DNA of 64,000 nt from Acetobacteraceae bacterium (GTDB lineage Bacteria > Pseudomonadota > Alphaproteobacteria > Acetobacterales > Acetobacteraceae): positions 124,001-188,000 of the forward strand of contig JAMXLO010000141.1 of NCBI GenBank assembly GCA_024280945.1, in the 5' to 3' direction. Below, in pieces: positions 1 to 64,000 of this stretch. Within the stretch, counting starts at the first letter, position 1. Every line of letters begins with the position of its first letter. The notes under the pieces are model-generated. The model saw nothing but the letters and a program-made list of their open reading frames with translations, did no database searches and was not told the origin of the DNA. The position numbers and the translations under genes are program-made.

Positions 1-1874
1 GCATAGGCTGGGTGGGCGTAACGCGACGCGCCGCGAAAGCCGAGCATCGGATTCGCCTCGGTCGGCTCGAACGCCGCACCGCCCACCAGCTGTGCATATT
101 CATTGGTCTTGAAGTCCGACAGCCGGATGATCACCGGCTTCGGCCAGAATGCCGCAGCGATGGTGCCAACACCTTCGGCCAAGGTGCGCACGAAGAACTC
201 ATGCGGCGAGCCGACGTTGCGTGACAGTGCATCGATCCTTGCACGATCGTCATTGCCGAGCTTCTCCGGATGCACGATCGCCATCGGATGCACGCCGATA
301 TGTTCGGAGATAATGAACTCCATCCGCGCCAGCCCGACGCCGCCGTTCGGCATCATCGCGGTACGGAAAGCGAGATCGGGATTGCCGAGGTTCACCATGA
401 TCTGCGTGCGTGGCAGCTCCAGCGCGCTGGCTGGCAGGCGGGTCTTCGCGAACGGCATTTCGCCTTCGTACACCTCACCGACCTCGCCACCCGCGCACGA
501 CACCGTCACGCGTTTGCCAGTGCACAGCGCGGTGGTCGCCGCCTCGCATCCCACCACAGCTGGCACACCCAGTTCGCGCGCCACGATCGCAGCATGGCAG
601 GTGCGGCCGCCGCGGTCGGTGACGATGGCGCCGGCCGTCTTCATGACAGGCTCCCAGTCAGGGCTGGTGGAACTCGCCACCAGCACCTCACCTGGCCGGA
701 AGTCCTGCAAGTCTTCGGTCTTGCTGATCACCCGGACCACACCGGTGCCGATCTTCTCCCCGACTGCCTTGCCGCTGACCAGCACGACACCTTTCCCCGT
801 CAGGGCATAACTTTCGAAGACATCGCTCGATCGCTGCGAGGCCACTGTCTCCGGCCGAGCCTGCACGATGTACAACTCGCCGTCGGCAACGTCCTTCGCC
901 CATTCGATGTCCATGGGCACCGGATGGCCAGCCTGGGCGGAATAATGCTGCTCGATGCGGATGGCGTAACCGGCGAGCTTCAGCACCTCCGCATCCTCGA
1001 TGCAGAAGCGCGAGCGCGCGGCCTCTGTCATGACGCAATCGCGTGTGCTCGAACCAACATGACCTTGCGCCAGCCGCAGGGCAGACTGCTTCTGTCCGAG
1101 CGAACGGCGGATCACCGCGCGATGTCCAGCCAGGAAGGTAGGCTTGTGGACGTAGAATTCGTCCGGATCGACCTTCCCCTGCACCACGTTCTCGCCCAAT
1201 CCGTACGCGCCGGTGATCAGCACCACATCACGGAAACCGGACTCGGTATCCAAAGTAAAGATGACGCCGCTCGACGCCATGTCGGAGCGCACCATCTTCA
1301 TAACCCCGACCGACAAGAATACCTTGAAGTGGTCGAATCCATTGTTGACGCGATAGACGATGGCACGGTCGGTGAACAGCGACGCGAAGCACAGCCGGCA
1401 CGCCTCGAAGACGTCATCGGCGCCGGTGATGTTCAGATAGCTCTCGTGCTGGCCGGCGAAGCTGGCCGTCGGCAGGTCCTCGGCGGTGGCTGAACTGCGG
1501 ACCGCGACGGCAACGTCGGTACCGTACTCCGCCTCGAGTGCAGCATACGCCATAGCAACCGCCCGGCGCAGTGCCGTGGATCCCGCGGCATCGTAAACGA
1601 TCCGCCGCGCCTCTGCCGCCTGCCGCGCCAGCAGCGCAACGTCAGTCACGTCAAGCCCATCCAGCACGGTATGCAGCTTTGCCCACGCATCTGCAGCAGT
1701 CAGGGCATCCCGGTAGGCATCGGCGGTCAGGGCAAAGCCATTGGGAACGCGGACGCCGGCGGACGCCAGTTCGCCGTACAGTTCACCAAGTGAGGCATTC
1801 TTGCCGCCGACCAGGGGCACATCCTCCAGCCGCAGCGAGGCGAACCAGCGGATCACCCCTGCGTCTTCGCCCAT
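1..1874 (-). CDS. ppsA: Phosphoenolpyruvate synthase, partial (C-terminus outside window)
   Basis: Converts pyruvate, ATP and water to PEP, AMP and phosphate for gluconeogenesis in the cytoplasm. The minus-strand frame opens with MGEDAGVIRWF and has the PEP/pyruvate-binding ATP-grasp start (VPLVGGKNASLGEL near residues 20-33) and RSSATAEDLP. The swivelling phospho-histidine domain shows GGRTCHAAIVARELG, with its catalytic His near residue 426. This is close to the position in E. coli PpsA. The start of the C-terminal barrel follows (GVGLARMEFI). About 624 codons are visible; the family is about 790-800, so only the last fifth is missing at the left edge. The start was chosen from homology. 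The gene diverges from the DUF2934 gene. Family assignment is secure; a pyruvate phosphate dikinase variant is less likely from the domain order. Confidence 0.93.
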   Translation of the reverse strand, partial: MGEDAGVIRWFASLRLEDVPLVGGKNASLGELYGELASAGVRVPNGFALTADAYRDALTAADAWAKLHTVLDGLDVTDVALLARQAAEARRIVYDAAGSTALRRAVAMAYAALEAEYGTDVAVAVRSSATAEDLPTASFAGQHESYLNITGADDVFEACRLCFASLFTDRAIVYRVNNGFDHFKVFLSVGVMKMVRSDMASSGVIFTLDTESGFRDVVLITGAYGLGENVVQGKVDPDEFYVHKPTFLAGHRAVIRRSLGQKQSALRLAQGHVGSSTRDCVMTEAARSRFCIEDAEVLKLAGYAIRIEQHYSAQAGHPVPMDIEWAKDVADGELYIVQARPETVASQRSSDVFESYALTGKGVVLVSGKAVGEKIGTGVVRVISKTEDLQDFRPGEVLVASSTSPDWEPVMKTAGAIVTDRGGRTCHAAIVARELGVPAVVGCEAATTALCTGKRVTVSCAGGEVGEVYEGEMPFAKTRLPASALELPRTQIMVNLGNPDLAFRTAMMPNGGVGLARMEFIISEHIGVHPMAIVHPEKLGNDDRARIDALSRNVGSPHEFFVRTLAEGVGTIAAAFWPKPVIIRLSDFKTNEYAQLVGGAAFEPTEANPMLGFRGASRYAHPAY

Positions 1875-2009
1875 GCCACTACCCTCGCCCGAAGTGTGTT
1901 TCATTCGTTCGATGCATAGACGCTGGTTTCTCGAGCGGCATTGATCTGAGTCAAAGCCGTGCGCCTGCCGCGGTGCTTACGCTGTCACTGCAAGGCGTTG
2001 GAGGGTGCC

Positions 2010-2324
2010 ATGGCCAGACGCGAGAGTGTGCACGACAGAAGCATCAGGCTGCGCGCAAGACGCATGTGGCGGGAAGCGGGCAGCCCCGAGGGGCGCGAAG
2101 ACGAATATATGGAGCGAGCACGAGAGCTCCAGGCTTTCGTCGAACATCCAGCCGCAGGCCTGCTGCCGAACCCGATGGTGGCGCACCCCCACCCGGAAGA
2201 TCCGGTTGAGGAGGCGGAACTGATGGAGAACCTGGGCGAGTTCCCCGTGCGGACCGATCAAGGCGACCGGATCACGGCGCCGATGACGAAGCAGAGGACA
2301 CGCGACTTTCTACGCCGCCGCTGA
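2010..2324 (+). CDS. DUF2934 family small protein
   Basis: About 104 residues, charged and soluble. The N-terminal half (RARRMWREAGSPEGREDEY and the following residues) matches the short DUF2934 pattern: a helical segment with a conserved W and G-x-P-x-G-R. The rest is unremarkable and ends in RRR. The start is placed at MARRES because GGAGGG lies just upstream; a longer in-frame opening 51 bases upstream lacks such a site. It diverges from ppsA and converges on the CBS-BON gene. The molecular function of DUF2934 proteins is not known, and none is proposed here. Confidence 0.75.
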   Translation: MARRESVHDRSIRLRARRMWREAGSPEGREDEYMERARELQAFVEHPAAGLLPNPMVAHPHPEDPVEEAELMENLGEFPVRTDQGDRITAPMTKQRTRDFLRRR

Positions 2325-2327
2325 GGG

Positions 2328-3044
2328 CTACGGCCTCGCCGGGCTGGGCCAGTTCGGCCGGTCTAGCGGATCGAAGACGCGCGGGTGGTCCATGTGATCC
2401 TCCACCGCCCGCACGCCGGGAACGTTCTCCGCCACCACGACAATCGCCTGACGTACCGTCTCGTCCGGCGCGACCCCCCACAAGTGCACCACCCGGTCGG
2501 TCACCACCGCGTTGATCGAGGAGGGGGTTGCCCACGCTTGCCGTTGCAACTCTGCATAGAACGCGTCGCGGATCGTCCGGTCGTCGGGGTCGGCCGGCGG
2601 CACCGCCAGGCTAGTGGCCAGCGCCTGCAACAAATTGCGGCGGGTGACGATACCGACCAGGCGCCCGTCACGCGTCACCGGCACGCGCTTGATATGCCGC
2701 GCCTCCAAGAGGTGCGCGACTTCGGTGATCGGCGTCGCCGCATCGACTATCGCCGCGTCGCGCGTCATGATCTCACTGGCCTTGCGGCCGTGCGACTTGG
2801 CGTAGTCCGCCGCCAGGCGGTCGCTCGATGTCAGCAACTCCAGCCAGCGCAGCGGTCGCGTCTCGATCCCCAGTTCGGCACGGCGCAGCAGGTCGCCCTC
2901 GCTGACCATGCCGACGACGCGCCCATCCTCGACGATCGGCACACCGCTGACGTCGTTCTCCAGCATCAGCCGCACGAGTTCGGCAAGCGGCGTGTCGGGA
3001 GCCGCGTAGATCACGTCCGGGGTCATGATATCGGCTGCGCGCAT
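2328..3044 (-). CDS. CBS-pair and BON domain protein
   Basis: About 238 residues. It has two CBS modules (residues about 1-60, MRAADIMTPDVIY and VVGMVSEGDLL; and about 88-150, ASEIMTRDAAIV and LVGIVTRRNLL). A C-terminal BON domain follows (about 160-225, INAVVTDRVVHLWGVAP and NVPGVRAVEDHM). CBS pairs usually bind adenosyl ligands (AMP, ATP, SAM, NAD), and BON domains bind phospholipid or surfaces. Such fusions are common stress- or energy-sensing proteins, but no target is known. The start MRAADIM was chosen because it begins exactly at the conserved CBS motif; upstream in-frame sequence is low-complexity. Convergent with the DUF2934 gene. Confidence 0.88.
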   Translation of the reverse strand: MRAADIMTPDVIYAAPDTPLAELVRLMLENDVSGVPIVEDGRVVGMVSEGDLLRRAELGIETRPLRWLELLTSSDRLAADYAKSHGRKASEIMTRDAAIVDAATPITEVAHLLEARHIKRVPVTRDGRLVGIVTRRNLLQALATSLAVPPADPDDRTIRDAFYAELQRQAWATPSSINAVVTDRVVHLWGVAPDETVRQAIVVVAENVPGVRAVEDHMDHPRVFDPLDRPNWPSPARP

Positions 3045-3172
3045 TGGAGGCGGTCTCCGGATGACGTCGGCGCATTCAGCCAGATCGGCCGCGACACTTG
3101 AAGTGGATTCCTGTCCCTGCCACCGAGCCGGTGGCATCGGGCGAGGTCGGTCCACCCATGTGACGGGAGTGG

Positions 3173-3246
3173 CGCGCCCTACTGGATTCGAACCAGTGAC
3201 CCACAGCTTAGAAGGCTGTTGCTCTATCCAACTGAGCTAAGGGCGC
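3173..3246 (-). tRNA. tRNA-Arg (anticodon TCT)
   Basis: The minus strand folds as a cloverleaf. The seven-base acceptor stem is GCGCCCT paired with AGGGCGC, and the D arm starts GCTCAGTTGGATAGAGC. The anticodon stem ACAGC/GCTGT encloses loop CTTCTAA, giving anticodon TCT (reads AGA). The T arm contains GGTTCGAATCC. The discriminator base is G and CCA is not encoded. No integrase or duplicated 3' end is seen near it, so there is no sign of use as an attachment site here. Confidence 0.96.
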
Positions 3247-3273
3247 CCCAACCTGTCCCTTTCAACCAAGTTT

Positions 3274-3302
3274 CATTTAGAGGGTAACTCGCCCGCTGCC
3301 AA
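3274..3302 (-). promoter_or_regulatory. Candidate sigma-70 promoter for tRNA-Arg
   Basis: On the minus strand TTGGCA (3302-3297) and TAAATG (3279-3274) are separated by exactly 17 bases. They lie about 27 bases before the 5' end of the mature tRNA. The -35 is good; the -10 is weaker than consensus. Confidence 0.45.
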
Positions 3303-3335
3303 TCACGGGAGGTCGTCGTGGTGGCATGGTCTGCG

Positions 3336-5342
3336 CTATACTTTCCTCAGCATCAGGGCGCCCGAGACGAGCACCTCCGCACGCCATTCGGGCGCGAGGA
3401 GCGTCGTAGCATCCAGCTGTGTGATGATCGCGGGGCCACTGATCTGTTCGCCGGCACCAAGCGACGCCCGATCGAAGATCGGCGCATCCAGCGCGCCAGT
3501 CGAATGCTGCATTACCTGCCGCCCGACTGGGACTGCGCGCGTTCCGCCGGCAAGGCGCGCGAATGGCGATCTCGGTGCGCTGGCTGCTGCTTCCACCCGC
3601 AGCGTGACCAGCTCCACAGGCGTTTCCAGCGTGAAGCCATTCAGCTCCCGGTGCGCCGAGGCAAATGTCTGCCTCGCTGCATCCGCGCTACCTGGCCAGA
3701 CAATCGCAAGCTCCGCCCCCTGACCTGCGTAGCGTAACAGTGCGATACGGGTGATCGTCCTGTCACCTTCACCGATCTGCTCCGTTTTGAACCAGTCGTG
3801 CGCTTCGCACTCAAGCGAAGCAAAGACGCCGTCGACCGCGTCCCACTGGTCCGGCCGCGGCACCGTGCGTGAGAACTCCGCTTTTAGGCCAGCCGCAAGA
3901 AGACCCTCGGCACACAGCACACCGGGCGCGGGCGGGATCAGCACACATGAAACCCCCAGCAGATCAGCCAATGAACATCCATGCAGCGGACCCGCGCCGC
4001 CGAAAGCCACCAGCGTGAAATCGCGCGGATCATGGCCACGCTCCACCGAGACGACGCGAATCGCTCCCACCATGTTTGAATCGGCAATTGCCAGAATGCC
4101 CCTTGCAGCATCATGCAACGACAAGCCCAGCGGTTCGGCGACATGCGAGCGGATCGCGCGCTCAGCCAAGTTAGGGTGCAGCGTCATTCGGCCACCCAGC
4201 AACGCTGCGGGGAGATGCCCCAGGACGACGTGTGCGTCGGTGACCGTGGGGTCCTCACCGCCGGTGCCATAGCACGCAGGACCAGGCATGGCGCCTGCAC
4301 TCGCTGGCCCTACGGTGAGTGCACCATTCGACAGGCGCGCGATGGAGCCGCCGCCAGCACCGATCGTTACCATATCAACCATCGGCAGCGGCAAGGGCCA
4401 TCCACCGATATGGCCCCGCTGCGTGAGTTCGATCCGCTCTCCCCGAAGCAAACAGATATCGGCGCTCGTGCCACCAATATCGATCGTGATGATGTCGGAA
4501 ATGCCGGCACTCGCCGCGACATCGCGAGCGCCGACCACACCCGCGGCGGGACCTGACAGCACCGTCAACGCTGGTGTTCGGGCTATGGCAACAGCGCCAG
4601 CGACTCCACCGTTGGACTGCATCAATAGCAACGGTGCCTTGATCTTCGCCTTGGTCAGGCGACTTTGCAGGCGCTGTATATAAGTGGTGACCGCCGGCAT
4701 CACGGCAGCGTTCATGATGGTCGCCAGGCTGCGCTCGTACTCTCGAACGACCGGCAGCACATCTGCTGATGCCGTCACCATCACACCTGACAGTGCAGTA
4801 CGCAGCAGTTCTGCCACACGGCGTTCATGCGTGGGGTTGGCGAACGAGTGCAGCAGGCACACCGCCACCGCCTGCACGCCCATCCGCCGCAAGATGGCCG
4901 CAACTTGGTGCACGCTGGCCTCGTCCAGCGGTATCAACACCGTGCCGCCGGGTCCGATCCGTTCACGTACCTCCAGAACGCGCGCAGGGGGCACAGGACG
5001 TTTTGGCTTCACCCATGCAAATAAATTGGCGTGGCGAGGAATGTCCTGCCGACCAATCTCCAGCACGTGGCGAAACCCTGCCGTTGTCACCAATGCCGCA
5101 TGTGCGGTCCTGCCTTCCAAAATCAGGTTGGTCGCCACGGTCGTACCATGCAGCACCCGCACGACCTCTTCCGACTGCAGATCTGCGTCGTCGAGCACCA
5201 GACGCAGTCCGACGATGAACGCCTGCGATGGATCTGCTGGTGTGCTCGCCGTCTTGGCGCGCCACGCGCGACAGTTGGCCTGGTCCAACAAGGTCACGTC
5301 GGTGAACGTGCCGCCAATGTCGACGGCAACCGCGAACGTCAC
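3336..5342 (-). CDS. hyuA: Hydantoinase/oxoprolinase family protein, subunit A (HyuA-type)
   Basis: About 668 residues, the normal size for the ATP-dependent A subunit of N-methylhydantoinase, acetone/acetophenone carboxylase and 5-oxoprolinase-like enzymes. The actin-fold phosphate loops are visible: VDIGGTFTDVTLLD at residues 7-20 and TIDIGGTSADICLL near residue 290. The first codon is GTG; an in-frame stop lies six codons upstream, so no earlier start exists. It is the last gene of a creatininase-hyuB-hyuA operon, 58 bases after hyuB. A and B subunits together hydrolyse or carboxylate a cyclic amide or ketone using ATP. The true substrate cannot be read from sequence; hydantoin-like rings are a reasonable guess given the creatininase and hut neighbours. 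Confidence 0.9.
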   Translation of the reverse strand: MTFAVAVDIGGTFTDVTLLDQANCRAWRAKTASTPADPSQAFIVGLRLVLDDADLQSEEVVRVLHGTTVATNLILEGRTAHAALVTTAGFRHVLEIGRQDIPRHANLFAWVKPKRPVPPARVLEVRERIGPGGTVLIPLDEASVHQVAAILRRMGVQAVAVCLLHSFANPTHERRVAELLRTALSGVMVTASADVLPVVREYERSLATIMNAAVMPAVTTYIQRLQSRLTKAKIKAPLLLMQSNGGVAGAVAIARTPALTVLSGPAAGVVGARDVAASAGISDIITIDIGGTSADICLLRGERIELTQRGHIGGWPLPLPMVDMVTIGAGGGSIARLSNGALTVGPASAGAMPGPACYGTGGEDPTVTDAHVVLGHLPAALLGGRMTLHPNLAERAIRSHVAEPLGLSLHDAARGILAIADSNMVGAIRVVSVERGHDPRDFTLVAFGGAGPLHGCSLADLLGVSCVLIPPAPGVLCAEGLLAAGLKAEFSRTVPRPDQWDAVDGVFASLECEAHDWFKTEQIGEGDRTITRIALLRYAGQGAELAIVWPGSADAARQTFASAHRELNGFTLETPVELVTLRVEAAASAPRSPFARLAGGTRAVPVGRQVMQHSTGALDAPIFDRASLGAGEQISGPAIITQLDATTLLAPEWRAEVLVSGALMLRKV

Positions 5343-5400
5343 GTGCGGGACCGGGCGTCAGCCCAGCCTTCCGCAATGACGGCCAGGCCAGATCCACCCA

Positions 5401-7119
5401 TCATGCCTGGACCAACTCTTTGCACATACGCAGCAACCGTGTGGCATCGGCATCTATCTCGTCATTCACAATGGCAACACCGTAATCGCGTCGTGCCGCA
5501 GCGATCGAAACGAAGCCATCCCGTACATCCTGCAGCACCTGCTCGGCCGCTCGCTCGAACGGATGGCCATGACCGCCACCACCGCCAGTTTCCAGCAGTA
5601 GGACGTCGCCACGTCGCAGCACCGTGCCATCCGACAGCGGTGCAAGCGTCCTCTCGTCTGTCGTGCCTGGATTGACCACGGCACGCCCCGTGCCGCCTCG
5701 CATGCCATCGGCCATACCCCATGGCGGATTCAATACACCGTCGATGCGCATCGATAGCACCGCCTGCTCAGCCAGCACCTCGTATTCGCGCACCACACCA
5801 GCCCCACCACGGAAGCGACCCGGCCCACCGCTGTCGCAGTTGATGCCGTAGCGCAGCAACCGCACTGGATAACCTTGCTCAAGGAACTCGACCGGATAGT
5901 TCTCCTGAGCGACGAAGTAGACCGCATCAATTCCATCGGATGTGGCACGTGCGCCGTAACCGACACCAACGCCGTCCGACAACAGGAACTGCCGTCCCTC
6001 GGCAATGCCGCGCAGCATGATAATGACGTAGGCGGAGTGCGAGGCTGGTGCATTGCCTCCCGCAGTATTCACCAACCCATTCAAGGTCGCCAGGAATCGC
6101 ATCATCGTCATACCGCGCAACCCGAGCGGAGCGGGAAACCGCGGCCACAGCAGCGATCCTTCGCGCAATCGCACCTCATCCAGCGCCCGCGGGCCACCTG
6201 CATTGCACACCTGTGCTGGATCACCGCCGAGAAAGAACAAACCCAGAGCCATCCCCGGCACATCCGGGTTCATCAGAAAGTTCACCGGCCCAGGCGCCTG
6301 GTCATCCGTCTCCGTTGCATCGAATACGAAGCGGTCATCCACCGTCCGGGTCAAAGCCAGGCGGATATGGAACGGCCCATTGCCATGGCCGTCGGAATCG
6401 ATCGCATCGCTGAACCGATGCGTCCCGACCGGAAACGTCTCACGCAGCCGCACACGCACCAGCTCACGCGTGCGAGCGAAGAGTTGTGCAAAGGCGTCAG
6501 CCATGACGTCCGGCCCAAACCGCGCCAGCAGCTCCCTGACCCGTCGCACGCCCAGTTCCACGGATGCCATCAGCGCGTGCGTATCGCCGCGGCTCTGGTC
6601 CGGGTAGCGAGAGTTGCGGTGGAAGATCTCCAGCGCCGCTTCGTTCATCACGCCAGCTTCGATCAGCCTGGTAGGCGGGATGATGATGCCTTCCTGAAAG
6701 ATGTCGGTGGCATCAGAGCTGATGGATCCTGGCCGAAGCCCGCCAATGTCAGAAAAATGCGCCCAGCCCATGACGAATGCGGCGCGTCGCCCATCGTGAA
6801 AAACGGGCGCCAGAAAAACCTGATCATTCGAATGCGACACTGCGCCGCGCGATGCATAACAATCGCTGTACCAGTAGAGGTCGCCCTCTCGCATGGTCTC
6901 CGGTGCAAAGCGGGTGAACACCGGGCCGGTGATGTCGCCGAAAATCGGCACCATGGAGCCGGCCACCATCACACCGTCCGCATCGAACAGTGCGGTGTAG
7001 AAATCCTTCTTCTCGCGGATGAACGCGCTGATCGCGGTGCGCTCAAGCAATGCATCCATCTCGGCCTGCGCGGCACGAATCGCACCGCGGATGATTTCCA
7101 GTCGGATTGGGTCGACCAT
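5401..7119 (-). CDS. hyuB: Hydantoinase B/oxoprolinase family protein (HyuB-type)
   Basis: About 572 residues, typical for the B subunit that partners HyuA. Recognisable segments are DPIRLEIIRGAIRAAQAEM at the N-terminus and IREKKDFYTALFDADGVMV. A glycine-rich block (NSGGPGRFRGGAGVVREYEV in similar form) and a C-terminal GGGGGHGHPFERAAEQV follow. The start ATG is placed at MVDPIRL because its A is also the last base of the creatininase stop codon (TGATG overlap), which indicates translational coupling. A and B are separate here rather than fused as in eukaryotic 5-oxoprolinase. Substrate unknown. Confidence 0.9.
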   Translation of the reverse strand: MVDPIRLEIIRGAIRAAQAEMDALLERTAISAFIREKKDFYTALFDADGVMVAGSMVPIFGDITGPVFTRFAPETMREGDLYWYSDCYASRGAVSHSNDQVFLAPVFHDGRRAAFVMGWAHFSDIGGLRPGSISSDATDIFQEGIIIPPTRLIEAGVMNEAALEIFHRNSRYPDQSRGDTHALMASVELGVRRVRELLARFGPDVMADAFAQLFARTRELVRVRLRETFPVGTHRFSDAIDSDGHGNGPFHIRLALTRTVDDRFVFDATETDDQAPGPVNFLMNPDVPGMALGLFFLGGDPAQVCNAGGPRALDEVRLREGSLLWPRFPAPLGLRGMTMMRFLATLNGLVNTAGGNAPASHSAYVIIMLRGIAEGRQFLLSDGVGVGYGARATSDGIDAVYFVAQENYPVEFLEQGYPVRLLRYGINCDSGGPGRFRGGAGVVREYEVLAEQAVLSMRIDGVLNPPWGMADGMRGGTGRAVVNPGTTDERTLAPLSDGTVLRRGDVLLLETGGGGGHGHPFERAAEQVLQDVRDGFVSIAAARRDYGVAIVNDEIDADATRLLRMCKELVQA

Positions 7120-7865
7120 CAGTCCGCGACGAAGGCTTGATACACCTCCACCATGTCGGCGACTGACGCCTGGTAGAGTTGGGCGCCATGCTCGGGCGTG
7201 GACACGGAAGGATCCGATCCGATGCGGCCATCGGGGAATCGCCGGCGGTAATCGGCGCAATCGAAGAATCCGGTGCTCTTCGGCGCAACCTTTGGCGACA
7301 TCTGCGCGTATTTGATCGCCTCGGGGTGGTAGTGCTGCGACAAAGACACCTCGGCTGCCGTCGCGTGGCTACCATTCGAGTCGCCATACAGCTCCTTGGC
7401 GAGCGCCGTTGCACGTGGGCCCTGCGACCAGAATATCATCTTGCACCGCACGGGAGACGACTCGCCAGGCCCGCGCATCGACGATGCGGCATAGATCTCG
7501 TCGAACGCAGCCGTCACCGTGGCCACGTTGCCGCCATGGCCGTTGATGAACAGGAATCGCTCAAAGCCATGCTTTATCAACGAGGTGACCACGTCACACA
7601 CCAGCGCGATCAGGGTTGAGGGACGCAGCGTGACTGAGCCGGCGAAACCCAGATGGTGTTGCGACATACCAATGGTCAGCGTTGGCGCCACCAGGCAACC
7701 GATCGCGTCGCCCACACCCTTGGCGACAAACTCCGCATCGAGGTGATCGGTGCCAATCAGCCCATTTGGTCCGTGCTGCTCGGTCGAGCCAATCGGGATT
7801 ATTATGCCGTGCGACGCACGCAGATAATCCTCCACCTCGTGCCAAGTGGACAACGCGAGTTGCAT
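7119..7865 (-). CDS. Creatininase family amidohydrolase
   Basis: About 248 residues. The family's metal-binding signature is present: PIGSTEQHGPNG, then GTDHLDAE, then INGHGGN. These supply the Glu/His/Asp ligands for the two divalent metals. Members hydrolyse cyclic or linear amides (creatinine, formamidopyrimidines, mycofactocin precursor peptide). Start MQLALS is supported by AGGAGAGG upstream. It is the first gene of the operon with hyuB and hyuA, suggesting sequential opening of an amide or ureide ring. The exact substrate is unknown. Confidence 0.87.
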   Translation of the reverse strand: MQLALSTWHEVEDYLRASHGIIIPIGSTEQHGPNGLIGTDHLDAEFVAKGVGDAIGCLVAPTLTIGMSQHHLGFAGSVTLRPSTLIALVCDVVTSLIKHGFERFLFINGHGGNVATVTAAFDEIYAASSMRGPGESSPVRCKMIFWSQGPRATALAKELYGDSNGSHATAAEVSLSQHYHPEAIKYAQMSPKVAPKSTGFFDCADYRRRFPDGRIGSDPSVSTPEHGAQLYQASVADMVEVYQAFVAD

Positions 7866-7970
7866 GGATCCTCTCCTGCAGGACGGTGCATCTTGCAGTG
7901 CTTCAGCGCGATCGACAACCAGCTGGGTGCAGTGCGCAGCCGAGTCCATATTGACAGAGTGTGCAAAGCA

Positions 7971-8255
7971 ATGAATCTGTCATACATGGATGCAATCGAA
8001 CGCAGTGGCCGATTCTTCGTAGCTCTTCGCAAGAATGGCCCATTGCGGATAGGATTCGAACCGGTCTATCATGCCGTGACGCCTCATTGCCGAATCGCAC
8101 TATGCTCCGATGAGCCTGGCGCCCGGTCCGGCTGGGCCGAACCTCCGGCGGGAACGGTCACCTGCCCCGCATGCCTGAAGCGACTCGCAAGGCTCGAACG
8201 TCATGCCCGAATTCCGGCCTCGCACAACAACGGCATGACGGCTTCTATGAAATAG
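7971..8255 (+). CDS. Possible small zinc-ribbon-like protein
   Basis: A 94-codon frame starting at ATG 7971, in an otherwise empty 335-base gap. It runs 55 bases into the 3' end of the LLM gene on the other strand. The middle carries H-C-x4-C (HCRIALCSDEPG) followed by TVTCPACLKRL. This spacing resembles small bacterial proteins with an H/C...CxxC metal site. No good ribosome-binding site is visible, and the antisense overlap weakens the case. Nothing else coding is seen in 7866-8200. No function is proposed. Confidence 0.35.
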   Translation: MNLSYMDAIERSGRFFVALRKNGPLRIGFEPVYHAVTPHCRIALCSDEPGARSGWAEPPAGTVTCPACLKRLARLERHARIPASHNNGMTASMK

Positions 8256-9301
8256 GGCAGTTCGGTCTTGAAGTTGACGAACGAAACCGTTGTGCCCGCA
8301 AAACCCACCTGGCTCATTTGCACCATTTCATCGGCAATCTTGCGCGGGGTGCCGATCAGCGGATAGGTGCCGGCGCCGCCCACGAATCGCTTGCGATGCA
8401 GGCGATATGCCTCGGGATCATGCGACGACGAGAATTTCTCCTTCGTCCCCATATAGAAGTCCACACTCGCCGTATCTTCCATCCGTACTGCGTAGTGCTC
8501 ATAATAGTCTTCAGCCTCGGTCTGCGTCGGCCGACACACGACATGGCAGGTGGTATATACACCAACCTCGCGGCCAACCGAGTGTGCTCGTGCCGTCATG
8601 TCGGCGATGTGCGGCCTGCCGCCCTCGATATCGACGAACGTTGTGAACAAGAAATCCGCTGTCTTGGCGGCAAAGTCGCGTCCCATCGCTGAGAACGCCG
8701 CGTTCAGCGTCACCGGGCGCGGCTGCTGCCGCGGCATCGGCAGCCCAGACACACCGTTGAGCTGATAGAAGCGACCCTGATGATCGAAAGGCGGACCGCC
8801 GGCGTAGATGCGCTCGACGATCTCGGTCCATTCCAGGCCCTGTGCATAGCGATCCTCGATCATGGTCAGCCCGAACAGCGCGAATTCCTGCGGACTCCAG
8901 CCGCAGACGATATTCAGTCCTGCTCGGCCACCGGATGCGTGATCCACGGTTGCCAGCGCCTTGGCGGCAAACACCGGATGCACCATCGGCACATGCACGG
9001 TCGAGAACAGCGCGATGCGCTGCGTGACGCCGGCAAGTGCGGCGGCGAAGGTCAGTGTCTCGAAGCTCCATTCCCGGCTGTTCAGCTCGCCGCCGAATCC
9101 CTTCCAGCGCGCGATCGGCAGGAGGAATTCGAAACCGGCGTTATCTGCCATTTGCGCTACTTCAACGATTTCGTCCCAGCGCGCCGGCCACCGTTCGGGC
9201 ACGCGCGTCAATGTTAGCCCGCCGTCGGCATTCGCCGAAAACACACCAAGCTTGAATTTGTTCGGACCATACATCGGATGGACCATTGGGGGGTGAACCA
9301 T
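8201..9301 (-). CDS. LLM class flavin-dependent oxidoreductase (FMNH2 monooxygenase)
   Basis: About 366 residues, luciferase-like TIM-barrel family. Segments FEFLLPIARWKGFGG, ALFSTVHVPMVHPVFAAKAL, SGGRAGLNIVCGW and PFDHQGRFYQLNGVSGLP are typical of the SsuD/RutA/DszA side of the family. These enzymes use reduced FMN and O2 to oxidise sulfonates, pyrimidines, amines or thiophenes. The start ATG at 9301 follows a near-perfect AAGGAGG. The N-terminus has a curious repeat, MVHPPMVHPMYG. It diverges from the ThDP enzyme gene with 63 bases between start codons, so the two probably share a promoter region. No flavin reductase is adjacent. Substrate not deducible. Confidence 0.88.
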   Translation of the reverse strand: MVHPPMVHPMYGPNKFKLGVFSANADGGLTLTRVPERWPARWDEIVEVAQMADNAGFEFLLPIARWKGFGGELNSREWSFETLTFAAALAGVTQRIALFSTVHVPMVHPVFAAKALATVDHASGGRAGLNIVCGWSPQEFALFGLTMIEDRYAQGLEWTEIVERIYAGGPPFDHQGRFYQLNGVSGLPMPRQQPRPVTLNAAFSAMGRDFAAKTADFLFTTFVDIEGGRPHIADMTARAHSVGREVGVYTTCHVVCRPTQTEAEDYYEHYAVRMEDTASVDFYMGTKEKFSSSHDPEAYRLHRKRFVGGAGTYPLIGTPRKIADEMVQMSQVGFAGTTVSFVNFKTELPYFIEAVMPLLCEAGIRA

Positions 9302-9364
9302 CGGCCCTCCTTGCCGCGCAGCTTGCATCATAGGCAAAGTACCGCCGGCGACGCGGAGGGAGCA

Positions 9365-11068
9365 ATGACAGAGACAACGGTGAACGGCGCCGAGGCGCTG
9401 CTCGAGCTGTTCCGGACGCAAGGCGCAGACTACATCTTTTGCTCGCCGATCGCCGCCTGGGCGCCGCTGTGGGAAGCACTGGCCAAGCGGAAGGCCACCA
9501 GCAACGTCGAGACGCCACAATACCTCAACTGCCGGCACGAGATCCTCGCGGTTGGCCTGGCCGCAGGCTACTACAAGGCGACCGGTCGGACACAGGCAGT
9601 ACTGCTGCCGACAGGTCTCGGTGTACTGCACGGCGCGATGGCACTGCGCTCGGCGTACCACGAGCACATCCCCATGGTAATTGTGTCCCCCGACACGCTG
9701 ACGCATGGCGCAGTGCCGGAACTCGACCCTGGGCCGGAGTGGCCGACGCTCCTGGTGGATCTGGCCGGACCCGTGCGCAACAGCGAGACCGTGACAAAGT
9801 GGGCCAAGGAGGTGAAAACCGGCACCGATCTTGCCGCCGACATTCGTCGCGCCTGGTATTTCGCCGAAAGCGTTCCGCGTGGCCCGACATTGGTCGGTGT
9901 ACCGTTCGACATCCTGATGAACCACATTGCCGCCCCGCAGGCTGCCAAAACCAAGGCGCCAGCCGTGGTCGCGCCACTCGACAGCCTGTGCGAAGTTGCA
10001 ATGCTGTTGAAGCAAAGCCGCGCGCCCCTGATCGTGACCGAGCACGCCGCGCGCACAACAGAGGACCAGACCGCACTGGTGAGCATCGCGGAGTGCATCG
10101 GCGCACCAGTGTTTGAATACTGGATGCCGCTCTACGCGAATTTCCCGCGCGCACATGCGCTCTACGCCACCGATCCAATCGAGATGCACCTGAAGGACGC
10201 CGACTGCATCCTGATTGCCGGCGCGCACGGTCCGTGGCACCCACAGGAAACACCTCTGCCGGAGGGATGCAAGGTCATTCAGATGGAGGAAGACCCGCTA
10301 CGGCCACGCGCCCCTTACTGGAATTTCCGCACCGACTGCTGCATAGCCGGCGACATCGGCAGCAACCTGAGGCAGCTCGCAACCCTGCTGCAGGCAGAGC
10401 CGGGGGAACCCGAGGTGGCGAGCCGTATTCAGCATTGGCAGGCGCACAACGCGGCAAACAATGCCGCCGCCGCCGAGGAGCGCGAAACTGCACGCAGCGG
10501 TGAGCGAATCCATGCGGCCCACCTGTTCGATGTGCTGCACGGCCTGCTGCCGAATCGATCGGTCATCGTCGATGAGATCATCGCGCAAGTGCCGGCGATG
10601 ATCCGCCACCTGTTTCGGGAGCGGGATTTCAGCCACATCCGCGGCTGGGCGGGCGCCCTAGGTACTGGCCTGCCCACCGCCCTCGGGGTGAAGCTCGCAC
10701 GGCCGAATGACGTCGTCGTCTGTGTCATCGGCGACGGCGCATTCAACTACAATCCAGTTCCCGCCTGCCTGGGCCTGGCGCAGCAGTATCGCGTGCCGGT
10801 GCTGGTGATCATCTGCAATAACCAAGGCTACGTATCGCAGGAGTGGAACCTGTACAAGCATTTTCCTTCTGGCTTTGCGCTGCGCGACAATAACCCGTAC
10901 GGCCGGGTGATCGAACCGACACCCGACTATGCGGCGCTCACTCCCGCCTTCGGCGGGCACGGAGAGTGCGTCAGCGAACCGGCGCAACTTGAACCGGCGA
11001 TTTCCCGCGCCATCTCTGCGGTTCAAGGCGGACAGCTTGCCTTGCTGGACGTCCGGCTCGAGCCATGA
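9365..11068 (+). CDS. Thiamine diphosphate-dependent enzyme, acetolactate synthase-like
   Basis: About 567 residues with the three ThDP-enzyme domains. The N-terminal PYR domain has the helix Glu in [21 protein letters not shown] central domain follows, and the C-terminal PP domain has the Mg-ThDP motif starting [11 protein letters not shown] and ending CNNQGY. GGAGGGAGC lies just before the start ATG. Members include acetolactate synthase, benzoylformate decarboxylase and oxalyl-CoA or sulfoacetaldehyde enzymes; key specificity residues cannot be assigned. It is followed seven bases later by hutH on the same strand, suggesting cotranscription. A second ThDP enzyme lies at 24756-26447. Confidence 0.88.
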
Positions 11069-11075
11069 GGTCGCC

Positions 11076-12605
11076 ATGGCCACTGTGGCCATCTGTCCCG
11101 GTCGGACCACACTTGCGGACTGGCGAGCGATCTATCGCGGGGCGGCTGTAACGCTCGATCCGGCCTGCCACCACTCTATCGTTCGCAGTGCCAACGCTGT
11201 CGAGGAAATTCTGGCGCGTGGCGAGCCGATCTACGGGATCAATACCGGATTTGGTCGCCTGGCGAGCATTCGCATCGCACCGCACGAACTCGCAACACTG
11301 CAGCGCAATATCGTGCTGTCGCACGCCGCTGGAGTGGGCGACCCGATGCCTGCACATCTCGTGCGGCTGATGCTGGCTTTGAAGCTGTCGGCCCTGGCGC
11401 AGGGCGCGTCCGGCGTGAAGCCGGCAACCATCACGTTGTTGGCCGACATGATCTCGCACGATCTTCTGCCGGTGGTACCGACGCAAGGTTCCGTCGGCGC
11501 GTCGGGCGATCTCGCGCCACTCGCGCATATGGCTGCGGCGATGATCGGCGCCGGCGAGATTATGCACGGTGACGCCCGCATTCCTGCCGCGACGGCATTT
11601 GCCCAAGTCGGCGTGGAACCGATTGTACTCGGCGCCAAAGAAGGTCTTGCGCTGCTGAATGGCACGCAGTTTTCCACCGCGTATGCCCTGGCCGGACTGT
11701 TCGAGGCGGAGGCATTATTGCAGGCAGGCCTGGTTACCGGCGCTCTGTCAACCGACGCAGCCCGCGGATCGGACGCGCCGTTCGATCCACGCATTCACGC
11801 TCTGCGCGGCCACCGCGGACAGATCGACGCCGCCAACGCGTTGCGTGTGCTGCTTGCCGGCAGCGCCATTCGTGCCTCGCACCTTACCGGCGATGATCGG
11901 GTACAGGATCCGTACTGTCTGCGCTGCCAACCTCAGGTCATGGGTGCTGCGCTCGACATCCTGCGGCACGCCGCAGCGACCATGGAAGTCGAGGCCAATG
12001 GTGTCTCGGACAATCCACTGATCTGCGGCGACCCGCCGGAGGCGCTGTCAGGCGGAAATTTCCACGCCGAGCCAGTTGCCTTCGCCGCCGATGTGATTGC
12101 GCTGGCCCTCTGCGAGATAGGCGCGCTGGCCGAGCGCCGTATTGCCATGCTGATCGATCCAGCACTGTCGCGTCTGCCGGCGTTTCTGACACCGAAGCCG
12201 GGATTGAATTCCGGCTTCATGGTGGCGCAGGTGACTGCAGCCGCGCTGGTCGCCGAGAATCGCCAACGGGCAATGCCCGCAAGCGTCGATTCCATTCCGA
12301 CTTCGGCCAACCAAGAGGATCACGTGTCGATGTCGGCGCACGGTGCGCGCCGACTATTGCCGATGACCGATAATGTCACCGCCATTCTCGCCATCGAATT
12401 GCTGGCGGCGACGCAAGGCTGCGACTTCCATGCCCCCCTGACATCGAGCGCTATGCTGGAGGTCGTGCGGACGATGGTGCGCGCGGAGATCCCGCATCTC
12501 GAGGAGGATCGCGCGATGGCGCCGGATATCGCCAAGGCAACTGCCATGGTGCGGTCCAATTGGAGAGAGCTGCTGCCAAAGGCCAACTTGCCTGTTCTGC
12601 TGTGA
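11076..12605 (+). CDS. hutH: Histidine ammonia-lyase
   Basis: Converts L-histidine to trans-urocanate and ammonia, the first step of histidine use. 509 residues, standard size. The MIO cofactor is formed from Ala142-Ser143-Gly144 in [12 protein letters not shown], at the same numbering as the Pseudomonas enzyme. Substrate residues lie in [42 protein letters not shown] and [10 protein letters not shown]. All match canonical HAL rather than tyrosine or phenylalanine lyases. The start is seven bases after the ThDP enzyme stop. hutU follows after one intervening kinase-like gene; hutI and hutF/hutG are not in the window. Confidence 0.95.
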
Positions 12606-12635
12606 AAGTTTGCGCGGAGACTGGGAACACACATC

Positions 12636-13583
12636 GTGCGTGGTCCGCTGGAGATAACGGAAAAGGTTCGTCGGAATGCTGCTTTAGTGGGCGACGCCGG
12701 TCGTGCCTGGATTGCGGACTTACCCCTGCTTATTTCGGAACTCGAGGTTCGCTGGGCATTCAAGGTCCAGGCGTCAGTGCAGCGAGCCAGCGAAGCATTT
12801 GTCGCCGAAGCCCGTACGAATGACGGGCTTGAGGTCATTGTTAAGATCGTGGTGCCCGGCATCGATCAGGCGCGTCAGGAACTGCGCATATTGCGGCGAG
12901 CACAGGGGCTTGGCTACGCCAGGCTGATCCGATGTGACGAAGTGAACAATGCAATGCTGCTCGAGAAACTCGGCCCGCAGCTCCACCAGTTCGATCTTTC
13001 AGGAGATGCGCGCATCCAAGTCATCGCTACCACTCTGCGGAAGGCTTGGCTGACACCACCGCCTGAAGGACCGCCTCTTGTTACAGGCGCCGAAAAGGCT
13101 GTGGAGTTTTGCCGTCTTATAGCATCGAATTGGCAGTCGCTCGACAGGCCATGTTCTGAACGGACAATCGAACTGGCGCTGTCGTACGCCGAGAGACGGC
13201 GACGCGCATTTGATCCTGCGCAGTCAGTGCTCGCGCATGGAGATGCGCACGAATGGAACACCCTTCGAGCATCAGGCAACGGCACGGGATTTAAGTTCGT
13301 CGATCCCGATGGCGCCTTTGCGGAGCGCGCTTTCGACCTAGGTATTCCAATGCGTGAATGGGGTGATGTGACCCCAGCGGGGGATCTTTTGCAGCTCGGT
13401 CGCCGTCGCTGTTTGCAGTTGAGCCAGTTTACCGGCGCAGAGTCTCAGGCGATTTGGGAGTGGGGCTTCGTCCAGTGCGTGTCGAATGGTTTGTCGCTAC
13501 TCCGGATCGGACTTGAGAAGCCCGCGGCTGTGGAGTTCGCGATGGCAGATGCCTGGGCGGCCGAGCCTGGGCCGATGTTTTGA
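12636..13583 (+). CDS. Aminoglycoside (streptomycin 6-) phosphotransferase family kinase
   Basis: 315 residues with a GTG start. The N-terminal half holds the ATP-binding lobe (ELEVRWAFKVQASVQRAS, and the Lys-containing LEVIVKIVVPG). The C-terminal half has the phosphotransferase catalytic loop VLAHGDAHEWNTL (H-G-D-x-H-x-x-N) and a metal-binding FVDPDGAF. This layout matches the APH(6)/StrB family. Many chromosomal members have no known link to resistance and may phosphorylate another small molecule. It sits 30 bases after hutH and 30 bases before hutU, an unusual place. Base composition appears slightly less GC-rich than the flanking hut genes by eye (not computed). Confidence 0.8.
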   Translation: MRGPLEITEKVRRNAALVGDAGRAWIADLPLLISELEVRWAFKVQASVQRASEAFVAEARTNDGLEVIVKIVVPGIDQARQELRILRRAQGLGYARLIRCDEVNNAMLLEKLGPQLHQFDLSGDARIQVIATTLRKAWLTPPPEGPPLVTGAEKAVEFCRLIASNWQSLDRPCSERTIELALSYAERRRRAFDPAQSVLAHGDAHEWNTLRASGNGTGFKFVDPDGAFAERAFDLGIPMREWGDVTPAGDLLQLGRRRCLQLSQFTGAESQAIWEWGFVQCVSNGLSLLRIGLEKPAAVEFAMADAWAAEPGPMF

Positions 13584-13613
13584 TATGATATGACAAGCCA
13601 CCCGGAGATAGGC

Positions 13614-15278
13614 ATGCCGCAGCTCAGCAATGTCCGCACCATACACTCCCCCCGCGGCACGGATCTCACCGCGAAGTCGTGGCTCACCGAGGCGCCGATG
13701 CGCATGCTGATGAACAACCTCGATCCCGAGGTGGCTGAAAGGCCGGGTGAACTCGTCGTTTACGGCGGCATGGGCCGCGCCGCGCGCGACTGGGACAGCT
13801 ACGATCGCATTGTCACCACGCTGCAGCGGCTGGAAGCAGACCAGACGTTGCTGATCCAGTCGGGCAAGCCGGTCGGCGTGTTCCGCACGCATGAGGACGC
13901 ACCGCGCGTCCTGATCGCAAACTCCAACCTGGTGCCGCACTGGGCCACCTGGGAGCATTTCAACGAGCTCGACCGCAAGGGGCTCATGATGTTCGGCCAG
14001 ATGACTGCGGGTTCGTGGATCTACATCGGCAGCCAGGGAATCGTGCAGGGCACGTATGAGACCTTCGTCGAAATCGGCCGCCAGCACTATGGCGGCAACC
14101 TCGCGGGGCGCTGGATTCTGACCGCCGGCCTAGGCGGCATGGGCGGCGCGCAGCCACTGGCAGCGACGATGGCGGGCGCATCGCTGCTGGCGGTGGAATG
14201 CCAGCCCAGCCGGATCGAGATGCGCCTGCAGACCGGTTATCTCGACATGCAGGCAAGCACTTTGGACGAAGCGCTGGCGATTATCGAACGCTCCTGCCAC
14301 GATCGTAAGCCAACTTCGATCGCGTTGCTCGGCAATGCAGCCGAAGTCGTGCCGGAATTGGTGCGCCGCGGTGTGCGGCCGGATGTGGTGACGGACCAGA
14401 CCTCATCGCATGATCCGGCCAATGGCTATTTGCCGAAAGGCTGGTCGGTCGCCGAATGGGAACGCCGCCACGAAACAGCCCCTGCTGAGGTCGCTACTGC
14501 CGCTCGCCAATCGATTGCCGAGCACGTAGAAGCCATGCTGGCGTTTCATCGAATGGGCGTGCCCACGGTGGATTATGGCAACAACATACGGCAGGTCGCG
14601 AAAGACGCAGGAGTGCCGGACGCGTTTGACTTTCCAGGCTTCGTGCCGGCCTATATCCGACCGCTGTTCTGCCGCGGCATCGGCCCATTCCGCTGGGCCG
14701 CACTGTCGGGTGACCCCGAGGATATCTACCGCACCGATGCCAAGGTGAGGGAGTTGCTGCCCACGCACACTCACCTACATCACTGGCTTGACATGGCGCG
14801 CTCGCGCATTCACTTCCAGGGGCTGCCGGCACGCATTTGCTGGGTTGGCCTGGGCGATCGTCACCGGCTAGGACTGGCCTTCAACGACATGGTCGCAAGC
14901 GGTGAACTGAAGGCGCCGATCGTTATCGGTCGCGACCATCTCGACGCCGGCTCGGTCGCGTCGCCCAACCGCGAGACCGAGGCGATGCGTGACGGGTCCG
15001 ATGCTGTCTCCGACTGGCCGATGCTGAACGCACTGCTGAACTGTGCATCAGGTGCCACCTGGGTTTCGCTGCATCATGGCGGCGGCGTTGGCATCGGTTA
15101 CTCGCAGCACGCCGGCATGGTCATCGTCTGCGACGGCTCCGACGCCGCAGCGCGGCGTACTGAGCGCGTCTTGTGGAACGACCCGGCCACCGGCGTGATG
15201 CGGCACGCCGATGCCGGCTACGACATTGCGCTCGACTGCGCGCGTCAGAACCGCCTAGACCTGCCCGGTATCCTGTGA
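13614..15278 (+). CDS. hutU: Urocanate hydratase
   Basis: Adds water to urocanate to give 4-imidazolone-5-propionate, using tightly bound NAD+ as electrophile. 554 residues, normal length. Diagnostic blocks are [61 protein letters not shown] and [17 protein letters not shown]. The catalytic Cys is near residue 409 in ARICWVGLG, corresponding to Cys410 of the Pseudomonas enzyme. The start is set at MPQLSN because a GGAG site precedes it; an ATG eight codons upstream lacks one. It is in the operon after hutH and the kinase. The next hut enzyme (hutI) is absent from the window. Confidence 0.95.
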
Positions 15279-15282
15279 GCGA

Positions 15283-15693
15283 TCAGCGTGCCGGCGTCTC
15301 CGCCGCGTCGAAGTTGCACTCCACTGCGATTCCGTCCGGATCGTAGTAGAACAGCTGCGTCATGTTCAGTCTCGGCAGTACGCGTTCGTCGTACTTGATG
15401 CTGTTCTGCTCCAGCGTGGCTTTCATATCCTTCAACCCTGCGCAGGCGAAGGCGATGTGGTCGAGCCGCCCGGTCTTTGCCGGATCGCCTGCACTGTCGG
15501 GAATCGGCTCATTCTCAGCCCGGTGCCCGATCAGATGCACCGTCGGCACGTCGCCGCAATACAGCCAGTAGCCCGGGAAGTTCAGCGGTGGCCGATCGCC
15601 GACCTTCAGTCCGACAATGTCGGTATAAAATTTCTTGGTTGCTTCCAGATCCCGCGCCAGGATCGTGTAGTGGTTCAGCGACACCGCAGGCAT
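15283..15693 (-). CDS. VOC (glyoxalase/extradiol dioxygenase fold) family protein
   Basis: 136 residues, a single vicinal-oxygen-chelate domain. NHYTILARDLEATKKFYTDI opens it and GRLDHIAFAC begins the second beta-alpha-beta unit. DPDGIAVECNF near the C-terminus carries the usual metal-ligand Glu. A GGAGGAA site supports the start. It is the second gene after the flavin monooxygenase (14-base gap) on the minus strand and converges on hutU. Members include glyoxalase I, ring-cleaving dioxygenases and fosfomycin enzymes; the short size suggests an isomerase- or lyase-like activity, but no substrate can be named. Confidence 0.85.
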   Translation of the reverse strand: MPAVSLNHYTILARDLEATKKFYTDIVGLKVGDRPPLNFPGYWLYCGDVPTVHLIGHRAENEPIPDSAGDPAKTGRLDHIAFACAGLKDMKATLEQNSIKYDERVLPRLNMTQLFYYDPDGIAVECNFDAAETPAR

Positions 15694-15707
15694 TGCATTT
15701 TCCTCCG

Positions 15708-16886
15708 TCAGAACGCGTTTTCCGGCGCCATGCCGAACAGGATCTGGCCGACCGACTCGTAGTGCAGCTGCCGCCCCTGCGACTGCTGCGCCACCGTATG
15801 CATGTCGCGCAGACGCTGCTCGAACGGCTGCTCCTCGAAGACCGCTATCGACCCGGTGGCATGATACAGCGTGTTGACGATCTCGCGCGACTGCTGGATC
15901 GCCCAGGTCGAGGCCAGCCGGATCATTGCGCGATCCTCGGCAGTCTGCTGCCCGGTCGCCTCGACATGCCGCCAGGCGGCCTCCCATGTCGTGTGCAGAA
16001 AGGCACGCGCCGATCGCCAGCGCGCCTCGCATTGGGCCAACTGCGATTGCACCACGTTGTTCTCGCGCATCGGCTTCGACGCGCCGCGCGAGACCTTGTT
16101 GGCCGGCAGGTCGAGGAAGTCCTTGATCGTGCCGCGTGCGATACCCAGCCCCACGCCGGCGAACCCGCAGGAGTAAAGTTGGTTGCTGGTGAACCGATAC
16201 AGCAGGCCGTCCTCGCGCCGCTCCGCAGGGTCATCGCGCGAGGCGGTGAACCGCTGCGGCACGAACAAGTCCTTGACAACATATTCGTTGCTGGCCGTAC
16301 CGCGCAGACCGACCGTGTGCCAGATGTCGTTCACCTGCACACTCGCCTTGGGGAACAGCATCGTGCGCACCTTGCCGGTGCCGGCCACCGGCATATGCGC
16401 GCCGAGCCACCTGGCGTGTGCGCAGCCGCTGGCGAAGCGCCACTTGCCGCTGATGCGATAGCCGCCATCCACCGGCTGAGCCTCATACGGCGCACCAGGC
16501 GGCCCCCAGGCAAGAATGCCGGTCGGTGGACCGAATATCTCGCACGCCACCTCCCGGTCCAGATACGCCGCGGTCATGGAACAACCATTATTCTGACCGA
16601 CGCACCACGCCACTGAAGCATTGGCTTCGGCGAACGCTTCGGTCACCTGCGTGAACAGCACCGGCCGCAACTCGGCGCCGCCAAGAAACCTTGGCTGCAG
16701 CATACGGAAGAACCCGCCGTCGACCAGTGCTCTGACCACGTGCTCCGGCAGTTCGCGGCGGCGCTCGACCTCATCGCCAGCCTCAACCAGCAACGGCGCC
16801 AGCGCACGCGCACGTTGGATGAATTCGCTGCCGTCGGTCATGCCTGCTTCTCCAGCCTGTCCCAGTCCGGTGGCGGCGTCCGGCAT
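15708..16886 (-). CDS. Acyl-CoA dehydrogenase-family flavin-dependent monooxygenase
   Basis: 392 residues with the ACAD fold. An N-terminal helical domain (ARALAPLLVEAGDEVERRRE, LPEHVVRALVDGGFFRML) leads to a middle beta domain (GYRISGKWRFASGCAHARW, LRGTASNEYVVKDLFVPQ) and a C-terminal four-helix bundle. The pattern resembles HsaA / p-hydroxyphenylacetate hydroxylase C2-type oxygenases more than true beta-oxidation dehydrogenases. Such enzymes use reduced flavin supplied by a separate reductase. The start MPDAATG is backed by GGAGACGAGG. It forms a two-gene unit with the VOC protein. Another member of this superfamily begins at 63406. Confidence 0.83.
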   Translation of the reverse strand: MPDAATGLGQAGEAGMTDGSEFIQRARALAPLLVEAGDEVERRRELPEHVVRALVDGGFFRMLQPRFLGGAELRPVLFTQVTEAFAEANASVAWCVGQNNGCSMTAAYLDREVACEIFGPPTGILAWGPPGAPYEAQPVDGGYRISGKWRFASGCAHARWLGAHMPVAGTGKVRTMLFPKASVQVNDIWHTVGLRGTASNEYVVKDLFVPQRFTASRDDPAERREDGLLYRFTSNQLYSCGFAGVGLGIARGTIKDFLDLPANKVSRGASKPMRENNVVQSQLAQCEARWRSARAFLHTTWEAAWRHVEATGQQTAEDRAMIRLASTWAIQQSREIVNTLYHATGSIAVFEEQPFEQRLRDMHTVAQQSQGRQLHYESVGQILFGMAPENAF

Positions 16887-17007
16887 CCTCGTCTCCTGTT
16901 GGCCCGCCAGCGTGCCACCGTTCGCTCGTTGCGACCATACCCGCTTACACCCCGCCCGCTGGAGAACTAGGCGATGGTAGGCAAGGCGAGAGGCGGCAGT
17001 GACGGGG

Positions 17008-18249
17008 TCAGGCTGCCGGCCCGGCGCCGAAATGCTTGCGCAGACGGGACACCGCCTCATCGAGCACTTGGTCCAGCTTGCAGAAGGCGAAGCGCGCGTA
17101 ATGGCTGGGTGCGTTCGGCGCATCGTAGAACGCCGAGACAGGAATCGCGGTCACCTTGGCGCGTTCGGTGATGTGGCGGCAGAACGCGACGTCGTCGCCG
17201 TTAAATCCCAGAGGCCGAAAGTCCGCAGAGATGAAGTAGCTCCCCTTGGTCGGCAGGATCGTCAGCCCCAGGCTCGCCAGTCCTGCCGCGAGGCGATCGC
17301 GCTTCGCCTGCAACGCGCCTGACAACGAGGCAAAATACGCGTCATCTTTGGCCAGTCCGACCGCCACGGCGCGTTGCAGGTTTGGCGCCGTGGTGAAGGT
17401 CAGGTTCTGGTGCGCCTTTGCCACGTTGGTCGCAATAGCCGCGGGTGCGGTGACATAACCGATCTTCCAGCCGGTCAGAGAGAACGTCTTGCCTGCGCTG
17501 CCGATCCGCATGGTGCGCTCGCGCATGCCAGGCAGGGTCATCAGCGGGACGTGGCGCGCCCCGTCAAACGTCAGGTGTTCGTAGACCTCGTCGCAAATCG
17601 CGTAGGCGTCGTGCCGCAGCACCAGTTCGGCGATGAAGCCCAGTTCCTCTTCGGTGAACACCTTTCCGCAAGGGTTCATCGGAGAGTTCAGCAGGATCGC
17701 CTTGGTGGCGGGGCCGAACGCATCGGCAAGCGCCGCGCGCGGCAGCGACCAGTCCGGTGGCTGCAACCGGACGAAGCGTGGTACTGCGCCGAGCAGCCGC
17801 ACCACCGGCACATACGTGTCGTAAAGCGGCTCGATCAGGACCACTTCATCGCCCGGGTTCACCACCGCCATCAGGCAGGCGGTGATCGCCTCGGTCGCCC
17901 CGGAGGTCACCACCACCTCGCGCGCCCAATCAACCTGCAGTCCATAGAAGCGGTAGTTTGCGGCTGCCACTGCCTGCCGCAACTCCGGCAGGCCTGGCAT
18001 CGGCGGGTACTGGTTGCGGCCGTCCTTCAGGGCGTCGGCCGCCGCTTGCACGACGTCGGCGGGCCCTTCCGTGTCGGGGAACCCCTGACCCAGGTTGATC
18101 GCGTCGTGCTCGACCGCCAGCGCCGACATGACGGTGAAGATCGTCGTGCCGATGCCGGAGAGCAGAGTGTTGGCAGACTTCACAGGAACGGCCACCGGAT
18201 GCTTGCGCGCCACAGTATGGATTTCGGTGGTCACCCCTTCAACCGGCAC
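17008..18249 (-). CDS. Class I/II pyridoxal phosphate aminotransferase
   Basis: 413 residues, fold-type I. Features are INLGQGFPDTEGP near the N-terminus, NQYPPMPGLPELRQAVA, VVTSGATEAITACLMAV, the NSPMNPCGKVF loop and ICDEVYEHLTFDG. SAGKTFSLTGWKIGY contains the Schiff-base lysine. It resembles the kynurenine/methionine aminotransferase (YbdL, KAT) subgroup, which often also uses glutamine-derived keto acids. The start is GTG with only a weak ribosome site; no in-frame ATG fits better. It diverges from glnB, so it could share nitrogen-dependent control, but this is not shown. Confidence 0.87.
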   Translation of the reverse strand: MPVEGVTTEIHTVARKHPVAVPVKSANTLLSGIGTTIFTVMSALAVEHDAINLGQGFPDTEGPADVVQAAADALKDGRNQYPPMPGLPELRQAVAAANYRFYGLQVDWAREVVVTSGATEAITACLMAVVNPGDEVVLIEPLYDTYVPVVRLLGAVPRFVRLQPPDWSLPRAALADAFGPATKAILLNSPMNPCGKVFTEEELGFIAELVLRHDAYAICDEVYEHLTFDGARHVPLMTLPGMRERTMRIGSAGKTFSLTGWKIGYVTAPAAIATNVAKAHQNLTFTTAPNLQRAVAVGLAKDDAYFASLSGALQAKRDRLAAGLASLGLTILPTKGSYFISADFRPLGFNGDDVAFCRHITERAKVTAIPVSAFYDAPNAPSHYARFAFCKLDQVLDEAVSRLRKHFGAGPAA

Positions 18250-18281
18250 GAGCTCGGGCCTGTCCCGAATTGCCCAAATGA

Positions 18282-18797
<516 letters not shown>

Positions 18798-18870
18798 CGC
18801 GAGAGAAAATAGCGACGGAACCCGCTTTCGGCCTGCGGCGGAAACGAGTAGATGGGCCGCTTCGCGAAGG

Positions 18871-18887
18871 GGCCGCATGGTGCGGCC
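18871..18887 (+). other. Hairpin in the glnB-glnA spacer
   Basis: GGCCGCA and TGCGGCC form a seven-base-pair stem with a three-base loop, between glnB and glnA. There is no following T run, so it is not a typical intrinsic terminator. It could tune the ratio of glnB to glnA transcript or protect a processed end; this is inference only. Confidence 0.35.
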
Positions 18888-18960
18888 TCGCTTCTGTCTG
18901 CACCAGCCGCGATGTGGCTTGCTGGTGCGCCAACCGAGAACCGGGACGGGGAATTTATAG

Positions 18961-20394
18961 ATGGCGAGAAGGCCTTCAGGCGCCAGCGAGGGCGTTGGCA
19001 AGGTACTGGAAATGCTGACCGAGCATTCCGTGGAGTACGTGGACCTGCGGTTCACCGATCCGCGCGGCAAATGGCAGCACACGGCGCAGCACGTCTCCAC
19101 CATCGAGGAGGACACTTTCCGCGATGGGATTATGTTCGACGGCTCCTCGATCGCCGGCTGGAAGGCAATCAACGAGTCCGACATGATCCTGATGCCGGAC
19201 GCCGATACCGCGGTGATGGACCCATTCTCCGCCAAGCCCAGCCTGATCCTGTTCTGCGACATCGTCGAGCCGTCCACCGGTCAGCCATACAATCGCGATC
19301 CGCGCAGCACTGCAAAGAAGGCTGAGGCCTATCTGAAGTCGTCAGGCGTCGGTGACACGGCGTTTTTTGGCCCTGAGGCCGAGTTTTTCGTGTTCGACAG
19401 CGTGCGCTTCGGGACCGGCGGCAACTACGGCACCTACCAGCTTGACAGCCAGGAAGGGCCGCAGGCGGGCCTGAAGGACTATCCGGAAGGCAATATGGGC
19501 CACCGTCCCGTGGTAAAGGGCGGCTATTTCCCCGTCCCGCCAGTTGACAGCGAAAGCGACCTGCGCGCCGAAATGCTGTCAACCATGGGCGAAATGGGCG
19601 TGGTGATCGAGAAGCACCACCACGAGGTTGGCCAGAGCCAGCACGAGCTGGGCATGAAATTCGGCCCACTGGTGAAGATGGCAGACAGCCTACAGATTTA
19701 TAAGTACTGCATCCACAACGTCGCGCACAGCTACGGCAAGACCGCGACATTCATGCCGAAGCCGATATTTGGCGACAACGGTTCCGGCATGCACGTTCAC
19801 CAGTCGATCTGGAAGGCCGGTAAGCCGCTGTTCGCCGGCAACGGCTATGCTGACCTGTCCGAGACGGCGCTCTACTACATAGGCGGCATCATCAAGCACG
19901 CGAAGGCTCTGAACGCGCTGACCAACCCGCTGACGAACAGCTACAAGCGCCTGATTCCCGGCTTTGAGGCCCCGGTGCTCCTGGCCTACTCGGCGCGTAA
20001 CCGGTCCGCTTCGTGCCGCATTCCATACGCGACCAGCCCGAAGGCCAAGCGGGTTGAGGTGCGGTTCCCCGACCCAGGCGCCAACCCATACCTCGCGTTC
20101 GCCGCGATGCTGATGGCAGGGCTCGATGGCATCCGCAACAAGATCCATCCTGGCGATCCGATGGATAAGGACCTGTACGACCTGCCACCGGAGGAACTGA
20201 AGGGTATTCCGACGGTATGCGGCAGCCTGCGCGAGTCGATTGGCGCGTTGGAAGGCGACCACGAATTTCTGCTGGCCGGCGATGTGTTCAGCACCGACCA
20301 GATCGAAAGCTATATCGAGCTGAAATGGAGCGAAGTGTATCGCTTTGAACATACGCCGCATCCGGTCGAGTTTGAAATGTACTACTCCGTCTGA
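18961..20394 (+). CDS. glnA: Glutamine synthetase type I
   Basis: Makes glutamine from glutamate, ammonia and ATP; dodecameric cytosolic enzyme. 477 residues, slightly longer at the N-terminus than the usual 469-471. [20 protein letters not shown] and [10 protein letters not shown] are the N-terminal signatures, [10 protein letters not shown] holds metal-ligand glutamates and [10 protein letters not shown] is the ATP-site motif. [11 protein letters not shown] contains the adenylylation tyrosine (about residue 406), so GlnE control is expected. The first codon at 18961 gives MARRPSG; the conserved part begins about 11 codons in, so the exact start is uncertain. An intrinsic terminator follows directly. 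Confidence 0.97.
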
Positions 20395-20414
20395 TTCAGT
20401 CAGCAGGTCCTCAA

Positions 20415-20446
20415 GCGCCCCGCCCTTCGCGGGGCGCTTTGTTTTT
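20415..20446 (+). terminator. Intrinsic terminator after glnA
   Basis: Stem GCGCCCCGC (20415-20423) pairs with GCGGGGCGC (20429-20437) around a five-base loop. It is followed by TTTGTTTTT. It lies 21 bases after the glnA stop and separates glnBA from glnK-amtB. Confidence 0.92.
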
Positions 20447-20452
20447 GCCTAG

Positions 20453-21001
<549 letters not shown>

Positions 21002-21027
21002 AAGCCCAAACAAAAGGAAACAGGTAT

Positions 21028-22395
21028 ATGACTGGACGCCGACTCACCGGAGCCGTGGGTGCTCTGCTGCCGATGCTATTGGCGGCTGCACCTGCTTTGG
21101 CCGACGATGCAGGGCCGCCTAAGCTGGACTCCGGCGATACCGCGTGGATGCTCGCCAGCACGGCTCTCGTGCTGATGATGACCGTCCCCGGCCTGGCATT
21201 GTTCTACGGAGGCATGGTCCGGAAGAAGAATATTCTCGCGACCTTGATGCAGTGCTTTGTCATCACGTGCATCGTTACTCTTGTATGGACAGTTGCAGGC
21301 TACAGCCTGGCATTCACGCCAGGCAACACGTATGTCGGCGACCTCTCGCGCTTCATGCTGCATGGGATCGCCGATCACATCGGCAAAGGCAACGATACGC
21401 AGGCGTTCGTGCTGGAATCGGGCATCAAAGACGTCGCCCCGCTGGTGACGACGATCCCCGAGAGCGTGTACATGATGTTCCAGATGACGTTCGCGATCAT
21501 CACACCGGCACTGATCGTCGGTGCCTTCGCCGACCGCATGAAGTTCTCCGCGCTGTGCATCTTCATGACGCTGTGGTCGCTGCTGATCTACTCCCCGATT
21601 GCACATTGGATGTGGGCGCCGAGTGGCTGGAGTGCGCAGAACGGGCAGCTCGACTTTGCCGGTGGAACCGTTGTGCACATCAATGCGGGTATCGCCGGGC
21701 TGATGTGCGCGTTGGTACTCGGCAAGCGCGTAGGCTATGGTCACGAAAACATGGCTCCGTATAACCTTGCCTATTCGGTGATCGGCGCCTCGCTGCTCTG
21801 GGTTGGCTGGTTCGGCTTCAATGCCGGCTCTGCAGTCGCCTCGAACGGCCGCGCCGGAATGGCGATGGCGGTGACACAGATCGCGACCGCGGCCGCAGCG
21901 CTCGGCTGGATGTTCGCCGAGTGGGTCGCGAAGGGCAAACCCTCGGTGCTCGGTGCAATCTCCGGCGCTGTCGCGGGGCTAGTGGCGATCACCCCTGCTT
22001 CCGGCTTCGTCCTGCCCGGCTCCTCCATCATCATCGGCGTCGCCGCGGGTGTGATTTGCTTTTGGGCGGCGACCAGCGTGAAGCATGTGTTTGGCTATGA
22101 CGACAGCCTGGACGTCTTTGGGGTGCATTGTATCGGCGGTATCGTCGGAGCTCTGCTCACTGGCGTATTCTCCTACGGACCGCTGTCGGCCACTGATGCA
22201 TCACCTGATGGCAGCCCCGGCAGCCTCAATCAGCTGTTGATCCAGTGTGAGGGCGTGATTGCCACGCTGGTCTACAGCGGAGTTGGCACACTCATCTTGC
22301 TGATGATCACCAAAATGCTGGTAGGGCTGCGTGTTGGCGAGGAAGAGGAGCGCGAAGGCCTCGACCTCGTCCTGCACGGCGAACAGATCTTCTGA
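21028..22395 (+). CDS. amtB: Ammonium transporter AmtB
   Basis: 455 residues. A cleavable signal peptide (residues 1 to about 24, ending APALADD) is followed by 11 predicted membrane helices. Conserved blocks are FYGGMVRKKNILATLMQ, HWMWAPSGW and the twin pore histidines in GGTVVHINAGIAGL and DVFGVHCIGGIVGALLTG. The C-terminus (VGLRVGEEEEREGLDLVLHG) is the cytoplasmic tail that contacts GlnK. It imports ammonium or ammonia as a trimer in the inner membrane and forms an operon with glnK. Confidence 0.97.
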   Translation: MTGRRLTGAVGALLPMLLAAAPALADDAGPPKLDSGDTAWMLASTALVLMMTVPGLALFYGGMVRKKNILATLMQCFVITCIVTLVWTVAGYSLAFTPGNTYVGDLSRFMLHGIADHIGKGNDTQAFVLESGIKDVAPLVTTIPESVYMMFQMTFAIITPALIVGAFADRMKFSALCIFMTLWSLLIYSPIAHWMWAPSGWSAQNGQLDFAGGTVVHINAGIAGLMCALVLGKRVGYGHENMAPYNLAYSVIGASLLWVGWFGFNAGSAVASNGRAGMAMAVTQIATAAAALGWMFAEWVAKGKPSVLGAISGAVAGLVAITPASGFVLPGSSIIIGVAAGVICFWAATSVKHVFGYDDSLDVFGVHCIGGIVGALLTGVFSYGPLSATDASPDGSPGSLNQLLIQCEGVIATLVYSGVGTLILLMITKMLVGLRVGEEEEREGLDLVLHGEQIF

Positions 22396-22409
22396 CCGAG
22401 CCGGCTTGC

Positions 22410-22442
22410 GATGAGGGGCGCCGTGAACCGGCGCCCCTCATC
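22410..22442 (+). terminator. Strong hairpin after amtB
   Basis: GATGAGGGGCGCC (22410-22422) pairs perfectly with GGCGCCCCTCATC (22430-22442). It is 15 bases past the amtB stop. No T run follows, so it may be a Rho-type or processing hairpin rather than a textbook intrinsic terminator. Confidence 0.65.
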
Positions 22443-22484
22443 ATGCCCTCAATCAATGCGCTAAAGTAAGGGTAACGACGAAAC

Positions 22485-23882
22485 ATGGGGAACAGGAAAG
22501 TGAAAAGGGCTGCAGGCCTGGTTGCCGCAGCCGGAATTGCCGCGGCGATGTCAGCCGCAAATGCACAGACGCCAGCGCCTGCAACGCCAGCGACAGGATC
22601 AGCACCGACCGAGGCGCCGGCAACACCGCCAGCGGACGCCGCTCCCCCCGCACCGGCTCCAGAGGCGCCGCCGCCCGGCCTTTGGATCAATGGGATTCAT
22701 CTGTCGGCACAGCTCGACGCCGGGATCATCGCCAATCCATTTCGTCCCGCGACTGGCCTGAACTGGGGCCAACTTTTCACCGACCACGCCAACCAGGTGC
22801 AACTCAATCAGCTGCTGCTGACCGCGAACAAGCCGCTTGATCCCAAGAACAGCGACTACCAATGGGGCTTCAAGGTCCAGTTCATGTACGGATCAGACGC
22901 TCGCTACACGCAATTCCTTGGCGAGTTGAACCGAGTGGACCCCGAGCAACGTTACCAGCTGGACGTTGTCGAGGCGAACGTGCTCGCACATCTGCCTTGG
23001 CTGACCGAGGGCGGCATCGATCTCAAGGCTGGTCAATATGTGACACCGTTGGGCTATGAGACGATCGATCCATCGACCAACCCTTTCTACTCACATTCGT
23101 ACATCTTCCAGTTCGGGCTGCCGTTCAAGCACACCGGAGCGCTGGCGACGACGCACGTCAACGACGTGTTGGACATCTACTCGGGGATCGATACTGGAAC
23201 GAACACCACATTCGGACCGCTGGGTGACAACAACGGCGCCATCGGTGGCATTGGCGGGTTCAACCTGACCTTCCTGGATGGCAAACTGACGATCCTGGCG
23301 CTGACGCATTTCGGGCCGGACGACGCCACCCGGGCGCTTTCGCCGATCGGCTTCAACGCCAACGGATTCTGGCGCTTCTACAATGATGTGTTGGTCACCT
23401 GGAAAGCCAGCGACACCTGGACGTTCGTCACCGAGGCGAACTGGGCTCGCGACGGGTTCGGGATCGTCACGGCTTCCGGAACTGTCAACAAGCCTGTGAA
23501 CGGCTTCGGCGCGGCACAGTATGTATCCTACGCGCTGACAGAAACGGTTTCACTCAATGCCAGAGCCGAGATTTGGCGCGATGACAACAACTTCTTCGTT
23601 GCGGCATTTCCGGCCAACAACTCATTCGTGAAGTTCCAGCAGGGATTCGCGACCACCGTCAACGGCGCTCCGGGCGGCAATACGACCTACGGTGGACTCA
23701 CCCTTGGCGTCACCTGGAAGCCCGAGGTTCCAGCGCCGATCACAGGTCTGATGGTCCGACCGGAGATCCGTTGGGATCATGCCTTCACCAACAACAAGCC
23801 GTTCAACAACAACCCGCCGCTCAATACGAAGGGCACCAACAATTCCTTCACCTTCGGCTCCGACATCGTCCTGACGTTCTGA
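22485..23882 (+). CDS. Outer-membrane beta-barrel porin (BBP2/OmpL-like)
   Basis: 465 residues. A signal peptide (MGNRKVKRAAGLVAAAGIAA..., cut after about ANA-Q at residue 27) leads to a proline/alanine-rich linker (residues 28-65). A barrel then begins with LWINGIHLSAQLDAG. Alternating aromatic strands continue to the C-terminal SFTFGSDIVLTF, whose final Phe is the BAM recognition residue. The pattern fits the putative beta-barrel porin-2 family. Genes of this kind are often next to amtB in alpha- and betaproteobacteria, suggesting a role in small nitrogen solute entry, but this one lies after a strong hairpin and may be transcribed separately. Confidence 0.82.
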   Translation: MGNRKVKRAAGLVAAAGIAAAMSAANAQTPAPATPATGSAPTEAPATPPADAAPPAPAPEAPPPGLWINGIHLSAQLDAGIIANPFRPATGLNWGQLFTDHANQVQLNQLLLTANKPLDPKNSDYQWGFKVQFMYGSDARYTQFLGELNRVDPEQRYQLDVVEANVLAHLPWLTEGGIDLKAGQYVTPLGYETIDPSTNPFYSHSYIFQFGLPFKHTGALATTHVNDVLDIYSGIDTGTNTTFGPLGDNNGAIGGIGGFNLTFLDGKLTILALTHFGPDDATRALSPIGFNANGFWRFYNDVLVTWKASDTWTFVTEANWARDGFGIVTASGTVNKPVNGFGAAQYVSYALTETVSLNARAEIWRDDNNFFVAAFPANNSFVKFQQGFATTVNGAPGGNTTYGGLTLGVTWKPEVPAPITGLMVRPEIRWDHAFTNNKPFNNNPPLNTKGTNNSFTFGSDIVLTF

Positions 23883-23905
23883 TGCCGAAGACACCTTCCG
23901 ACCTC

Positions 23906-23929
23906 ATGGCCGGCCTTTGTGCCGGCCAT
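23906..23929 (+). terminator. Hairpin after porin gene
   Basis: ATGGCCGGC pairs with GCCGGCCAT around CTTTGT, 24 bases after the porin stop. No clear T run follows on either strand. It is placed between convergent genes and could serve both. Confidence 0.5.
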
Positions 23930-23982
23930 CGGTTGCGCAGGATGTGGTGACGATGGCCGGGACAAGCCCGGCCAGGATGAGG

Positions 23983-24744
23983 TTACAGCGTCAGACCACC
24001 ATCGACCGTGATGGTCTGCCCGGTCACCATCGCGGCGCCAAAGCCCAGGAACAGCACCACCTCGGCCAGATCTTCGGGCTGACAACGGCGCTTCAGCAGA
24101 GCCCGCTCGATCGACTGCTGACGCTCTTCGTTGGTCCACTCCACCATCCAAGAGCTGTCCACGGCGCCAGGAGCAATCGCATTGACCCGCACCTCCGGTG
24201 CCAGGGCGCGCGCAAGGTTCTGCGTCAAGCTCACCACACCAGCCTTGGTCGCGCTGTAGGCGAGGCTCGATCCAGCCCGTCCCAATCCTGCGATCGAAGC
24301 GGTGCTGACAATGGCGCCGTGCGCTGCTTTCAACGCTGGCGCTGCCGCCTTGGATCCGCGAAACACGCCCAGCAGATTGGTCTGCAGCAACAGCGACCAC
24401 AGCTCCTCGGTGATCATGTCGAGTTCGGACGGTGCAATCCTGCGATGAGTGCCTGGCGTACCCGCGTTGTTGAACAACAGATCGAGTCGGCCGAGATCAT
24501 CGATAGCCTTCAGCACCATGCGCTCACAGTTGCCGGCCTCGCTCACGCTTCCCGGCGCCATCATCGCCTCGCCACCCTCAGCGTTGATCTTCTCGACTGC
24601 CTCCGGGCCGCGCGCATCGTCGGCCAGAAAATTCACCGCCACCTTTGCGCCGAACTTTGCCAGCATTCGCGCTGTGGCGAAGCCGATACCAGACGCACCG
24701 CCGGTGACGAGTGCCGTCTTGCCCTTGAGATCGTAGCTGATCAT
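23983..24744 (-). CDS. SDR family NAD(P)-dependent oxidoreductase
   Basis: 253 residues, classical short-chain dehydrogenase. The cofactor loop is VTGGASGIG near residue 13, LDLLFNNAG follows, and the catalytic Ser and Tyr-x3-Lys lie in IVSTASIAG and AYSATKAG. The C-terminus is VTGQTITVDGGLTL, typical of FabG-like alcohol dehydrogenases. The start MISYDL has GGAGGG upstream. It begins 11 bases after the ThDP enzyme stop, so it is the third gene of the enoyl-CoA hydratase / ThDP enzyme / SDR operon. The substrate is unknown. Confidence 0.9.
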   Translation of the reverse strand: MISYDLKGKTALVTGGASGIGFATARMLAKFGAKVAVNFLADDARGPEAVEKINAEGGEAMMAPGSVSEAGNCERMVLKAIDDLGRLDLLFNNAGTPGTHRRIAPSELDMITEELWSLLLQTNLLGVFRGSKAAAPALKAAHGAIVSTASIAGLGRAGSSLAYSATKAGVVSLTQNLARALAPEVRVNAIAPGAVDSSWMVEWTNEERQQSIERALLKRRCQPEDLAEVVLFLGFGAAMVTGQTITVDGGLTL

Positions 24745-24755
24745 GTGCCCTCCAT

Positions 24756-26447
24756 TCATGCTGTTGCGACGGGCAGCCATGGTTCCGGCGCACGCGCATC
24801 AATATCTGTGTTGACGTCGACCACCACCGTCTCGTCCGAGGCCAGGGCTTCCTGCAGGGCCGGTGCAATCTGTGATGGCTCGTCAACGCGGATGCCACGC
24901 AGCCCGAACACCCGCGCGACATCGGCGAAATTGGTCGGTCCGAAGCGCCCCAATTCACTCACATCACCCGGCTTGTTGCCTTGCTGGCGCTGCATGTTGG
25001 GCCAACCTTGACCGAAGCCGGAGTTGTTGTTGATCACAAGTACGACCCCGATGCCGCGTCGCCGCGCCGTCTCGAGCTCTGTCAGGTGATAATAGATGGC
25101 GCCGTCACCCGACCAGCAGATCACCTTGCGTTTGCCCGCAGCGCACTTCGCGCCCAGCGCGGCGGGAAACGACCAACCCAACGAACCTGCGGCCCGCAGA
25201 TAGGTCTGCGTTGTACCGTTCAGCTCGATGAGAGTGGAGGTCCAGATACCGGAATAGCCGGTGTCCGCCACCAGGATACCGTCCTCGGGCAAGGCACGGG
25301 TGATCTCGGCACACAAGCGGTCGGGCAGAATGGGAGCCGCGTTGCTCGACAGTCGCGCAGCCCGCTCTTCACGCCAGGCTGCGACGATGCTGGCTGCGCG
25401 ATCAGCGAAGGAGGCGTCGCGTGCCGGTCGTCCGATCGCTGCATTCAACTTGGCCAGTGTGGCCTTCGGATCACCCATCAGTCCGAGCGTGTGCGGATAG
25501 CTGCGGCCGAGTTCCAGTGGATCGATGTCGATCTGCACCACTTGCGTCTGCAGCGGCGGAATTCGCCAGGTATGCGTCACCTGATCGCCGGTGTGGCAAC
25601 CAACGAACAGCACAAGATCAGCCTCATGCACGATCTGGTTCGCCGGTGGTGCGGCATAGTTGCCTGGGCATCCAATCGACAATCTATGTCGCGTGGGAAT
25701 AATGCCTCGGCCGCCAAGAGAGGTTCCGATTGGCGCAGCCAGCGCCTCTCCGAGCGCCAACAGCTCAGGCCCTGCCCCCGAGGCAGCGGCTCCGGTCCCG
25801 GCGACGATGACAATGCGACTGGCGGCGCGCAATTTTGCCGCAGCGCGCTCGATCTCAACATCCGATGGCGTCGGTCGATAGGGCGGCATGGTGAGCTGCA
25901 GCGCAGGATCGACCCCGACTGGTTCGCTGACCATCCCGGTCTCGACGACGGCAGCCGAGCGACCGTAGAGGTCCAGATGGGCCGGGCGCGGCGATCCCGT
26001 CATCGCTTCGCGCCACGCCTGCCGCAACAGCCGCGGCAGGTCCGCCGCTTCCGCCACATCAGCCGAGAATTTCGTCACCGATGCGTAAAGCGACCGGTGC
26101 GGGATCTCCTGATATGTGTTGCGATGGTGGTAGTGCGGCGGCTCACGTCCCGTCAGCGCGATGACCGGGCTATAGCCGAGCCAGGCGTCCTGCAAACCTG
26201 CAGCCAGATTGGCGGCACCGACGGACTGCGCAAAACAGATGCCGGGACGACCCGAGATGCGCGCGAAACCATCAGCCATGTAGGCGGCGGACTTCTCCGC
26301 ATGGGCGAGCACCCGTGTGACGCCAAGGGTACCAAGCTCGATCAAAGTCCTGCGCAGCACGGCATCGATGAAGAACACGTGTGTCGTGCCATTCGCTGCG
26401 AGTGAGCGCGCCAGCCATTCGGCGCCGCTTATCTCCGTGCCACTCAT
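24756..26447 (-). CDS. Thiamine diphosphate-dependent enzyme, acetolactate synthase-like
   Basis: 563 residues. Catalytic Glu is in VLAHAEKSAAYMADGFAR (PYR domain). The central domain has GTSLGGRGIIPTRHRLSIG, and the PP domain has SGDGAIYYHLTELE followed by INNNSGFGQGW for Mg-ThDP. It belongs to the broad AHAS/benzoylformate-decarboxylase/oxalyl-CoA group. The regulatory-subunit gene that accompanies biosynthetic acetolactate synthase (ilvH) is absent. Its neighbours are an enoyl-CoA hydratase and an SDR, so a catabolic carboligase or decarboxylase is more likely than branched-chain amino acid synthesis. It is only distantly similar in segments to the ThDP enzyme at 9365. Confidence 0.87.
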   Translation of the reverse strand: MSGTEISGAEWLARSLAANGTTHVFFIDAVLRRTLIELGTLGVTRVLAHAEKSAAYMADGFARISGRPGICFAQSVGAANLAAGLQDAWLGYSPVIALTGREPPHYHHRNTYQEIPHRSLYASVTKFSADVAEAADLPRLLRQAWREAMTGSPRPAHLDLYGRSAAVVETGMVSEPVGVDPALQLTMPPYRPTPSDVEIERAAAKLRAASRIVIVAGTGAAASGAGPELLALGEALAAPIGTSLGGRGIIPTRHRLSIGCPGNYAAPPANQIVHEADLVLFVGCHTGDQVTHTWRIPPLQTQVVQIDIDPLELGRSYPHTLGLMGDPKATLAKLNAAIGRPARDASFADRAASIVAAWREERAARLSSNAAPILPDRLCAEITRALPEDGILVADTGYSGIWTSTLIELNGTTQTYLRAAGSLGWSFPAALGAKCAAGKRKVICWSGDGAIYYHLTELETARRRGIGVVLVINNNSGFGQGWPNMQRQQGNKPGDVSELGRFGPTNFADVARVFGLRGIRVDEPSQIAPALQEALASDETVVVDVNTDIDARAPEPWLPVATA

Positions 26448-26535
26448 GTTGTTCTCCCCGAGAGGTCGCCGATGCTAGCCCTCCATGGCAGGCGCGCGAA
26501 GCATTCGCCCTATGCCGAAGCGCGCGCACCCCCGA

Positions 26536-27306
26536 TCAGGGTCGTCGCTCTCGCTGCTGGCGCACGAATTCGCCCATCAACAGTCGCGGTTCATCGCTCT
26601 GCCATGCCTCGGCAAATCGCCCGATGCCTCGTTGGATTGCCTGGCGCAGCGGCAGGTCTTCCCACTCGGCGATCAGCGCCTTCTGTAAGCGAACTGCATT
26701 GGCTCCCGAGGCCAGGATTGACTCCACCAGGCGCTCGACAGCGCCATCGAGCTGGTCCCGCGGCACGACGGTCTCAACCAGACCCCACGCCGACGCGGTC
26801 ATGGCGTCGATCCTGTCGCCGGTCAGCAACCACTGCCGCGTGCGTCCCCAGCCAATCAACTGCGGCAGCAGTGCCGCTTCCACGACTGAAGGCACGCCCA
26901 GCCGCACCTCCGGCATACCAAATTGCGCATCCGCGCCGGCCACGCGCATGTCACATGCAGCCGCGATCTCGACGCCGGCACCGAAAACATAGCCTTGGAC
27001 GCGAGCGATCACCGGCACTGGCAGGCGACGGAATGCATCGCAACTCCGGTGTACCAAGGTGATGAACGCGCGGGCGGACTCCGGCTGGAGTGCTGACATC
27101 TCGTTGATATCGGCACCGCCGATGAACGCGCGTTCGCCGGCGCCGCGCAGGATGGCGACACGCAGCGCACGGTCGCCGGCGAGTTGCTCTGCAGCCGCGA
27201 TCAGATCGGTCATCACCGCGGTGTTGAGCGTGTTCAGCTTGGCCGCGTTGTCGATAGTCAGCACGACAACCCCGCGGCCATCCTGCTGCACGTTGACCCA
27301 CCCCAT
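26536..27306 (-). CDS. Enoyl-CoA hydratase/isomerase family protein
   Basis: 256 residues, crotonase fold. The oxyanion-hole segments ERAFIGGADINEM and GYVFGAGVEIAAACDMRVA are present, along with FGMPEVRLGVPSVVEAALLP, where the hydratase glutamates usually lie. The start MGWVNV is supported by GAGGA upstream. It is the first gene of the operon with the ThDP enzyme and SDR. Family reactions include hydration, isomerisation, decarboxylation and hydrolysis of acyl-CoAs; the precise one is not determined. Confidence 0.88.
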   Translation of the reverse strand: MGWVNVQQDGRGVVVLTIDNAAKLNTLNTAVMTDLIAAAEQLAGDRALRVAILRGAGERAFIGGADINEMSALQPESARAFITLVHRSCDAFRRLPVPVIARVQGYVFGAGVEIAAACDMRVAGADAQFGMPEVRLGVPSVVEAALLPQLIGWGRTRQWLLTGDRIDAMTASAWGLVETVVPRDQLDGAVERLVESILASGANAVRLQKALIAEWEDLPLRQAIQRGIGRFAEAWQSDEPRLLMGEFVRQQRERRP

Positions 27307-27375
27307 GGTGTCCTCGCCGATTGCCCGACAGATCGGGCCATCCCATAATGCACGACAACATATCAAGAGGAGGCG

Positions 27376-27582
27376 ATGGCAATCGCTCCACTCCAGCCGC
27401 ATAGGTCGTGGTATCGGCATTTCTGGTACGCCGAGCACTCGCCCAGGGACACGCTCGTGGATCGCTCACTGCTGTTCGCAATCGTCGCCCTGGCGCTGCT
27501 TGCTGGCGGTCTATTGATGGCCCGCAACCATGCCACGCCGATCACCAACGGAGAATTTGCTGGGTCCGGAATGGTGCGCTAA
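27376..27582 (+). CDS. Small predicted single-pass membrane protein
   Basis: 68 residues, preceded by a strong AGGAGG five bases before ATG. A basic and aromatic N-terminus (HRSWYRHFWYAEH) leads to one clear hydrophobic helix (LLFAIVALALLAGGLLMA, about residues 32-49) and a short polar tail. It diverges from the enoyl-CoA hydratase gene. The family was not recognised. The topology and ribosome site make it a credible gene despite its size. Confidence 0.55.
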   Translation: MAIAPLQPHRSWYRHFWYAEHSPRDTLVDRSLLFAIVALALLAGGLLMARNHATPITNGEFAGSGMVR

Positions 27583-27906
27583 GCTAATCAATAGTGTCAG
27601 TGCGACCCCCCACCCCGCAGAACGGCAGGCAGATTGTCTCGGCCAAATTTCACTGACTGAAGATTTCATAACGGGGTCGCTTCTTACTTGTGTTAAAAGC
27701 GAAACTTCAATGGGGGCTCCCGCGATGGTTGCGACGCCCTGGGTTTCCAATTCTTTACAATATCTTGGGACCTGTTGCTGACAGGTTTTTTAGGATCGTT
27801 GACGCAGCGAGCGCGAAATCGTCTGAAGCAATGCAATCTTAGCTTGCTTCACGGCCTCGTGAGTGCGCAGATCACGGTGCCGTGAGATGCCGGAGACGAG
27901 GCTCCA
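27583..27906 (+). other. AT-richer intergenic region, possible small RNA locus
   Basis: No convincing protein frame is found in these 324 bases, which are visibly less GC-rich than the surroundings. It contains an intrinsic terminator at 27770-27791 that is too far from the upstream membrane-protein stop (about 190 bases) to be an ordinary trailer. A transcript ending there could be a long 3' UTR or an independent small RNA. A second dyad (CACGG/CCGTG, around 27883) precedes the next gene. Confidence 0.4.
27770..27791 (+). terminator. Intrinsic terminator in intergenic region
   Basis: ACCTGT (27770-27775) and ACAGGT (27781-27786) form a six-base-pair stem with a five-base loop, followed at once by six T residues. 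The stem is short but the shape is standard. Confidence 0.65.
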
Positions 27907-28209
27907 ATGCAAACGCCCAAGCTAATCCCGAATGCGCCGACGGGCCTCGCCTTCGAAATCGCCGACCTGATGATGCTGCAAGGCTGGGCGGAGTTCCACG
28001 ATGTCCAGATGGTCGTGGAACTCGACCATTGCGTGGAGGGCGAGGAATACGAGGAGGTCATCGCCTTTTACGCGCAAGACAGCCAACTCCGGCGTTGGAT
28101 CCTCTGGCGGGCGGCGGATGGGGTCATCGTCCAACCGCTGATCGGCCGAAGCTGCCGGTTCGGCACGGTTGCTGATGCGCTCGAAACCCTTGTTCCGGCG
28201 CGTTCTTAG
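27907..28209 (+). CDS. Conserved hypothetical small acidic protein
   Basis: 100 residues, soluble, with an acidic and aromatic core (GWAEFHDVQMVVELDHCVEG, EYEEVIAFYAQDSQLRRWIL). There is no signal peptide or membrane helix. GACGAGG lies upstream of the ATG. It converges on argJ. Not recognised as a characterised family. The regular composition and start signal support it as real; no role is suggested. Confidence 0.6.
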   Translation: MQTPKLIPNAPTGLAFEIADLMMLQGWAEFHDVQMVVELDHCVEGEEYEEVIAFYAQDSQLRRWILWRAADGVIVQPLIGRSCRFGTVADALETLVPARS

Positions 28210-28218
28210 TTAACTCAG

Positions 28219-29445
28219 CTACGACCTGTAAGAGCCATTGATATCGATATAGCCGTGCGTCAGGTCACAGGTCCAAATTGTGGACTTGCCGCGCCCTAGC
28301 CCGAGATCGATGGAGATCTCGACCTCCCATCCCTTCATGTGCTGCACCACCGGTCCCTCGTCGTAGCCAGGCACCACGCCGCCGTCGCGTGCCATCCAGA
28401 CGCCGCCGACCGCCACTGACAATTTGTCTCGATCGGCCGGTTCGCCGGCTTTGCCGACCGCCATGATGATTCGGCCCCAGTTGGCGTCCTCTCCGGCGAT
28501 CGCGGTCTTCACCAGCGGCGAGTTGGCCACTGCCAACCCGATGCGCTTCGCCGACCGGGCCGTCGTTGCGCCGGTCACCTCGATGCGGACCAGCTTCTGC
28601 GCCCCCTCCCCATCCCGCACCACCTGCAGCGCCAGGTCGAGCAGAACCGCGTTGAGGGCGTTGGCGAAGTCAGCCAGGACGGCGCCTCCGTCCGCAGGCA
28701 CCCTGGGGTGCTTCGCCTGACCGGTTGCGAACAGCAGCACGGTGTCCGAGGTTGACGTATCCGAATCGACCGTAGTGCAGTTGAAGCTGGCGTCGACCCC
28801 CTTCTTCAGCAGCGCCTGCATGGCTGCGGCCGGCAGCTTCGCGTCGGTGCAAATGAAACAGAGCATGGTCGCCATGTCCGGCGCGATCATGCCACTGCCT
28901 TTCGCGATACCGCTGATCCGGACATCCGTGCCACCGATCCTTGCGGTGCGCGTGGCAGCTTTGGGGAAGGTGTCCGTCGTCATGATCCCGCGTGTCGCCA
29001 TCTCCCACGCGTCCTCGCGCAGGGATGCATGGAGCGCCGGCAGCGCAGACACCAGTTTCTCGTGCGGCAGTACCTCGCCGATCACCCCGGTGGACGCAAT
29101 GAACACCTGCTTCGCCGGGCAATCCACGAGGTCAGCTGTGGCTGCCGCCGTGGCGAGGCAGGCATCGCGCCCGGCCCTGCCCGTGAAGACATTGGCATTG
29201 CCGGCGTTCACAACCAGAGCGCGCGCCTTTCCTCCACCGAGTGCGGCGCGGCACCAGTCCACCGGCGCACCGGGACACTTGCTGGACGTGAACACGCCGG
29301 CGACCGTGGTACCAACCGCAAATTCCACCAGCACGAGGTCATCGCGACCATGGTAGCGGATCTCCGCCGCGGCTGCGCCGAGGCGCACGCCCGCCAGGGG
29401 CGGCAGTTCCGGTAACCGGACGGCAAGTGGCGAGGCAGGAGGCAT
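28219..29445 (-). CDS. argJ: Bifunctional ornithine acetyltransferase / N-acetylglutamate synthase
   Basis: Transfers acetyl from N-acetylornithine to glutamate in the cyclic arginine pathway. It may also make N-acetylglutamate from acetyl-CoA. 408 residues. The self-cleavage site lies in KGSGMIAPDMATMLCF: cut between Ala and Thr, the Thr becoming the nucleophile of the beta chain. Other signatures are VVNAGNANVFTG, FNCTTVDSDTSTSD (family pattern DGDTSTND) and GEDANWGRIIMAVG. The C-terminus YIDINGSYRS is typical. The start MPPAS has GAGGAAAA upstream, and it follows the PpiC-like isomerase gene by 25 bases in one operon. Confidence 0.96.
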   Translation of the reverse strand: MPPASPLAVRLPELPPLAGVRLGAAAAEIRYHGRDDLVLVEFAVGTTVAGVFTSSKCPGAPVDWCRAALGGGKARALVVNAGNANVFTGRAGRDACLATAAATADLVDCPAKQVFIASTGVIGEVLPHEKLVSALPALHASLREDAWEMATRGIMTTDTFPKAATRTARIGGTDVRISGIAKGSGMIAPDMATMLCFICTDAKLPAAAMQALLKKGVDASFNCTTVDSDTSTSDTVLLFATGQAKHPRVPADGGAVLADFANALNAVLLDLALQVVRDGEGAQKLVRIEVTGATTARSAKRIGLAVANSPLVKTAIAGEDANWGRIIMAVGKAGEPADRDKLSVAVGGVWMARDGGVVPGYDEGPVVQHMKGWEVEISIDLGLGRGKSTIWTCDLTHGYIDINGSYRS

Positions 29446-29470
29446 CAGCGTTTTCCTCGGGTCCTGGCGG

Positions 29471-30358
29471 CTACTGTTTGGTGGGTGCAGGAGGTGGCTC
29501 GGCTGAATCCGTCGCCCGGAGCTGCGAACCGTCGAGATTGAATTTTTCCACGTTGGCCGCAGCACGCGCCTTCGCCACCGCCTGCTGCACGCCCTCCTGG
29601 ATCATTTTCTGCCGCAACTGATCTCGCGCCTGATCGTAGGTTGGGGGATCGGCCTTGCGGCGCTCGACCAGCAGGATCACGTGCCAGCCGAACTGGCTGT
29701 GCACGGGCTGTTGCGAGACCTGTCCCGGCTGCAGCGAGAACGCCGCGTCGGCGAATTCCGGCACCATTTCGCTCTTCTTGAAGAAACCGAGATCGCCGCC
29801 CTGCTGTGCACCGGCCGGATCTTTGCTGTACTGTCTGGCGAGAGCGCCAAAGTCGGCCCCTCCCTTGACTTGGCCGATGATCTTTTTCGCCTCCGCCTCG
29901 CTATCCACCAGAATGTGCTTGGCGTGCACCTCTTCCTCGCCGGGCTTTCCGGCAATCTCCTTTTCGTAGCGGGCATGCACCGCCTCGTCTGTGACCGAGG
30001 GCCCGACCTTCTTGCTCAGGACAGCGGTCTGGAGGGCGCGATCTTCGGCAGCGACTACCTGGCGCTGCACGCTGGGGTCCTTGTCCAGGCCGGTCTTGCG
30101 AGCCTCGTTGACCAAAGCCCGGCCGTCGATCAATTGATCGAGCAACATGGGGTAAAGCGTCTGCGGCGGCATGTCGCGCATGGTCTCGGGCAGGCCCTGG
30201 GCGGCGTCCTTCAGATCGCTGAGATGGATCGCCTGTCCGTCGACCTTGGCGACGACGGGATCGCTTGGGGGTGGCACCGTCCCTTGCGCCCAGCCGGAGA
30301 ACGGCAAGAACAGCATTGCGGCGACAAAGAGCGGACCAGCCGTGGCAGGGCGAAACAT
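29471..30358 (-). CDS. Periplasmic peptidylprolyl isomerase (parvulin, PpiC/SurA-like)
   Basis: 295 residues. The signal peptide (residues 1 to about 26, ending SGWAQG) precedes an N-terminal helical chaperone domain. One parvulin domain follows (about 142-238: VHAKHILVDSEAEAKKII, DFGALARQYSKDPAG, GGDLGFFKKSEMVPEF, FGWHVILL). It ends with a proline-rich tail. It probably helps fold exported proteins as they leave the Sec channel. It diverges from secA and is followed by argJ. The ATG is preceded by GGAG; a TTG one codon earlier is possible. Confidence 0.9.
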   Translation of the reverse strand: MFRPATAGPLFVAAMLFLPFSGWAQGTVPPPSDPVVAKVDGQAIHLSDLKDAAQGLPETMRDMPPQTLYPMLLDQLIDGRALVNEARKTGLDKDPSVQRQVVAAEDRALQTAVLSKKVGPSVTDEAVHARYEKEIAGKPGEEEVHAKHILVDSEAEAKKIIGQVKGGADFGALARQYSKDPAGAQQGGDLGFFKKSEMVPEFADAAFSLQPGQVSQQPVHSQFGWHVILLVERRKADPPTYDQARDQLRQKMIQEGVQQAVAKARAAANVEKFNLDGSQLRATDSAEPPPAPTKQ

Positions 30359-30493
30359 CAAGACTCCAGTTCGGGAAGGCGCCGATCATGGCGGATCGCC
30401 TGTCGTGCCACAAGCACGGGTCCCCCTGCCAATCGCCAACCTGCCCCATTGCGATGTCGGAGCAAGGGGCGCCCTGTGGGGCGTGCGTTGTCG

Positions 30494-30522
30494 TTGACCG
30501 AAGCCGGGGCGGGTCCTATCTC
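30494..30522 (+). promoter_or_regulatory. Candidate sigma-70 promoter of secA
   Basis: TTGACC (30494-30499) and TATCTC (30517-30522) are separated by exactly 17 bases, in the short divergent region about 67 bases before the secA start. Confidence 0.6.
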
Positions 30523-30588
30523 AGCCTACACCGGAATTGACCCGGACTCCGCCTGTCCGCACTCCGGACAGAACTCCGAGAAGGTCTG

Positions 30589-33318
30589 ATGTTCGCTGCC
30601 ATCGCCCGCGCCGTGTTCGGCACTGCCAATGATCGATCGCTCAAGGGTTATCAGCGGCGGGTGCCGCAGATCAACGCGCTCGAGCCGGCCATGGAGGCAC
30701 TGTCAGACGAAGCCCTGAAAGAGAAGACCGCCGATTTCCGTGAGCGCCTCGCCGGCGGCGCGACACTGGACGATTTGCTGCCCGAGGCCTTCGCCGTGGT
30801 GCGCGAGGCCGCCAAGCGGACGCTGGGTCAGCGCCATTTCGATGTGCAACTGGTCGGTGGCATGGTGCTGCACGACGGCAAGATCGCCGAGATGAAGACC
30901 GGCGAGGGCAAGACGCTGGTCGCGACTCTGCCGGTATACCTCAACGCGCTCGCCGGGAAGGGCGTGCATATTGTCACCGTCAACGATTACCTCGCCCGTC
31001 GCGACGCGGAATGGATGGGTCAGATCTACCAGTTCCTGGGTATGACCGTCGGTGTCATCGTGCACGGCCTGGACGATGACATGCGGCGGCAGCAGTACGC
31101 CGCCGACATCACTTACGGCACAAATAACGAGTTTGGCTTCGACTATCTGCGCGACAATATGAAGTATCGACTGGAGGACATGGTCCAGCGGGACTTCTAT
31201 TATGGGATCGTCGACGAGGTCGACAGTATCCTGATCGACGAGGCGCGCACGCCGCTGATCATCTCGGGTCCGGCGGAGGACAGCTCTGACTTGTATCGTC
31301 GCGTGGACGAGGTGGTGAAGGAGCTGGTGAAGGACCCGGATACGTACGAGAAGGACGAGAAATTCCGTACTGTCGCACTCACCGAACCCGGGTCCGAGCG
31401 CGTCGAAGACATGCTGCGCGAAGTCGGCGTGCTGACCGAGGGCAATCTCTACGACATTTTCAACGTCTCGGTGGTGCACCACGTGCAGCAGTCACTGCGC
31501 GCGCATACGCTGTTCACCCGCGACGTCGACTACATCGTGCGCCAGGACAAGGTGGTGATCATCGATGAGTTCACCGGCCGCATGATGGAAGGTCGGCGCT
31601 ATTCGGACGGCCTACATCAGGCACTCGAAGCCAAGGAACACGTCGAGGTGCAGGCGGAGAACCAGACGCTCGCCTCGATCACCTTCCAGAACTATTTCCG
31701 CCTTTACCCAAAGCTTGGCGGCATGACCGGCACGGCGATGACCGAGGCCGACGAATTCGCCGAAATCTACAAGCTGGACGTGGTGGAGATACCCACCAAC
31801 GTGCCGTGCGTGCGCAAGGACGAGGACGACGAGGTCTATCGGACGGCGGCGGAAAAGTATGAGGCTGTGGCAGCTCTGATCGAAGAAAGCCGCAAGGCAG
31901 GCCAGCCGGTGCTGGTCGGCACCACGTCGATCGAGAAGAGCGAGACGATCAGCAACATTCTGAAGAAGAAGCGCATTCCACATGCGGTGCTGAATGCGCG
32001 CTTCCACGAGCAGGAAGCGGATATCGTTGCACAGGCCGGCGCTCCTGGTGCAGTCACCATCGCCACCAACATGGCCGGCCGTGGCACCGACATCAAACTC
32101 GGCGGCAACCTGGAGATGCTGCTGAAGAAGGAACTGGCCGGCATCGAGGATCCTTCGCTGCAGGCCACACGCACGGCGGAAATGAATGACAGGATCGCTG
32201 CGGCGCATGAGCAGGTGAAGGCAGCGGGCGGGCTGTTCGTGATCGGTACCGAACGCCATGAGAGCCGGCGCATCGACAACCAGTTGCGCGGCCGATCCGG
32301 ACGGCAAGGCGATCCCGGCCGCTCACGCTTCTTCCTGTCGCTGGAAGACGACCTCATGCGCATCTTCGGCTCCGATAGAATGGGAGGGATGCTGCAGCGG
32401 CTCGGGTTGAAGGACGGCGAGGCGATCGTTCATCCCTGGATCAACAAGGCACTGGAAAAGGCGCAGAAGAAAGTCGAGGCGCGCAACTTCGATACGCGCA
32501 AGAACGTGCTGAAATACGACGATGTGATGAACGCGCAGCGCAAGGAGGTCTACGCGCAGCGCAAGGAGTTCATGAAGGTATCGGACGTCTCGGAAACCGT
32601 CGCCGATATGCGCGCCGAGGTAATCGAATCGCTGGTCATGCGGCGCGTGCCGGAGAAGGCATTCTCGGAGCAGTGGGAGCTGAAGGAACTCGCCGAGGAC
32701 CTGCGGCGCGCGTTGAATCTTGACCTGCCGGTCGAGGAATGGGGACGCGAGGAAGGGATCGACGAGAGCCACTTGCGCGAGCGGGTGGAGCAGGCGGCAG
32801 ATGCCATGATGGCGGCCAAGGCGGCCAACATGGGCACCGAGCTGATGCGCTTCATCGAGAAGTCGCTGCTGATCCAAACACTGGACGCGGTGTGGAAAGA
32901 ACACCTGTATGCGCTGGATCACCTGCGCCAGGGCATCGGACTACGCGCCTATGGGCAGCGCGACCCGCTGAATGAGTATAAGAGCGAGGCATTCGCGTTG
33001 TTCAACGCGATGCTGGATGAGCTGAAAGAACGAGTGACGGCGATGCTGGCGCGAGTGGAGATCGCGCCGGAGCCAGTCCGTCCGCCGCCACCCATACAGA
33101 CGGTGGAGCTGCACCCGCAGGCCGCACCCGCCTTCGCCCCCGAGCCGGAGATGGCCCTAGAGGGCGCGGCTGCGCCGATGGCAATTGGGACATCCCCGAT
33201 GCGCTCGGATGCAGTGGATCCAAACGATCCGGCCACGTGGCGTCACACGTCACGCAATGCGCCATGTCCGTGCGGTTCAGGCAAGAAATACAAGCACTGC
33301 CACGGCCGGCTCATTTAA
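30589..33318 (+). CDS. secA: Preprotein translocase ATPase SecA
   Basis: Motor of the Sec export channel. 909 residues, full length. Walker A is [12 protein letters not shown] (about residues 101-112) and the DEAD-box-like motif is [14 protein letters not shown] (about 206-219). The preprotein cross-linking region and [16 protein letters not shown] of NBD2 follow. The helical scaffold leads to a C-terminal SEC-C zinc motif [14 protein letters not shown] (about 893-906) that binds SecB or ribosomes. GAGAAGG precedes the start. It diverges from the exported isomerase gene, a functional pairing conserved in related bacteria. Confidence 0.98.
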
Positions 33319-33329
33319 TCGCGCATCCC

Positions 33330-34520
33330 TCAGACGGGCACACTCAACGCGTCGTACTCGTATAGCCAGTCGTAACGGGCGCCCATGGCGCGCGGGGCAA
33401 ACTCGCGCGCCATGAAGGCCTGCGCGGTGGCAGGGTCGGCAAGCTGCGGATTATGGTAGCGCGAAACATTCTCCAGCGAACCGCGCACGATGCGCGACGT
33501 GCGGTCGAGTCGCGCCGCCTCATACCGGACTAGTGCCTCAGAGCCGTCGAAGGCATCGAGGCAGCGCGCCAGCACCATTCCGTCCTCGATCGCCATGTTG
33601 GCACCTTGCGCGAGGAAGGGCAGCGTTGGATGGCAGGCGTCGCCCAGCAGGGTGACACAGCCGACCGACCAGCGCTCGAGCGGCTCGCGGCCGAGCATCG
33701 CCCATTTGTACGGAACGTCGATTGCATCGATGATCGTCAGCACGTCTTCATGCCATGGCGCGAAGTCGCGGCGACATTCTTCGACCGTGCCGGCTTCCGA
33801 CCAGCTCTCGATGAGCCAATCATCGCGTTCGATCGCGGTGACGAAGTTCAGCAGTTCGCCACGGCGTAGTGGATAGGTCACGACGTGGCCGTGCGGGCCG
33901 ATCCACGTGTTACCGTACTGCTGACGAAGCCTCGAAGGGAGGCGTTCCATCGGCACCACGCCGCGCCAGGCAATGAATCCGGTAAAGGTGGCGCGACCGG
34001 GACCGAACAGTGCCTGGCGGACCCGCGAGTGCACACCATCGGCACCGATCAGCACGTCGCCGTGCGATTGCTGGCCGCCTTCCAGCAGCAAGGTCACGCC
34101 ATCGGCGCCCTGCTGGAAGTCGGTAACCCGAGCGCCGACATGCACTGCGTCCGGTGCGCGCTCGATCAGCGCCTGGACCAAGACCTGATGGAAATCGCCA
34201 CGGTGCACCAGCCAGTAAGGCGAGCCGAACCGCTGTTCCGCCGTAGCGCCAAGATCTTGCACCCGCCAAGCCTGGCCGGTGTTGAACAGCCGCATGTCCT
34301 TGGCCTTTGGCACCGAGGCAATTGCCTCCATCGCCGATCTCAGGCCCAGAGCGCCTAGGACACGCGAACCATTGGGTGAAATCTGCACACCGGCACCAAT
34401 TTCGCGCAGATCCGCGGCCTGTTCATAGAGTTCAACGGCAAAGCCGCGCTGGAGCAAGGCCAGCGCTGCGACGATGCCGCCAATGCCGGCGCCGGCGACC
34501 AGGATGCGCCGCTTGCCCAC
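33330..34520 (-). CDS. FAD-dependent aromatic monooxygenase (class A, salicylate hydroxylase-like)
   Basis: 396 residues from a GTG start chosen because GGGGAGG lies seven bases upstream; an ATG ten codons earlier has no such site. ILVAGAGIGGIVAALALLQRG is the N-terminal FAD dinucleotide loop. GADGVHSRVR is the DG motif, and GDACHPTLPFLAQGANMAIED is the GD motif contacting FAD ribityl and NAD(P)H. The pattern matches 3-hydroxybenzoate/salicylate/6-hydroxynicotinate type hydroxylases. It diverges from a VOC protein and sits near an HpaB-type hydroxylase, so it probably belongs to an aromatic or heteroaromatic pathway. Confidence 0.88.
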   Translation of the reverse strand: MGKRRILVAGAGIGGIVAALALLQRGFAVELYEQAADLREIGAGVQISPNGSRVLGALGLRSAMEAIASVPKAKDMRLFNTGQAWRVQDLGATAEQRFGSPYWLVHRGDFHQVLVQALIERAPDAVHVGARVTDFQQGADGVTLLLEGGQQSHGDVLIGADGVHSRVRQALFGPGRATFTGFIAWRGVVPMERLPSRLRQQYGNTWIGPHGHVVTYPLRRGELLNFVTAIERDDWLIESWSEAGTVEECRRDFAPWHEDVLTIIDAIDVPYKWAMLGREPLERWSVGCVTLLGDACHPTLPFLAQGANMAIEDGMVLARCLDAFDGSEALVRYEAARLDRTSRIVRGSLENVSRYHNPQLADPATAQAFMAREFAPRAMGARYDWLYEYDALSVPV

Positions 34521-34585
34521 GCGACCTCCCCTGTGCGATGCCAGCATGAGTGCCGGGAAGCTCGGCTGGATGCAAGCGGGAGGAT

Positions 34586-35161
34586 ATGATGCTCGAAAAA
34601 GCGGAGACGCACGGCCAGACGAAACTGTTGGCCGAACCGCCGCTGCGGCTGCACCATCATGCCTATGCGGTGAAAGATCAGGAAGTAAATCGGCACTTTA
34701 TTGAAGACATCTTGGGTATTCCGTTGGTCGCCACCTGGTGCGAGCGGACGTTTCGCCCGGAAGTCGGGCGCGAAGTCGACTATTGCCACACGTTCTTCGA
34801 GATGGGTGACGGCGGGGCACTCGCATTCTTTCAGTTCGCGGACGACGAGGCATGGGAAAAGAATCGTGCAATGCTACAGGAGGTGGGTGGATCGTGGCAT
34901 GTGGCCTTCAAGGTCACGCAGACCACGTTTGATGAGCTGATGCAGCGGGTGACCAAGGCAGACGTGCCGGTGCGCAAGATCGATCACGGATACTGTGTGT
35001 CAATGTACTTAAAGACCCCGGATGGGCTGCGACTGGAGTTCACGGTCGACGCGCCAGATGCAGAAAAGATCGCAGCGATGCGCCGCAAGGACGCGCATGG
35101 GGAACTTGCGCGTTGGCTGGCGGGTGATCGGCGCGTCAACAACGATGACCGGCCGCACTGA
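34586..35161 (+). CDS. VOC family protein (glyoxalase / dioxygenase fold)
   Basis: 191 residues. LRLHHHAYAVKDQEVNRHFI begins the first beta-alpha-beta unit, WHVAFKVTQTTFDEL the second, and PDGLRLEFTVDAP carries the C-terminal ligand Glu. GGGAGG precedes ATG-ATG. Between two aromatic hydroxylase genes, it is a candidate ring-cleavage or isomerising enzyme, although extradiol dioxygenases are usually longer. Diverges from the FAD monooxygenase. Confidence 0.82.
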   Translation: MMLEKAETHGQTKLLAEPPLRLHHHAYAVKDQEVNRHFIEDILGIPLVATWCERTFRPEVGREVDYCHTFFEMGDGGALAFFQFADDEAWEKNRAMLQEVGGSWHVAFKVTQTTFDELMQRVTKADVPVRKIDHGYCVSMYLKTPDGLRLEFTVDAPDAEKIAAMRRKDAHGELARWLAGDRRVNNDDRPH

Positions 35162-35167
35162 GCAGCA

Positions 35168-36616
35168 TCACATCACACGGTCGCTCAATCCGGCTGCGTG
35201 CTTCACGAACCGCAGCGGCGTGCTGAAGTCGAAGTTCATGTAGACCGCATTGAGATGCGCGTACGGCGGTGACTGCGCGAACAGCTCAAATGTCAGGCGG
35301 TGACCGGCATAATCGGAGTTCAGCAGGTCACGGGCGAATGCCAGCAATCGGCGCCGGTCGTCCGCGCTCCAAGCCTCGTTGACGGTGTAGAACTTCTCGA
35401 GCCAGGGTCTGGTCTCCGGATCGACGAACGCAGCAAAATCGGGCGTAACGCAGATCTGCCCCCCGCACAATTCACGCGCCAGATGCATCATCGCCGGCAG
35501 CTTCGTGCAGGCGTGCACGCGACCAGTGAACAGCAGTGACTGGTTCGGCATCAGCAGCCCAGCTGGGCTGGGCTGGGCGGCAGCAATCGCCGCGGTCAGG
35601 TGCGCGTTGATGCCCTCGCGGTAACAGGCAAGCTCAGCGAGCTTTTCGCGCACGGCCTGCTGCTTGTCCAAACCTGTCTGTCGCGCATTGAACAGTGCGG
35701 CGCCGATCAGCATGTCGGCCAGGTAGAGAATACGCTGCGTGTAGGGAAATGCCGAGTAGCGATGCAGTGTCGCGCGAATGAATGTCGCGGCGCGTGTGTG
35801 GCGGTAGAACAGCACATTTTCCCACGGCACCAGCACGTCATCGAACACAATCAGCGTGTCCACCTCGTCGAAGCGATTCGACAGCGGGTAGTCATCCGCT
35901 GGTGTGCGACCGGCAAAGCCGGTGCGGCAGATATGCTTTATGCCAGACCAGCCCATATCTGCGATGAATCCAACGGCATAATCGGACAGCTTGTCGTCGC
36001 CCCAGTTGGCGATGGTCGGCTTGACGAATGCCTGATTGGCGTACGCAGCGGCGGTTTCATACTTGGCGCCTCGCACCACGATGCCGGCATCGGTCTCCTT
36101 CACCACGTGGAGCAGCATGTCCGGGTCCTGGTCCTGTGGCCGCTTAGAGCGATCGCCCTTGGGATCGGTGTTCGCTGATACGTGGAATGGATCAGCAATG
36201 AGCGCGCGCATAATGTGGTGCTCGACGTTCTGGCTGAACTGTGGATCGATCTCGTCCAACACCGCCTTGCCGTCCCACAGCGACCACAATTCGCCGATCG
36301 TCTCGTCGCCCACCCGGACCACCACGCCGCCAATTTCGTTGAGCTGAGCGTCGACATAGGCACGCTTGTCGTGCCAGTCCTGCTGGATCTTCGGCAGCCT
36401 TAACGCGAGGTTGCAGGGTTCGCGGCTCGCCTCCTCGGTGTACGACATGGTCGCGCTGTGGCGCGGCTCGTGCGCCATGTCGTACAGCCGTGCGCGCAGC
36501 GACACAATCGGCCGGAATGCCCGATGTTTCGTGACATCGGTGACACGCTCGCCATTGATCCAGACCTGCCGCCCATCGCGCAGGGAATCGAGGTATTGTT
36601 TACCAGTTCTGAGCAT
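35168..36616 (-). CDS. 4-hydroxyphenylacetate 3-hydroxylase (HpaB) family flavin monooxygenase
   Basis: 482 residues. MLRTGKQYLDSLRDGRQVWI is the family N-terminus. VVKETDAGIVVRGAKYETAA, RFDEVDTLIVFDDVLVPWEN and the four-helix C-terminal domain with LARELCGGQICVTPD follow. These enzymes use FADH2 from a partner reductase (HpaC) to ortho-hydroxylate phenols; some members instead dehydrate 4-hydroxybutyryl-CoA, but the Fe-S cysteines of that branch are not seen. No reductase gene is adjacent. Convergent with the VOC gene by six bases. Confidence 0.9.
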   Translation of the reverse strand: MLRTGKQYLDSLRDGRQVWINGERVTDVTKHRAFRPIVSLRARLYDMAHEPRHSATMSYTEEASREPCNLALRLPKIQQDWHDKRAYVDAQLNEIGGVVVRVGDETIGELWSLWDGKAVLDEIDPQFSQNVEHHIMRALIADPFHVSANTDPKGDRSKRPQDQDPDMLLHVVKETDAGIVVRGAKYETAAAYANQAFVKPTIANWGDDKLSDYAVGFIADMGWSGIKHICRTGFAGRTPADDYPLSNRFDEVDTLIVFDDVLVPWENVLFYRHTRAATFIRATLHRYSAFPYTQRILYLADMLIGAALFNARQTGLDKQQAVREKLAELACYREGINAHLTAAIAAAQPSPAGLLMPNQSLLFTGRVHACTKLPAMMHLARELCGGQICVTPDFAAFVDPETRPWLEKFYTVNEAWSADDRRRLLAFARDLLNSDYAGHRLTFELFAQSPPYAHLNAVYMNFDFSTPLRFVKHAAGLSDRVM

Positions 36617-36678
36617 GACGTATCCTCACCGACCCGCAGGCAGTTTGCCCGGCAGAACGTGACCTTGCTAGGCTTAGG

Positions 36679-38805
36679 GTGGAATTGTCGCGCGGAGTGA
36701 TCGGTTTGGCCGGCGGTGACCTGGAAATCCCCACCGTAGCCATTGTAGACGACAGGTCTCTGTCAGCCGCCGAGAAATTGGCGAGGGCGCTTGATGGCGC
36801 CGGGTTATGGAGCTTGCTGCGCCGCGTACGGAGGGATCGCAAACCGGCTGACCTGCGCATCGTCATCAAGCCCGAATTGGGAGGCTTTGCCATCGGCTCG
36901 CCAACGGCGACCGATCCGCGCCTGGTCGAAGATCTTCTGGACCTGCTTCACGATCAAGGCTTCTCCGACGCCGCAGTCGTCGGAACCTGCGACAGCAGTG
37001 CCGCCTGGGCGGAAAATCGTGACCTGCATGCTTTGGCCGAACTGCTGGGCTATCGCTATGAGACCGGGAAGGGGCGTGCCTACGACATTCTCGACCTTGC
37101 TGACGATCTGGCATTCGACGCCTTTCCAAGCGGCTGCGTTCTGCATGGTTGCGCCATCTCCAGGCTTTGGTTGAATGCAGATTGCCGCATTGTGTTCAGC
37201 AAGTCCCGAAGCGACGAAGCTGCGGGATACGCTTTGTGCCTCGATACGCTGATCGACGTCCTGCCGCTGACTGACAAGGATTCCCACTACCGCAGGCGCA
37301 GGGATCCGGGAGATGTGGCACTTGCGCTACACGACGTGACGCCAGCGCAGTTTTGCCTGATTGACGGCATCGTCGCGGCACACGGAGCGGGAGGAAGGCG
37401 TGCACCAGCTGCGATCGACACCGGCACGCTGATTGCCACCTCTGACATTATACTTGCCGATTATGTTGGCGCGTTGAAGATGGGCCTCGATCCGACGGTG
37501 TCACCGACATTCGCCCGGGTCACCCGTTATTATCCGGTAGCACAACGTTATATCATCAAAGGATCACTTGCACCGTGGCCGAAGTGGCAGAACGTGGCAC
37601 CAACCGCGCTGGAAGCCACGAAGCTGCGGCAGCGTGCCGAATGGCTTGACCAACTCGTGGAACCCTGGCTGCAGTGCCTGGATCCGGAGCTATTTCCACT
37701 GAGACATCCGTTGAATGCGCGCCTGAACTCGGCGCTTGCACCGTTCTTTGCCGATACCAGCAATGCATGGCTGCTGGACATCCTCAACGGACTTCTGGGA
37801 TCGATCGGTCAGGCCATTGAAGTGTATCGCACGATATTGGACAAAGATGCGCTGCGCCAAAGTGTCATGCCCCTGGGACTTGATCCCGCTACGTTGCCAC
37901 ACAGTGCACCCGCCACGCTGGTAGAAGGACTGCTGCAACTGGAGCCTGCTGCCGCTGCCGCGCCTCGAGTGTCGCCTGAGCTCTGTTGGCGAAACATTGG
38001 CGAATCTGTCGTGTTCCGCTACGTGCGAAGTCTGCCGATTGACTTTGACCTGTTCACCCGGCGTGTCGACATTGCACGGACCATTCAGTTCATGAATGAC
38101 TACCTGGGCGGCGTCCTCGTGGTGCTTGCGCACGACGGCGCTGGACGCCCCGTGTACCAGGCGGAGCGCAACGTCTACCTGCCGCAACCGAATTACCTGG
38201 TGCTCTACCAAGGCAAGCCTATCGATGTCAGCAAGCTCGAGGTAGTGCAGTACGAAGTCGACCGCCATCGGCTGTTCTGGAAAACCATCAAGAGCGAAAA
38301 CTGCTCGGCAACCTATGATGATGGCATCGCGACATTTGAACGGACGCCAGACGGGACCCGTATCGTCTTCACCGGCCAGCAGCAATTCACACTGCCACCC
38401 TTCTGGCAGGTGTTCGACCCTAAGTTCATACCTGGTCTGAAACCGAAATTGGTGACGCACGCGTATCAGACGTTCTTCGATCGAACGATCGCGAATCTGG
38501 AGGCCCTGGTGGAGGGGCGCGAGATTCGCATAGGCAAGCCGGTTGATGAGCCATCGACGCCGCCCATCGAGCTGCTGATGCCCTGGATACAACGGCTATT
38601 GGAGATGGGAGCGCCCGTACTGACACAGCTTGCCGGGCAGCAGCGGACAGGAGGACCCTCAGGCGAAACCGACACGGATGGATTTACACATATTGGGCCG
38701 ACGAAGAACTCATCGACCGACGCGGAGCTCTGGGGCGCGGAGTTGTCTCGGTTCGTCGAAGGGTTGAACCAGGCAATTACCCGCGATCTGATGCGTCAGC
38801 AGTGA
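36679..38805 (+). CDS. DUF362 domain protein with long C-terminal extension
   Basis: About 708 residues from GTG; another GTG six codons on is possible. Residues about 55-285 match DUF362: VIKPELGGF, the region around LWLNADCRIVFSKSRSDEA, and FCLIDGIVAAHGAGGR leading to DYVGALKMGLDPTVSPTF. The cysteine cluster of ferredoxin-fused DUF362 proteins is missing. Residues about 450-640 look like an SRPBCC or lipid-binding fold (YDDGIATFERTPDGTRIVFT, FTLPPFWQVFDPKF). The C-terminus is polar and low in structure. It is followed four bases later by a reductase gene. This architecture was not recognised; the function is unknown. Confidence 0.78.
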   Translation: MELSRGVIGLAGGDLEIPTVAIVDDRSLSAAEKLARALDGAGLWSLLRRVRRDRKPADLRIVIKPELGGFAIGSPTATDPRLVEDLLDLLHDQGFSDAAVVGTCDSSAAWAENRDLHALAELLGYRYETGKGRAYDILDLADDLAFDAFPSGCVLHGCAISRLWLNADCRIVFSKSRSDEAAGYALCLDTLIDVLPLTDKDSHYRRRRDPGDVALALHDVTPAQFCLIDGIVAAHGAGGRRAPAAIDTGTLIATSDIILADYVGALKMGLDPTVSPTFARVTRYYPVAQRYIIKGSLAPWPKWQNVAPTALEATKLRQRAEWLDQLVEPWLQCLDPELFPLRHPLNARLNSALAPFFADTSNAWLLDILNGLLGSIGQAIEVYRTILDKDALRQSVMPLGLDPATLPHSAPATLVEGLLQLEPAAAAAPRVSPELCWRNIGESVVFRYVRSLPIDFDLFTRRVDIARTIQFMNDYLGGVLVVLAHDGAGRPVYQAERNVYLPQPNYLVLYQGKPIDVSKLEVVQYEVDRHRLFWKTIKSENCSATYDDGIATFERTPDGTRIVFTGQQQFTLPPFWQVFDPKFIPGLKPKLVTHAYQTFFDRTIANLEALVEGREIRIGKPVDEPSTPPIELLMPWIQRLLEMGAPVLTQLAGQQRTGGPSGETDTDGFTHIGPTKNSSTDAELWGAELSRFVEGLNQAITRDLMRQQ

Positions 38806-38809
38806 TGCC

Positions 38810-39871
38810 ATGCAGGTTCTGGTAACCGGCGCGACAGGTTTGATTGGCATGCACATCGTTCGAGCGCTGGTTGAGGCCGGCTACGATGTACGCTGCCTGG
38901 TTCGTGCTTCCAGCCGTCGCGATGCGCTTGGCAAACTGCCTGTGGCCTGTGTGGTTGCGGATGTGACGCAGCCAGGCGCCGACCTGGAAGCGGCCTGCCG
39001 CGGCTGCGGCGTCGTATTTCACACTGCCGCGCACTTTGCTTATACCGGGTTCAGCACGACCGAGTTACACCAGACGGCTGTCGCAGGAACCGATGCGGTG
39101 CTGAACGCCTGTGCAAGACAGAATGTCCGCAAGGTCGTGGTGACTTCGTCATCAGTCGTGTTTGGCTACACACGCGACGGCACGCTGGTCCACGAAGCCA
39201 GAGCACCTGTCGCGGCCAGTGGGGAGCCTGCTTACGTCACGGCAAAAGTCGCTCAGCATCGACATGCATTGCGGCTCGCGGGTCAACTGAAGCTGGACGT
39301 GCGCCTCGCATGTCCAACGATGACCATCGGTCCAACAACGGCACGGCTAGGACCCAGCAATGGTGCCATCGTTTCATATTTATCTGACCCTTTTGGCAAC
39401 AGCTATCCGGGCGGCTGCAATATTGTTGCAGCACGTGATGTGGCCGTTGGTCATCTGGCCATTGCCGAAAGGGGCAGCGCCGGCGAAAGCTACTTGCTGG
39501 GTTCCGGCAACGTGACGTGGCAGCAGATTCACCGCATGATCGCCGAGCTCGCTGGCGTCGCGTCACCGCGGCTTCAGCTCACTCACACAGCCGCATATCT
39601 TGCTGCGACCGGCGAGGAAATACGGGCTGCGGTAACGGGACGGACGCCTTTGTCGACCAGGGAGCAGGCTGGAATGGTGGGCCGGTTCTACTGGTATTCC
39701 CATGACAAGGCCACCGAGTTGGGCTATTCGCCCGCTCCGGTGCGCAATGCGATGGTAGAGACACTATCGTGGCTGGCGGCATCGCCTCACATTTCGCGCG
39801 AGATCAGGACGCGGATGCATCTGTCACCGGAAATCTACCGTTTTCGGACTGCCACGGAGACAGGAGCTTGA
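38810..39871 (+). CDS. NAD-dependent epimerase/dehydratase (dihydroflavonol reductase-like)
   Basis: 353 residues, extended SDR. The cofactor loop is VLVTGATGLIGMHIVRALVE. VVVTSSSVVFG supplies the catalytic Ser region and AYVTAKVAQHRHA the Tyr-x3-Lys. The overall pattern is closest to the dihydroflavonol-4-reductase / HpnA / 3-beta-hydroxysteroid dehydrogenase side. It starts four bases after the DUF362 gene. Its stop overlaps the TTG start of the next gene (TTGA), so the three genes are translationally linked. The substrate may be hydrophobic, given the lipid-binding-like neighbours (inference). Confidence 0.85.
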   Translation: MQVLVTGATGLIGMHIVRALVEAGYDVRCLVRASSRRDALGKLPVACVVADVTQPGADLEAACRGCGVVFHTAAHFAYTGFSTTELHQTAVAGTDAVLNACARQNVRKVVVTSSSVVFGYTRDGTLVHEARAPVAASGEPAYVTAKVAQHRHALRLAGQLKLDVRLACPTMTIGPTTARLGPSNGAIVSYLSDPFGNSYPGGCNIVAARDVAVGHLAIAERGSAGESYLLGSGNVTWQQIHRMIAELAGVASPRLQLTHTAAYLAATGEEIRAAVTGRTPLSTREQAGMVGRFYWYSHDKATELGYSPAPVRNAMVETLSWLAASPHISREIRTRMHLSPEIYRFRTATETGA

Positions 39872-40404
39872 AGACGTTTCGCAGCGTGCTCGTGCTGAGA
39901 CGCCCCCAGCAGGAGCTATGGACAAACATGCGCGATCACCTGGTCGAATTTGCTGAACACATCGCTGATATCGAGAGTATTCGTCAGATTGAGCGAACCA
40001 TCGACACCGATGGCAGGATTTTGATCGCCAACGAGTGGTCTGTTCGGCAGGTGCTGCCCTCAGCACTCCGTACAATGTTCAAGGTCGACAAGTTCAGTTG
40101 GATCGATCGCAACAGGTGGGATGAAGCGACTCGAATCTGCAGCTGGGCAATCGAGCCGGCGGTATTGGCGGAACACATCGCGTGCTCCGGTCAGACCCAT
40201 TTTTCTGCCGCCATGGGCAGTCGTGGAACGCGCGTCACTTTCACCGGCGAACTTGACATCAGGCCGGCGCTGCTCGCCGCATTGGGTTCCCTTGGACCAA
40301 TCCTGTCAGGCTTCATCGAGTCGATCGTAACCACGATGATACCGCGCAACCTGCGGGCGGTGGCAGAAGCGGCAGCCGAGTTCGGTGCGCGCCACCGCGG
40401 CTAA
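39868..40404 (+). CDS. SRPBCC (START-like)-type hypothetical protein
   Basis: 178 residues, starting at TTG with ACAGGAGC directly upstream and a four-base overlap with the reductase stop. The pattern KTFRSVLVLRRPQQELWTNM starts a typical helix-grip protein. It continues IANEWSVRQVLP and TRICSWAIEP, then RVTFTGELDIRPALL and a long C-terminal helix. Such folds bind hydrophobic ligands in a deep cavity. It resembles the C-terminal part of the DUF362 fusion in overall pattern. It converges on the beta-propeller gene with a four-base overlap. The specific role is unknown. Confidence 0.7.
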   Translation: MKTFRSVLVLRRPQQELWTNMRDHLVEFAEHIADIESIRQIERTIDTDGRILIANEWSVRQVLPSALRTMFKVDKFSWIDRNRWDEATRICSWAIEPAVLAEHIACSGQTHFSAAMGSRGTRVTFTGELDIRPALLAALGSLGPILSGFIESIVTTMIPRNLRAVAEAAAEFGARHRG

Positions 40405-41690
40405 CCGATCAAGGCCCCATGATGGAAGCCGAGCCGAGGATCGCTCGCAGCTGATAACCATGGGAAGTAGTTCTGTAGCTCTGGCATCGGCACGCGAATA
40501 CGTTGTGTGCCGGCTGGATAGTCATAGACAGTTATACAGTTCAGACCACGATTAGCGGTGAACAACAGCGACTGATCCGCGGAAATCTGGCACGCATAGA
40601 CGGAGTCCAGCAGGCTGAAGCGACTAACGCGGAGCGCGCCCAGGAAATGCCGGCTGTTCGTCGCAAAGCTGCCGCGCGCGAATGCGTCGTGCAGCTGCGT
40701 CGCCACTTCACGCGGCCGAGCCATATGTGCCGCCAGGTCCGCGCGTTCATCGATGATGCGGTAATGGGCGAAGTTGGCTAGTTCGATACCCACGATCGAC
40801 TGGCTGCCGCCATTGCAGAAGATGAGCTCGCTGTCGGACAGGATAATGTCGGAATTGACATGGGCAGGAACCTCGCGCCCTGCTGCCCAGTGCCGCAGCA
40901 CACGCTTCTCCCGGGCGTCTATCTCGAATGCGTATTCCTTCAGGAAGGCCATGCCCCACTCGTGGTAGTCACGGTAGTCCTGCGGCGCGACCCGGAACGA
41001 AACTGCGTAGAAGATATCGTCCCCCGGGTGCACAGCGACATGCCAGCAGGTTGCCGGCAACTGTACAACACTGACCCGGTTGGTCCGCCGGTCCCAGATA
41101 CCAACGTGACGTGCCTCACCGGCTTCGCCATCAGCAGGATTATCCATCGATCCGTAAACAACATAGCGACCCGACGCTGTACGCTTCATGCCATGGGGCA
41201 GCTTCACACCGTGCCGCACGAGGCGGCGAGGATTGGCCAAGTCACCCAACCTGAAGGCATAGAAATGCTCGCCGACTGGGGTGACTATCTCTTCATCCGT
41301 CAGCCAGATCACGTGAGTGCTGCCTTGCAGCGATGTTCTCGCCGTCTCGAAGCGCAAGGTCGAGATGCGGTCTATTTCGTTCAAGGTATGCGCATCATAG
41401 AACAGCAGGTGCTGCCCCGCGTTGCCAAGATATCCCACTGTGCCAGCAGGATTGACCGACACGGCATGGCCTGCAGCAATGCCATCGAAGTACACGATCT
41501 TATAAGCGTGGCGGTTGCCGACCGGATCGAACAGAAACAGGCAGACGCCCGCCATGCCTTCCAACCCGTTGATGCCATTGCCATCGAGCGCAATATGAAA
41601 CGCGTACGGGTAACCTTTAACTCCTGCCGCTTCAACGGGAGATCGCGTGCGTGGAGCAGGTCGTGCTCGTCGTTTGACTGTCTTCGCCAA
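40401..41690 (-). CDS. Beta-propeller-like hypothetical protein, zur-coupled
   Basis: 429 residues from a TTG start that directly follows the zur stop codon (TGATTG). No stop-free upstream extension is possible. Repeated strand blocks suggest a seven-bladed propeller: GVCLFLFDPVGNRHAYKIVY, AVSVNPAGTVGYLGN, GRYVVYGSMD, CWHVAVHPGDDIFYAVSF and LLFTANRGLNCITVYDYPAG. There is no signal peptide; the N-terminus is basic (KRRARPAPRTR). HGMKR, CWHVAVHPGDD and HVNSDIILS hold possible metal-site histidines. The family was not recognised. Coupling to a zinc regulator hints at metal biology, but this is inference. Confidence 0.72.
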   Translation of the reverse strand: MAKTVKRRARPAPRTRSPVEAAGVKGYPYAFHIALDGNGINGLEGMAGVCLFLFDPVGNRHAYKIVYFDGIAAGHAVSVNPAGTVGYLGNAGQHLLFYDAHTLNEIDRISTLRFETARTSLQGSTHVIWLTDEEIVTPVGEHFYAFRLGDLANPRRLVRHGVKLPHGMKRTASGRYVVYGSMDNPADGEAGEARHVGIWDRRTNRVSVVQLPATCWHVAVHPGDDIFYAVSFRVAPQDYRDYHEWGMAFLKEYAFEIDAREKRVLRHWAAGREVPAHVNSDIILSDSELIFCNGGSQSIVGIELANFAHYRIIDERADLAAHMARPREVATQLHDAFARGSFATNSRHFLGALRVSRFSLLDSVYACQISADQSLLFTANRGLNCITVYDYPAGTQRIRVPMPELQNYFPWLSAASDPRLGFHHGALIG

Positions 41691-42197
41691 TCAGTGCCTG
41701 CGCGCGCGAGTGGGCGGCGCAGCAGAGCGGCATGTGCTGCACAACCCCTCTGCTTCTACCGTCGCATTGCCAATGGTAAAGCCGGCATCCTTGGCGACAC
41801 GTGCCAGTACCGCCGCGACATCATGATCCTGCATCTCTACAACCCGCCCGCAGTTTCGACAGATGAGGAACTGCGCTGCGTGCGGATGACTTTCTGCATC
41901 AGGATCGGCCGTACATCCAGCTACACAACCGACGAAAGCGGATAGCCGTTCCACGCGATGGATCAGCCCCTGTTCCAACAAGAAATCGAGCGTCCGGTAA
42001 ACGGTGGGTGGCGCGGCACCGCGCCGCGTCTGGCGCAGCCGGTCCAGCAGTTCGTATGCACCAGTCGGTGCCGCGGCATCGAGGATCATGCCAAGTATCT
42101 GGCGGCGCAGCTCCGTCAGCGTGGCGCCCCGATGTTCGCAGATTGCCTCGGCTCGGCTGAGCAACATTTCCGTTCGCCGAGAGAACTCCCCCGCCAT
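41691..42197 (-). CDS. zur: Fur family transcriptional regulator, zinc-type (Zur)
   Basis: 168 residues. An N-terminal winged helix (AEAICEHRGATLTELRRQIL, PPTVYRTLDFLLEQGLIHRV) precedes the metal domain. That domain has SHPHAAQFLICRNCG and a C-terminal CSTCR, the paired CxxC of the structural zinc site seen in Zur. GGGAGA supports the start MAGEF. It diverges from znuA across a near-palindrome that fits a Zur operator, so autoregulation and zinc-dependent repression of znuACB are expected. A Fur-iron role is unlikely given the znu context. Confidence 0.92.
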   Translation of the reverse strand: MAGEFSRRTEMLLSRAEAICEHRGATLTELRRQILGMILDAAAPTGAYELLDRLRQTRRGAAPPTVYRTLDFLLEQGLIHRVERLSAFVGCVAGCTADPDAESHPHAAQFLICRNCGRVVEMQDHDVAAVLARVAKDAGFTIGNATVEAEGLCSTCRSAAPPTRARRH

Positions 42198-42250
42198 TCG
42201 GTCTCCCTTCGTGCCGGCGCATGCTAGCACAGATGCGGCCAGTTGCATGC

Positions 42251-42273
42251 GTTATGTTATAGTATTACATTTC
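42251..42273. promoter_or_regulatory. Zur box between zur and znuA
   Basis: ATGTTATA (42254-42261) and TATTACAT (42263-42270) form an inverted repeat with one central base and one mismatched pair per half. Outer G42251 and C42273 also pair. This matches the known ATGTTATA-type Zur operators of alphaproteobacteria. It ends 11 bases before the znuA start, so bound Zur would block transcription or initiation. Confidence 0.8.
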
Positions 42274-42284
42274 CAGCCAAGGTC

Positions 42285-43154
42285 ATGACGACACTTTGGA
42301 GCCTCGCCATCGCGTTCTGCCTGGTCGCCGCCCCAGCGGCGGCGCGCGATGCCATCGACATCGTGGCAGCCGAGAATTTTTACGCCGATGTGGCGCGGCA
42401 GATCGCTGGCGGTCATGCCTCGGTCAACAGCATCATGAGCAATCCGGATCAGGATCCACATCTGTTCGAGGCAAGTCCTGCCGTGTCTCGCCTACTCTCT
42501 AGGGCCAGCATCGTAGTGTATAATGACGCCGACTACGACCCTTGGATGCCCAAGCTATTGGCTGCCGCAAAGTCGCCCAGGCGCCAGGTCATCGTCGTCG
42601 CCGACCTGGTGCACCGAAAGCCCGGCGAGAACCCCCATATCTGGTACGACCCCGCGACCATACCCGCCTACGCCACCGCTGTGACCGAGGCTCTGGTCGA
42701 ATGGGACCCGACAAACAACAAGCACTATAGGCAGCGCCTGGACACGTTCCTCAGGTCGTTGCGGAAAGTAACCGCGAGGATCAGCGAATTGCGGAAGCGG
42801 TTCGATGGTACTCCGGTGACCGCGACCGAGCCGGTGTTCGGCTACATGGCGATTGCGCTGGGCTTTGCGATGCGCAATGAGCGGTTTCAAATTGCGGTGA
42901 TGAACAATGCCGAGCCCCGTGCCTCGGACGTTGCTGCTTTCGAAAGCGACTTACGCAAGCGAGCGGTACGTCTGCTGCTATACAACCGCCAGGCAACTGC
43001 GCCGGCGTCAGAGCGCCTGAAGGCAATTGCCTCACAGGCAAACATCCCCATCGTAGGCGTGACCGAAATTGAACCGGCTGACCAAAGCTATCAGGACTGG
43101 ATGCTGGCGCAACTCGACGCGGTCGGCCATGCACTGTCCGGCGCATCGCAATGA
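42285..43154 (+). CDS. znuA: Zinc ABC transporter substrate-binding protein
   Basis: 289 residues, periplasmic. The signal peptide is MTTLWSLAIAFCLVAAPAAA-R. Cluster 9 features are IDIVAAENFYADVARQIAGG, NPDQDPHLFEASPA with the first metal His, ENPHIWYDPATIPAY with the second, and ATEPVFGYMA. The variable His/Asp-rich loop typical of ZnuA is short or absent. Its distance from the Zur box indicates derepression at low zinc. ATGA overlap with znuC shows one operon. Confidence 0.93.
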   Translation: MTTLWSLAIAFCLVAAPAAARDAIDIVAAENFYADVARQIAGGHASVNSIMSNPDQDPHLFEASPAVSRLLSRASIVVYNDADYDPWMPKLLAAAKSPRRQVIVVADLVHRKPGENPHIWYDPATIPAYATAVTEALVEWDPTNNKHYRQRLDTFLRSLRKVTARISELRKRFDGTPVTATEPVFGYMAIALGFAMRNERFQIAVMNNAEPRASDVAAFESDLRKRAVRLLLYNRQATAPASERLKAIASQANIPIVGVTEIEPADQSYQDWMLAQLDAVGHALSGASQ

Positions 43155-43966
43155 ACGCGATCGAACTGGTCGGTGTCACGCTCGGGTTCGGTGCGCGGCG
43201 CGTTCTTTCCGACGTTGATCTGACTATTCGCCCGAATGAATTCGTGGGGATCTTCGGCCCCAACGGATCGGGCAAGACGACGCTGATGCGTGCGATATTG
43301 GGATTGCTGCCGGCGCGAAGTGGAACGGTCCGTGTGCTGGAAAAGCCTGTGGCGCGGGGCAACGCCGCGATCGGCTATATGCCGCAGGCCCGCAGCACAC
43401 TTGAGCACTTGAGACTGTCCGGTTGGGACTTCGTTGCCAGCGTTGTCAATGGTCATCGCTGGGGGTTGCCCACGTTGGATCGTGCCGTGCGCAAGGAAAT
43501 CGGCTGGGCGCTGGAGAAGGTCCAGGCCATCGATCTAGCCCGGAGACCGCTGGTGGAGACGTCGGGCGGCGAGCGCCAGCGCCTGCTGCTGGCGCAGGCG
43601 CTGCTCGGGCGGCCTCGCCTGCTGCTGCTCGATGAGCCACTAATCAGCCTGGACCCGCATCATCAAGCGATGGTGGTCGGGCTGACCCGCACATTGCAAC
43701 AAGAGCTGGGCATGACGGTGCTGTTCAGCGCGCACGAGCTCAATCCGCTGCTCGGCGCGCTCGATCGCGTGCTTTACCTCGGCCAAGGACATGCAGCGCT
43801 CGGCACGGTGGAGGAAGTGGTCACGGGACCCGTATTGTCGCGGCTCTATGGGTCCGAGATCGACGTCGTGCATTTGAATGGCCGAATTTTCGTTATGTCG
43901 GGCCGCCATGATGTGGAACGCGATGCACATCAGCATGAACATGCCAGGCACCATGTTCACGTATGA
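43151..43966 (+). CDS. znuC: Zinc ABC transporter ATP-binding protein
   Basis: 271 residues. The Walker A loop is GIFGPNGSGKTTLMRAILG, the signature is ETSGGERQRLLLAQALLGRP, Walker B is LLLLDEPLISLDPHHQ, and the switch His is in FSAHELNP. The C-terminus is His-rich (RHDVERDAHQHEHARHHVHV), a likely zinc-sensing or storage tail. It overlaps znuA by four bases (ATGA) and runs into znuB. Confidence 0.94.
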   Translation: MNAIELVGVTLGFGARRVLSDVDLTIRPNEFVGIFGPNGSGKTTLMRAILGLLPARSGTVRVLEKPVARGNAAIGYMPQARSTLEHLRLSGWDFVASVVNGHRWGLPTLDRAVRKEIGWALEKVQAIDLARRPLVETSGGERQRLLLAQALLGRPRLLLLDEPLISLDPHHQAMVVGLTRTLQQELGMTVLFSAHELNPLLGALDRVLYLGQGHAALGTVEEVVTGPVLSRLYGSEIDVVHLNGRIFVMSGRHDVERDAHQHEHARHHVHV

Positions 43967-44773
43967 CTTCATGCAGAACGCGTTTGCTGCCGCTGGCGTC
44001 GTGGCAGTGTTGTGCGGTCTTGTCGGTTTCTTTCTCGTGCTCCGCTCGCAGACCTTCGCCGGACACGCGCTGTCCCATGTCGGGTTCGCTGGTGCCACAG
44101 GCGCTGTCCTGATTGGCATCGCGCCGCTCTGGGGTCTGCTGGCCATGACAATGGTCGCAGGGATAGGGATGGGTCTGCTCGGCGAGCGACTGCAACAACG
44201 TGATGTTGCCATCGGGATGGTGCTGGCCATGTCGCTCGGGCTGGGCCTGCTGTTTTTGAATTTTTACACCGCCTATGCCACTCAGGTAACTGCGCTGCTA
44301 TTCGGCAACGTGCTGACGATCGACCGTGCGACGATATGGTCACTGTTGTCACTGACCACGCTGGCGATTGGCGCTCTTGGAGCAATGGCAAGGCACTGCT
44401 GTTCGCCAGCCTGCAGCCCGAGCTGGCGGAGGCAAGGGGCGTCTCGCTACGGCTGATCTCGGTGCTATTCCTCGGACTCGTCGCGCTTGGTGTGGCTGAG
44501 TGTGCGCAGATTGTCGGTGTTTTGTTGGTATTCACGCTGATGGTTGGCCCCGCCGCTTCCGCGCAGCGGCTGACAACGCGGCTTTGGACCGGTGTCTCAT
44601 TATCGGTCGTTCTGGCACTGAGAGAAGCCTGGCTTGGGCTCACCCTGGCGTATGGAACGGACTGGCCTACAACTTTTTGGATTACTGCGTTAAGCAGCGC
44701 GGTGTACCTGCTGGCTGTGTTGCGCTTGCCAATCGCGTTGCGCGGCACCACTGCATCGATGCTATCGCAGTAA
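43953..44773 (+). pseudogene. znuB: Zinc ABC transporter permease ZnuB, apparent frameshift
   Basis: The first frame (43953-44456) encodes FTYDFMQNAFAAAG, FFLVLRSQTFAGHALSHVGF and several membrane helices. Homology breaks at GALGAMARHCC. The expected continuation GKALLFASLQPELAEARGVS then lies in the frame shifted by +2, which ends at 44773 after three to four more helices. The join is near 44379-44381 and would be restored by one extra base. Both halves are otherwise well conserved, so this is either a recent inactivating deletion, a sequencing error or, less likely, a programmed shift. The start at 43953 overlaps the znuC end by 14 bases. Confidence 0.85.
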
Positions 44774-44982
44774 GACCTCCTGACGAGGTCCGGTTGCGGT
44801 CGCTTTGGCCTGGGCGACAGCACCTGCCAGGTGATAGGTTCTCCCCTTCCGTCGACCGTCTCTGCGCCGTCCGGCGCCATCACTGACGCCATCACCGCCG
44901 GTGCAACGAATGGATGCTCTGTTGCCTGATCCGGGCCGATGCCGGATATGAACTTTGATCGCGCAGAGACGAGGCGTCAGGA

Positions 44983-46230
44983 ATGCCATCCAATATTGCC
45001 TGGGTCGCAGCGCTGGCCCGCCGCCTGCCCTTCTACTACGGTTGGGTCATCCTGTTCTGTGCCTGTTGCGCTGGATTTTCTCGCCAAGGCGGCGCAGTCG
45101 CGTCCTTGTCGATCTTTGTTGAGCCAATGACGCGCGAATTTGGCTGGTCGCGCATGGCGCTATCCGGCGCCGTGTCACTGGGTGGTTTGCTGGCGGCGCT
45201 CAGCTCTCCAAGACTGGGACGACTGCTAGATCGGTCTGGTGCCCGCATTGTGTTGTGCGTCGCGGTCTTGACGACCGGTACGGCGAATCTCCTGTTGTCA
45301 CTGACCGGTTCGCTTGTCACCTTCTATTTGCTGTTCTGCATCGCACGAACCAGCTTCGCGGGCCCGTTCGATCTCGGCATCTACGGCGCCGTCAACAATT
45401 GGTTCGTGTCGCGGCGAGCGCTGGCAACCGGCATTGCCACTGTCGCGCAGATGTCAGGATTGGTGATCCTGCCACTGATCGCCCAGGCAGCGATCGCTCG
45501 CGACGGCTGGCGCGCTGGCTGGGTGGCTGTCGGCATGGCGGTACTGGCCGTTGGTTTCATCCCAAATCTTCTGTTCGGGGTGCGCAGGCCCGAAGACATC
45601 GGATCCGTGCCAGATCGGTACGTTGCCTCGACCCGAAAACCGCGCCAACTGCGCGAGCCCGAGTTTTCCCGCGCGCAGGCGTTGCGCACCCCATCGTTCT
45701 GGCTGCTCTGCCTGTTCACGTTGTTCGCTTATCCGGTGCAGGCGGGTGTCAGTCTGCACCAGGCACCGTATCTGGTCGAATGCGGACTATCCCCCACCAT
45801 TGCCGCGCAAATCGTCAGCGTATTCTCGTTGATGTCGGGCATCGCCAGTCTCGGCTTCGGCTTCTTCCCCCGTTCGGTTCCCATCCGTTATGCGTTGGCT
45901 CTGACAGGGATCGCCCTCAGCATCGGCACATCGATGATGCTTCTGGTTGCGTCAGCTCGCGATGGGTTCGTTGCAGCGTCGATCTTCGGCATTGGAATCG
46001 GCGGGTTGCTGACACTGCTGCCGATTGCCTGGGCCGACTATTATGGCCGCGCCAGCTATGGTGCCATTCGTGGTGTCGGTCTCTCGGTGCAAGTCCTGGC
46101 GCAGGCATCCGGTCCGCTACTGTCCGGCATCCTGCGGGACTGGTCCGGTACTTACGCGCTGTCGTTGCAGTGCTTCGTGGCACTGTCCTGCCTGAGCATT
46201 GTTGCAGCACTGCCGGCTCGCCAGCCGTGA
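44983..46230 (+). CDS. MFS transporter (monocarboxylate/OFA-like)
   Basis: 415 residues, 12 predicted membrane helices. Helices begin at FYYGWVILFCACCAGFSRQG, and the helix 2-3 loop resembles the MFS motif (GRLLDRSGARIVL). A cytoplasmic loop of about 30 residues (GVRRPEDIGSVPDRY...) separates the halves. The second half contains IPIRYAL-like and WADYYGRASYGAIRG stretches typical of oxalate/formate antiporter and monocarboxylate carriers. A weak AGGA precedes the start. It lies upstream of the class III aminotransferase with 50 bases between, so it may import an amine or keto-acid substrate for it. Confidence 0.82.
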   Translation: MPSNIAWVAALARRLPFYYGWVILFCACCAGFSRQGGAVASLSIFVEPMTREFGWSRMALSGAVSLGGLLAALSSPRLGRLLDRSGARIVLCVAVLTTGTANLLLSLTGSLVTFYLLFCIARTSFAGPFDLGIYGAVNNWFVSRRALATGIATVAQMSGLVILPLIAQAAIARDGWRAGWVAVGMAVLAVGFIPNLLFGVRRPEDIGSVPDRYVASTRKPRQLREPEFSRAQALRTPSFWLLCLFTLFAYPVQAGVSLHQAPYLVECGLSPTIAAQIVSVFSLMSGIASLGFGFFPRSVPIRYALALTGIALSIGTSMMLLVASARDGFVAASIFGIGIGGLLTLLPIAWADYYGRASYGAIRGVGLSVQVLAQASGPLLSGILRDWSGTYALSLQCFVALSCLSIVAALPARQP

Positions 46231-46280
46231 CGGTCGAGCTGAAACATTGTAGGCTGTCGGCCCCGAGCGAAGAGGCTGAA

Positions 46281-47663
46281 ATGTCACTCACCAACGCCCC
46301 CGATCCCGCGATTCGCCAAGCGGTCGTGCAACAGGATCTGGACAACGTTCTGCACCCAATCGTCCAGCATAAGGTGCTGGAAGGCAAGCAGATGGTCGTG
46401 ACCGGAGCGCAAGGCTCGACGATCTACGATGCCGACGGGACGGAATATCTCGACGCCATGGCGGGGCTGTGGTGCGTGAACATCGGCTACGGCCGCGCCG
46501 AACTGGCCGAAGTAGCCGCAGAGCAGGTCAGGCAACTGGCCTATTATCCGCACACGGCAATGAACGTGCCCGCCTCGGCGCTGGCGGAGAAAATCAATGG
46601 TTTGATGGGCGGCGGTTATCACACCTACTTTGTCAACTCGGGCTCGGAGGCGAACGAGGCCGGGTTCAAGATCGCACGCCAGTACATGAAGCACGAATAT
46701 CCGCAGCATTATCGCTTCAAGACGATCAGCCGCTACTTCGCCTATCATGGCACCACGCTGGCGACATTGGATGCCGGTGGCATGGGCGAACGCAAAGCCA
46801 AGTTTGAACCTTACTCCGGCGACTTTGTGCATGTCGCACCGCCTTACTGTTATCGCTGCCCGTTCGGCCTGAGCTATCCAAGCTGCGCGCTTGCCTGCGT
46901 GAAAAACATGGAAACGACGATCCTTGGTGAAGGCCCCGAGACCGTTGCCGAGGTTATCGTGGAACCGATCATGAGCGGTGTTGGCGTTGCCGTGCCGCCT
47001 GATGAATACTTGCCTGAAGTGGAAAAGCTGTGTCGCAAATACGACATCCTGTTGCACGTCGATGAGGTGATCAATGGCTTCGGTCGCACCGGCAAGATGT
47101 TCGGTCATCAGCACTACGGCGTGGCACCGGACATCGTTGCGATCGCCAAGGGCATCTCCAGCGCCTACCTGCCGATCGCGGCCACTGTGGTCAAAAACAG
47201 CGTGTTCGACAGCTTCTTGGGCGAGGCCTCCGAGAACCGGCAGGTGGCGCAAGTGAACACATATGGCGGTCATCCGGTCTCTGCCGCCGTCGCTTTGCGC
47301 AACATCGAGATCATGCAGGCCGAGAAGCTGGTGGAGCACTCGGCGGAGGTGGGATCATATCTGCTGGACGGCCTGCGCAGCCTGATGCGCCACGCCGTTG
47401 TCGGCGACGTGCGTGGGAAGGGGCTGCTGCTGGGGATCGAGCTGGTGAAGGACCGCGCCACCAAGGAGCCGGTGGGAGCCGAGCAGATCACGGCTGTCGC
47501 CGACTTCTGCCGCGACAACGGCGTTCTGGTGGGACGCGGTGGCGGCGGGCGCCGTTACGGCAATACGATCACGCTGTCACCGCCGTTGGTGATCACACGC
47601 TCGGAGTGCGACCGCATCGTCGAGACGCTGCACCGGGCATTGTCGACCATCCGCCTCGATTGA
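46281..47663 (+). CDS. Class III PLP-dependent aminotransferase
   Basis: 460 residues. TYFVNSGSEANEAGFKIAR binds the cofactor phosphate, YFAYHGTTLATLDAGG follows, and LLHVDEVINGFGRTGKMF holds the PLP Asp. DIVAIAKGISSAYLPIAA contains the Schiff-base lysine. It resembles omega-amino acid:pyruvate or taurine:pyruvate aminotransferases. A much longer in-frame opening runs antisense-like through the MFS gene and is not real; the start is MSLTNAP. It is probably cotranscribed with the MFS gene. Confidence 0.9.
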   Translation: MSLTNAPDPAIRQAVVQQDLDNVLHPIVQHKVLEGKQMVVTGAQGSTIYDADGTEYLDAMAGLWCVNIGYGRAELAEVAAEQVRQLAYYPHTAMNVPASALAEKINGLMGGGYHTYFVNSGSEANEAGFKIARQYMKHEYPQHYRFKTISRYFAYHGTTLATLDAGGMGERKAKFEPYSGDFVHVAPPYCYRCPFGLSYPSCALACVKNMETTILGEGPETVAEVIVEPIMSGVGVAVPPDEYLPEVEKLCRKYDILLHVDEVINGFGRTGKMFGHQHYGVAPDIVAIAKGISSAYLPIAATVVKNSVFDSFLGEASENRQVAQVNTYGGHPVSAAVALRNIEIMQAEKLVEHSAEVGSYLLDGLRSLMRHAVVGDVRGKGLLLGIELVKDRATKEPVGAEQITAVADFCRDNGVLVGRGGGGRRYGNTITLSPPLVITRSECDRIVETLHRALSTIRLD

Positions 47664-47710
47664 TCCAGGGCGGGAAAGCGGAGCGGCCCGACGGTCGGAG
47701 CAACCACCGG

Positions 47711-48835
47711 ATGGCGACAACGACCTGCAACGCCCAATCTATGGGCATGAAAGACACCCACACCATCGATCGTCAGTCCGACGAGCGGCTCTGGAACCAG
47801 GTCATCCGCCGGGAGCCCGGGAACTTTCTGTACGCCGTGACCACCATGGGCGTGTTCTGTCGGCCAGGCTGCCCTTCGCCACCCCCGCTGCGCAAGAATG
47901 TGCGGTTTTTTCGCACGGTGGCCGAGGCGGAGGCTGCCGGCTTCCGGGCCTGTAAGCGCTGCGATCCAAAGGGTGAACGCGCCCGGCTGGCCCAGGCGGT
48001 TGTAGAGGATGCCTGCGCCTTCATCGAGGCAGCAGAGGCCATCCCCTCGCTTGACCAGTTGGCGAAGCGCTCCGGCTACTCACGCTTCCATTTCCTGCGC
48101 ATGTTCCGTGACCACACGGGGCTGACACCGCGCAGCTACGCCGAAGGCGTCCGGGCGAAGCGCCTGAATGCTGCGCTCAGGAGCGGGGCTCGGGTTGCAG
48201 ATGCTGTCGCCGACGCCGGTTATGGCTCGGAGAGCCGTGTTTATGAAAAGACGGGCGAATTGCTGGGCATGACCCCGGGCGCTCTGCGGCGCGGCGGCGA
48301 AGGCGAGGTTATCCGAACCGCGTTTGCCGACTCCCTGTTCGGGCGGCTGCTGATCGGGGCGACCGACCGCGGCGTGTGCTTCATCGGCTTCGCGGAGCCC
48401 GATGACGCATTGTTGGGCGATCTCCGCCACCGCTTCCCTCGCGCCCAGTTCGTTGCCGACGACGGCGGGCTGGCAAGTGCGGTGCGAGCCGTATTGGGCT
48501 TCCTCGAGGAGCCGAAGCAAGCGCTCGATTTGCCGCTCGACTTGCGGGGCACTGCCTTCCAACAGCGCGTCTGGCGAACGCTGTGCCGGATTCCCATCGG
48601 CGAGACACGGAGCTATGCCGAGTTGGCACGCATGGTCGGCAATCCCAGTGCGGTGCGGGCGGTGGCGCGCTCCTGCGCCCGCAACCCAGTGTCACTGGCA
48701 GTGCCGTGCCATCGCGTGATCGGCAGCGATGGCGACGTCACGGGTTACCGGTGGGGAGTGACTCGCAAGCGCGCCCTGCTGGAAAAGGAGGCTGAGGCAA
48801 ACAGGCGGGTGGAGGGTTTGTCGCTCAAGGACTGA
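47711..48835 (+). CDS. ada: Bifunctional DNA methyl-repair and transcriptional activator Ada
   Basis: About 374 residues. The N-terminal Ada zinc domain has Cys50, Cys54, Cys81 and Cys84 (FCRPGCPSPP and CKRCDPKGE); Cys50 corresponds to the methylphosphotriester acceptor. An AraC-type helix-turn-helix follows (LAKRSGYSRFHFLRMFRDHT). The C-terminal O6-methylguanine methyltransferase has the acceptor Cys333 in VPCHRVIG. Transfer of methyl to Cys50 turns the protein into an activator of ada-alkB type genes. The start is uncertain; 47741 and 47747 are alternatives. A nine-base-pair hairpin spans the stop. Confidence 0.93.
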   Translation: MATTTCNAQSMGMKDTHTIDRQSDERLWNQVIRREPGNFLYAVTTMGVFCRPGCPSPPPLRKNVRFFRTVAEAEAAGFRACKRCDPKGERARLAQAVVEDACAFIEAAEAIPSLDQLAKRSGYSRFHFLRMFRDHTGLTPRSYAEGVRAKRLNAALRSGARVADAVADAGYGSESRVYEKTGELLGMTPGALRRGGEGEVIRTAFADSLFGRLLIGATDRGVCFIGFAEPDDALLGDLRHRFPRAQFVADDGGLASAVRAVLGFLEEPKQALDLPLDLRGTAFQQRVWRTLCRIPIGETRSYAELARMVGNPSAVRAVARSCARNPVSLAVPCHRVIGSDGDVTGYRWGVTRKRALLEKEAEANRRVEGLSLKD

Positions 48836-48855
48836 CGCGAAGCGGACGCGTCAGT
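48831..48855 (+). terminator. Hairpin spanning the end of ada
   Basis: ACTGACGCG and CGCGTCAGT form a nine-base-pair stem with a seven-base loop, including the ada stop codon. There is no T run, so terminator activity is uncertain. Confidence 0.4.
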
Positions 48856-48889
48856 CAGAGCGGGGCCCGGGCGTCGTTCGGACGGCGGG

Positions 48890-49834
48890 CTACTCGTCAA
48901 CCAACGGCATCACTTCGGCGGCAAATCGCTGCAGGCGGGCAATGCTGCCGGCGATGGATTCGCCGCGGAAGTCGAGGATCAGTTCATGCACGCCGATGGC
49001 GGCAAAGGCTCGGATATCGCCCGCAATGTCATCCGCGCTGCCGGAGAAGCTTCTGCGAGTGCCGTCGCGATCCGCAATGGCAGTATCGTACAGCGGTGCC
49101 TTGTAGGAGATGGTCAGCGCGGAAAAGTCGCGCCCCTCAGCCGCGGTCAAACGCTTCAGCGTATCCAGGTGCTGACGCATCTCCGGTGGCGGCAGAGGCG
49201 AGGCAGCGATGGCACCGACAGGATGCCAACCGTCACCGTGCCGCGCAGTGCGACGCAAGGCAGCGCGGGAGTGACCCCCCACCCAGATCGGCGGGTGCGG
49301 TTTCTGCAACGGGAAGGGTTCCGCGCGAATGTTGGTATAGCTGTAGTATTCGCCGTTGAAGCTGGCGGGAGATTGGCGCCAAAGTTGTTTGAAGATGGCA
49401 ATCCACTCATCTGTCACCGCGCCGCGCTTGGCGAAGTCCGGGCTGCCGAGTGCCTCGAATTCCTCCTTCAACCAGCCCACGCCCACGCCCAGTGTCACGC
49501 GCCCGCCAGACAGGACGTCGAGCGAGGCGACCATTTTCGCGGTCAGCACTGGGTTGCGATAGGGCAACACCAAAACCGAGGTGACCAGGCGAAGTCTTTG
49601 TGTTGCGCCCGCGACCACGCCAAGAATCGAGAAGGTTTCCAGTGCATCGCCACCACCCGGATGGCGGCGGTCGAGGGTGTAGGGATAGAGGGACTCGCTT
49701 TCCACCGGAAAGACGATGTGATCCGCGATCATCGCGGAGTGCAGGCCCAGCCGCTCGCCCTCGCGCGCCAGGGCGAGAATGCCTTCGCGCGTTGCCGTGG
49801 GACCGCGCGTGGGAAGATAGAAGCCGAAGCGCAC
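48890..49834 (-). CDS. LLM class oxidoreductase (F420- or FMN-dependent)
   Basis: 314 residues from a GTG start. FGFYLPTRGPTATREGILAL is the luciferase-like N-terminus; TSVLVLPYRNPVLTAKMVAS, GRVTLGVGVGWLKEEFEAL and HPPIWVGGHSRAALRRTAR are the hallmark barrel segments. The pattern is that of probable F420-dependent members (TIGR03619-type). It follows the TauD-like gene by 28 bases on the minus strand, so they probably form an operon. Distant from the other LLM protein at 8201. Confidence 0.87.
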   Translation of the reverse strand: MRFGFYLPTRGPTATREGILALAREGERLGLHSAMIADHIVFPVESESLYPYTLDRRHPGGGDALETFSILGVVAGATQRLRLVTSVLVLPYRNPVLTAKMVASLDVLSGGRVTLGVGVGWLKEEFEALGSPDFAKRGAVTDEWIAIFKQLWRQSPASFNGEYYSYTNIRAEPFPLQKPHPPIWVGGHSRAALRRTARHGDGWHPVGAIAASPLPPPEMRQHLDTLKRLTAAEGRDFSALTISYKAPLYDTAIADRDGTRRSFSGSADDIAGDIRAFAAIGVHELILDFRGESIAGSIARLQRFAAEVMPLVDE

Positions 49835-49862
49835 TGTCGAGTTTCCGCTGCGTCCGCCGGTC

Positions 49863-50780
49863 CTATTCTGCCGCCATCATCCGCAATTCCTCCTCTGCTG
49901 ATCGGATCGGCAGGCCTTCCATGGACCTCGAGGCCTTACCATCAACGCCGACCAGCGGTTCACCCACCAGCGTGATCCGATAAAGCTGGCGATCGAAATC
50001 CGATTGGAAAATATCACGCGGCGCCAGATGTGCGGTGGAGCGGTTGTCCCAGAAGGCGATATCACCCGGGTTCCACTTGAAGCGCACGGTGTATTCGGGC
50101 CTCACCACGTGTTCCCACAGTAGCTCGAGAAGCTTGGCGCTCTCTCGGGGCGTCAGCCCGACCACTGACTTCAGGAAGGATGGGCTGGCGAACAGGACTC
50201 GCTCGCCGGTCTCTGCATGGACCGTCACCAGCGGATGTTCGCTTTTCAAAACGCGGCGTTTGACGCGCTCATTGTATTCGCTGCCGCCGCGCGGTTCGAA
50301 GGCATGAATGGTGCGCAGCCCATCGACGAAGGCACGCATTGGTTCGGACAGGCCAGCATAGGCGGCGACCAGGTTGGTCCAGAACGTATCGCCACCATAG
50401 GGCGGGATCGACACGCCGCGCAGGATGGAGGCGCATGGTGGGTTGACGGCAGCCGTGACGTCAGTGTGCCAACCGAACCATGGGGTGACCATCATCGCTT
50501 CGTACTTCTCGTTCGCGGTGCGGTGCTTGGCCACCGAGTAGATTTCAGGATGGCCTTCCACATGACCGAACACGGCATGGCCGATCGTCGGCTCGCCGAA
50601 CTGGCGTGCCATGGCGACGTGCTGCGCGTGATCGAGGTGCTGGTCGCGGAAGAACACGACCTTCCACTTCAGGAAGGCGTCCCGCACCGCCTTCAGTTGC
50701 TGCGCGGGCAACGGTCGGGTCAGGTCAACGCCTTTGATCTCCGCACCGATATGAAGAGTCAACGGAACGACCTCGATCAT
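49863..50780 (-). CDS. TauD/TfdA family 2-oxoglutarate-dependent dioxygenase
   Basis: 305 residues. The facial triad is His105-x-Asp107 in FGWHTDVTA and His251 in NRSTAHLAPRD. The 2-oxoglutarate Arg follows in RQLYRITLVGEP. Catalyses hydroxylation or C-S / C-O cleavage with Fe(II), 2-oxoglutarate and O2. GAGGAGAATG lies upstream of the start. It is the first gene of an operon with the LLM oxidoreductase and divergent from an SDR. The substrate (sulfonate, aryloxy acid or other) is not determined. Confidence 0.9.
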   Translation of the reverse strand: MIEVVPLTLHIGAEIKGVDLTRPLPAQQLKAVRDAFLKWKVVFFRDQHLDHAQHVAMARQFGEPTIGHAVFGHVEGHPEIYSVAKHRTANEKYEAMMVTPWFGWHTDVTAAVNPPCASILRGVSIPPYGGDTFWTNLVAAYAGLSEPMRAFVDGLRTIHAFEPRGGSEYNERVKRRVLKSEHPLVTVHAETGERVLFASPSFLKSVVGLTPRESAKLLELLWEHVVRPEYTVRFKWNPGDIAFWDNRSTAHLAPRDIFQSDFDRQLYRITLVGEPLVGVDGKASRSMEGLPIRSAEEELRMMAAE

Positions 50781-50924
50781 CTGTCATTCTCCTCGATCGT
50801 CTGATCCCGACGCCACCAAACCGTGGTCCGCCATGCGAGAGCTGTCAATTTCCTGTCGGCGATTTGCAGCGCGTAAGTGAGGTCCCTAAGCTTCCGCAAA
50901 ACGCTGCAAGCGGGGACCAATGGA

Positions 50925-51728
50925 ATGAACCGTCTCGATGGCAAGGTTGCCCTGATCTCCGGTGGCGCACGCGGCATCGGTGGAGAGACCGCCCGATTGA
51001 TCGGCAAGGCCGGCGCCAGGCTGGTAGTCGGCGATGTGCTCGACGATCGCGGACGCCAGACCGTCGCCGCGATCACGGCTGATGGCGCGCAGGCGGAGTA
51101 TGTGCACCTCGACGTGACGAAAGAGGAGGAGTGGACCGCCGCCATTGACCGCGCCGTCAGCCGGTTCGGCAAGCTCGACATTCTGGTCAATAACGCCGGC
51201 GTGTTCATCGGCAAAGGGATCGAGGAAATCAGCCTGGATGAATGGAACAGGCTGGTCGCAGTGAACATGACCGGCGTGTTCCTGGGGACCAAGTTGGCCG
51301 CTCCGGCATTGCGCGAAGCGGCGAAGTCCCGCGAGCATGGCAGCGCCATTGTCAACCTCGCCTCGGTCGCCGGCATTGTCGGCTCGCAGCTCGATCCGCT
51401 GTATTCGATGACCAAAGGCGGCGTTACGCTGTTCACCAAATCGGCGGCGCTGGAATTCGCTCGCAAGGGCTATCGAATTCGCGTCAACTCGATTCATCCC
51501 GGCGTCATCCAGACGGACATGGGCGAGCAGACTTTTGTCGCGCGGGCACAGCGCTTTGGCATCAATGATACCGCGCAGGTGCGGCAGACCGTGACCGAAA
51601 CGGTTCCCTGGGGACGCCTTGGTGTGCCGATGGACATCGCCAAGGGCATCGTATTCCTGGCCTCCGACGATGCCGGATATATGAACGGTGCCGGTCTCGT
51701 CGTCGATGGCGGCGTGACGGCGACCTGA
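50925..51728 (+). CDS. SDR family NAD(P)-dependent oxidoreductase
   Basis: 267 residues, classical SDR. LISGGARGIGGETARLIG is the cofactor loop, DILVNNAGVF follows, and NLASVAGIVG with LYSMTKGG supplies Ser, Tyr and Lys. GYMNGAGLVVDGGVTAT ends the fold. It is similar to 3-alpha/20-beta-hydroxysteroid and cyclopentanol dehydrogenases. The first gene on the plus strand of the second catabolic island, 14 bases before the MmgE/PrpD gene. Confidence 0.9.
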   Translation: MNRLDGKVALISGGARGIGGETARLIGKAGARLVVGDVLDDRGRQTVAAITADGAQAEYVHLDVTKEEEWTAAIDRAVSRFGKLDILVNNAGVFIGKGIEEISLDEWNRLVAVNMTGVFLGTKLAAPALREAAKSREHGSAIVNLASVAGIVGSQLDPLYSMTKGGVTLFTKSAALEFARKGYRIRVNSIHPGVIQTDMGEQTFVARAQRFGINDTAQVRQTVTETVPWGRLGVPMDIAKGIVFLASDDAGYMNGAGLVVDGGVTAT

Positions 51729-51742
51729 AGCGGACGATCCCC

Positions 51743-53092
51743 ATGGCCCGGCAGATCGAGGAACTCGCGACATTCGTCGCAACGACGACGTGGGACGATG
51801 TCCCGGCTTCCGTTCAGCATCGTACCAAGCTTGTCCTGCTCGATACGCTGGGCGTCATTTTGGCCGGTGCAGAGCGGCCGGAGGTGCGCCGACTGCGCAA
51901 CCAGCTTGGCACCGGCAGCGGCGCAACCGTCTATGCAAGCGGCTTTCCCTCGCATGATCCACGCACCGCTGCACTGCTGAACGGCATCGCCGGTCGATCG
52001 ATCGAACTGTGTGAGGGATTGCGATTCGTTTCCGGTCAGGCGGCTATGCAAGTGCTGCCTGGCGTTCTGGCGGTCGGCGAACAAGCACGCAGCACCGGCC
52101 GCGAAATGCTGACCGCCCTGCTGCTTGGCTATGACGTGACTGCGAGGCTCGCCGGCGGCTTCACGCCGCGACCGCTGGCGCACCAGAATGGACAGGTGCC
52201 GCTGTTGGCCGCCGCCGCCGCGGGGGCTCGATTACGTGGCCTGGACGCGGACGGGATCGGCCGCGCGATGCGCGTAGCCGCGACGCTGCTGCTGACGCCC
52301 AGCTACACCAACGCAGTGGCGGGTGCGACGGTGCTGAACGTCGCTGGCGGCATGAGCGGCTTTGCCGCAGCGCTGGCCCCCGAACTCGCCCTCGCCGGTT
52401 TCGAGGCGCAGGATGACGCGGTCGAGCAGGCGCTTGGCAAATTGGTCGGCGATGGCTTTAGCACCGAGGCGACGTTGGATGGGCTCGGCTCGACCTGGCA
52501 CATCGCGCGTAACTACTTCCGTCTTTACGCGTGCTGTAACCCGATCCATCCCGCGCTCGACTGCATGCAACAAGCTCTGGCCGAATTGCAACCGCGCCCC
52601 GATGAGATCGCACGCATTGACTTCGCAACCTACCGGTTTGCCTCCCTCATGTGCAATCCCGACCCGCCGAACTTCTTCGCCTCGAAATACTCGCTGCCGC
52701 ACGCCGCGGCGACCATGGCGGTGCGAGGACACGCGGGACATGCCGCCCTGGATGATGCAGCGGTACAAGACCCGGCGATCGTGGCGCTGCGTCACCGCGT
52801 CACGGTCGTGGAAGACCCCGCTATGAGCGCGGTGGTCCCGCGGCTGCGTCCGGCGCGTGTGACGATGGTGCTGACGGATGGCCGCAGCACAACCCATGAG
52901 TGTAACAGTCACCGGGGCGACTTCAACCAGCCGTTTGCTGAGGCGGAGCTGCGCGACAAGTTTCGCGAACTCGCCGGGTCTGTGCTGACCGCGGACGGCG
53001 CGAGGATGGTTGAACAGGCGGTCGACCACTGCGAGACGTGGGACAGTGCGGATGCGCTGACGACACTGTGTCGCCGCCGCGGGCTCCGATAG
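51743..53092 (+). CDS. MmgE/PrpD family protein
   Basis: 449 residues. The N-terminal helical domain (VLLDTLGVILAGAERPEVRR, LNGIAGRSIELCEGLRF) and C-terminal small domain (FRLYACCNPIHPALDCM, KYSLPHAAATMAV) match the 2-methylcitrate dehydratase / cis-aconitate decarboxylase / iminodisuccinate epimerase fold. The usual family HD pair in the N-terminal domain is replaced by RSIELCEG here, so true PrpD activity is doubtful. Cotranscribed with the SDR. Confidence 0.85.
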   Translation: MARQIEELATFVATTTWDDVPASVQHRTKLVLLDTLGVILAGAERPEVRRLRNQLGTGSGATVYASGFPSHDPRTAALLNGIAGRSIELCEGLRFVSGQAAMQVLPGVLAVGEQARSTGREMLTALLLGYDVTARLAGGFTPRPLAHQNGQVPLLAAAAAGARLRGLDADGIGRAMRVAATLLLTPSYTNAVAGATVLNVAGGMSGFAAALAPELALAGFEAQDDAVEQALGKLVGDGFSTEATLDGLGSTWHIARNYFRLYACCNPIHPALDCMQQALAELQPRPDEIARIDFATYRFASLMCNPDPPNFFASKYSLPHAAATMAVRGHAGHAALDDAAVQDPAIVALRHRVTVVEDPAMSAVVPRLRPARVTMVLTDGRSTTHECNSHRGDFNQPFAEAELRDKFRELAGSVLTADGARMVEQAVDHCETWDSADALTTLCRRRGLR

Positions 53093-53174
53093 CAGTTCTT
53101 CGACCAGCCGGGCTAATATTGACACTCAGGTAAGCGGTTACTATCGAGCCCATCCCCGTGGCTCGGACACGCGC

Positions 53175-54923
53175 ATGCAGAAAATCTACGACTACATCAT
53201 CGTGGGCGGCGGATCGGCCGGATCGGTCCTTGCCAGCCGCCTTTCTTCGCGAAGCGCCAATCAGGTTCTATTGTGCGAGGCAGGAGAAGACACGCCGTAC
53301 GGGCGCGTGCCTGAGGCTATACTGGACAGTCGCTCCGGATACGCTGCACGCGATCCCCGGTTCATCTGGAACCAGTTGCGCGTAACGACCGAGGCAATCC
53401 CACACAACGATCCTGATGCGCCGCGACCACGCCTGGTGCGCTATGAACAGGCGCGCGTGCTAGGAGGAGGGTCGTCTATCAACGGACAACTGGCCAACCG
53501 CGGCGCCCCGCATGACTACGACGAATGGGAGCAGCGAGGCGCCACCGGCTGGCGCTGGGATACCGTGCTGCCGTATTTCAAGAAGATCGAACATGACATA
53601 GACTTCGATGGTCCGTTGCATGGTTCCGACGGCCCTATCCCCGTACGACGGGTTTTTTCAGACAACTGGTCGGACTACGCCAAGGCCGTTGCCGAAGCCT
53701 TTCGGCTTGCCGGCCATCGTTACGTGCCAGATCAAAATGGCGAGTTCCAAGACGGCTACTACCCGCTCGCTATGTCCAATCTCTATGACCGCCGGGTATC
53801 CGCGGCGGTCGCTTATCTCGGCGCGACGATCAGGCAGCGCACAAATCTGACAGTCATTACTGAGGCACAGGTTGCCGCCCTCATGTTCGAGGACGCACGA
53901 TGTGTCGGCATCCGCGCGATGGTCGGCCGCCAGCCGGCTGAGTTTCGAGGTAACGAAACTATACTGTGCTGCGGCGCGATCCATTCGCCGGCGATGCTGT
54001 TGCGCGCGGGGATCGGGCCAGTCGGGCACTTGCGGGATCTCGGCATCGAAGTGCGCACGGCTCGTCCCGGTGTTGGACAGAGACTGATGGATCATCCATC
54101 GATCTCCGTCGCCTCCTTCCTGAAGCCTGGCGCGCGCAACAACCACTTCAGCAAACGTTCACTGCATCTGGGCATGCGTTTCTCCTCTGGGATCGAAGGC
54201 GCCCCGTCCGGCGACATGGCACTGACTGCGTCGAACAAGTCGGCGTGGCACGCCATTGGCGACCGGATTGCGGTGATAACTCTCTGGGTGAACAAGACAT
54301 TCTCCGAGACCGGGCAGGTGCGGCTGTCGTCAGCAAATTGGCGGCAGGAACCAATGGTTGATTTCAACCTGCTGTCCGACCATCGTGACCTGCTGCGTTT
54401 GGCGCGTGGATTCCGGCAGATTGCCGCGCTGCACGATTTGCCGCCGCTCAAGGCGATTACGTCTGATGCGTTTCCGGCAAGCTTCACCGATAAGATACGC
54501 AAGGTCGGCGCTTACAATATTAAGAACCGTATCCTAACCCGCGTCGGCGCAACGCTGCTGGATGGCCCGACCTTCCTGCGGCGCTTGATCATTCGTGGTT
54601 TCATCATGGAATCGGCCGCACTCGTGCAGGCGTTGCAGGATGACGAGGCGCTGGAGACATATATCAAGCGCGCGACCGTCGGTGTCTGGCACTGCTCCTG
54701 CTCCTGCCGCATGGGGCGCGCCGATGATCCGATGGCGGTAACGGACAACGAGGGCCGCGTGCACGGCGTTCAGGGACTTCGTGTGGTGGACGCCTCAATC
54801 TTTCCGGTCGTCCCATGTGCCAACACCAACTTCCCGACCATGATGGTAGCGGAGAAGATTGCGGACGACATGCTGCGTGCCAGGTCTTCAACACAGCCCG
54901 CCCATCAGATTGCAGCGGCCTGA
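53175..54923 (+). CDS. GMC family FAD oxidoreductase
   Basis: 582 residues. DYIIVGGGSAGSVLASRLSS binds ADP of FAD, RVLGGGSSINGQLANRGAP is the GMC signature 1 region and CCGAIHSPAMLLRAGIGP is signature 2. The active site is GVWHCSCSCRMGRADDP, where the usual H-x-x-G-T-C-R-M-G is changed to HCSCSCRMG. VPCANTNFPTMMVAEKIADD ends the protein. Choline dehydrogenase / glucose-methanol-choline alcohol oxidases are relatives. No signal peptide. The substrate is probably a primary or secondary alcohol. Confidence 0.89.
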   Translation: MQKIYDYIIVGGGSAGSVLASRLSSRSANQVLLCEAGEDTPYGRVPEAILDSRSGYAARDPRFIWNQLRVTTEAIPHNDPDAPRPRLVRYEQARVLGGGSSINGQLANRGAPHDYDEWEQRGATGWRWDTVLPYFKKIEHDIDFDGPLHGSDGPIPVRRVFSDNWSDYAKAVAEAFRLAGHRYVPDQNGEFQDGYYPLAMSNLYDRRVSAAVAYLGATIRQRTNLTVITEAQVAALMFEDARCVGIRAMVGRQPAEFRGNETILCCGAIHSPAMLLRAGIGPVGHLRDLGIEVRTARPGVGQRLMDHPSISVASFLKPGARNNHFSKRSLHLGMRFSSGIEGAPSGDMALTASNKSAWHAIGDRIAVITLWVNKTFSETGQVRLSSANWRQEPMVDFNLLSDHRDLLRLARGFRQIAALHDLPPLKAITSDAFPASFTDKIRKVGAYNIKNRILTRVGATLLDGPTFLRRLIIRGFIMESAALVQALQDDEALETYIKRATVGVWHCSCSCRMGRADDPMAVTDNEGRVHGVQGLRVVDASIFPVVPCANTNFPTMMVAEKIADDMLRARSSTQPAHQIAAA

Positions 54924-55011
54924 CAGCGACTGGTGCACGAGACCGTGCAATCGGGTTGCCCTCGGCATCTTCGGCTGGGGTCAGAGGATCATTGCCCGTC
55001 GCGCTTAACCG

Positions 55012-56202
55012 TCAGATGACTCCCTCGTCTCGCAAAGCAGCGATCTCCCCCGGCGACAGTCCAAGCCAATCGCCATAGATCTCCTCGTTGTGCTGTCCGA
55101 TGATCGGGCTTGGCACAGTTGGCACGCGTTCTGCACCATGCAGCCGCAATGGCGTGGTCGGCACCACGATGGTGCCCAGTTCAGGATGGTCGATCCGTTC
55201 CAACATGCCACGCCCGTGCATGTGAGGATCATTCATCACCTCCGGTACGGTACGGACTGGCGCACAGGGAATGCGATAGCGCTTGGCTGCGGCGAACACC
55301 TGCATCTTTGGCAGCGTCTTCGTCCACGCCGCCACCGCGTCATCCGTCGCTATCAGATTGGCGACCCGCGCGGCATTTGTGGCGAATCGTGGATCGTCCG
55401 CCAACTCCTCGCGCCCCATCGCCTTGGTCAGATTTTTCCAGTGCGCCTCGGTCACCACGTGAATGGCGACCCAGCCATCGGCCGTTGGAAACGCATTGTA
55501 CGGCGCGCTGGCCAACGCCGACTGCCGGTTACCGGTGCGCGGCGGCTCCTTTCCCGTGCGCACATAGAACTCCATGCTGGAGGCGAGCGACGAATACACC
55601 GTCTCCTGCATCGCCACCTCGACAAGTTGTCCTGTCCCGGTACGCTCGCGCTGAAACAATGCGGTGACGACAGCTGCATAGAGGTGGATACCGCCCATGA
55701 AATCCACCAGCGTCGGACCCGCCTTCACCGGCGGACCGTCAGGAAATCCGGTCACGCTCATGATGCCGGACTGTGCCTGGATGGTAAAATCCATCGCCAG
55801 GTTATCACGGTCTGGCCCAGTGATTCCGAACCCGGAACCTGACGCATAGATCAGTCGTGGATTGATGCACTTCAGCGCCTCGTAGCCGACCCCCAATTCG
55901 TCCATTGTGCCGGGAGAAAAATTCTCCAGCAGAACGTCGCCCCGCTTCACCATCTCGCGCAGCAGTTCCCGACCACGCTCGGTCTTGAGGTTCAGCGTAA
56001 TCGCTCGCTTGTTGGCATTCAGCATCGCGACCGGCAGCGTCGTGTGCTTGCCGGGCGGAGCGCGTCGCCGCCCAGGCTCGCCATGCGGCGGCTCGATCTT
56101 GATCACGTTGGCACCTGCCTTCGCCATCAGCAGCGTGGCATAGGGACCTTGGAAAATCTGGCCGAAGTCGATCACAGTGATGCCTGCCAGCGGCGTGTTC
56201 AT
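55012..56202 (-). CDS. Family III CoA-transferase (CaiB/BaiF)
   Basis: 396 residues. GITVIDFGQIFQGPYATLLM and ANVIKIEPPHGEPGRR form the CoA site. FSPGTMDELGVGYEALKCIN follows, and the catalytic Asp is in TLVDFMGGIHLYAA. Moves CoA from a donor such as succinyl-CoA to a carboxylic acid. GGAGACACTGGA precedes the ATG. It faces the GMC gene convergently and diverges from the MDR gene. The acceptor acid is unknown but is presumably produced by the neighbouring oxidising enzymes. Confidence 0.9.
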   Translation of the reverse strand: MNTPLAGITVIDFGQIFQGPYATLLMAKAGANVIKIEPPHGEPGRRRAPPGKHTTLPVAMLNANKRAITLNLKTERGRELLREMVKRGDVLLENFSPGTMDELGVGYEALKCINPRLIYASGSGFGITGPDRDNLAMDFTIQAQSGIMSVTGFPDGPPVKAGPTLVDFMGGIHLYAAVVTALFQRERTGTGQLVEVAMQETVYSSLASSMEFYVRTGKEPPRTGNRQSALASAPYNAFPTADGWVAIHVVTEAHWKNLTKAMGREELADDPRFATNAARVANLIATDDAVAAWTKTLPKMQVFAAAKRYRIPCAPVRTVPEVMNDPHMHGRGMLERIDHPELGTIVVPTTPLRLHGAERVPTVPSPIIGQHNEEIYGDWLGLSPGEIAALRDEGVI

Positions 56203-56254
56203 TCCAGTGTCTCCGAAATCGTCGCTGCCAGGATAGGGCAGACCAGGAGGTCCC

Positions 56255-57229
56255 ATGCAACGGCTGCGGGTCGCGCGACAGGCTGCCTCGATCGACGAAC
56301 TCGACCTGCAACTGGAAACTTGCGATCCGCCGGCACATACAGCAGACCAGGTACTGGTGGAGGTTCGCGCCGCTGGCGTCAACCGCAGCGACGTCGCCGC
56401 AGCACTCGGCCGCATGCCCCAGGCTGTGTGGCCGCGAACGCCCGGACGTGATTGGGCCGGCGTAGTGGTCGAAGGGCCCACCAACCTTATCGGTCGGGAG
56501 GTGTTCGGAGCTGGTGGCGATCTCGGCATCACCCGCGACGGCACGCACGCAAGTCACCTTGTGCTGCGGCGCGAGGCCGCGGTGGAAAAACCTGCTGCCC
56601 TGACGTTGCAGGAGGCCGGCGCGCTGGGCGTGCCTTTTGTAACGGCGCTGGAGGGATTTCATCGCGCCGGCATGCCAAAGCCGGGCGACGTGGTGCTCGT
56701 GCTGGCGGCGAATGGCATGGTGGGACAGGCTGCAGTGCAGATCGCTGCGATGCGTGGCGCCCGCGCGTTCGGCGTCACGCGTCGCGCCGAGGCATGCGCT
56801 CAGCCACATTGCGGCGTGCGCATGATCGACTCGTCCAGCACCGATATCGTCGGCGTGGTGCGCGACGAGACAGGCGGTCACGGCGCGGACATCGTCTACA
56901 ACACGGTCGGCAGCCCGTATTTCGAGGCCGCCAATCGGGCGATGGCGCATGGCGGACGACAGATTCTGATTGCTACCGTCGAACGCCCGGTTCCATTCGA
57001 CATCTTCCAATTCTACCGCGGCCGGCACAGCTTTGTGGGAATCGACTCGCTGGCGTTGGACGCCTGTGCTTCTGCGGCCCTGCTCCGGGAATTGTTGCCT
57101 GGCTTCACCAGTGGCCAGTTGCGCCCACTGTCGGTGGTGCAAAGCGCCTGTTATCCGCTGACACGCGCACTCGATGCCTATCGCGCAGTCCATTCCATTG
57201 CGCGGAATCGCGTGGTGCTGCTGCCCTAA
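56255..57229 (+). CDS. MDR family zinc-type/quinone oxidoreductase-like dehydrogenase
   Basis: 324 residues. VLVEVRAAGVNRSDVAAALG and GRDWAGVVVEGP form the N-terminal GroES-like domain. VVLVLAANGMVGQAAVQIAA is the NADPH Rossmann loop, with the usual G-x-G-x-x-G altered to A-N-G-M-V-G. No cysteine cluster for structural zinc is seen, so the quinone reductase / enoyl reductase branch is likely. GGAGG lies at a proper distance from ATG. Starts 24 bases before the ParA-like gene, which may be co-transcribed. Confidence 0.85.
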   Translation: MQRLRVARQAASIDELDLQLETCDPPAHTADQVLVEVRAAGVNRSDVAAALGRMPQAVWPRTPGRDWAGVVVEGPTNLIGREVFGAGGDLGITRDGTHASHLVLRREAAVEKPAALTLQEAGALGVPFVTALEGFHRAGMPKPGDVVLVLAANGMVGQAAVQIAAMRGARAFGVTRRAEACAQPHCGVRMIDSSSTDIVGVVRDETGGHGADIVYNTVGSPYFEAANRAMAHGGRQILIATVERPVPFDIFQFYRGRHSFVGIDSLALDACASAALLRELLPGFTSGQLRPLSVVQSACYPLTRALDAYRAVHSIARNRVVLLP

Positions 57230-57253
57230 TCGGGCGTGACGGGAGAAACACCG

Positions 57254-57883
57254 ATGGCGGTGGTAATCACAGTTGCACAGCAGAAGGGTGGCACAGGCAA
57301 AACCACGCTGGCCGCCAACCTGGCGGCCGCACTGGCACCATGCCGAAAGGTCGCGCTGCTCGACATCGATCCTCAGAAGAGTCTGGGTCGCTGGCACGCG
57401 ATCCGCCGCGAACGCCTCGCGCAGGCGGCGGCGCTGGCATTCTCCGACATCTCCGGCTGGCGTTTGCCGGCGGAAGTCGACAGACTCAAGCGGGAACACG
57501 ATGTGGTGTTGATCGACAGCCCGCCGCAGCTGGATACCGACGCCCGTGTCGCCGTTCGTGCCGCCGATTTGGTGCTGGTACCGATCCAACCCAGCATGCC
57601 CGATGTCTGGGCAGCCGAGGGCACCTTGAAGCTGGCAGCTGATGAACGTCGGCGCGCGCACCTGATGTTCAATCGCACGGCCCCGACCTCGAAACTGCGC
57701 GAGGCGATCGCCGCTGATCTGTCGACCCGACAGGTTCCCCTGTTGCGCGCGGCACTTGGCAACCGAGCCGGCTTCGCGCATGCCTTTGCCGCCGGTCTTG
57801 GTGTCACCGAGGCGGCGCCGCGCTCCACTGCCGCTACGGAGCTGCGTGCGCTGTTGGCTGAACTGCAGGAGCTGACGGAATGA
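57254..57883 (+). CDS. ParA family ATPase (orphan)
   Basis: 209 residues. The deviant Walker A is QQKGGTGKTTLAANLA, Walker A' DIDPQKSLGRW, and Walker B VLIDSPPQL. It lacks an N-terminal DNA-binding helix and has no ParB partner next to it, so it is not a replication-segregation pair. Such orphan ParA/MinD-like proteins position protein clusters. GGGAGAAA precedes the start. It overlaps a CopD-like membrane protein by four bases (ATGA). Confidence 0.88.
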   Translation: MAVVITVAQQKGGTGKTTLAANLAAALAPCRKVALLDIDPQKSLGRWHAIRRERLAQAAALAFSDISGWRLPAEVDRLKREHDVVLIDSPPQLDTDARVAVRAADLVLVPIQPSMPDVWAAEGTLKLAADERRRAHLMFNRTAPTSKLREAIAADLSTRQVPLLRAALGNRAGFAHAFAAGLGVTEAAPRSTAATELRALLAELQELTE

Positions 57884-58323
57884 ACGTTTGGGGATGGGTC
57901 ATTGCCGTGCACGTGCTGTGCGCGGTGGTGTGGGTTGGCGGTATGTTCTTCGCCTATGTCGTGCTGCGCCCAAGCCTGTCGGCATTGGAGCCGCTCCAGC
58001 GCATCGCCATCCATACCCAGGTGTTTCGCCGCTTCTTCCTGGTCATCTGGCACGCCATGCCGCTGATCCTGATCTCTGGCTTCGCGGTGCTGTTCGGCTT
58101 CTACGGCGGCCCCGCTTATGTCGGCTGGAACATCCACCTGATGATGTTGCTTGGCCTGATCATGAGCGCAGTGTTCCTGTTCATCGTGTTCGGCCCATAT
58201 GCACGCTTCCGCCGCACCACGGACCGCAATCGCGCGGCGGCCGCGATGGACACGATCCGCAAGCTGATTGCCGTAAATTTGGTATTGGGAATCATCACCG
58301 TTATCGTGGCGTTTCTGGGCTGA
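57880..58323 (+). CDS. CopD family integral membrane protein
   Basis: 147 residues with four predicted membrane helices: VIAVHVLCAVVWVGGMFFAY, FFLVIWHAMPLILISGFAVL, NIHLMMLLGLIMSAVFLFIV and LIAVNLVLGIITVIVAFL. Conserved His residues occur at the start of helices (AVHVLC, WHAMPL, NIHLMM), as in CopD and related heme- or copper-binding membrane proteins. It overlaps the ParA-like gene by ATGA. The function of such short CopD-like proteins is not established. Confidence 0.85.
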   Translation: MNVWGWVIAVHVLCAVVWVGGMFFAYVVLRPSLSALEPLQRIAIHTQVFRRFFLVIWHAMPLILISGFAVLFGFYGGPAYVGWNIHLMMLLGLIMSAVFLFIVFGPYARFRRTTDRNRAAAAMDTIRKLIAVNLVLGIITVIVAFLG

Positions 58324-58342
58324 GTGCCGAAGGTCGACAGGT

Positions 58343-59161
58343 TCAAGCCGCCAAACTGGTCAACGGCCCAATCTGCTCCGAGGTCATCCGAAGCAGGCGC
58401 GCCAGAACCTCGCGGCGGAAGTTGTCGTAGACTGCATCCTTGCAGCGAATGTCCGCTTTGAAGTTCAGTGCGGAGCGCTGGTAGCGCGATTTCAAGTAGA
58501 GGTTCAGCCGCCGCTGCAGCTCATCATCGAGCGCAATCACCTGCTGAGCGATAGACTGGCGTTCGGCGGGCCCATGCGCGGCATAGTAGTCAATCCACCA
58601 ATCAAGGATGCGCAGCCTGTGCACCTCCTCGTCCGGGCCCACCCGCTCCTCGGCGAACTGCTTGATTGCCGGATCGGCGATCTGGGCCGTCCGGCGTTCG
58701 GTGTGCAATCGCGACAGGATATGCAGCTCGTAGTGTAGCTCCCAGGCAAAGAAGCTGTGGATATCCCGGAAAGGCAGATCCGCCAGAGCGTCCCAATGCT
58801 GCCGGACGATGTCGGCGATTCGTCGAAATGGGTCGAAGCCCAGGCGATGCTTGACGTAGTCGCGTACGAACTCAGCATGCGCCCCGTCATCGCCGATCTG
58901 GCGGGCAAGGAAGTACTGCCCGTCGAGATCGGGAAACAGCCGGTCCAACGCCTTGCTGGCGGCCTGCACAATCAAAGTGTCGTGGCCGGCAGTCCAGATC
59001 CAGTTGTCACAGATGCCTTCGATTTCGGCTGCCGTCTTGGCCGGCCGCGGGGCCGCCCTGCGCGCGAGCGGCAGGTGAGGCGCGAAGCGGGTGACGACGC
59101 CGCGGTAGATGTCGTCTTCGATCTGCGCCGACCAGCGGGGCTGCTGCGTCAAAGCCCCCAA
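58343..59161 (-). CDS. Ferritin-like di-iron family protein, possible PaaA/BoxB-like oxygenase
   Basis: 272 residues from TTG, with AGGAGG eight bases upstream. All-helical. Two D/E-x-x-H metal motifs are visible: Asp92-x-x-His95 in RQIGDDGAHAEFVRD and Glu178-x-x-His181 in GPDEEVHRLR. A Glu/His-rich helix lies between (WELHYELHIL, residues 140-149). This is the ligand order of ferritin-like di-iron oxygenases. The spacing resembles phenylacetyl-CoA and benzoyl-CoA epoxidase subunits, but the partner subunits and reductase are not nearby. Convergent with the CopD-like gene. Annotation is from motif pattern; the exact family is uncertain. Confidence 0.65.
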   Translation of the reverse strand: MGALTQQPRWSAQIEDDIYRGVVTRFAPHLPLARRAAPRPAKTAAEIEGICDNWIWTAGHDTLIVQAASKALDRLFPDLDGQYFLARQIGDDGAHAEFVRDYVKHRLGFDPFRRIADIVRQHWDALADLPFRDIHSFFAWELHYELHILSRLHTERRTAQIADPAIKQFAEERVGPDEEVHRLRILDWWIDYYAAHGPAERQSIAQQVIALDDELQRRLNLYLKSRYQRSALNFKADIRCKDAVYDNFRREVLARLLRMTSEQIGPLTSLAA

Positions 59162-59369
59162 CGTATCGTCCTCCTGCCCGAACTGATCGTGCCGACCTCA
59201 TATCATTTCAGTGCTGCTACTTCCAGCATAGCCCAGCGTGCGCTGTCCGCTCGGTTCGTAGGCCGCTTTACCCGGTGCCATGGACCGAAAGTCGACCATT
59301 ACCGAACCGTGCAGACATGCCTCGGGCGATGCTTGACGCACTAGCCCGCCCCCGCCACATCTCCCCTGA

Positions 59370-60326
59370 ATGTCCACGCGCCTCGTCATCGATCACCGCC
59401 TGCGCCATCCCGAGAAGGCGCGTCGGCCGGACAATCCGGTCCAGCGCAAACCCGCCTGGATACGGGTGAAAGCGCCGACGCACCCGGTCTATCACGCCAC
59501 CCGCGCCCTGATGCGCGCGAACGGGTTGGTCACTGTCTGCGAGGAAGCTGGCTGTCCCAACATCGGCGAGTGCTGGTCGCAGCGTCACGCCACCATGATG
59601 ATCATGGGAGACACCTGCACCCGCGCGTGCGCCTTCTGCAACGTCGCCACCGGCCAGCCGGCGGCGCTCGCCGACGACGAACCAAGCCGGGTTGCCGATG
59701 CGGTCGCAAAACTCGGTCTGGCTCATGTCGTCATTACCTCGGTGGATCGGGACGACCTGCCCGATGGCGGAGCGGCGCACTTCGCCGCTACCATCCGTGC
59801 GATCCGCAACGCCGCCCCCGACACCACGATCGAAGTGCTGACCCCAGACTTCCTGCGCAAGCCGGGCGCCGCCGAAGTTGTCATGGCGGCCAGGCCGGAC
59901 GTCTACAATCATAATCTGGAAACCGTGCCGCGGCTGTATCCGACGATCCGCCCCGGTGCGCGCTACTTCGCTTCACTCCACCTGCTGCACCATGTGAAGC
60001 AGTTCGATCGCTCGATCTTCACCAAGTCCGGGCTGATGGTCGGCCTGGGCGAAGCGCGGGTCGAACTCATGCAGGTCATGGACGACCTGCGCGCAGCCGA
60101 TGTCGATTTCCTGACCATCGGCCAGTATCTCCAGCCTACTGTAAAGCACGCTGCGGTCGATCGATTTGTCACCCCGGACGAGTTTGCCGATTATGCCGCC
60201 CTGGCGCGCGGCAAGGGCTTCCTGCTGGTATCCGCCACACCGCTTACCCGCAGTTCCTATCACGCCGATGCCGACTTTGCGGCACTGCGGGTGGCGCGCA
60301 AAGCCGCGCACGCCGCTTCCGCCTGA
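59370..60326 (+). CDS. lipA: Lipoyl synthase
   Basis: Radical SAM enzyme that inserts two sulfurs into octanoyl-ACP or octanoylated lipoyl domains. 318 residues. The auxiliary cluster is bound by Cys57, Cys62 and Cys68 ([12 protein letters not shown]). The radical SAM cluster is bound by Cys83, Cys87 and Cys90 (CTRACAFC). [20 protein letters not shown] and [20 protein letters not shown] are typical. The C-terminal R-S-S-Y is present ([10 protein letters not shown]). The stop overlaps the next ATG by one base (TGATG). Confidence 0.97.
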
Positions 60327-60796
60327 TGCCGACGCACGCGGAACGCCAGATCGTCCCTTACCGACCGGACCAGTTGTTCGACCTGGTCGCCGATGTCGAT
60401 AAGTATCCGCAGTTCCTGCCCTGGTGCGTCGCGGCCCGCATCCGCAGCCGCACCGAGCATGAGCTTGTTGCCGATCTCACCATTGGTTTTGGCCCATTTC
60501 GTGAGAACTTCACCAGCTACGTGACGCTTGAGCGTCCACAGCGCGTCAAGGTGCGTTACGGTCGAGGTCCATTCCGCTATCTGAATAATCAGTGGGAATT
60601 CCACCCTCACCCACAGGGGACGGAAGTCGCCTTCTTCGTGGATTTCGAGTTCCACAGTCGCATACTTCAGGCAGCGATCGGTGTCGTATTCAACGAGGCT
60701 GTGCGCCGCATGGTCGCGGCTTTCAGGCGACGCGCGCGCGACGTGTACGGCCCGCCTCTGGTGCCCGCAGGAACCCCCTCGCCGGCCAGCACCTGA
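60326..60796 (+). CDS. COQ10/RatA-type SRPBCC family protein
   Basis: 156 residues. PYRPDQLFDLVADVDKYPQF and LPWCVAARI, then LVADLTIGFGPFRENFTSYV, are diagnostic of the coenzyme-Q-binding START-like family. In eukaryotes COQ10 chaperones ubiquinone; in E. coli RatA was reported to act on ribosomes. The translational overlap with lipA is widespread in alphaproteobacteria. The ubiquinone chaperone role is the more likely one here. Confidence 0.9.
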   Translation: MPTHAERQIVPYRPDQLFDLVADVDKYPQFLPWCVAARIRSRTEHELVADLTIGFGPFRENFTSYVTLERPQRVKVRYGRGPFRYLNNQWEFHPHPQGTEVAFFVDFEFHSRILQAAIGVVFNEAVRRMVAAFRRRARDVYGPPLVPAGTPSPAST

Positions 60797-60874
60797 GCCA
60801 ATGGGAGAGAATTAGCGTTCTGTTAGCGGCGGAGGGGCATTTTGCCCGGAGGACCCTTGCAAGGAAGCCAAGCC

Positions 60875-61177
60875 ATGCGCATTCCGTTCCCGCTGCTCGC
60901 GGCGGCCGTCTTTGCCGTCATGACGCACGCTCAAGCAGCCCAGCCAACGCGCAACCATCTTACCGTGGAGCAGCGCTTCGAAAAGGCGAATGTGACGCAT
61001 GACGGCCATCTGACACTGGAGCAGGCAAAAACCGGCTACAAATCGGTCGCCAGGCACTTCTCCGCAATTGACAGGGACAAGAAGGGCTACGTCACCCAGG
61101 ATGACATCCACGCCTACTACAAGGCACAGCGCGCGCTGCACCATCGCGCCTCCTCGGACAATCAGCAAACAAACTGA
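60875..61177 (+). CDS. Secreted EF-hand domain protein
   Basis: About 100 residues. The signal peptide is MRIPFPLLAAAVFAVMTHAQA, and two EF-hand helices-loops follow: FEKANVTHDGHLTLEQAKTG and FSAIDRDKKGYVTQDDI. The second has the D-x-D-x-x-x-x-V-x-x-x-D calcium pattern; the first begins with N and T and may be weak. AAGGA precedes the start. Periplasmic calcium-binding role likely. Converges on the MBL hydrolase with three bases between. Confidence 0.75.
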   Translation: MRIPFPLLAAAVFAVMTHAQAAQPTRNHLTVEQRFEKANVTHDGHLTLEQAKTGYKSVARHFSAIDRDKKGYVTQDDIHAYYKAQRALHHRASSDNQQTN

Positions 61178-61180
61178 GCC

Positions 61181-61819
61181 TCAGCGGAGGAACGGATTGT
61201 GAGCCCTCTCGGCACCGATGCTCGAGCCGGGCCCGTGCCCACATAGGAACGAGAAGTCATCGCCCAGCGGCAACAATTTCGCCGTGATCGCCTCGATCAG
61301 AGCCTCATGGTCCCCGTAAGGGAAATCGGTGCGGCCAATCGACCCCTGGAACAGCACATCGCCTACCAGAGCAAAGCGCGCCGCATGATTGACGTACACG
61401 ACGTGCCCTGGGGTGTGCCCTGGGCAGTGCAAGACGGCGAACCTGTGGTCGCCGAGTGAAACGCTTTCGCCCTCGACCAACCAGCGATCCGGGGTGACGT
61501 TCCGCACCTGGAACCCATATTGCGCCCCCTGCGCTTCCAGGCCGTGCAATAGGAATTCGTCCCGTCGATCAGGTCCCTCGATTGGCACGCCATTCAACTG
61601 GTCGCGCAGATCCGCGGCACCTCCAGCGTGGTCCAGATGACCGTGCGTCAACCAGATCCGTTCCACCGTGACATCAGCCTCGCGGATCGCCGTGAGAATG
61701 CGATCCGGGTCACCGCCGGGGTCTACGACGACCCCATGCTTGCTGCCGTCATCCCAGAGGAGTGTGCAATTCTGCTGGAACGCGGTGACAGGAATAATCG
61801 CGCCCTTCAGCGCACCCAT
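61181..61819 (-). CDS. MBL-fold hydrolase, glyoxalase II-like
   Basis: 212 residues. The zinc ligands are in LTHGHLDHAGG, HCPGHTPGHVVY, LVGDVLFQGSIGRTD and LCGHGPGSSIGAERAHNP. This matches the YcbL/GloB group that hydrolyses S-lactoylglutathione or other thioesters. There is no signal peptide. It is the last gene of the minus-strand operon after the HtrA-like gene. Confidence 0.9.
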   Translation of the reverse strand: MGALKGAIIPVTAFQQNCTLLWDDGSKHGVVVDPGGDPDRILTAIREADVTVERIWLTHGHLDHAGGAADLRDQLNGVPIEGPDRRDEFLLHGLEAQGAQYGFQVRNVTPDRWLVEGESVSLGDHRFAVLHCPGHTPGHVVYVNHAARFALVGDVLFQGSIGRTDFPYGDHEALIEAITAKLLPLGDDFSFLCGHGPGSSIGAERAHNPFLR

Positions 61820-61850
61820 CAGCCGTGATTCCAGGCGCGAGACCGCACCA

Positions 61851-62822
61851 TCAGTGAACTTTTGGCGACTTCAGGAAGCTTGTGCGGTCGCCTGACCGCA
61901 CGGTCAGCGCCACTGGCGTCTTGTCACGCATCAGCCGCAGCCTCACCTCGGCCCCGGCGCTGCCTGCCGCCCACACGCGCCGCCACAACCCGGCCAGGTC
62001 GCTGATATCGTCGCCGCCGACCGCCAGGATGCGGTCGCCCATCCGAACACCCGCCTGCTCCGCTGGTCCGTTGTCCGCCAGCCCACCGACCACGATCGTA
62101 TCGTCGGCCTCGGTGGCGTACATCCCAAGCCATGGCCGCGCCGGCCGGTTCACTCGCCCGTAGCTCAACAGGTCCTTCATGATCGGCGTCAACAACCCGA
62201 TCGGCACGCCCATGTTCATGTCGAGCCGCCGGCCGCGACCGTCGCCCTGCTGCAGGATCAAGGACCCGATCCCCATCAGCTTCCCGTCCGTGCTGATGAG
62301 CCCGCCACCGCCCCAGAACGGGTGTGCCGGCGCAGTGAACAGCGCATCGTCCAACACGTACTCCCAATATCCGGCGAACTCCTGCCGCCCGACCAGCCGC
62401 GTCTCCACGGCGTGGTGCTTCCCGCCCCCAGCGGCAAATACCACCTGGTCGCCGACCTTCAACCGGTCCGAATCCCCCATCTCAAGCGCCGGCAAATTGA
62501 GCTGTCCCAGCGCCTGGACCAAGCCGAACCCTGTCTCCTGGTCATAGGCCAGCGCATGGCCAGGGATCGCACGTCCATCCGAGGAGGTGATCCAAATCGT
62601 CTCCGCTTCGGTGATCAGGTAACCGATCGTGGCGACCAACCCGTTTTCGCGGATCACTACCCCGCTTCCGGTTCGTTCGGTGCCGAGGCTCTCGGCGGTA
62701 AACGCATCCGACGGGATATAGGTTTTCAGGCTGACCACGGCCCGCAGCGCCCGTTCGAGGTCGAACGAGTAGTCGTCCGGGTCGGGCTGCAGGTTCGGTG
62801 GGATTTCCCAATCCTGGTTCTT
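61851..62822 (-). CDS. HtrA/S1C-like PDZ protein lacking the catalytic triad (pseudoprotease)
   Basis: About 323 residues from M at 62822; an ATG 14 codons upstream is also in frame but lacks a ribosome site. A chymotrypsin-like fold (SGVVIRENGLVATIGYLITE, DQETGFGLVQAL, GGLISTDGKLMGIGSLILQ) is followed by a PDZ domain (RPWLGMYA, NGPAEQAGVRMGDRILAVGG). Normally His sits in the NxHV position, Asp in the D-LAL position and Ser in GNSGGPL. Here the corresponding stretches read ATIGYLI, TGFGLVQ and FWGGGGLIS, so all three catalytic residues are replaced. No signal peptide is visible. Probably a scaffold or chaperone rather than a protease. Confidence 0.8.
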   Translation of the reverse strand, partial: KNQDWEIPPNLQPDPDDYSFDLERALRAVVSLKTYIPSDAFTAESLGTERTGSGVVIRENGLVATIGYLITEAETIWITSSDGRAIPGHALAYDQETGFGLVQALGQLNLPALEMGDSDRLKVGDQVVFAAGGGKHHAVETRLVGRQEFAGYWEYVLDDALFTAPAHPFWGGGGLISTDGKLMGIGSLILQQGDGRGRRLDMNMGVPIGLLTPIMKDLLSYGRVNRPARPWLGMYATEADDTIVVGGLADNGPAEQAGVRMGDRILAVGGDDISDLAGLWRRVWAAGSAGAEVRLRLMRDKTPVALTVRSGDRTSFLKSPKVH

Positions 62823-62927
62823 CATGCCTCGACGTCTTCCCTGGTTCGCAGGCGGCTGGGTCATGCAGCCAATATCGGCGCTTTGACCCGCCGTGGCCAG
62901 AGTGCAATCGCTCTGGTCACGCAGCGC

Positions 62928-63257
62928 TTAGAACAGCCGGTCCGCCGGCGCGTACGGGACGATGATCTCGGACGGATCGGCCAGATTCAGCATCGCCCGC
63001 GCCCGCTCATCCAGAGCATCGGCATCGATGTGCCGTGACCGAAGTCCGCTCACACGACGCTCCCAGGCCTCGACCTCGGCCTGGGCTTTCGCTTGGTCCG
63101 CCAGCGCCTGGGCCAGCAGGCGCTCCCGTTCCGTGTAAGCGACAAGCCCCCGCTCTCCCTGCACCGCATTCCAGCCGAAATAGCCGACCAGGGACAGGAA
63201 GATCACCGGTGCGACAACCGCCTTCAGCCTGCGCTTGACCTCACGTCCGAATGACAT
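62928..63257 (-). CDS. Septum formation initiator family protein (FtsB/DivIC-like)
   Basis: 109 residues. A short cytoplasmic basic tail is followed by one membrane helix (VVAPVIFLSLVGYFGWNAVQG, about residues 14-34) and a coiled coil (LLAQALADQAKAQAEVEAWE). RVSGLRSRHIDADALDERAR and MLNLADPSEIIV are the family C-terminal signature. FtsB joins FtsL and FtsQ in the divisome. First gene of the minus-strand operon. Confidence 0.9.
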   Translation of the reverse strand: MSFGREVKRRLKAVVAPVIFLSLVGYFGWNAVQGERGLVAYTERERLLAQALADQAKAQAEVEAWERRVSGLRSRHIDADALDERARAMLNLADPSEIIVPYAPADRLF

Positions 63258-63405
63258 CGCGTGCTCCGATTCCCGCCTACAAATACGCGATTCATGTCGC
63301 TTCGGGAACGCGGCATCCGCGATCCACTGTCATCTTCGGCATTTCCGTTGCCGTCCTGCCCCCGAAACCTTCATTCTGCGCGCAATCAAACAGGGAGACT
63401 TCACA

Positions 63406-64000
63406 ATGACCGTCACTGCCGGGCGTGCGGAGCACACCGATTCTCCGATCCTGCATGCTGCCATAGGAATGGCCCCGCAGATCCGCAATGCCGCCGACGA
63501 GATCGAGCGGGCACGCAGGCTGCCAAAGCCAATTGTTGACGGCCTGAAGGATGCCGGCGTGCTCGGAATGTCCATGCCACGGGCGTGGGGCGGTCCGGAA
63601 CTCGACCCGCTCACCCAGTTTCGCGTGCTCGAAGCGCTCGCTATGGCGGACGGCTCGGTGGGCTGGTGTGCAATGATCAACTGTGACGGCGGCTACATCA
63701 CTGCGTTCCTGGAGGATCAGGTGGGGAGGAGCATGTATCCCGACCTGCAGCTTGGAACGGCAGCGGCTGCGTCGCCGACGGGGCAGGCAACACTCGTGCC
63801 GGGTGGTTACCGCGTCAGCGGGCGTTTCCCGTTTGCCAGCGGCTGCCAGCACTGCGAATGGATCTGGGTGGGCTGTCTGGTACTCGCGAATGGCTCACCT
63901 GTCGTGAACAAGGAGGGCGTGCCGGAAACCCGACAATGCCTCCTGCGGTTATCCGAATGTGAGATCCTGGACACGTGGTACACCACGGGGCTGAGAGGGA
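63406..64000 (+). CDS. Acyl-CoA dehydrogenase-family flavoprotein, partial (3' end outside window)
   Basis: The first 198 codons are visible. The N-terminal helical domain includes AAIGMAPQIRNAADEIERAR and LPKPIVDGLKDAGVLGMSMP, then the beta domain starts (GGYRVSGRFPFASGCQHCEW). The pattern, especially SVGWCAMINC and GRFPFASG, matches the HsaA-like or phenol hydroxylase-type flavin monooxygenase branch, as at 15708. GGAGACTTC precedes the ATG. Runs off the right edge. Confidence 0.82.
   Translation, partial: MTVTAGRAEHTDSPILHAAIGMAPQIRNAADEIERARRLPKPIVDGLKDAGVLGMSMPRAWGGPELDPLTQFRVLEALAMADGSVGWCAMINCDGGYITAFLEDQVGRSMYPDLQLGTAAAASPTGQATLVPGGYRVSGRFPFASGCQHCEWIWVGCLVLANGSPVVNKEGVPETRQCLLRLSECEILDTWYTTGLRG

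Follow-up and report, generated by a model that had tools for sequence, protein, structure and literature searches.

A narrowly distributed three-gene locus of Acetobacteraceae combining a divergent DUF362 fusion protein with an extended short-chain dehydrogenase

A passage of PMC11770544 places DUF362 in one Pfam clan (CL0471) with DUF2088, the LarA domain, and the portions of PMC11770544 and PMC7955657 that treat DUF362 give no reaction for it. The domain is present in several phyla, as matching control genomes indicated, and at E≤1e-5 we found it in 44/398 genomes of the phylum Pseudomonadota, counting the genome studied here. The 44 other places in the phylum lie in open frames of 233–425 codons, whereas the DUF362 protein described here (protein 1) adds about 440 residues after the domain. 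Its neighbour, an extended short-chain dehydrogenase (SDR), has its closest described counterparts in HpnA and in the oxidoreductase structure 3wj7, with which it shares aligned length, the glycine motif and YxxxK, although it is distinct from the HpnA of its own genome. The remaining parts of the locus (the C-terminal half of protein 1, and protein 3) probably resemble the SRPBCC/START/Bet v1 group (Polyketide_cyc2, PRELI/Ups1, PR-10, PYL), judged by fold matches of their models, with no sequence match to this group above a Pfam cut-off. DUF362 was rarely mentioned in the literature searched, where no paper was found combining it with SRPBCC or with polyketide cyclase, none joining SRPBCC with an extended short-chain dehydrogenase or TIGR01777, and none on a START/sterol combination.

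Layout, conservation and distribution of the three genes

Three co-directional genes on the + strand occupy positions 36679–40404 of the window (the whole stretch of 64,000 nucleotides that was analysed), the first two separated by a 4-base gap and the last two joined by a 4-base TTGA overlap, as the sequence-only reading had described (Table 1). The longest open frame containing protein 3 spans 39769–40404, and the TTG start at 39868 was used. The abutting or overlapping layout, seen in two species, suggests that the three genes are co-transcribed. The intergenic stretch upstream of the operon start carries TTGCTAGGCT, which is common to both species, and a consensus scan of this stretch returned no promoter-like site.

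Table 1. Features of the locus and its immediate neighbours (window coordinates)
Feature	Position	Strand	Basis or remark
Protein 1, DUF362 with probable START-like C-terminus	36679..38805	+	ORF, 708 aa, GTG start; ortholog in the congener
DUF362 domain, residues 61-265	36859..37473	+	Pfam PF04015, E 2.7e-17; same place in whole-genome search
Probable START/Bet v1-like region, residues about 434-611	37978..38511	+	Low-confidence model, Foldseek and VIA, sub-threshold Polyketide_cyc2
Extended SDR, HpnA/dihydroflavonol-reductase-like, not HpnA	38810..39871	+	ORF, ATG start, 353 aa
Protein 3, probable SRPBCC (helix-grip)	39868..40404	+	TTG start, 178 aa; overlaps SDR stop
Divergent intergenic stretch between HpaB-like gene and operon	36617..36678	.	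62 bases
HpaB-like flavin-dependent hydroxylase, divergent neighbour, module membership uncertain	35168..36616	-	
429-aa protein, no known family, convergent neighbour, module membership uncertain	40401..41690	-	Overlaps operon end by 4 bases

The second species is a congener from the same alphaproteobacterial family, Acetobacteraceae bacterium isolate CRAIB_MAG65 (JANWJK010000178.1, locus L003), in which the gene order is identical and the genes overlap by ATGA (fusion/SDR) and TTGA (SDR/protein 3). This synteny makes the three-gene arrangement more than chance. Between the two species, full-length protein 1 is 64% identical, the SDR 67% and protein 3 60%, and dN lies well below dS for all three genes (0.28/1.84, 0.25/1.56 and 0.28/1.38, respectively; NG86, with dS near saturation), indicating purifying selection on each of them. 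Among the neighbours, identity was 92% for HpaB, 84% for the 429-aa protein, 83% for Zur and 75% for the FAD monooxygenase. The similar identities of the operon members, below those of these four neighbours, were counted in favour of the explanation preferred below; ZnuA, another neighbour, is as low as the operon proteins (64%), so similar identities are by themselves no sign that the operon members belong together.

Beyond the two species the fusion was scarce. It was found in 2/60 relatives, 1/398 genomes of the phylum and, by profile search, as a strong match in 2/249 genomes of the family, where the own genome is counted each time, the congener supplies the second positive, the sets overlap and the profile searches covered the window's own phylum. 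Three weak partial hits among the 249 family genomes (E 0.003–0.009, 71 to 98 positions) were taken as chance; one of them carries an internal stop. Protein 3 was matched at E≤0.001 in 1/249 phylum genomes (the own), and the 429-aa neighbour at E≤1e-10 in 2/120 relatives (own and congener). A contig scan of GTDB with a single-protein query, which detects close relatives only, gave 50 stretches with the congener as the sole relative; plasmids held no match to the fusion at E≤0.01 (tblastn), and none of the 47 stretches of viral contigs that fitted a pattern was a relative. The operon is thus intact, conserved and, among the genomes searched, restricted to one genus. The sequence-only reading had asked whether the three genes stay together in other genomes; they do so in both fusion-bearing genomes, which is a thin test, as both belong to a single genus. 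We regard the finding as real but modest, the association being seen in one lineage and the hydrophobic substrate being putative.

Helix-grip candidates in proteins 1 and 3

The C-terminal half of protein 1 probably adopts a START/Bet v1-like fold, a proposal of low to moderate confidence that draws on predicted structure and on a sub-threshold Pfam match. The model of the full-length protein (mean pLDDT 34.4, pTM 0.24) places between residues 436 and 611 two strands, two helices, four strands, a short helix and a long helix, an order that we take to resemble that of helix-grip proteins, with an element-free stretch at 491–517. Among the best 50 matches that Foldseek listed for this model, PR-10, PYR/PYL, START, PRELI and polyketide-cyclase proteins predominate; the lowest E is 4.2e-3, and no match reached E≤0.001. 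VIA matched about residues 430–579 with a best Z of 5.9 (101 aligned, 4.1 Å), a level that by the tool's own warning may reflect merely a common arrangement. Some VIA matches, DcrB, SciW, MTC28 and others, fall by name outside the helix-grip group.

The same region was also compared by sequence. Polyketide_cyc2 (PF10604) scored 14.8 bits against the C-terminus of the window fusion, below its cut-off of 27.4, and the corresponding part of the congener matched no Pfam family, Polyketide_cyc2 included. Alignment by hhalign to SRPBCC sets reached under 1% probability, where shuffled sequences reached 0.7%; the positive control, the DUF362 part against a DUF362 set, failed as well at 1.3%, so this comparison weighs neither way. 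No solved structure was a credible match to the fusion by sequence, the lowest E being 0.96, to a ferredoxin receptor. The helix-grip C-terminus suggested by the sequence-only reading is retained as probable: helix-grip proteins dominate the fold matches, but the model has a pLDDT of 34.4 and the Pfam match, in one copy, lies below cut-off.

Protein 3 is likewise probably a START/Bet v1-like, helix-grip protein, again proposed with low to moderate confidence. In its model (mean pLDDT 52.0) a long C-terminal helix accompanies strands and a further helix, and the model gave 65 Foldseek matches at E≤0.001 (best E 1.0e-5, TM about 0.2–0.4), the best 50 of which we take, by name and from knowledge of the families, to be helix-grip proteins. 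VIA aligned 117 residues, mainly within 47–177, at 3.2 Å (best Z 9.9); two of its best 50 matches are Bam-complex chains. The window protein matched no Pfam family, Polyketide_cyc2 included, and the congener's copy scored 15.9 bits for Polyketide_cyc2 (cut-off 27.4). With hhalign, the probability peaked at 10% against COQ10-like sequences, across 14 columns, where 40 shuffles went up to 3.8% and the failed positive control gave 1.3%; this too weighs neither way, and the search of solved structures by sequence yielded nothing credible (best E 0.59, a glutamate receptor). Here too the earlier assignment is favoured by the fold matches but qualified by the pLDDT of 52.0 and by a Pfam signal that is sub-threshold and confined to the congener's copy.

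The extended dehydrogenase and the neighbouring genes

The second gene encodes an extended SDR, as had been called: it passes the Pfam cut-offs for both Epimerase, at 78.4 bits, and 3Beta_HSD, at 66.8 bits, and the extended SDR motifs TGxxGxxG and YxxxK are kept, with G7, G10, G13, Y142 and K146 invariant in both species. Among solved structures it matches 3wj7 best (E 8.2e-48, nearly whole length), followed by 2x4g and then by dihydroflavonol and cinnamoyl-CoA reductases. The earlier description as an NAD-dependent reductase holds for the extended SDR, while NAD as the cofactor is putative: R32, after the second strand, would presumably suit NADP(H) more than NAD(H).

Our preferred explanation, held tentatively, is a genus-restricted operon that would carry out one step, or two, in metabolising a hydrophobic small molecule. 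Catalysis would fall to the SDR, as an oxidoreductase for a carbonyl or alcohol; two helix-grip domains, one formed by protein 3 and the other by the C-terminal half of protein 1, would hold the substrate or present it; and the divergent DUF362 part would probably serve as a scaffold or bind a different ligand. The sequence-only reading had likewise suggested a reductase and two binding proteins handling a hydrophobic small molecule, which is what we infer and favour. A stronger proposal, that the fusion of a START-like ligand domain to a DUF362 domain with a rewritten core region, made along with its own reductase and a second helix-grip protein, is a new type of enzyme, seems unlikely to us. 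If true, it would establish hydrophobic small molecules as something on which DUF362 proteins can act, and would give a handle on the role of the DUF362 fold. The narrow distribution of the operon limits its wider importance; a probable ligand-binding fusion partner next to a reductase nevertheless offers a concrete starting point in the search for a ligand.

The operon might instead belong to a larger pathway for aromatic compounds, comprising the divergent genes at 33330–36616 (HpaB-like hydroxylase, VOC protein, FAD monooxygenase) and perhaps the 429-aa protein, with hydroxylation followed by SDR reduction and the helix-grip domains acting on the product. The congener preserves a collinear block of FAD monooxygenase, VOC, HpaB, operon, 429-aa protein, Zur and ZnuA, and HpaB and the operon share the 62-base divergent region; but Zur and ZnuA are kept too, so this synteny could be simple inheritance, and HpaB is conserved to a far higher degree than the operon proteins. 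HpaB orthologs are also common (18/147 genomes at E≤1e-80, with the two operon-bearing genomes included). In 12 of the 16 other genomes, whose flanks were compared and in several cases are short, ending at contig ends, a close HpaB (about 63–79% identity) was accompanied in 0/12 by a match to any of the other nine window proteins (tblastn, E≤1e-5). HpaB is therefore not generally tied to the operon, and we consider the larger pathway somewhat unlikely. The 429-aa protein matched no solved structure at E≤1. The VOC copy of the congener lies in two frames, and its comparison with the window copy is unusable.

The NCBIfam results bear on another alternative, in which the SDR would be a sugar epimerase of the hopanoid type, with its operon serving to modify hopanoids or other lipids. 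HpnA (TIGR03466) is indeed the best model, aligned over nearly the whole length, but its 238.2 bits fall below the cut-off of 367.65, and a proper HpnA (484.4 bits) is encoded on another contig of the same genome (C81), which rules out that the SDR is HpnA and leaves a hopanoid role quite improbable. The SDR is below cut-off for the best 25 of the 57 NCBIfam models matched; for the sterol demethylase SdmB (NF052578) it scored 116.3 bits, short of the cut-off of 600.

The divergent DUF362 domain of protein 1

DUF362 was the sole Pfam family matched by the whole fusion at E≤1, and protein 1 was the single DUF362 match in its genome at E≤0.01. The domain scored 64 bits (cut-off 24) over profile positions 1–199 of 200, and 68.2 bits in the congener, so the DUF362 call stands as significant, though the domain is divergent. 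For comparison we aligned 30 loci out of 45 places (44 without the own), 14 further places being left out; the 30 Pseudomonadota proteins look like mostly one narrow, related type, to which the following differences refer. All 30 carry KxH...KN, a motif that was noticed in the present alignment and has no published definition, and it is absent from the window and congener proteins. KPN, likewise found in 30/30, reads KPE in the window protein and is absent from the congener as well. Of the 118 columns in which the comparison proteins show 95% conservation or more, each of the two proteins keeps 30, among them K64-P65, T78, P80, H203, D229, D256 and D261. The sequence-only reading had singled out missing ferredoxin cysteines, and CxxCxxC is indeed absent from the DUF362 part of protein 1; this does not set the protein apart, since 0/30 comparison proteins carry one.

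The absence of KxH...KN, together with an identity lower than that of most neighbours, could point to a decaying, functionless remnant in which DUF362 has degenerated; with three intact frames in both species, dN well below dS and the SDR motifs kept, this is very unlikely. A LarA-like racemase or epimerase using a nickel-pincer nucleotide, with the START-like domain selecting a hydrophobic 2-hydroxy acid, would fit the clan shared with DUF2088, but clan membership alone is no proof of function, and the genome (99.02% complete) has no match at E≤0.01 to LarC/Ni_insertion (PF01969), which we take to be a cofactor biosynthesis gene for the nickel-pincer racemase and which 6/14 control genomes match, an absence that speaks against lactate-racemase-type chemistry and makes this reading extremely improbable.

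Neighbours of the operon

The HpaB-like hydroxylase beside the operon is 92% identical to its copy in the congener, an Acetobacteraceae genome of the same genus. Its gene surroundings were examined in 12 further genomes from the same family or class, where its identity is ~63-79% and the operon genes were not found near it. For the 429-aa protein, whose congener copy shows 84% identity, searches returned no Pfam or PDB relatives at E<=1, and no match at E<=1e-10 among the other 118 relatives searched (beyond its own genome and the congener). It may adopt a beta-propeller fold, an impression from its sequence.

Features in the window and in L003 (congener contig JANWJK010000178.1)
Feature	Position	Strand	Remark
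Hydantoinase/oxoprolinase A and B gene pair	3336-7260	-	
Genes for aromatic amino acid lyase and urocanase	10929-15278	+	
HpaB-like hydroxylase	35168-36616	-	operon neighbour
429-aa protein	40401-41690	-	operon neighbour
VOC gene, congener copy	L003:7862-8465		split over two frames

The VOC gene in the congener

Each of the two frames is ~85% identical to the window VOC protein; the split is a frameshift or assembly error.

Other loci in the window

The lyase and urocanase genes suggest histidine degradation. A tRNA (3173-3246) adjoins the hydantoinase/oxoprolinase pair.
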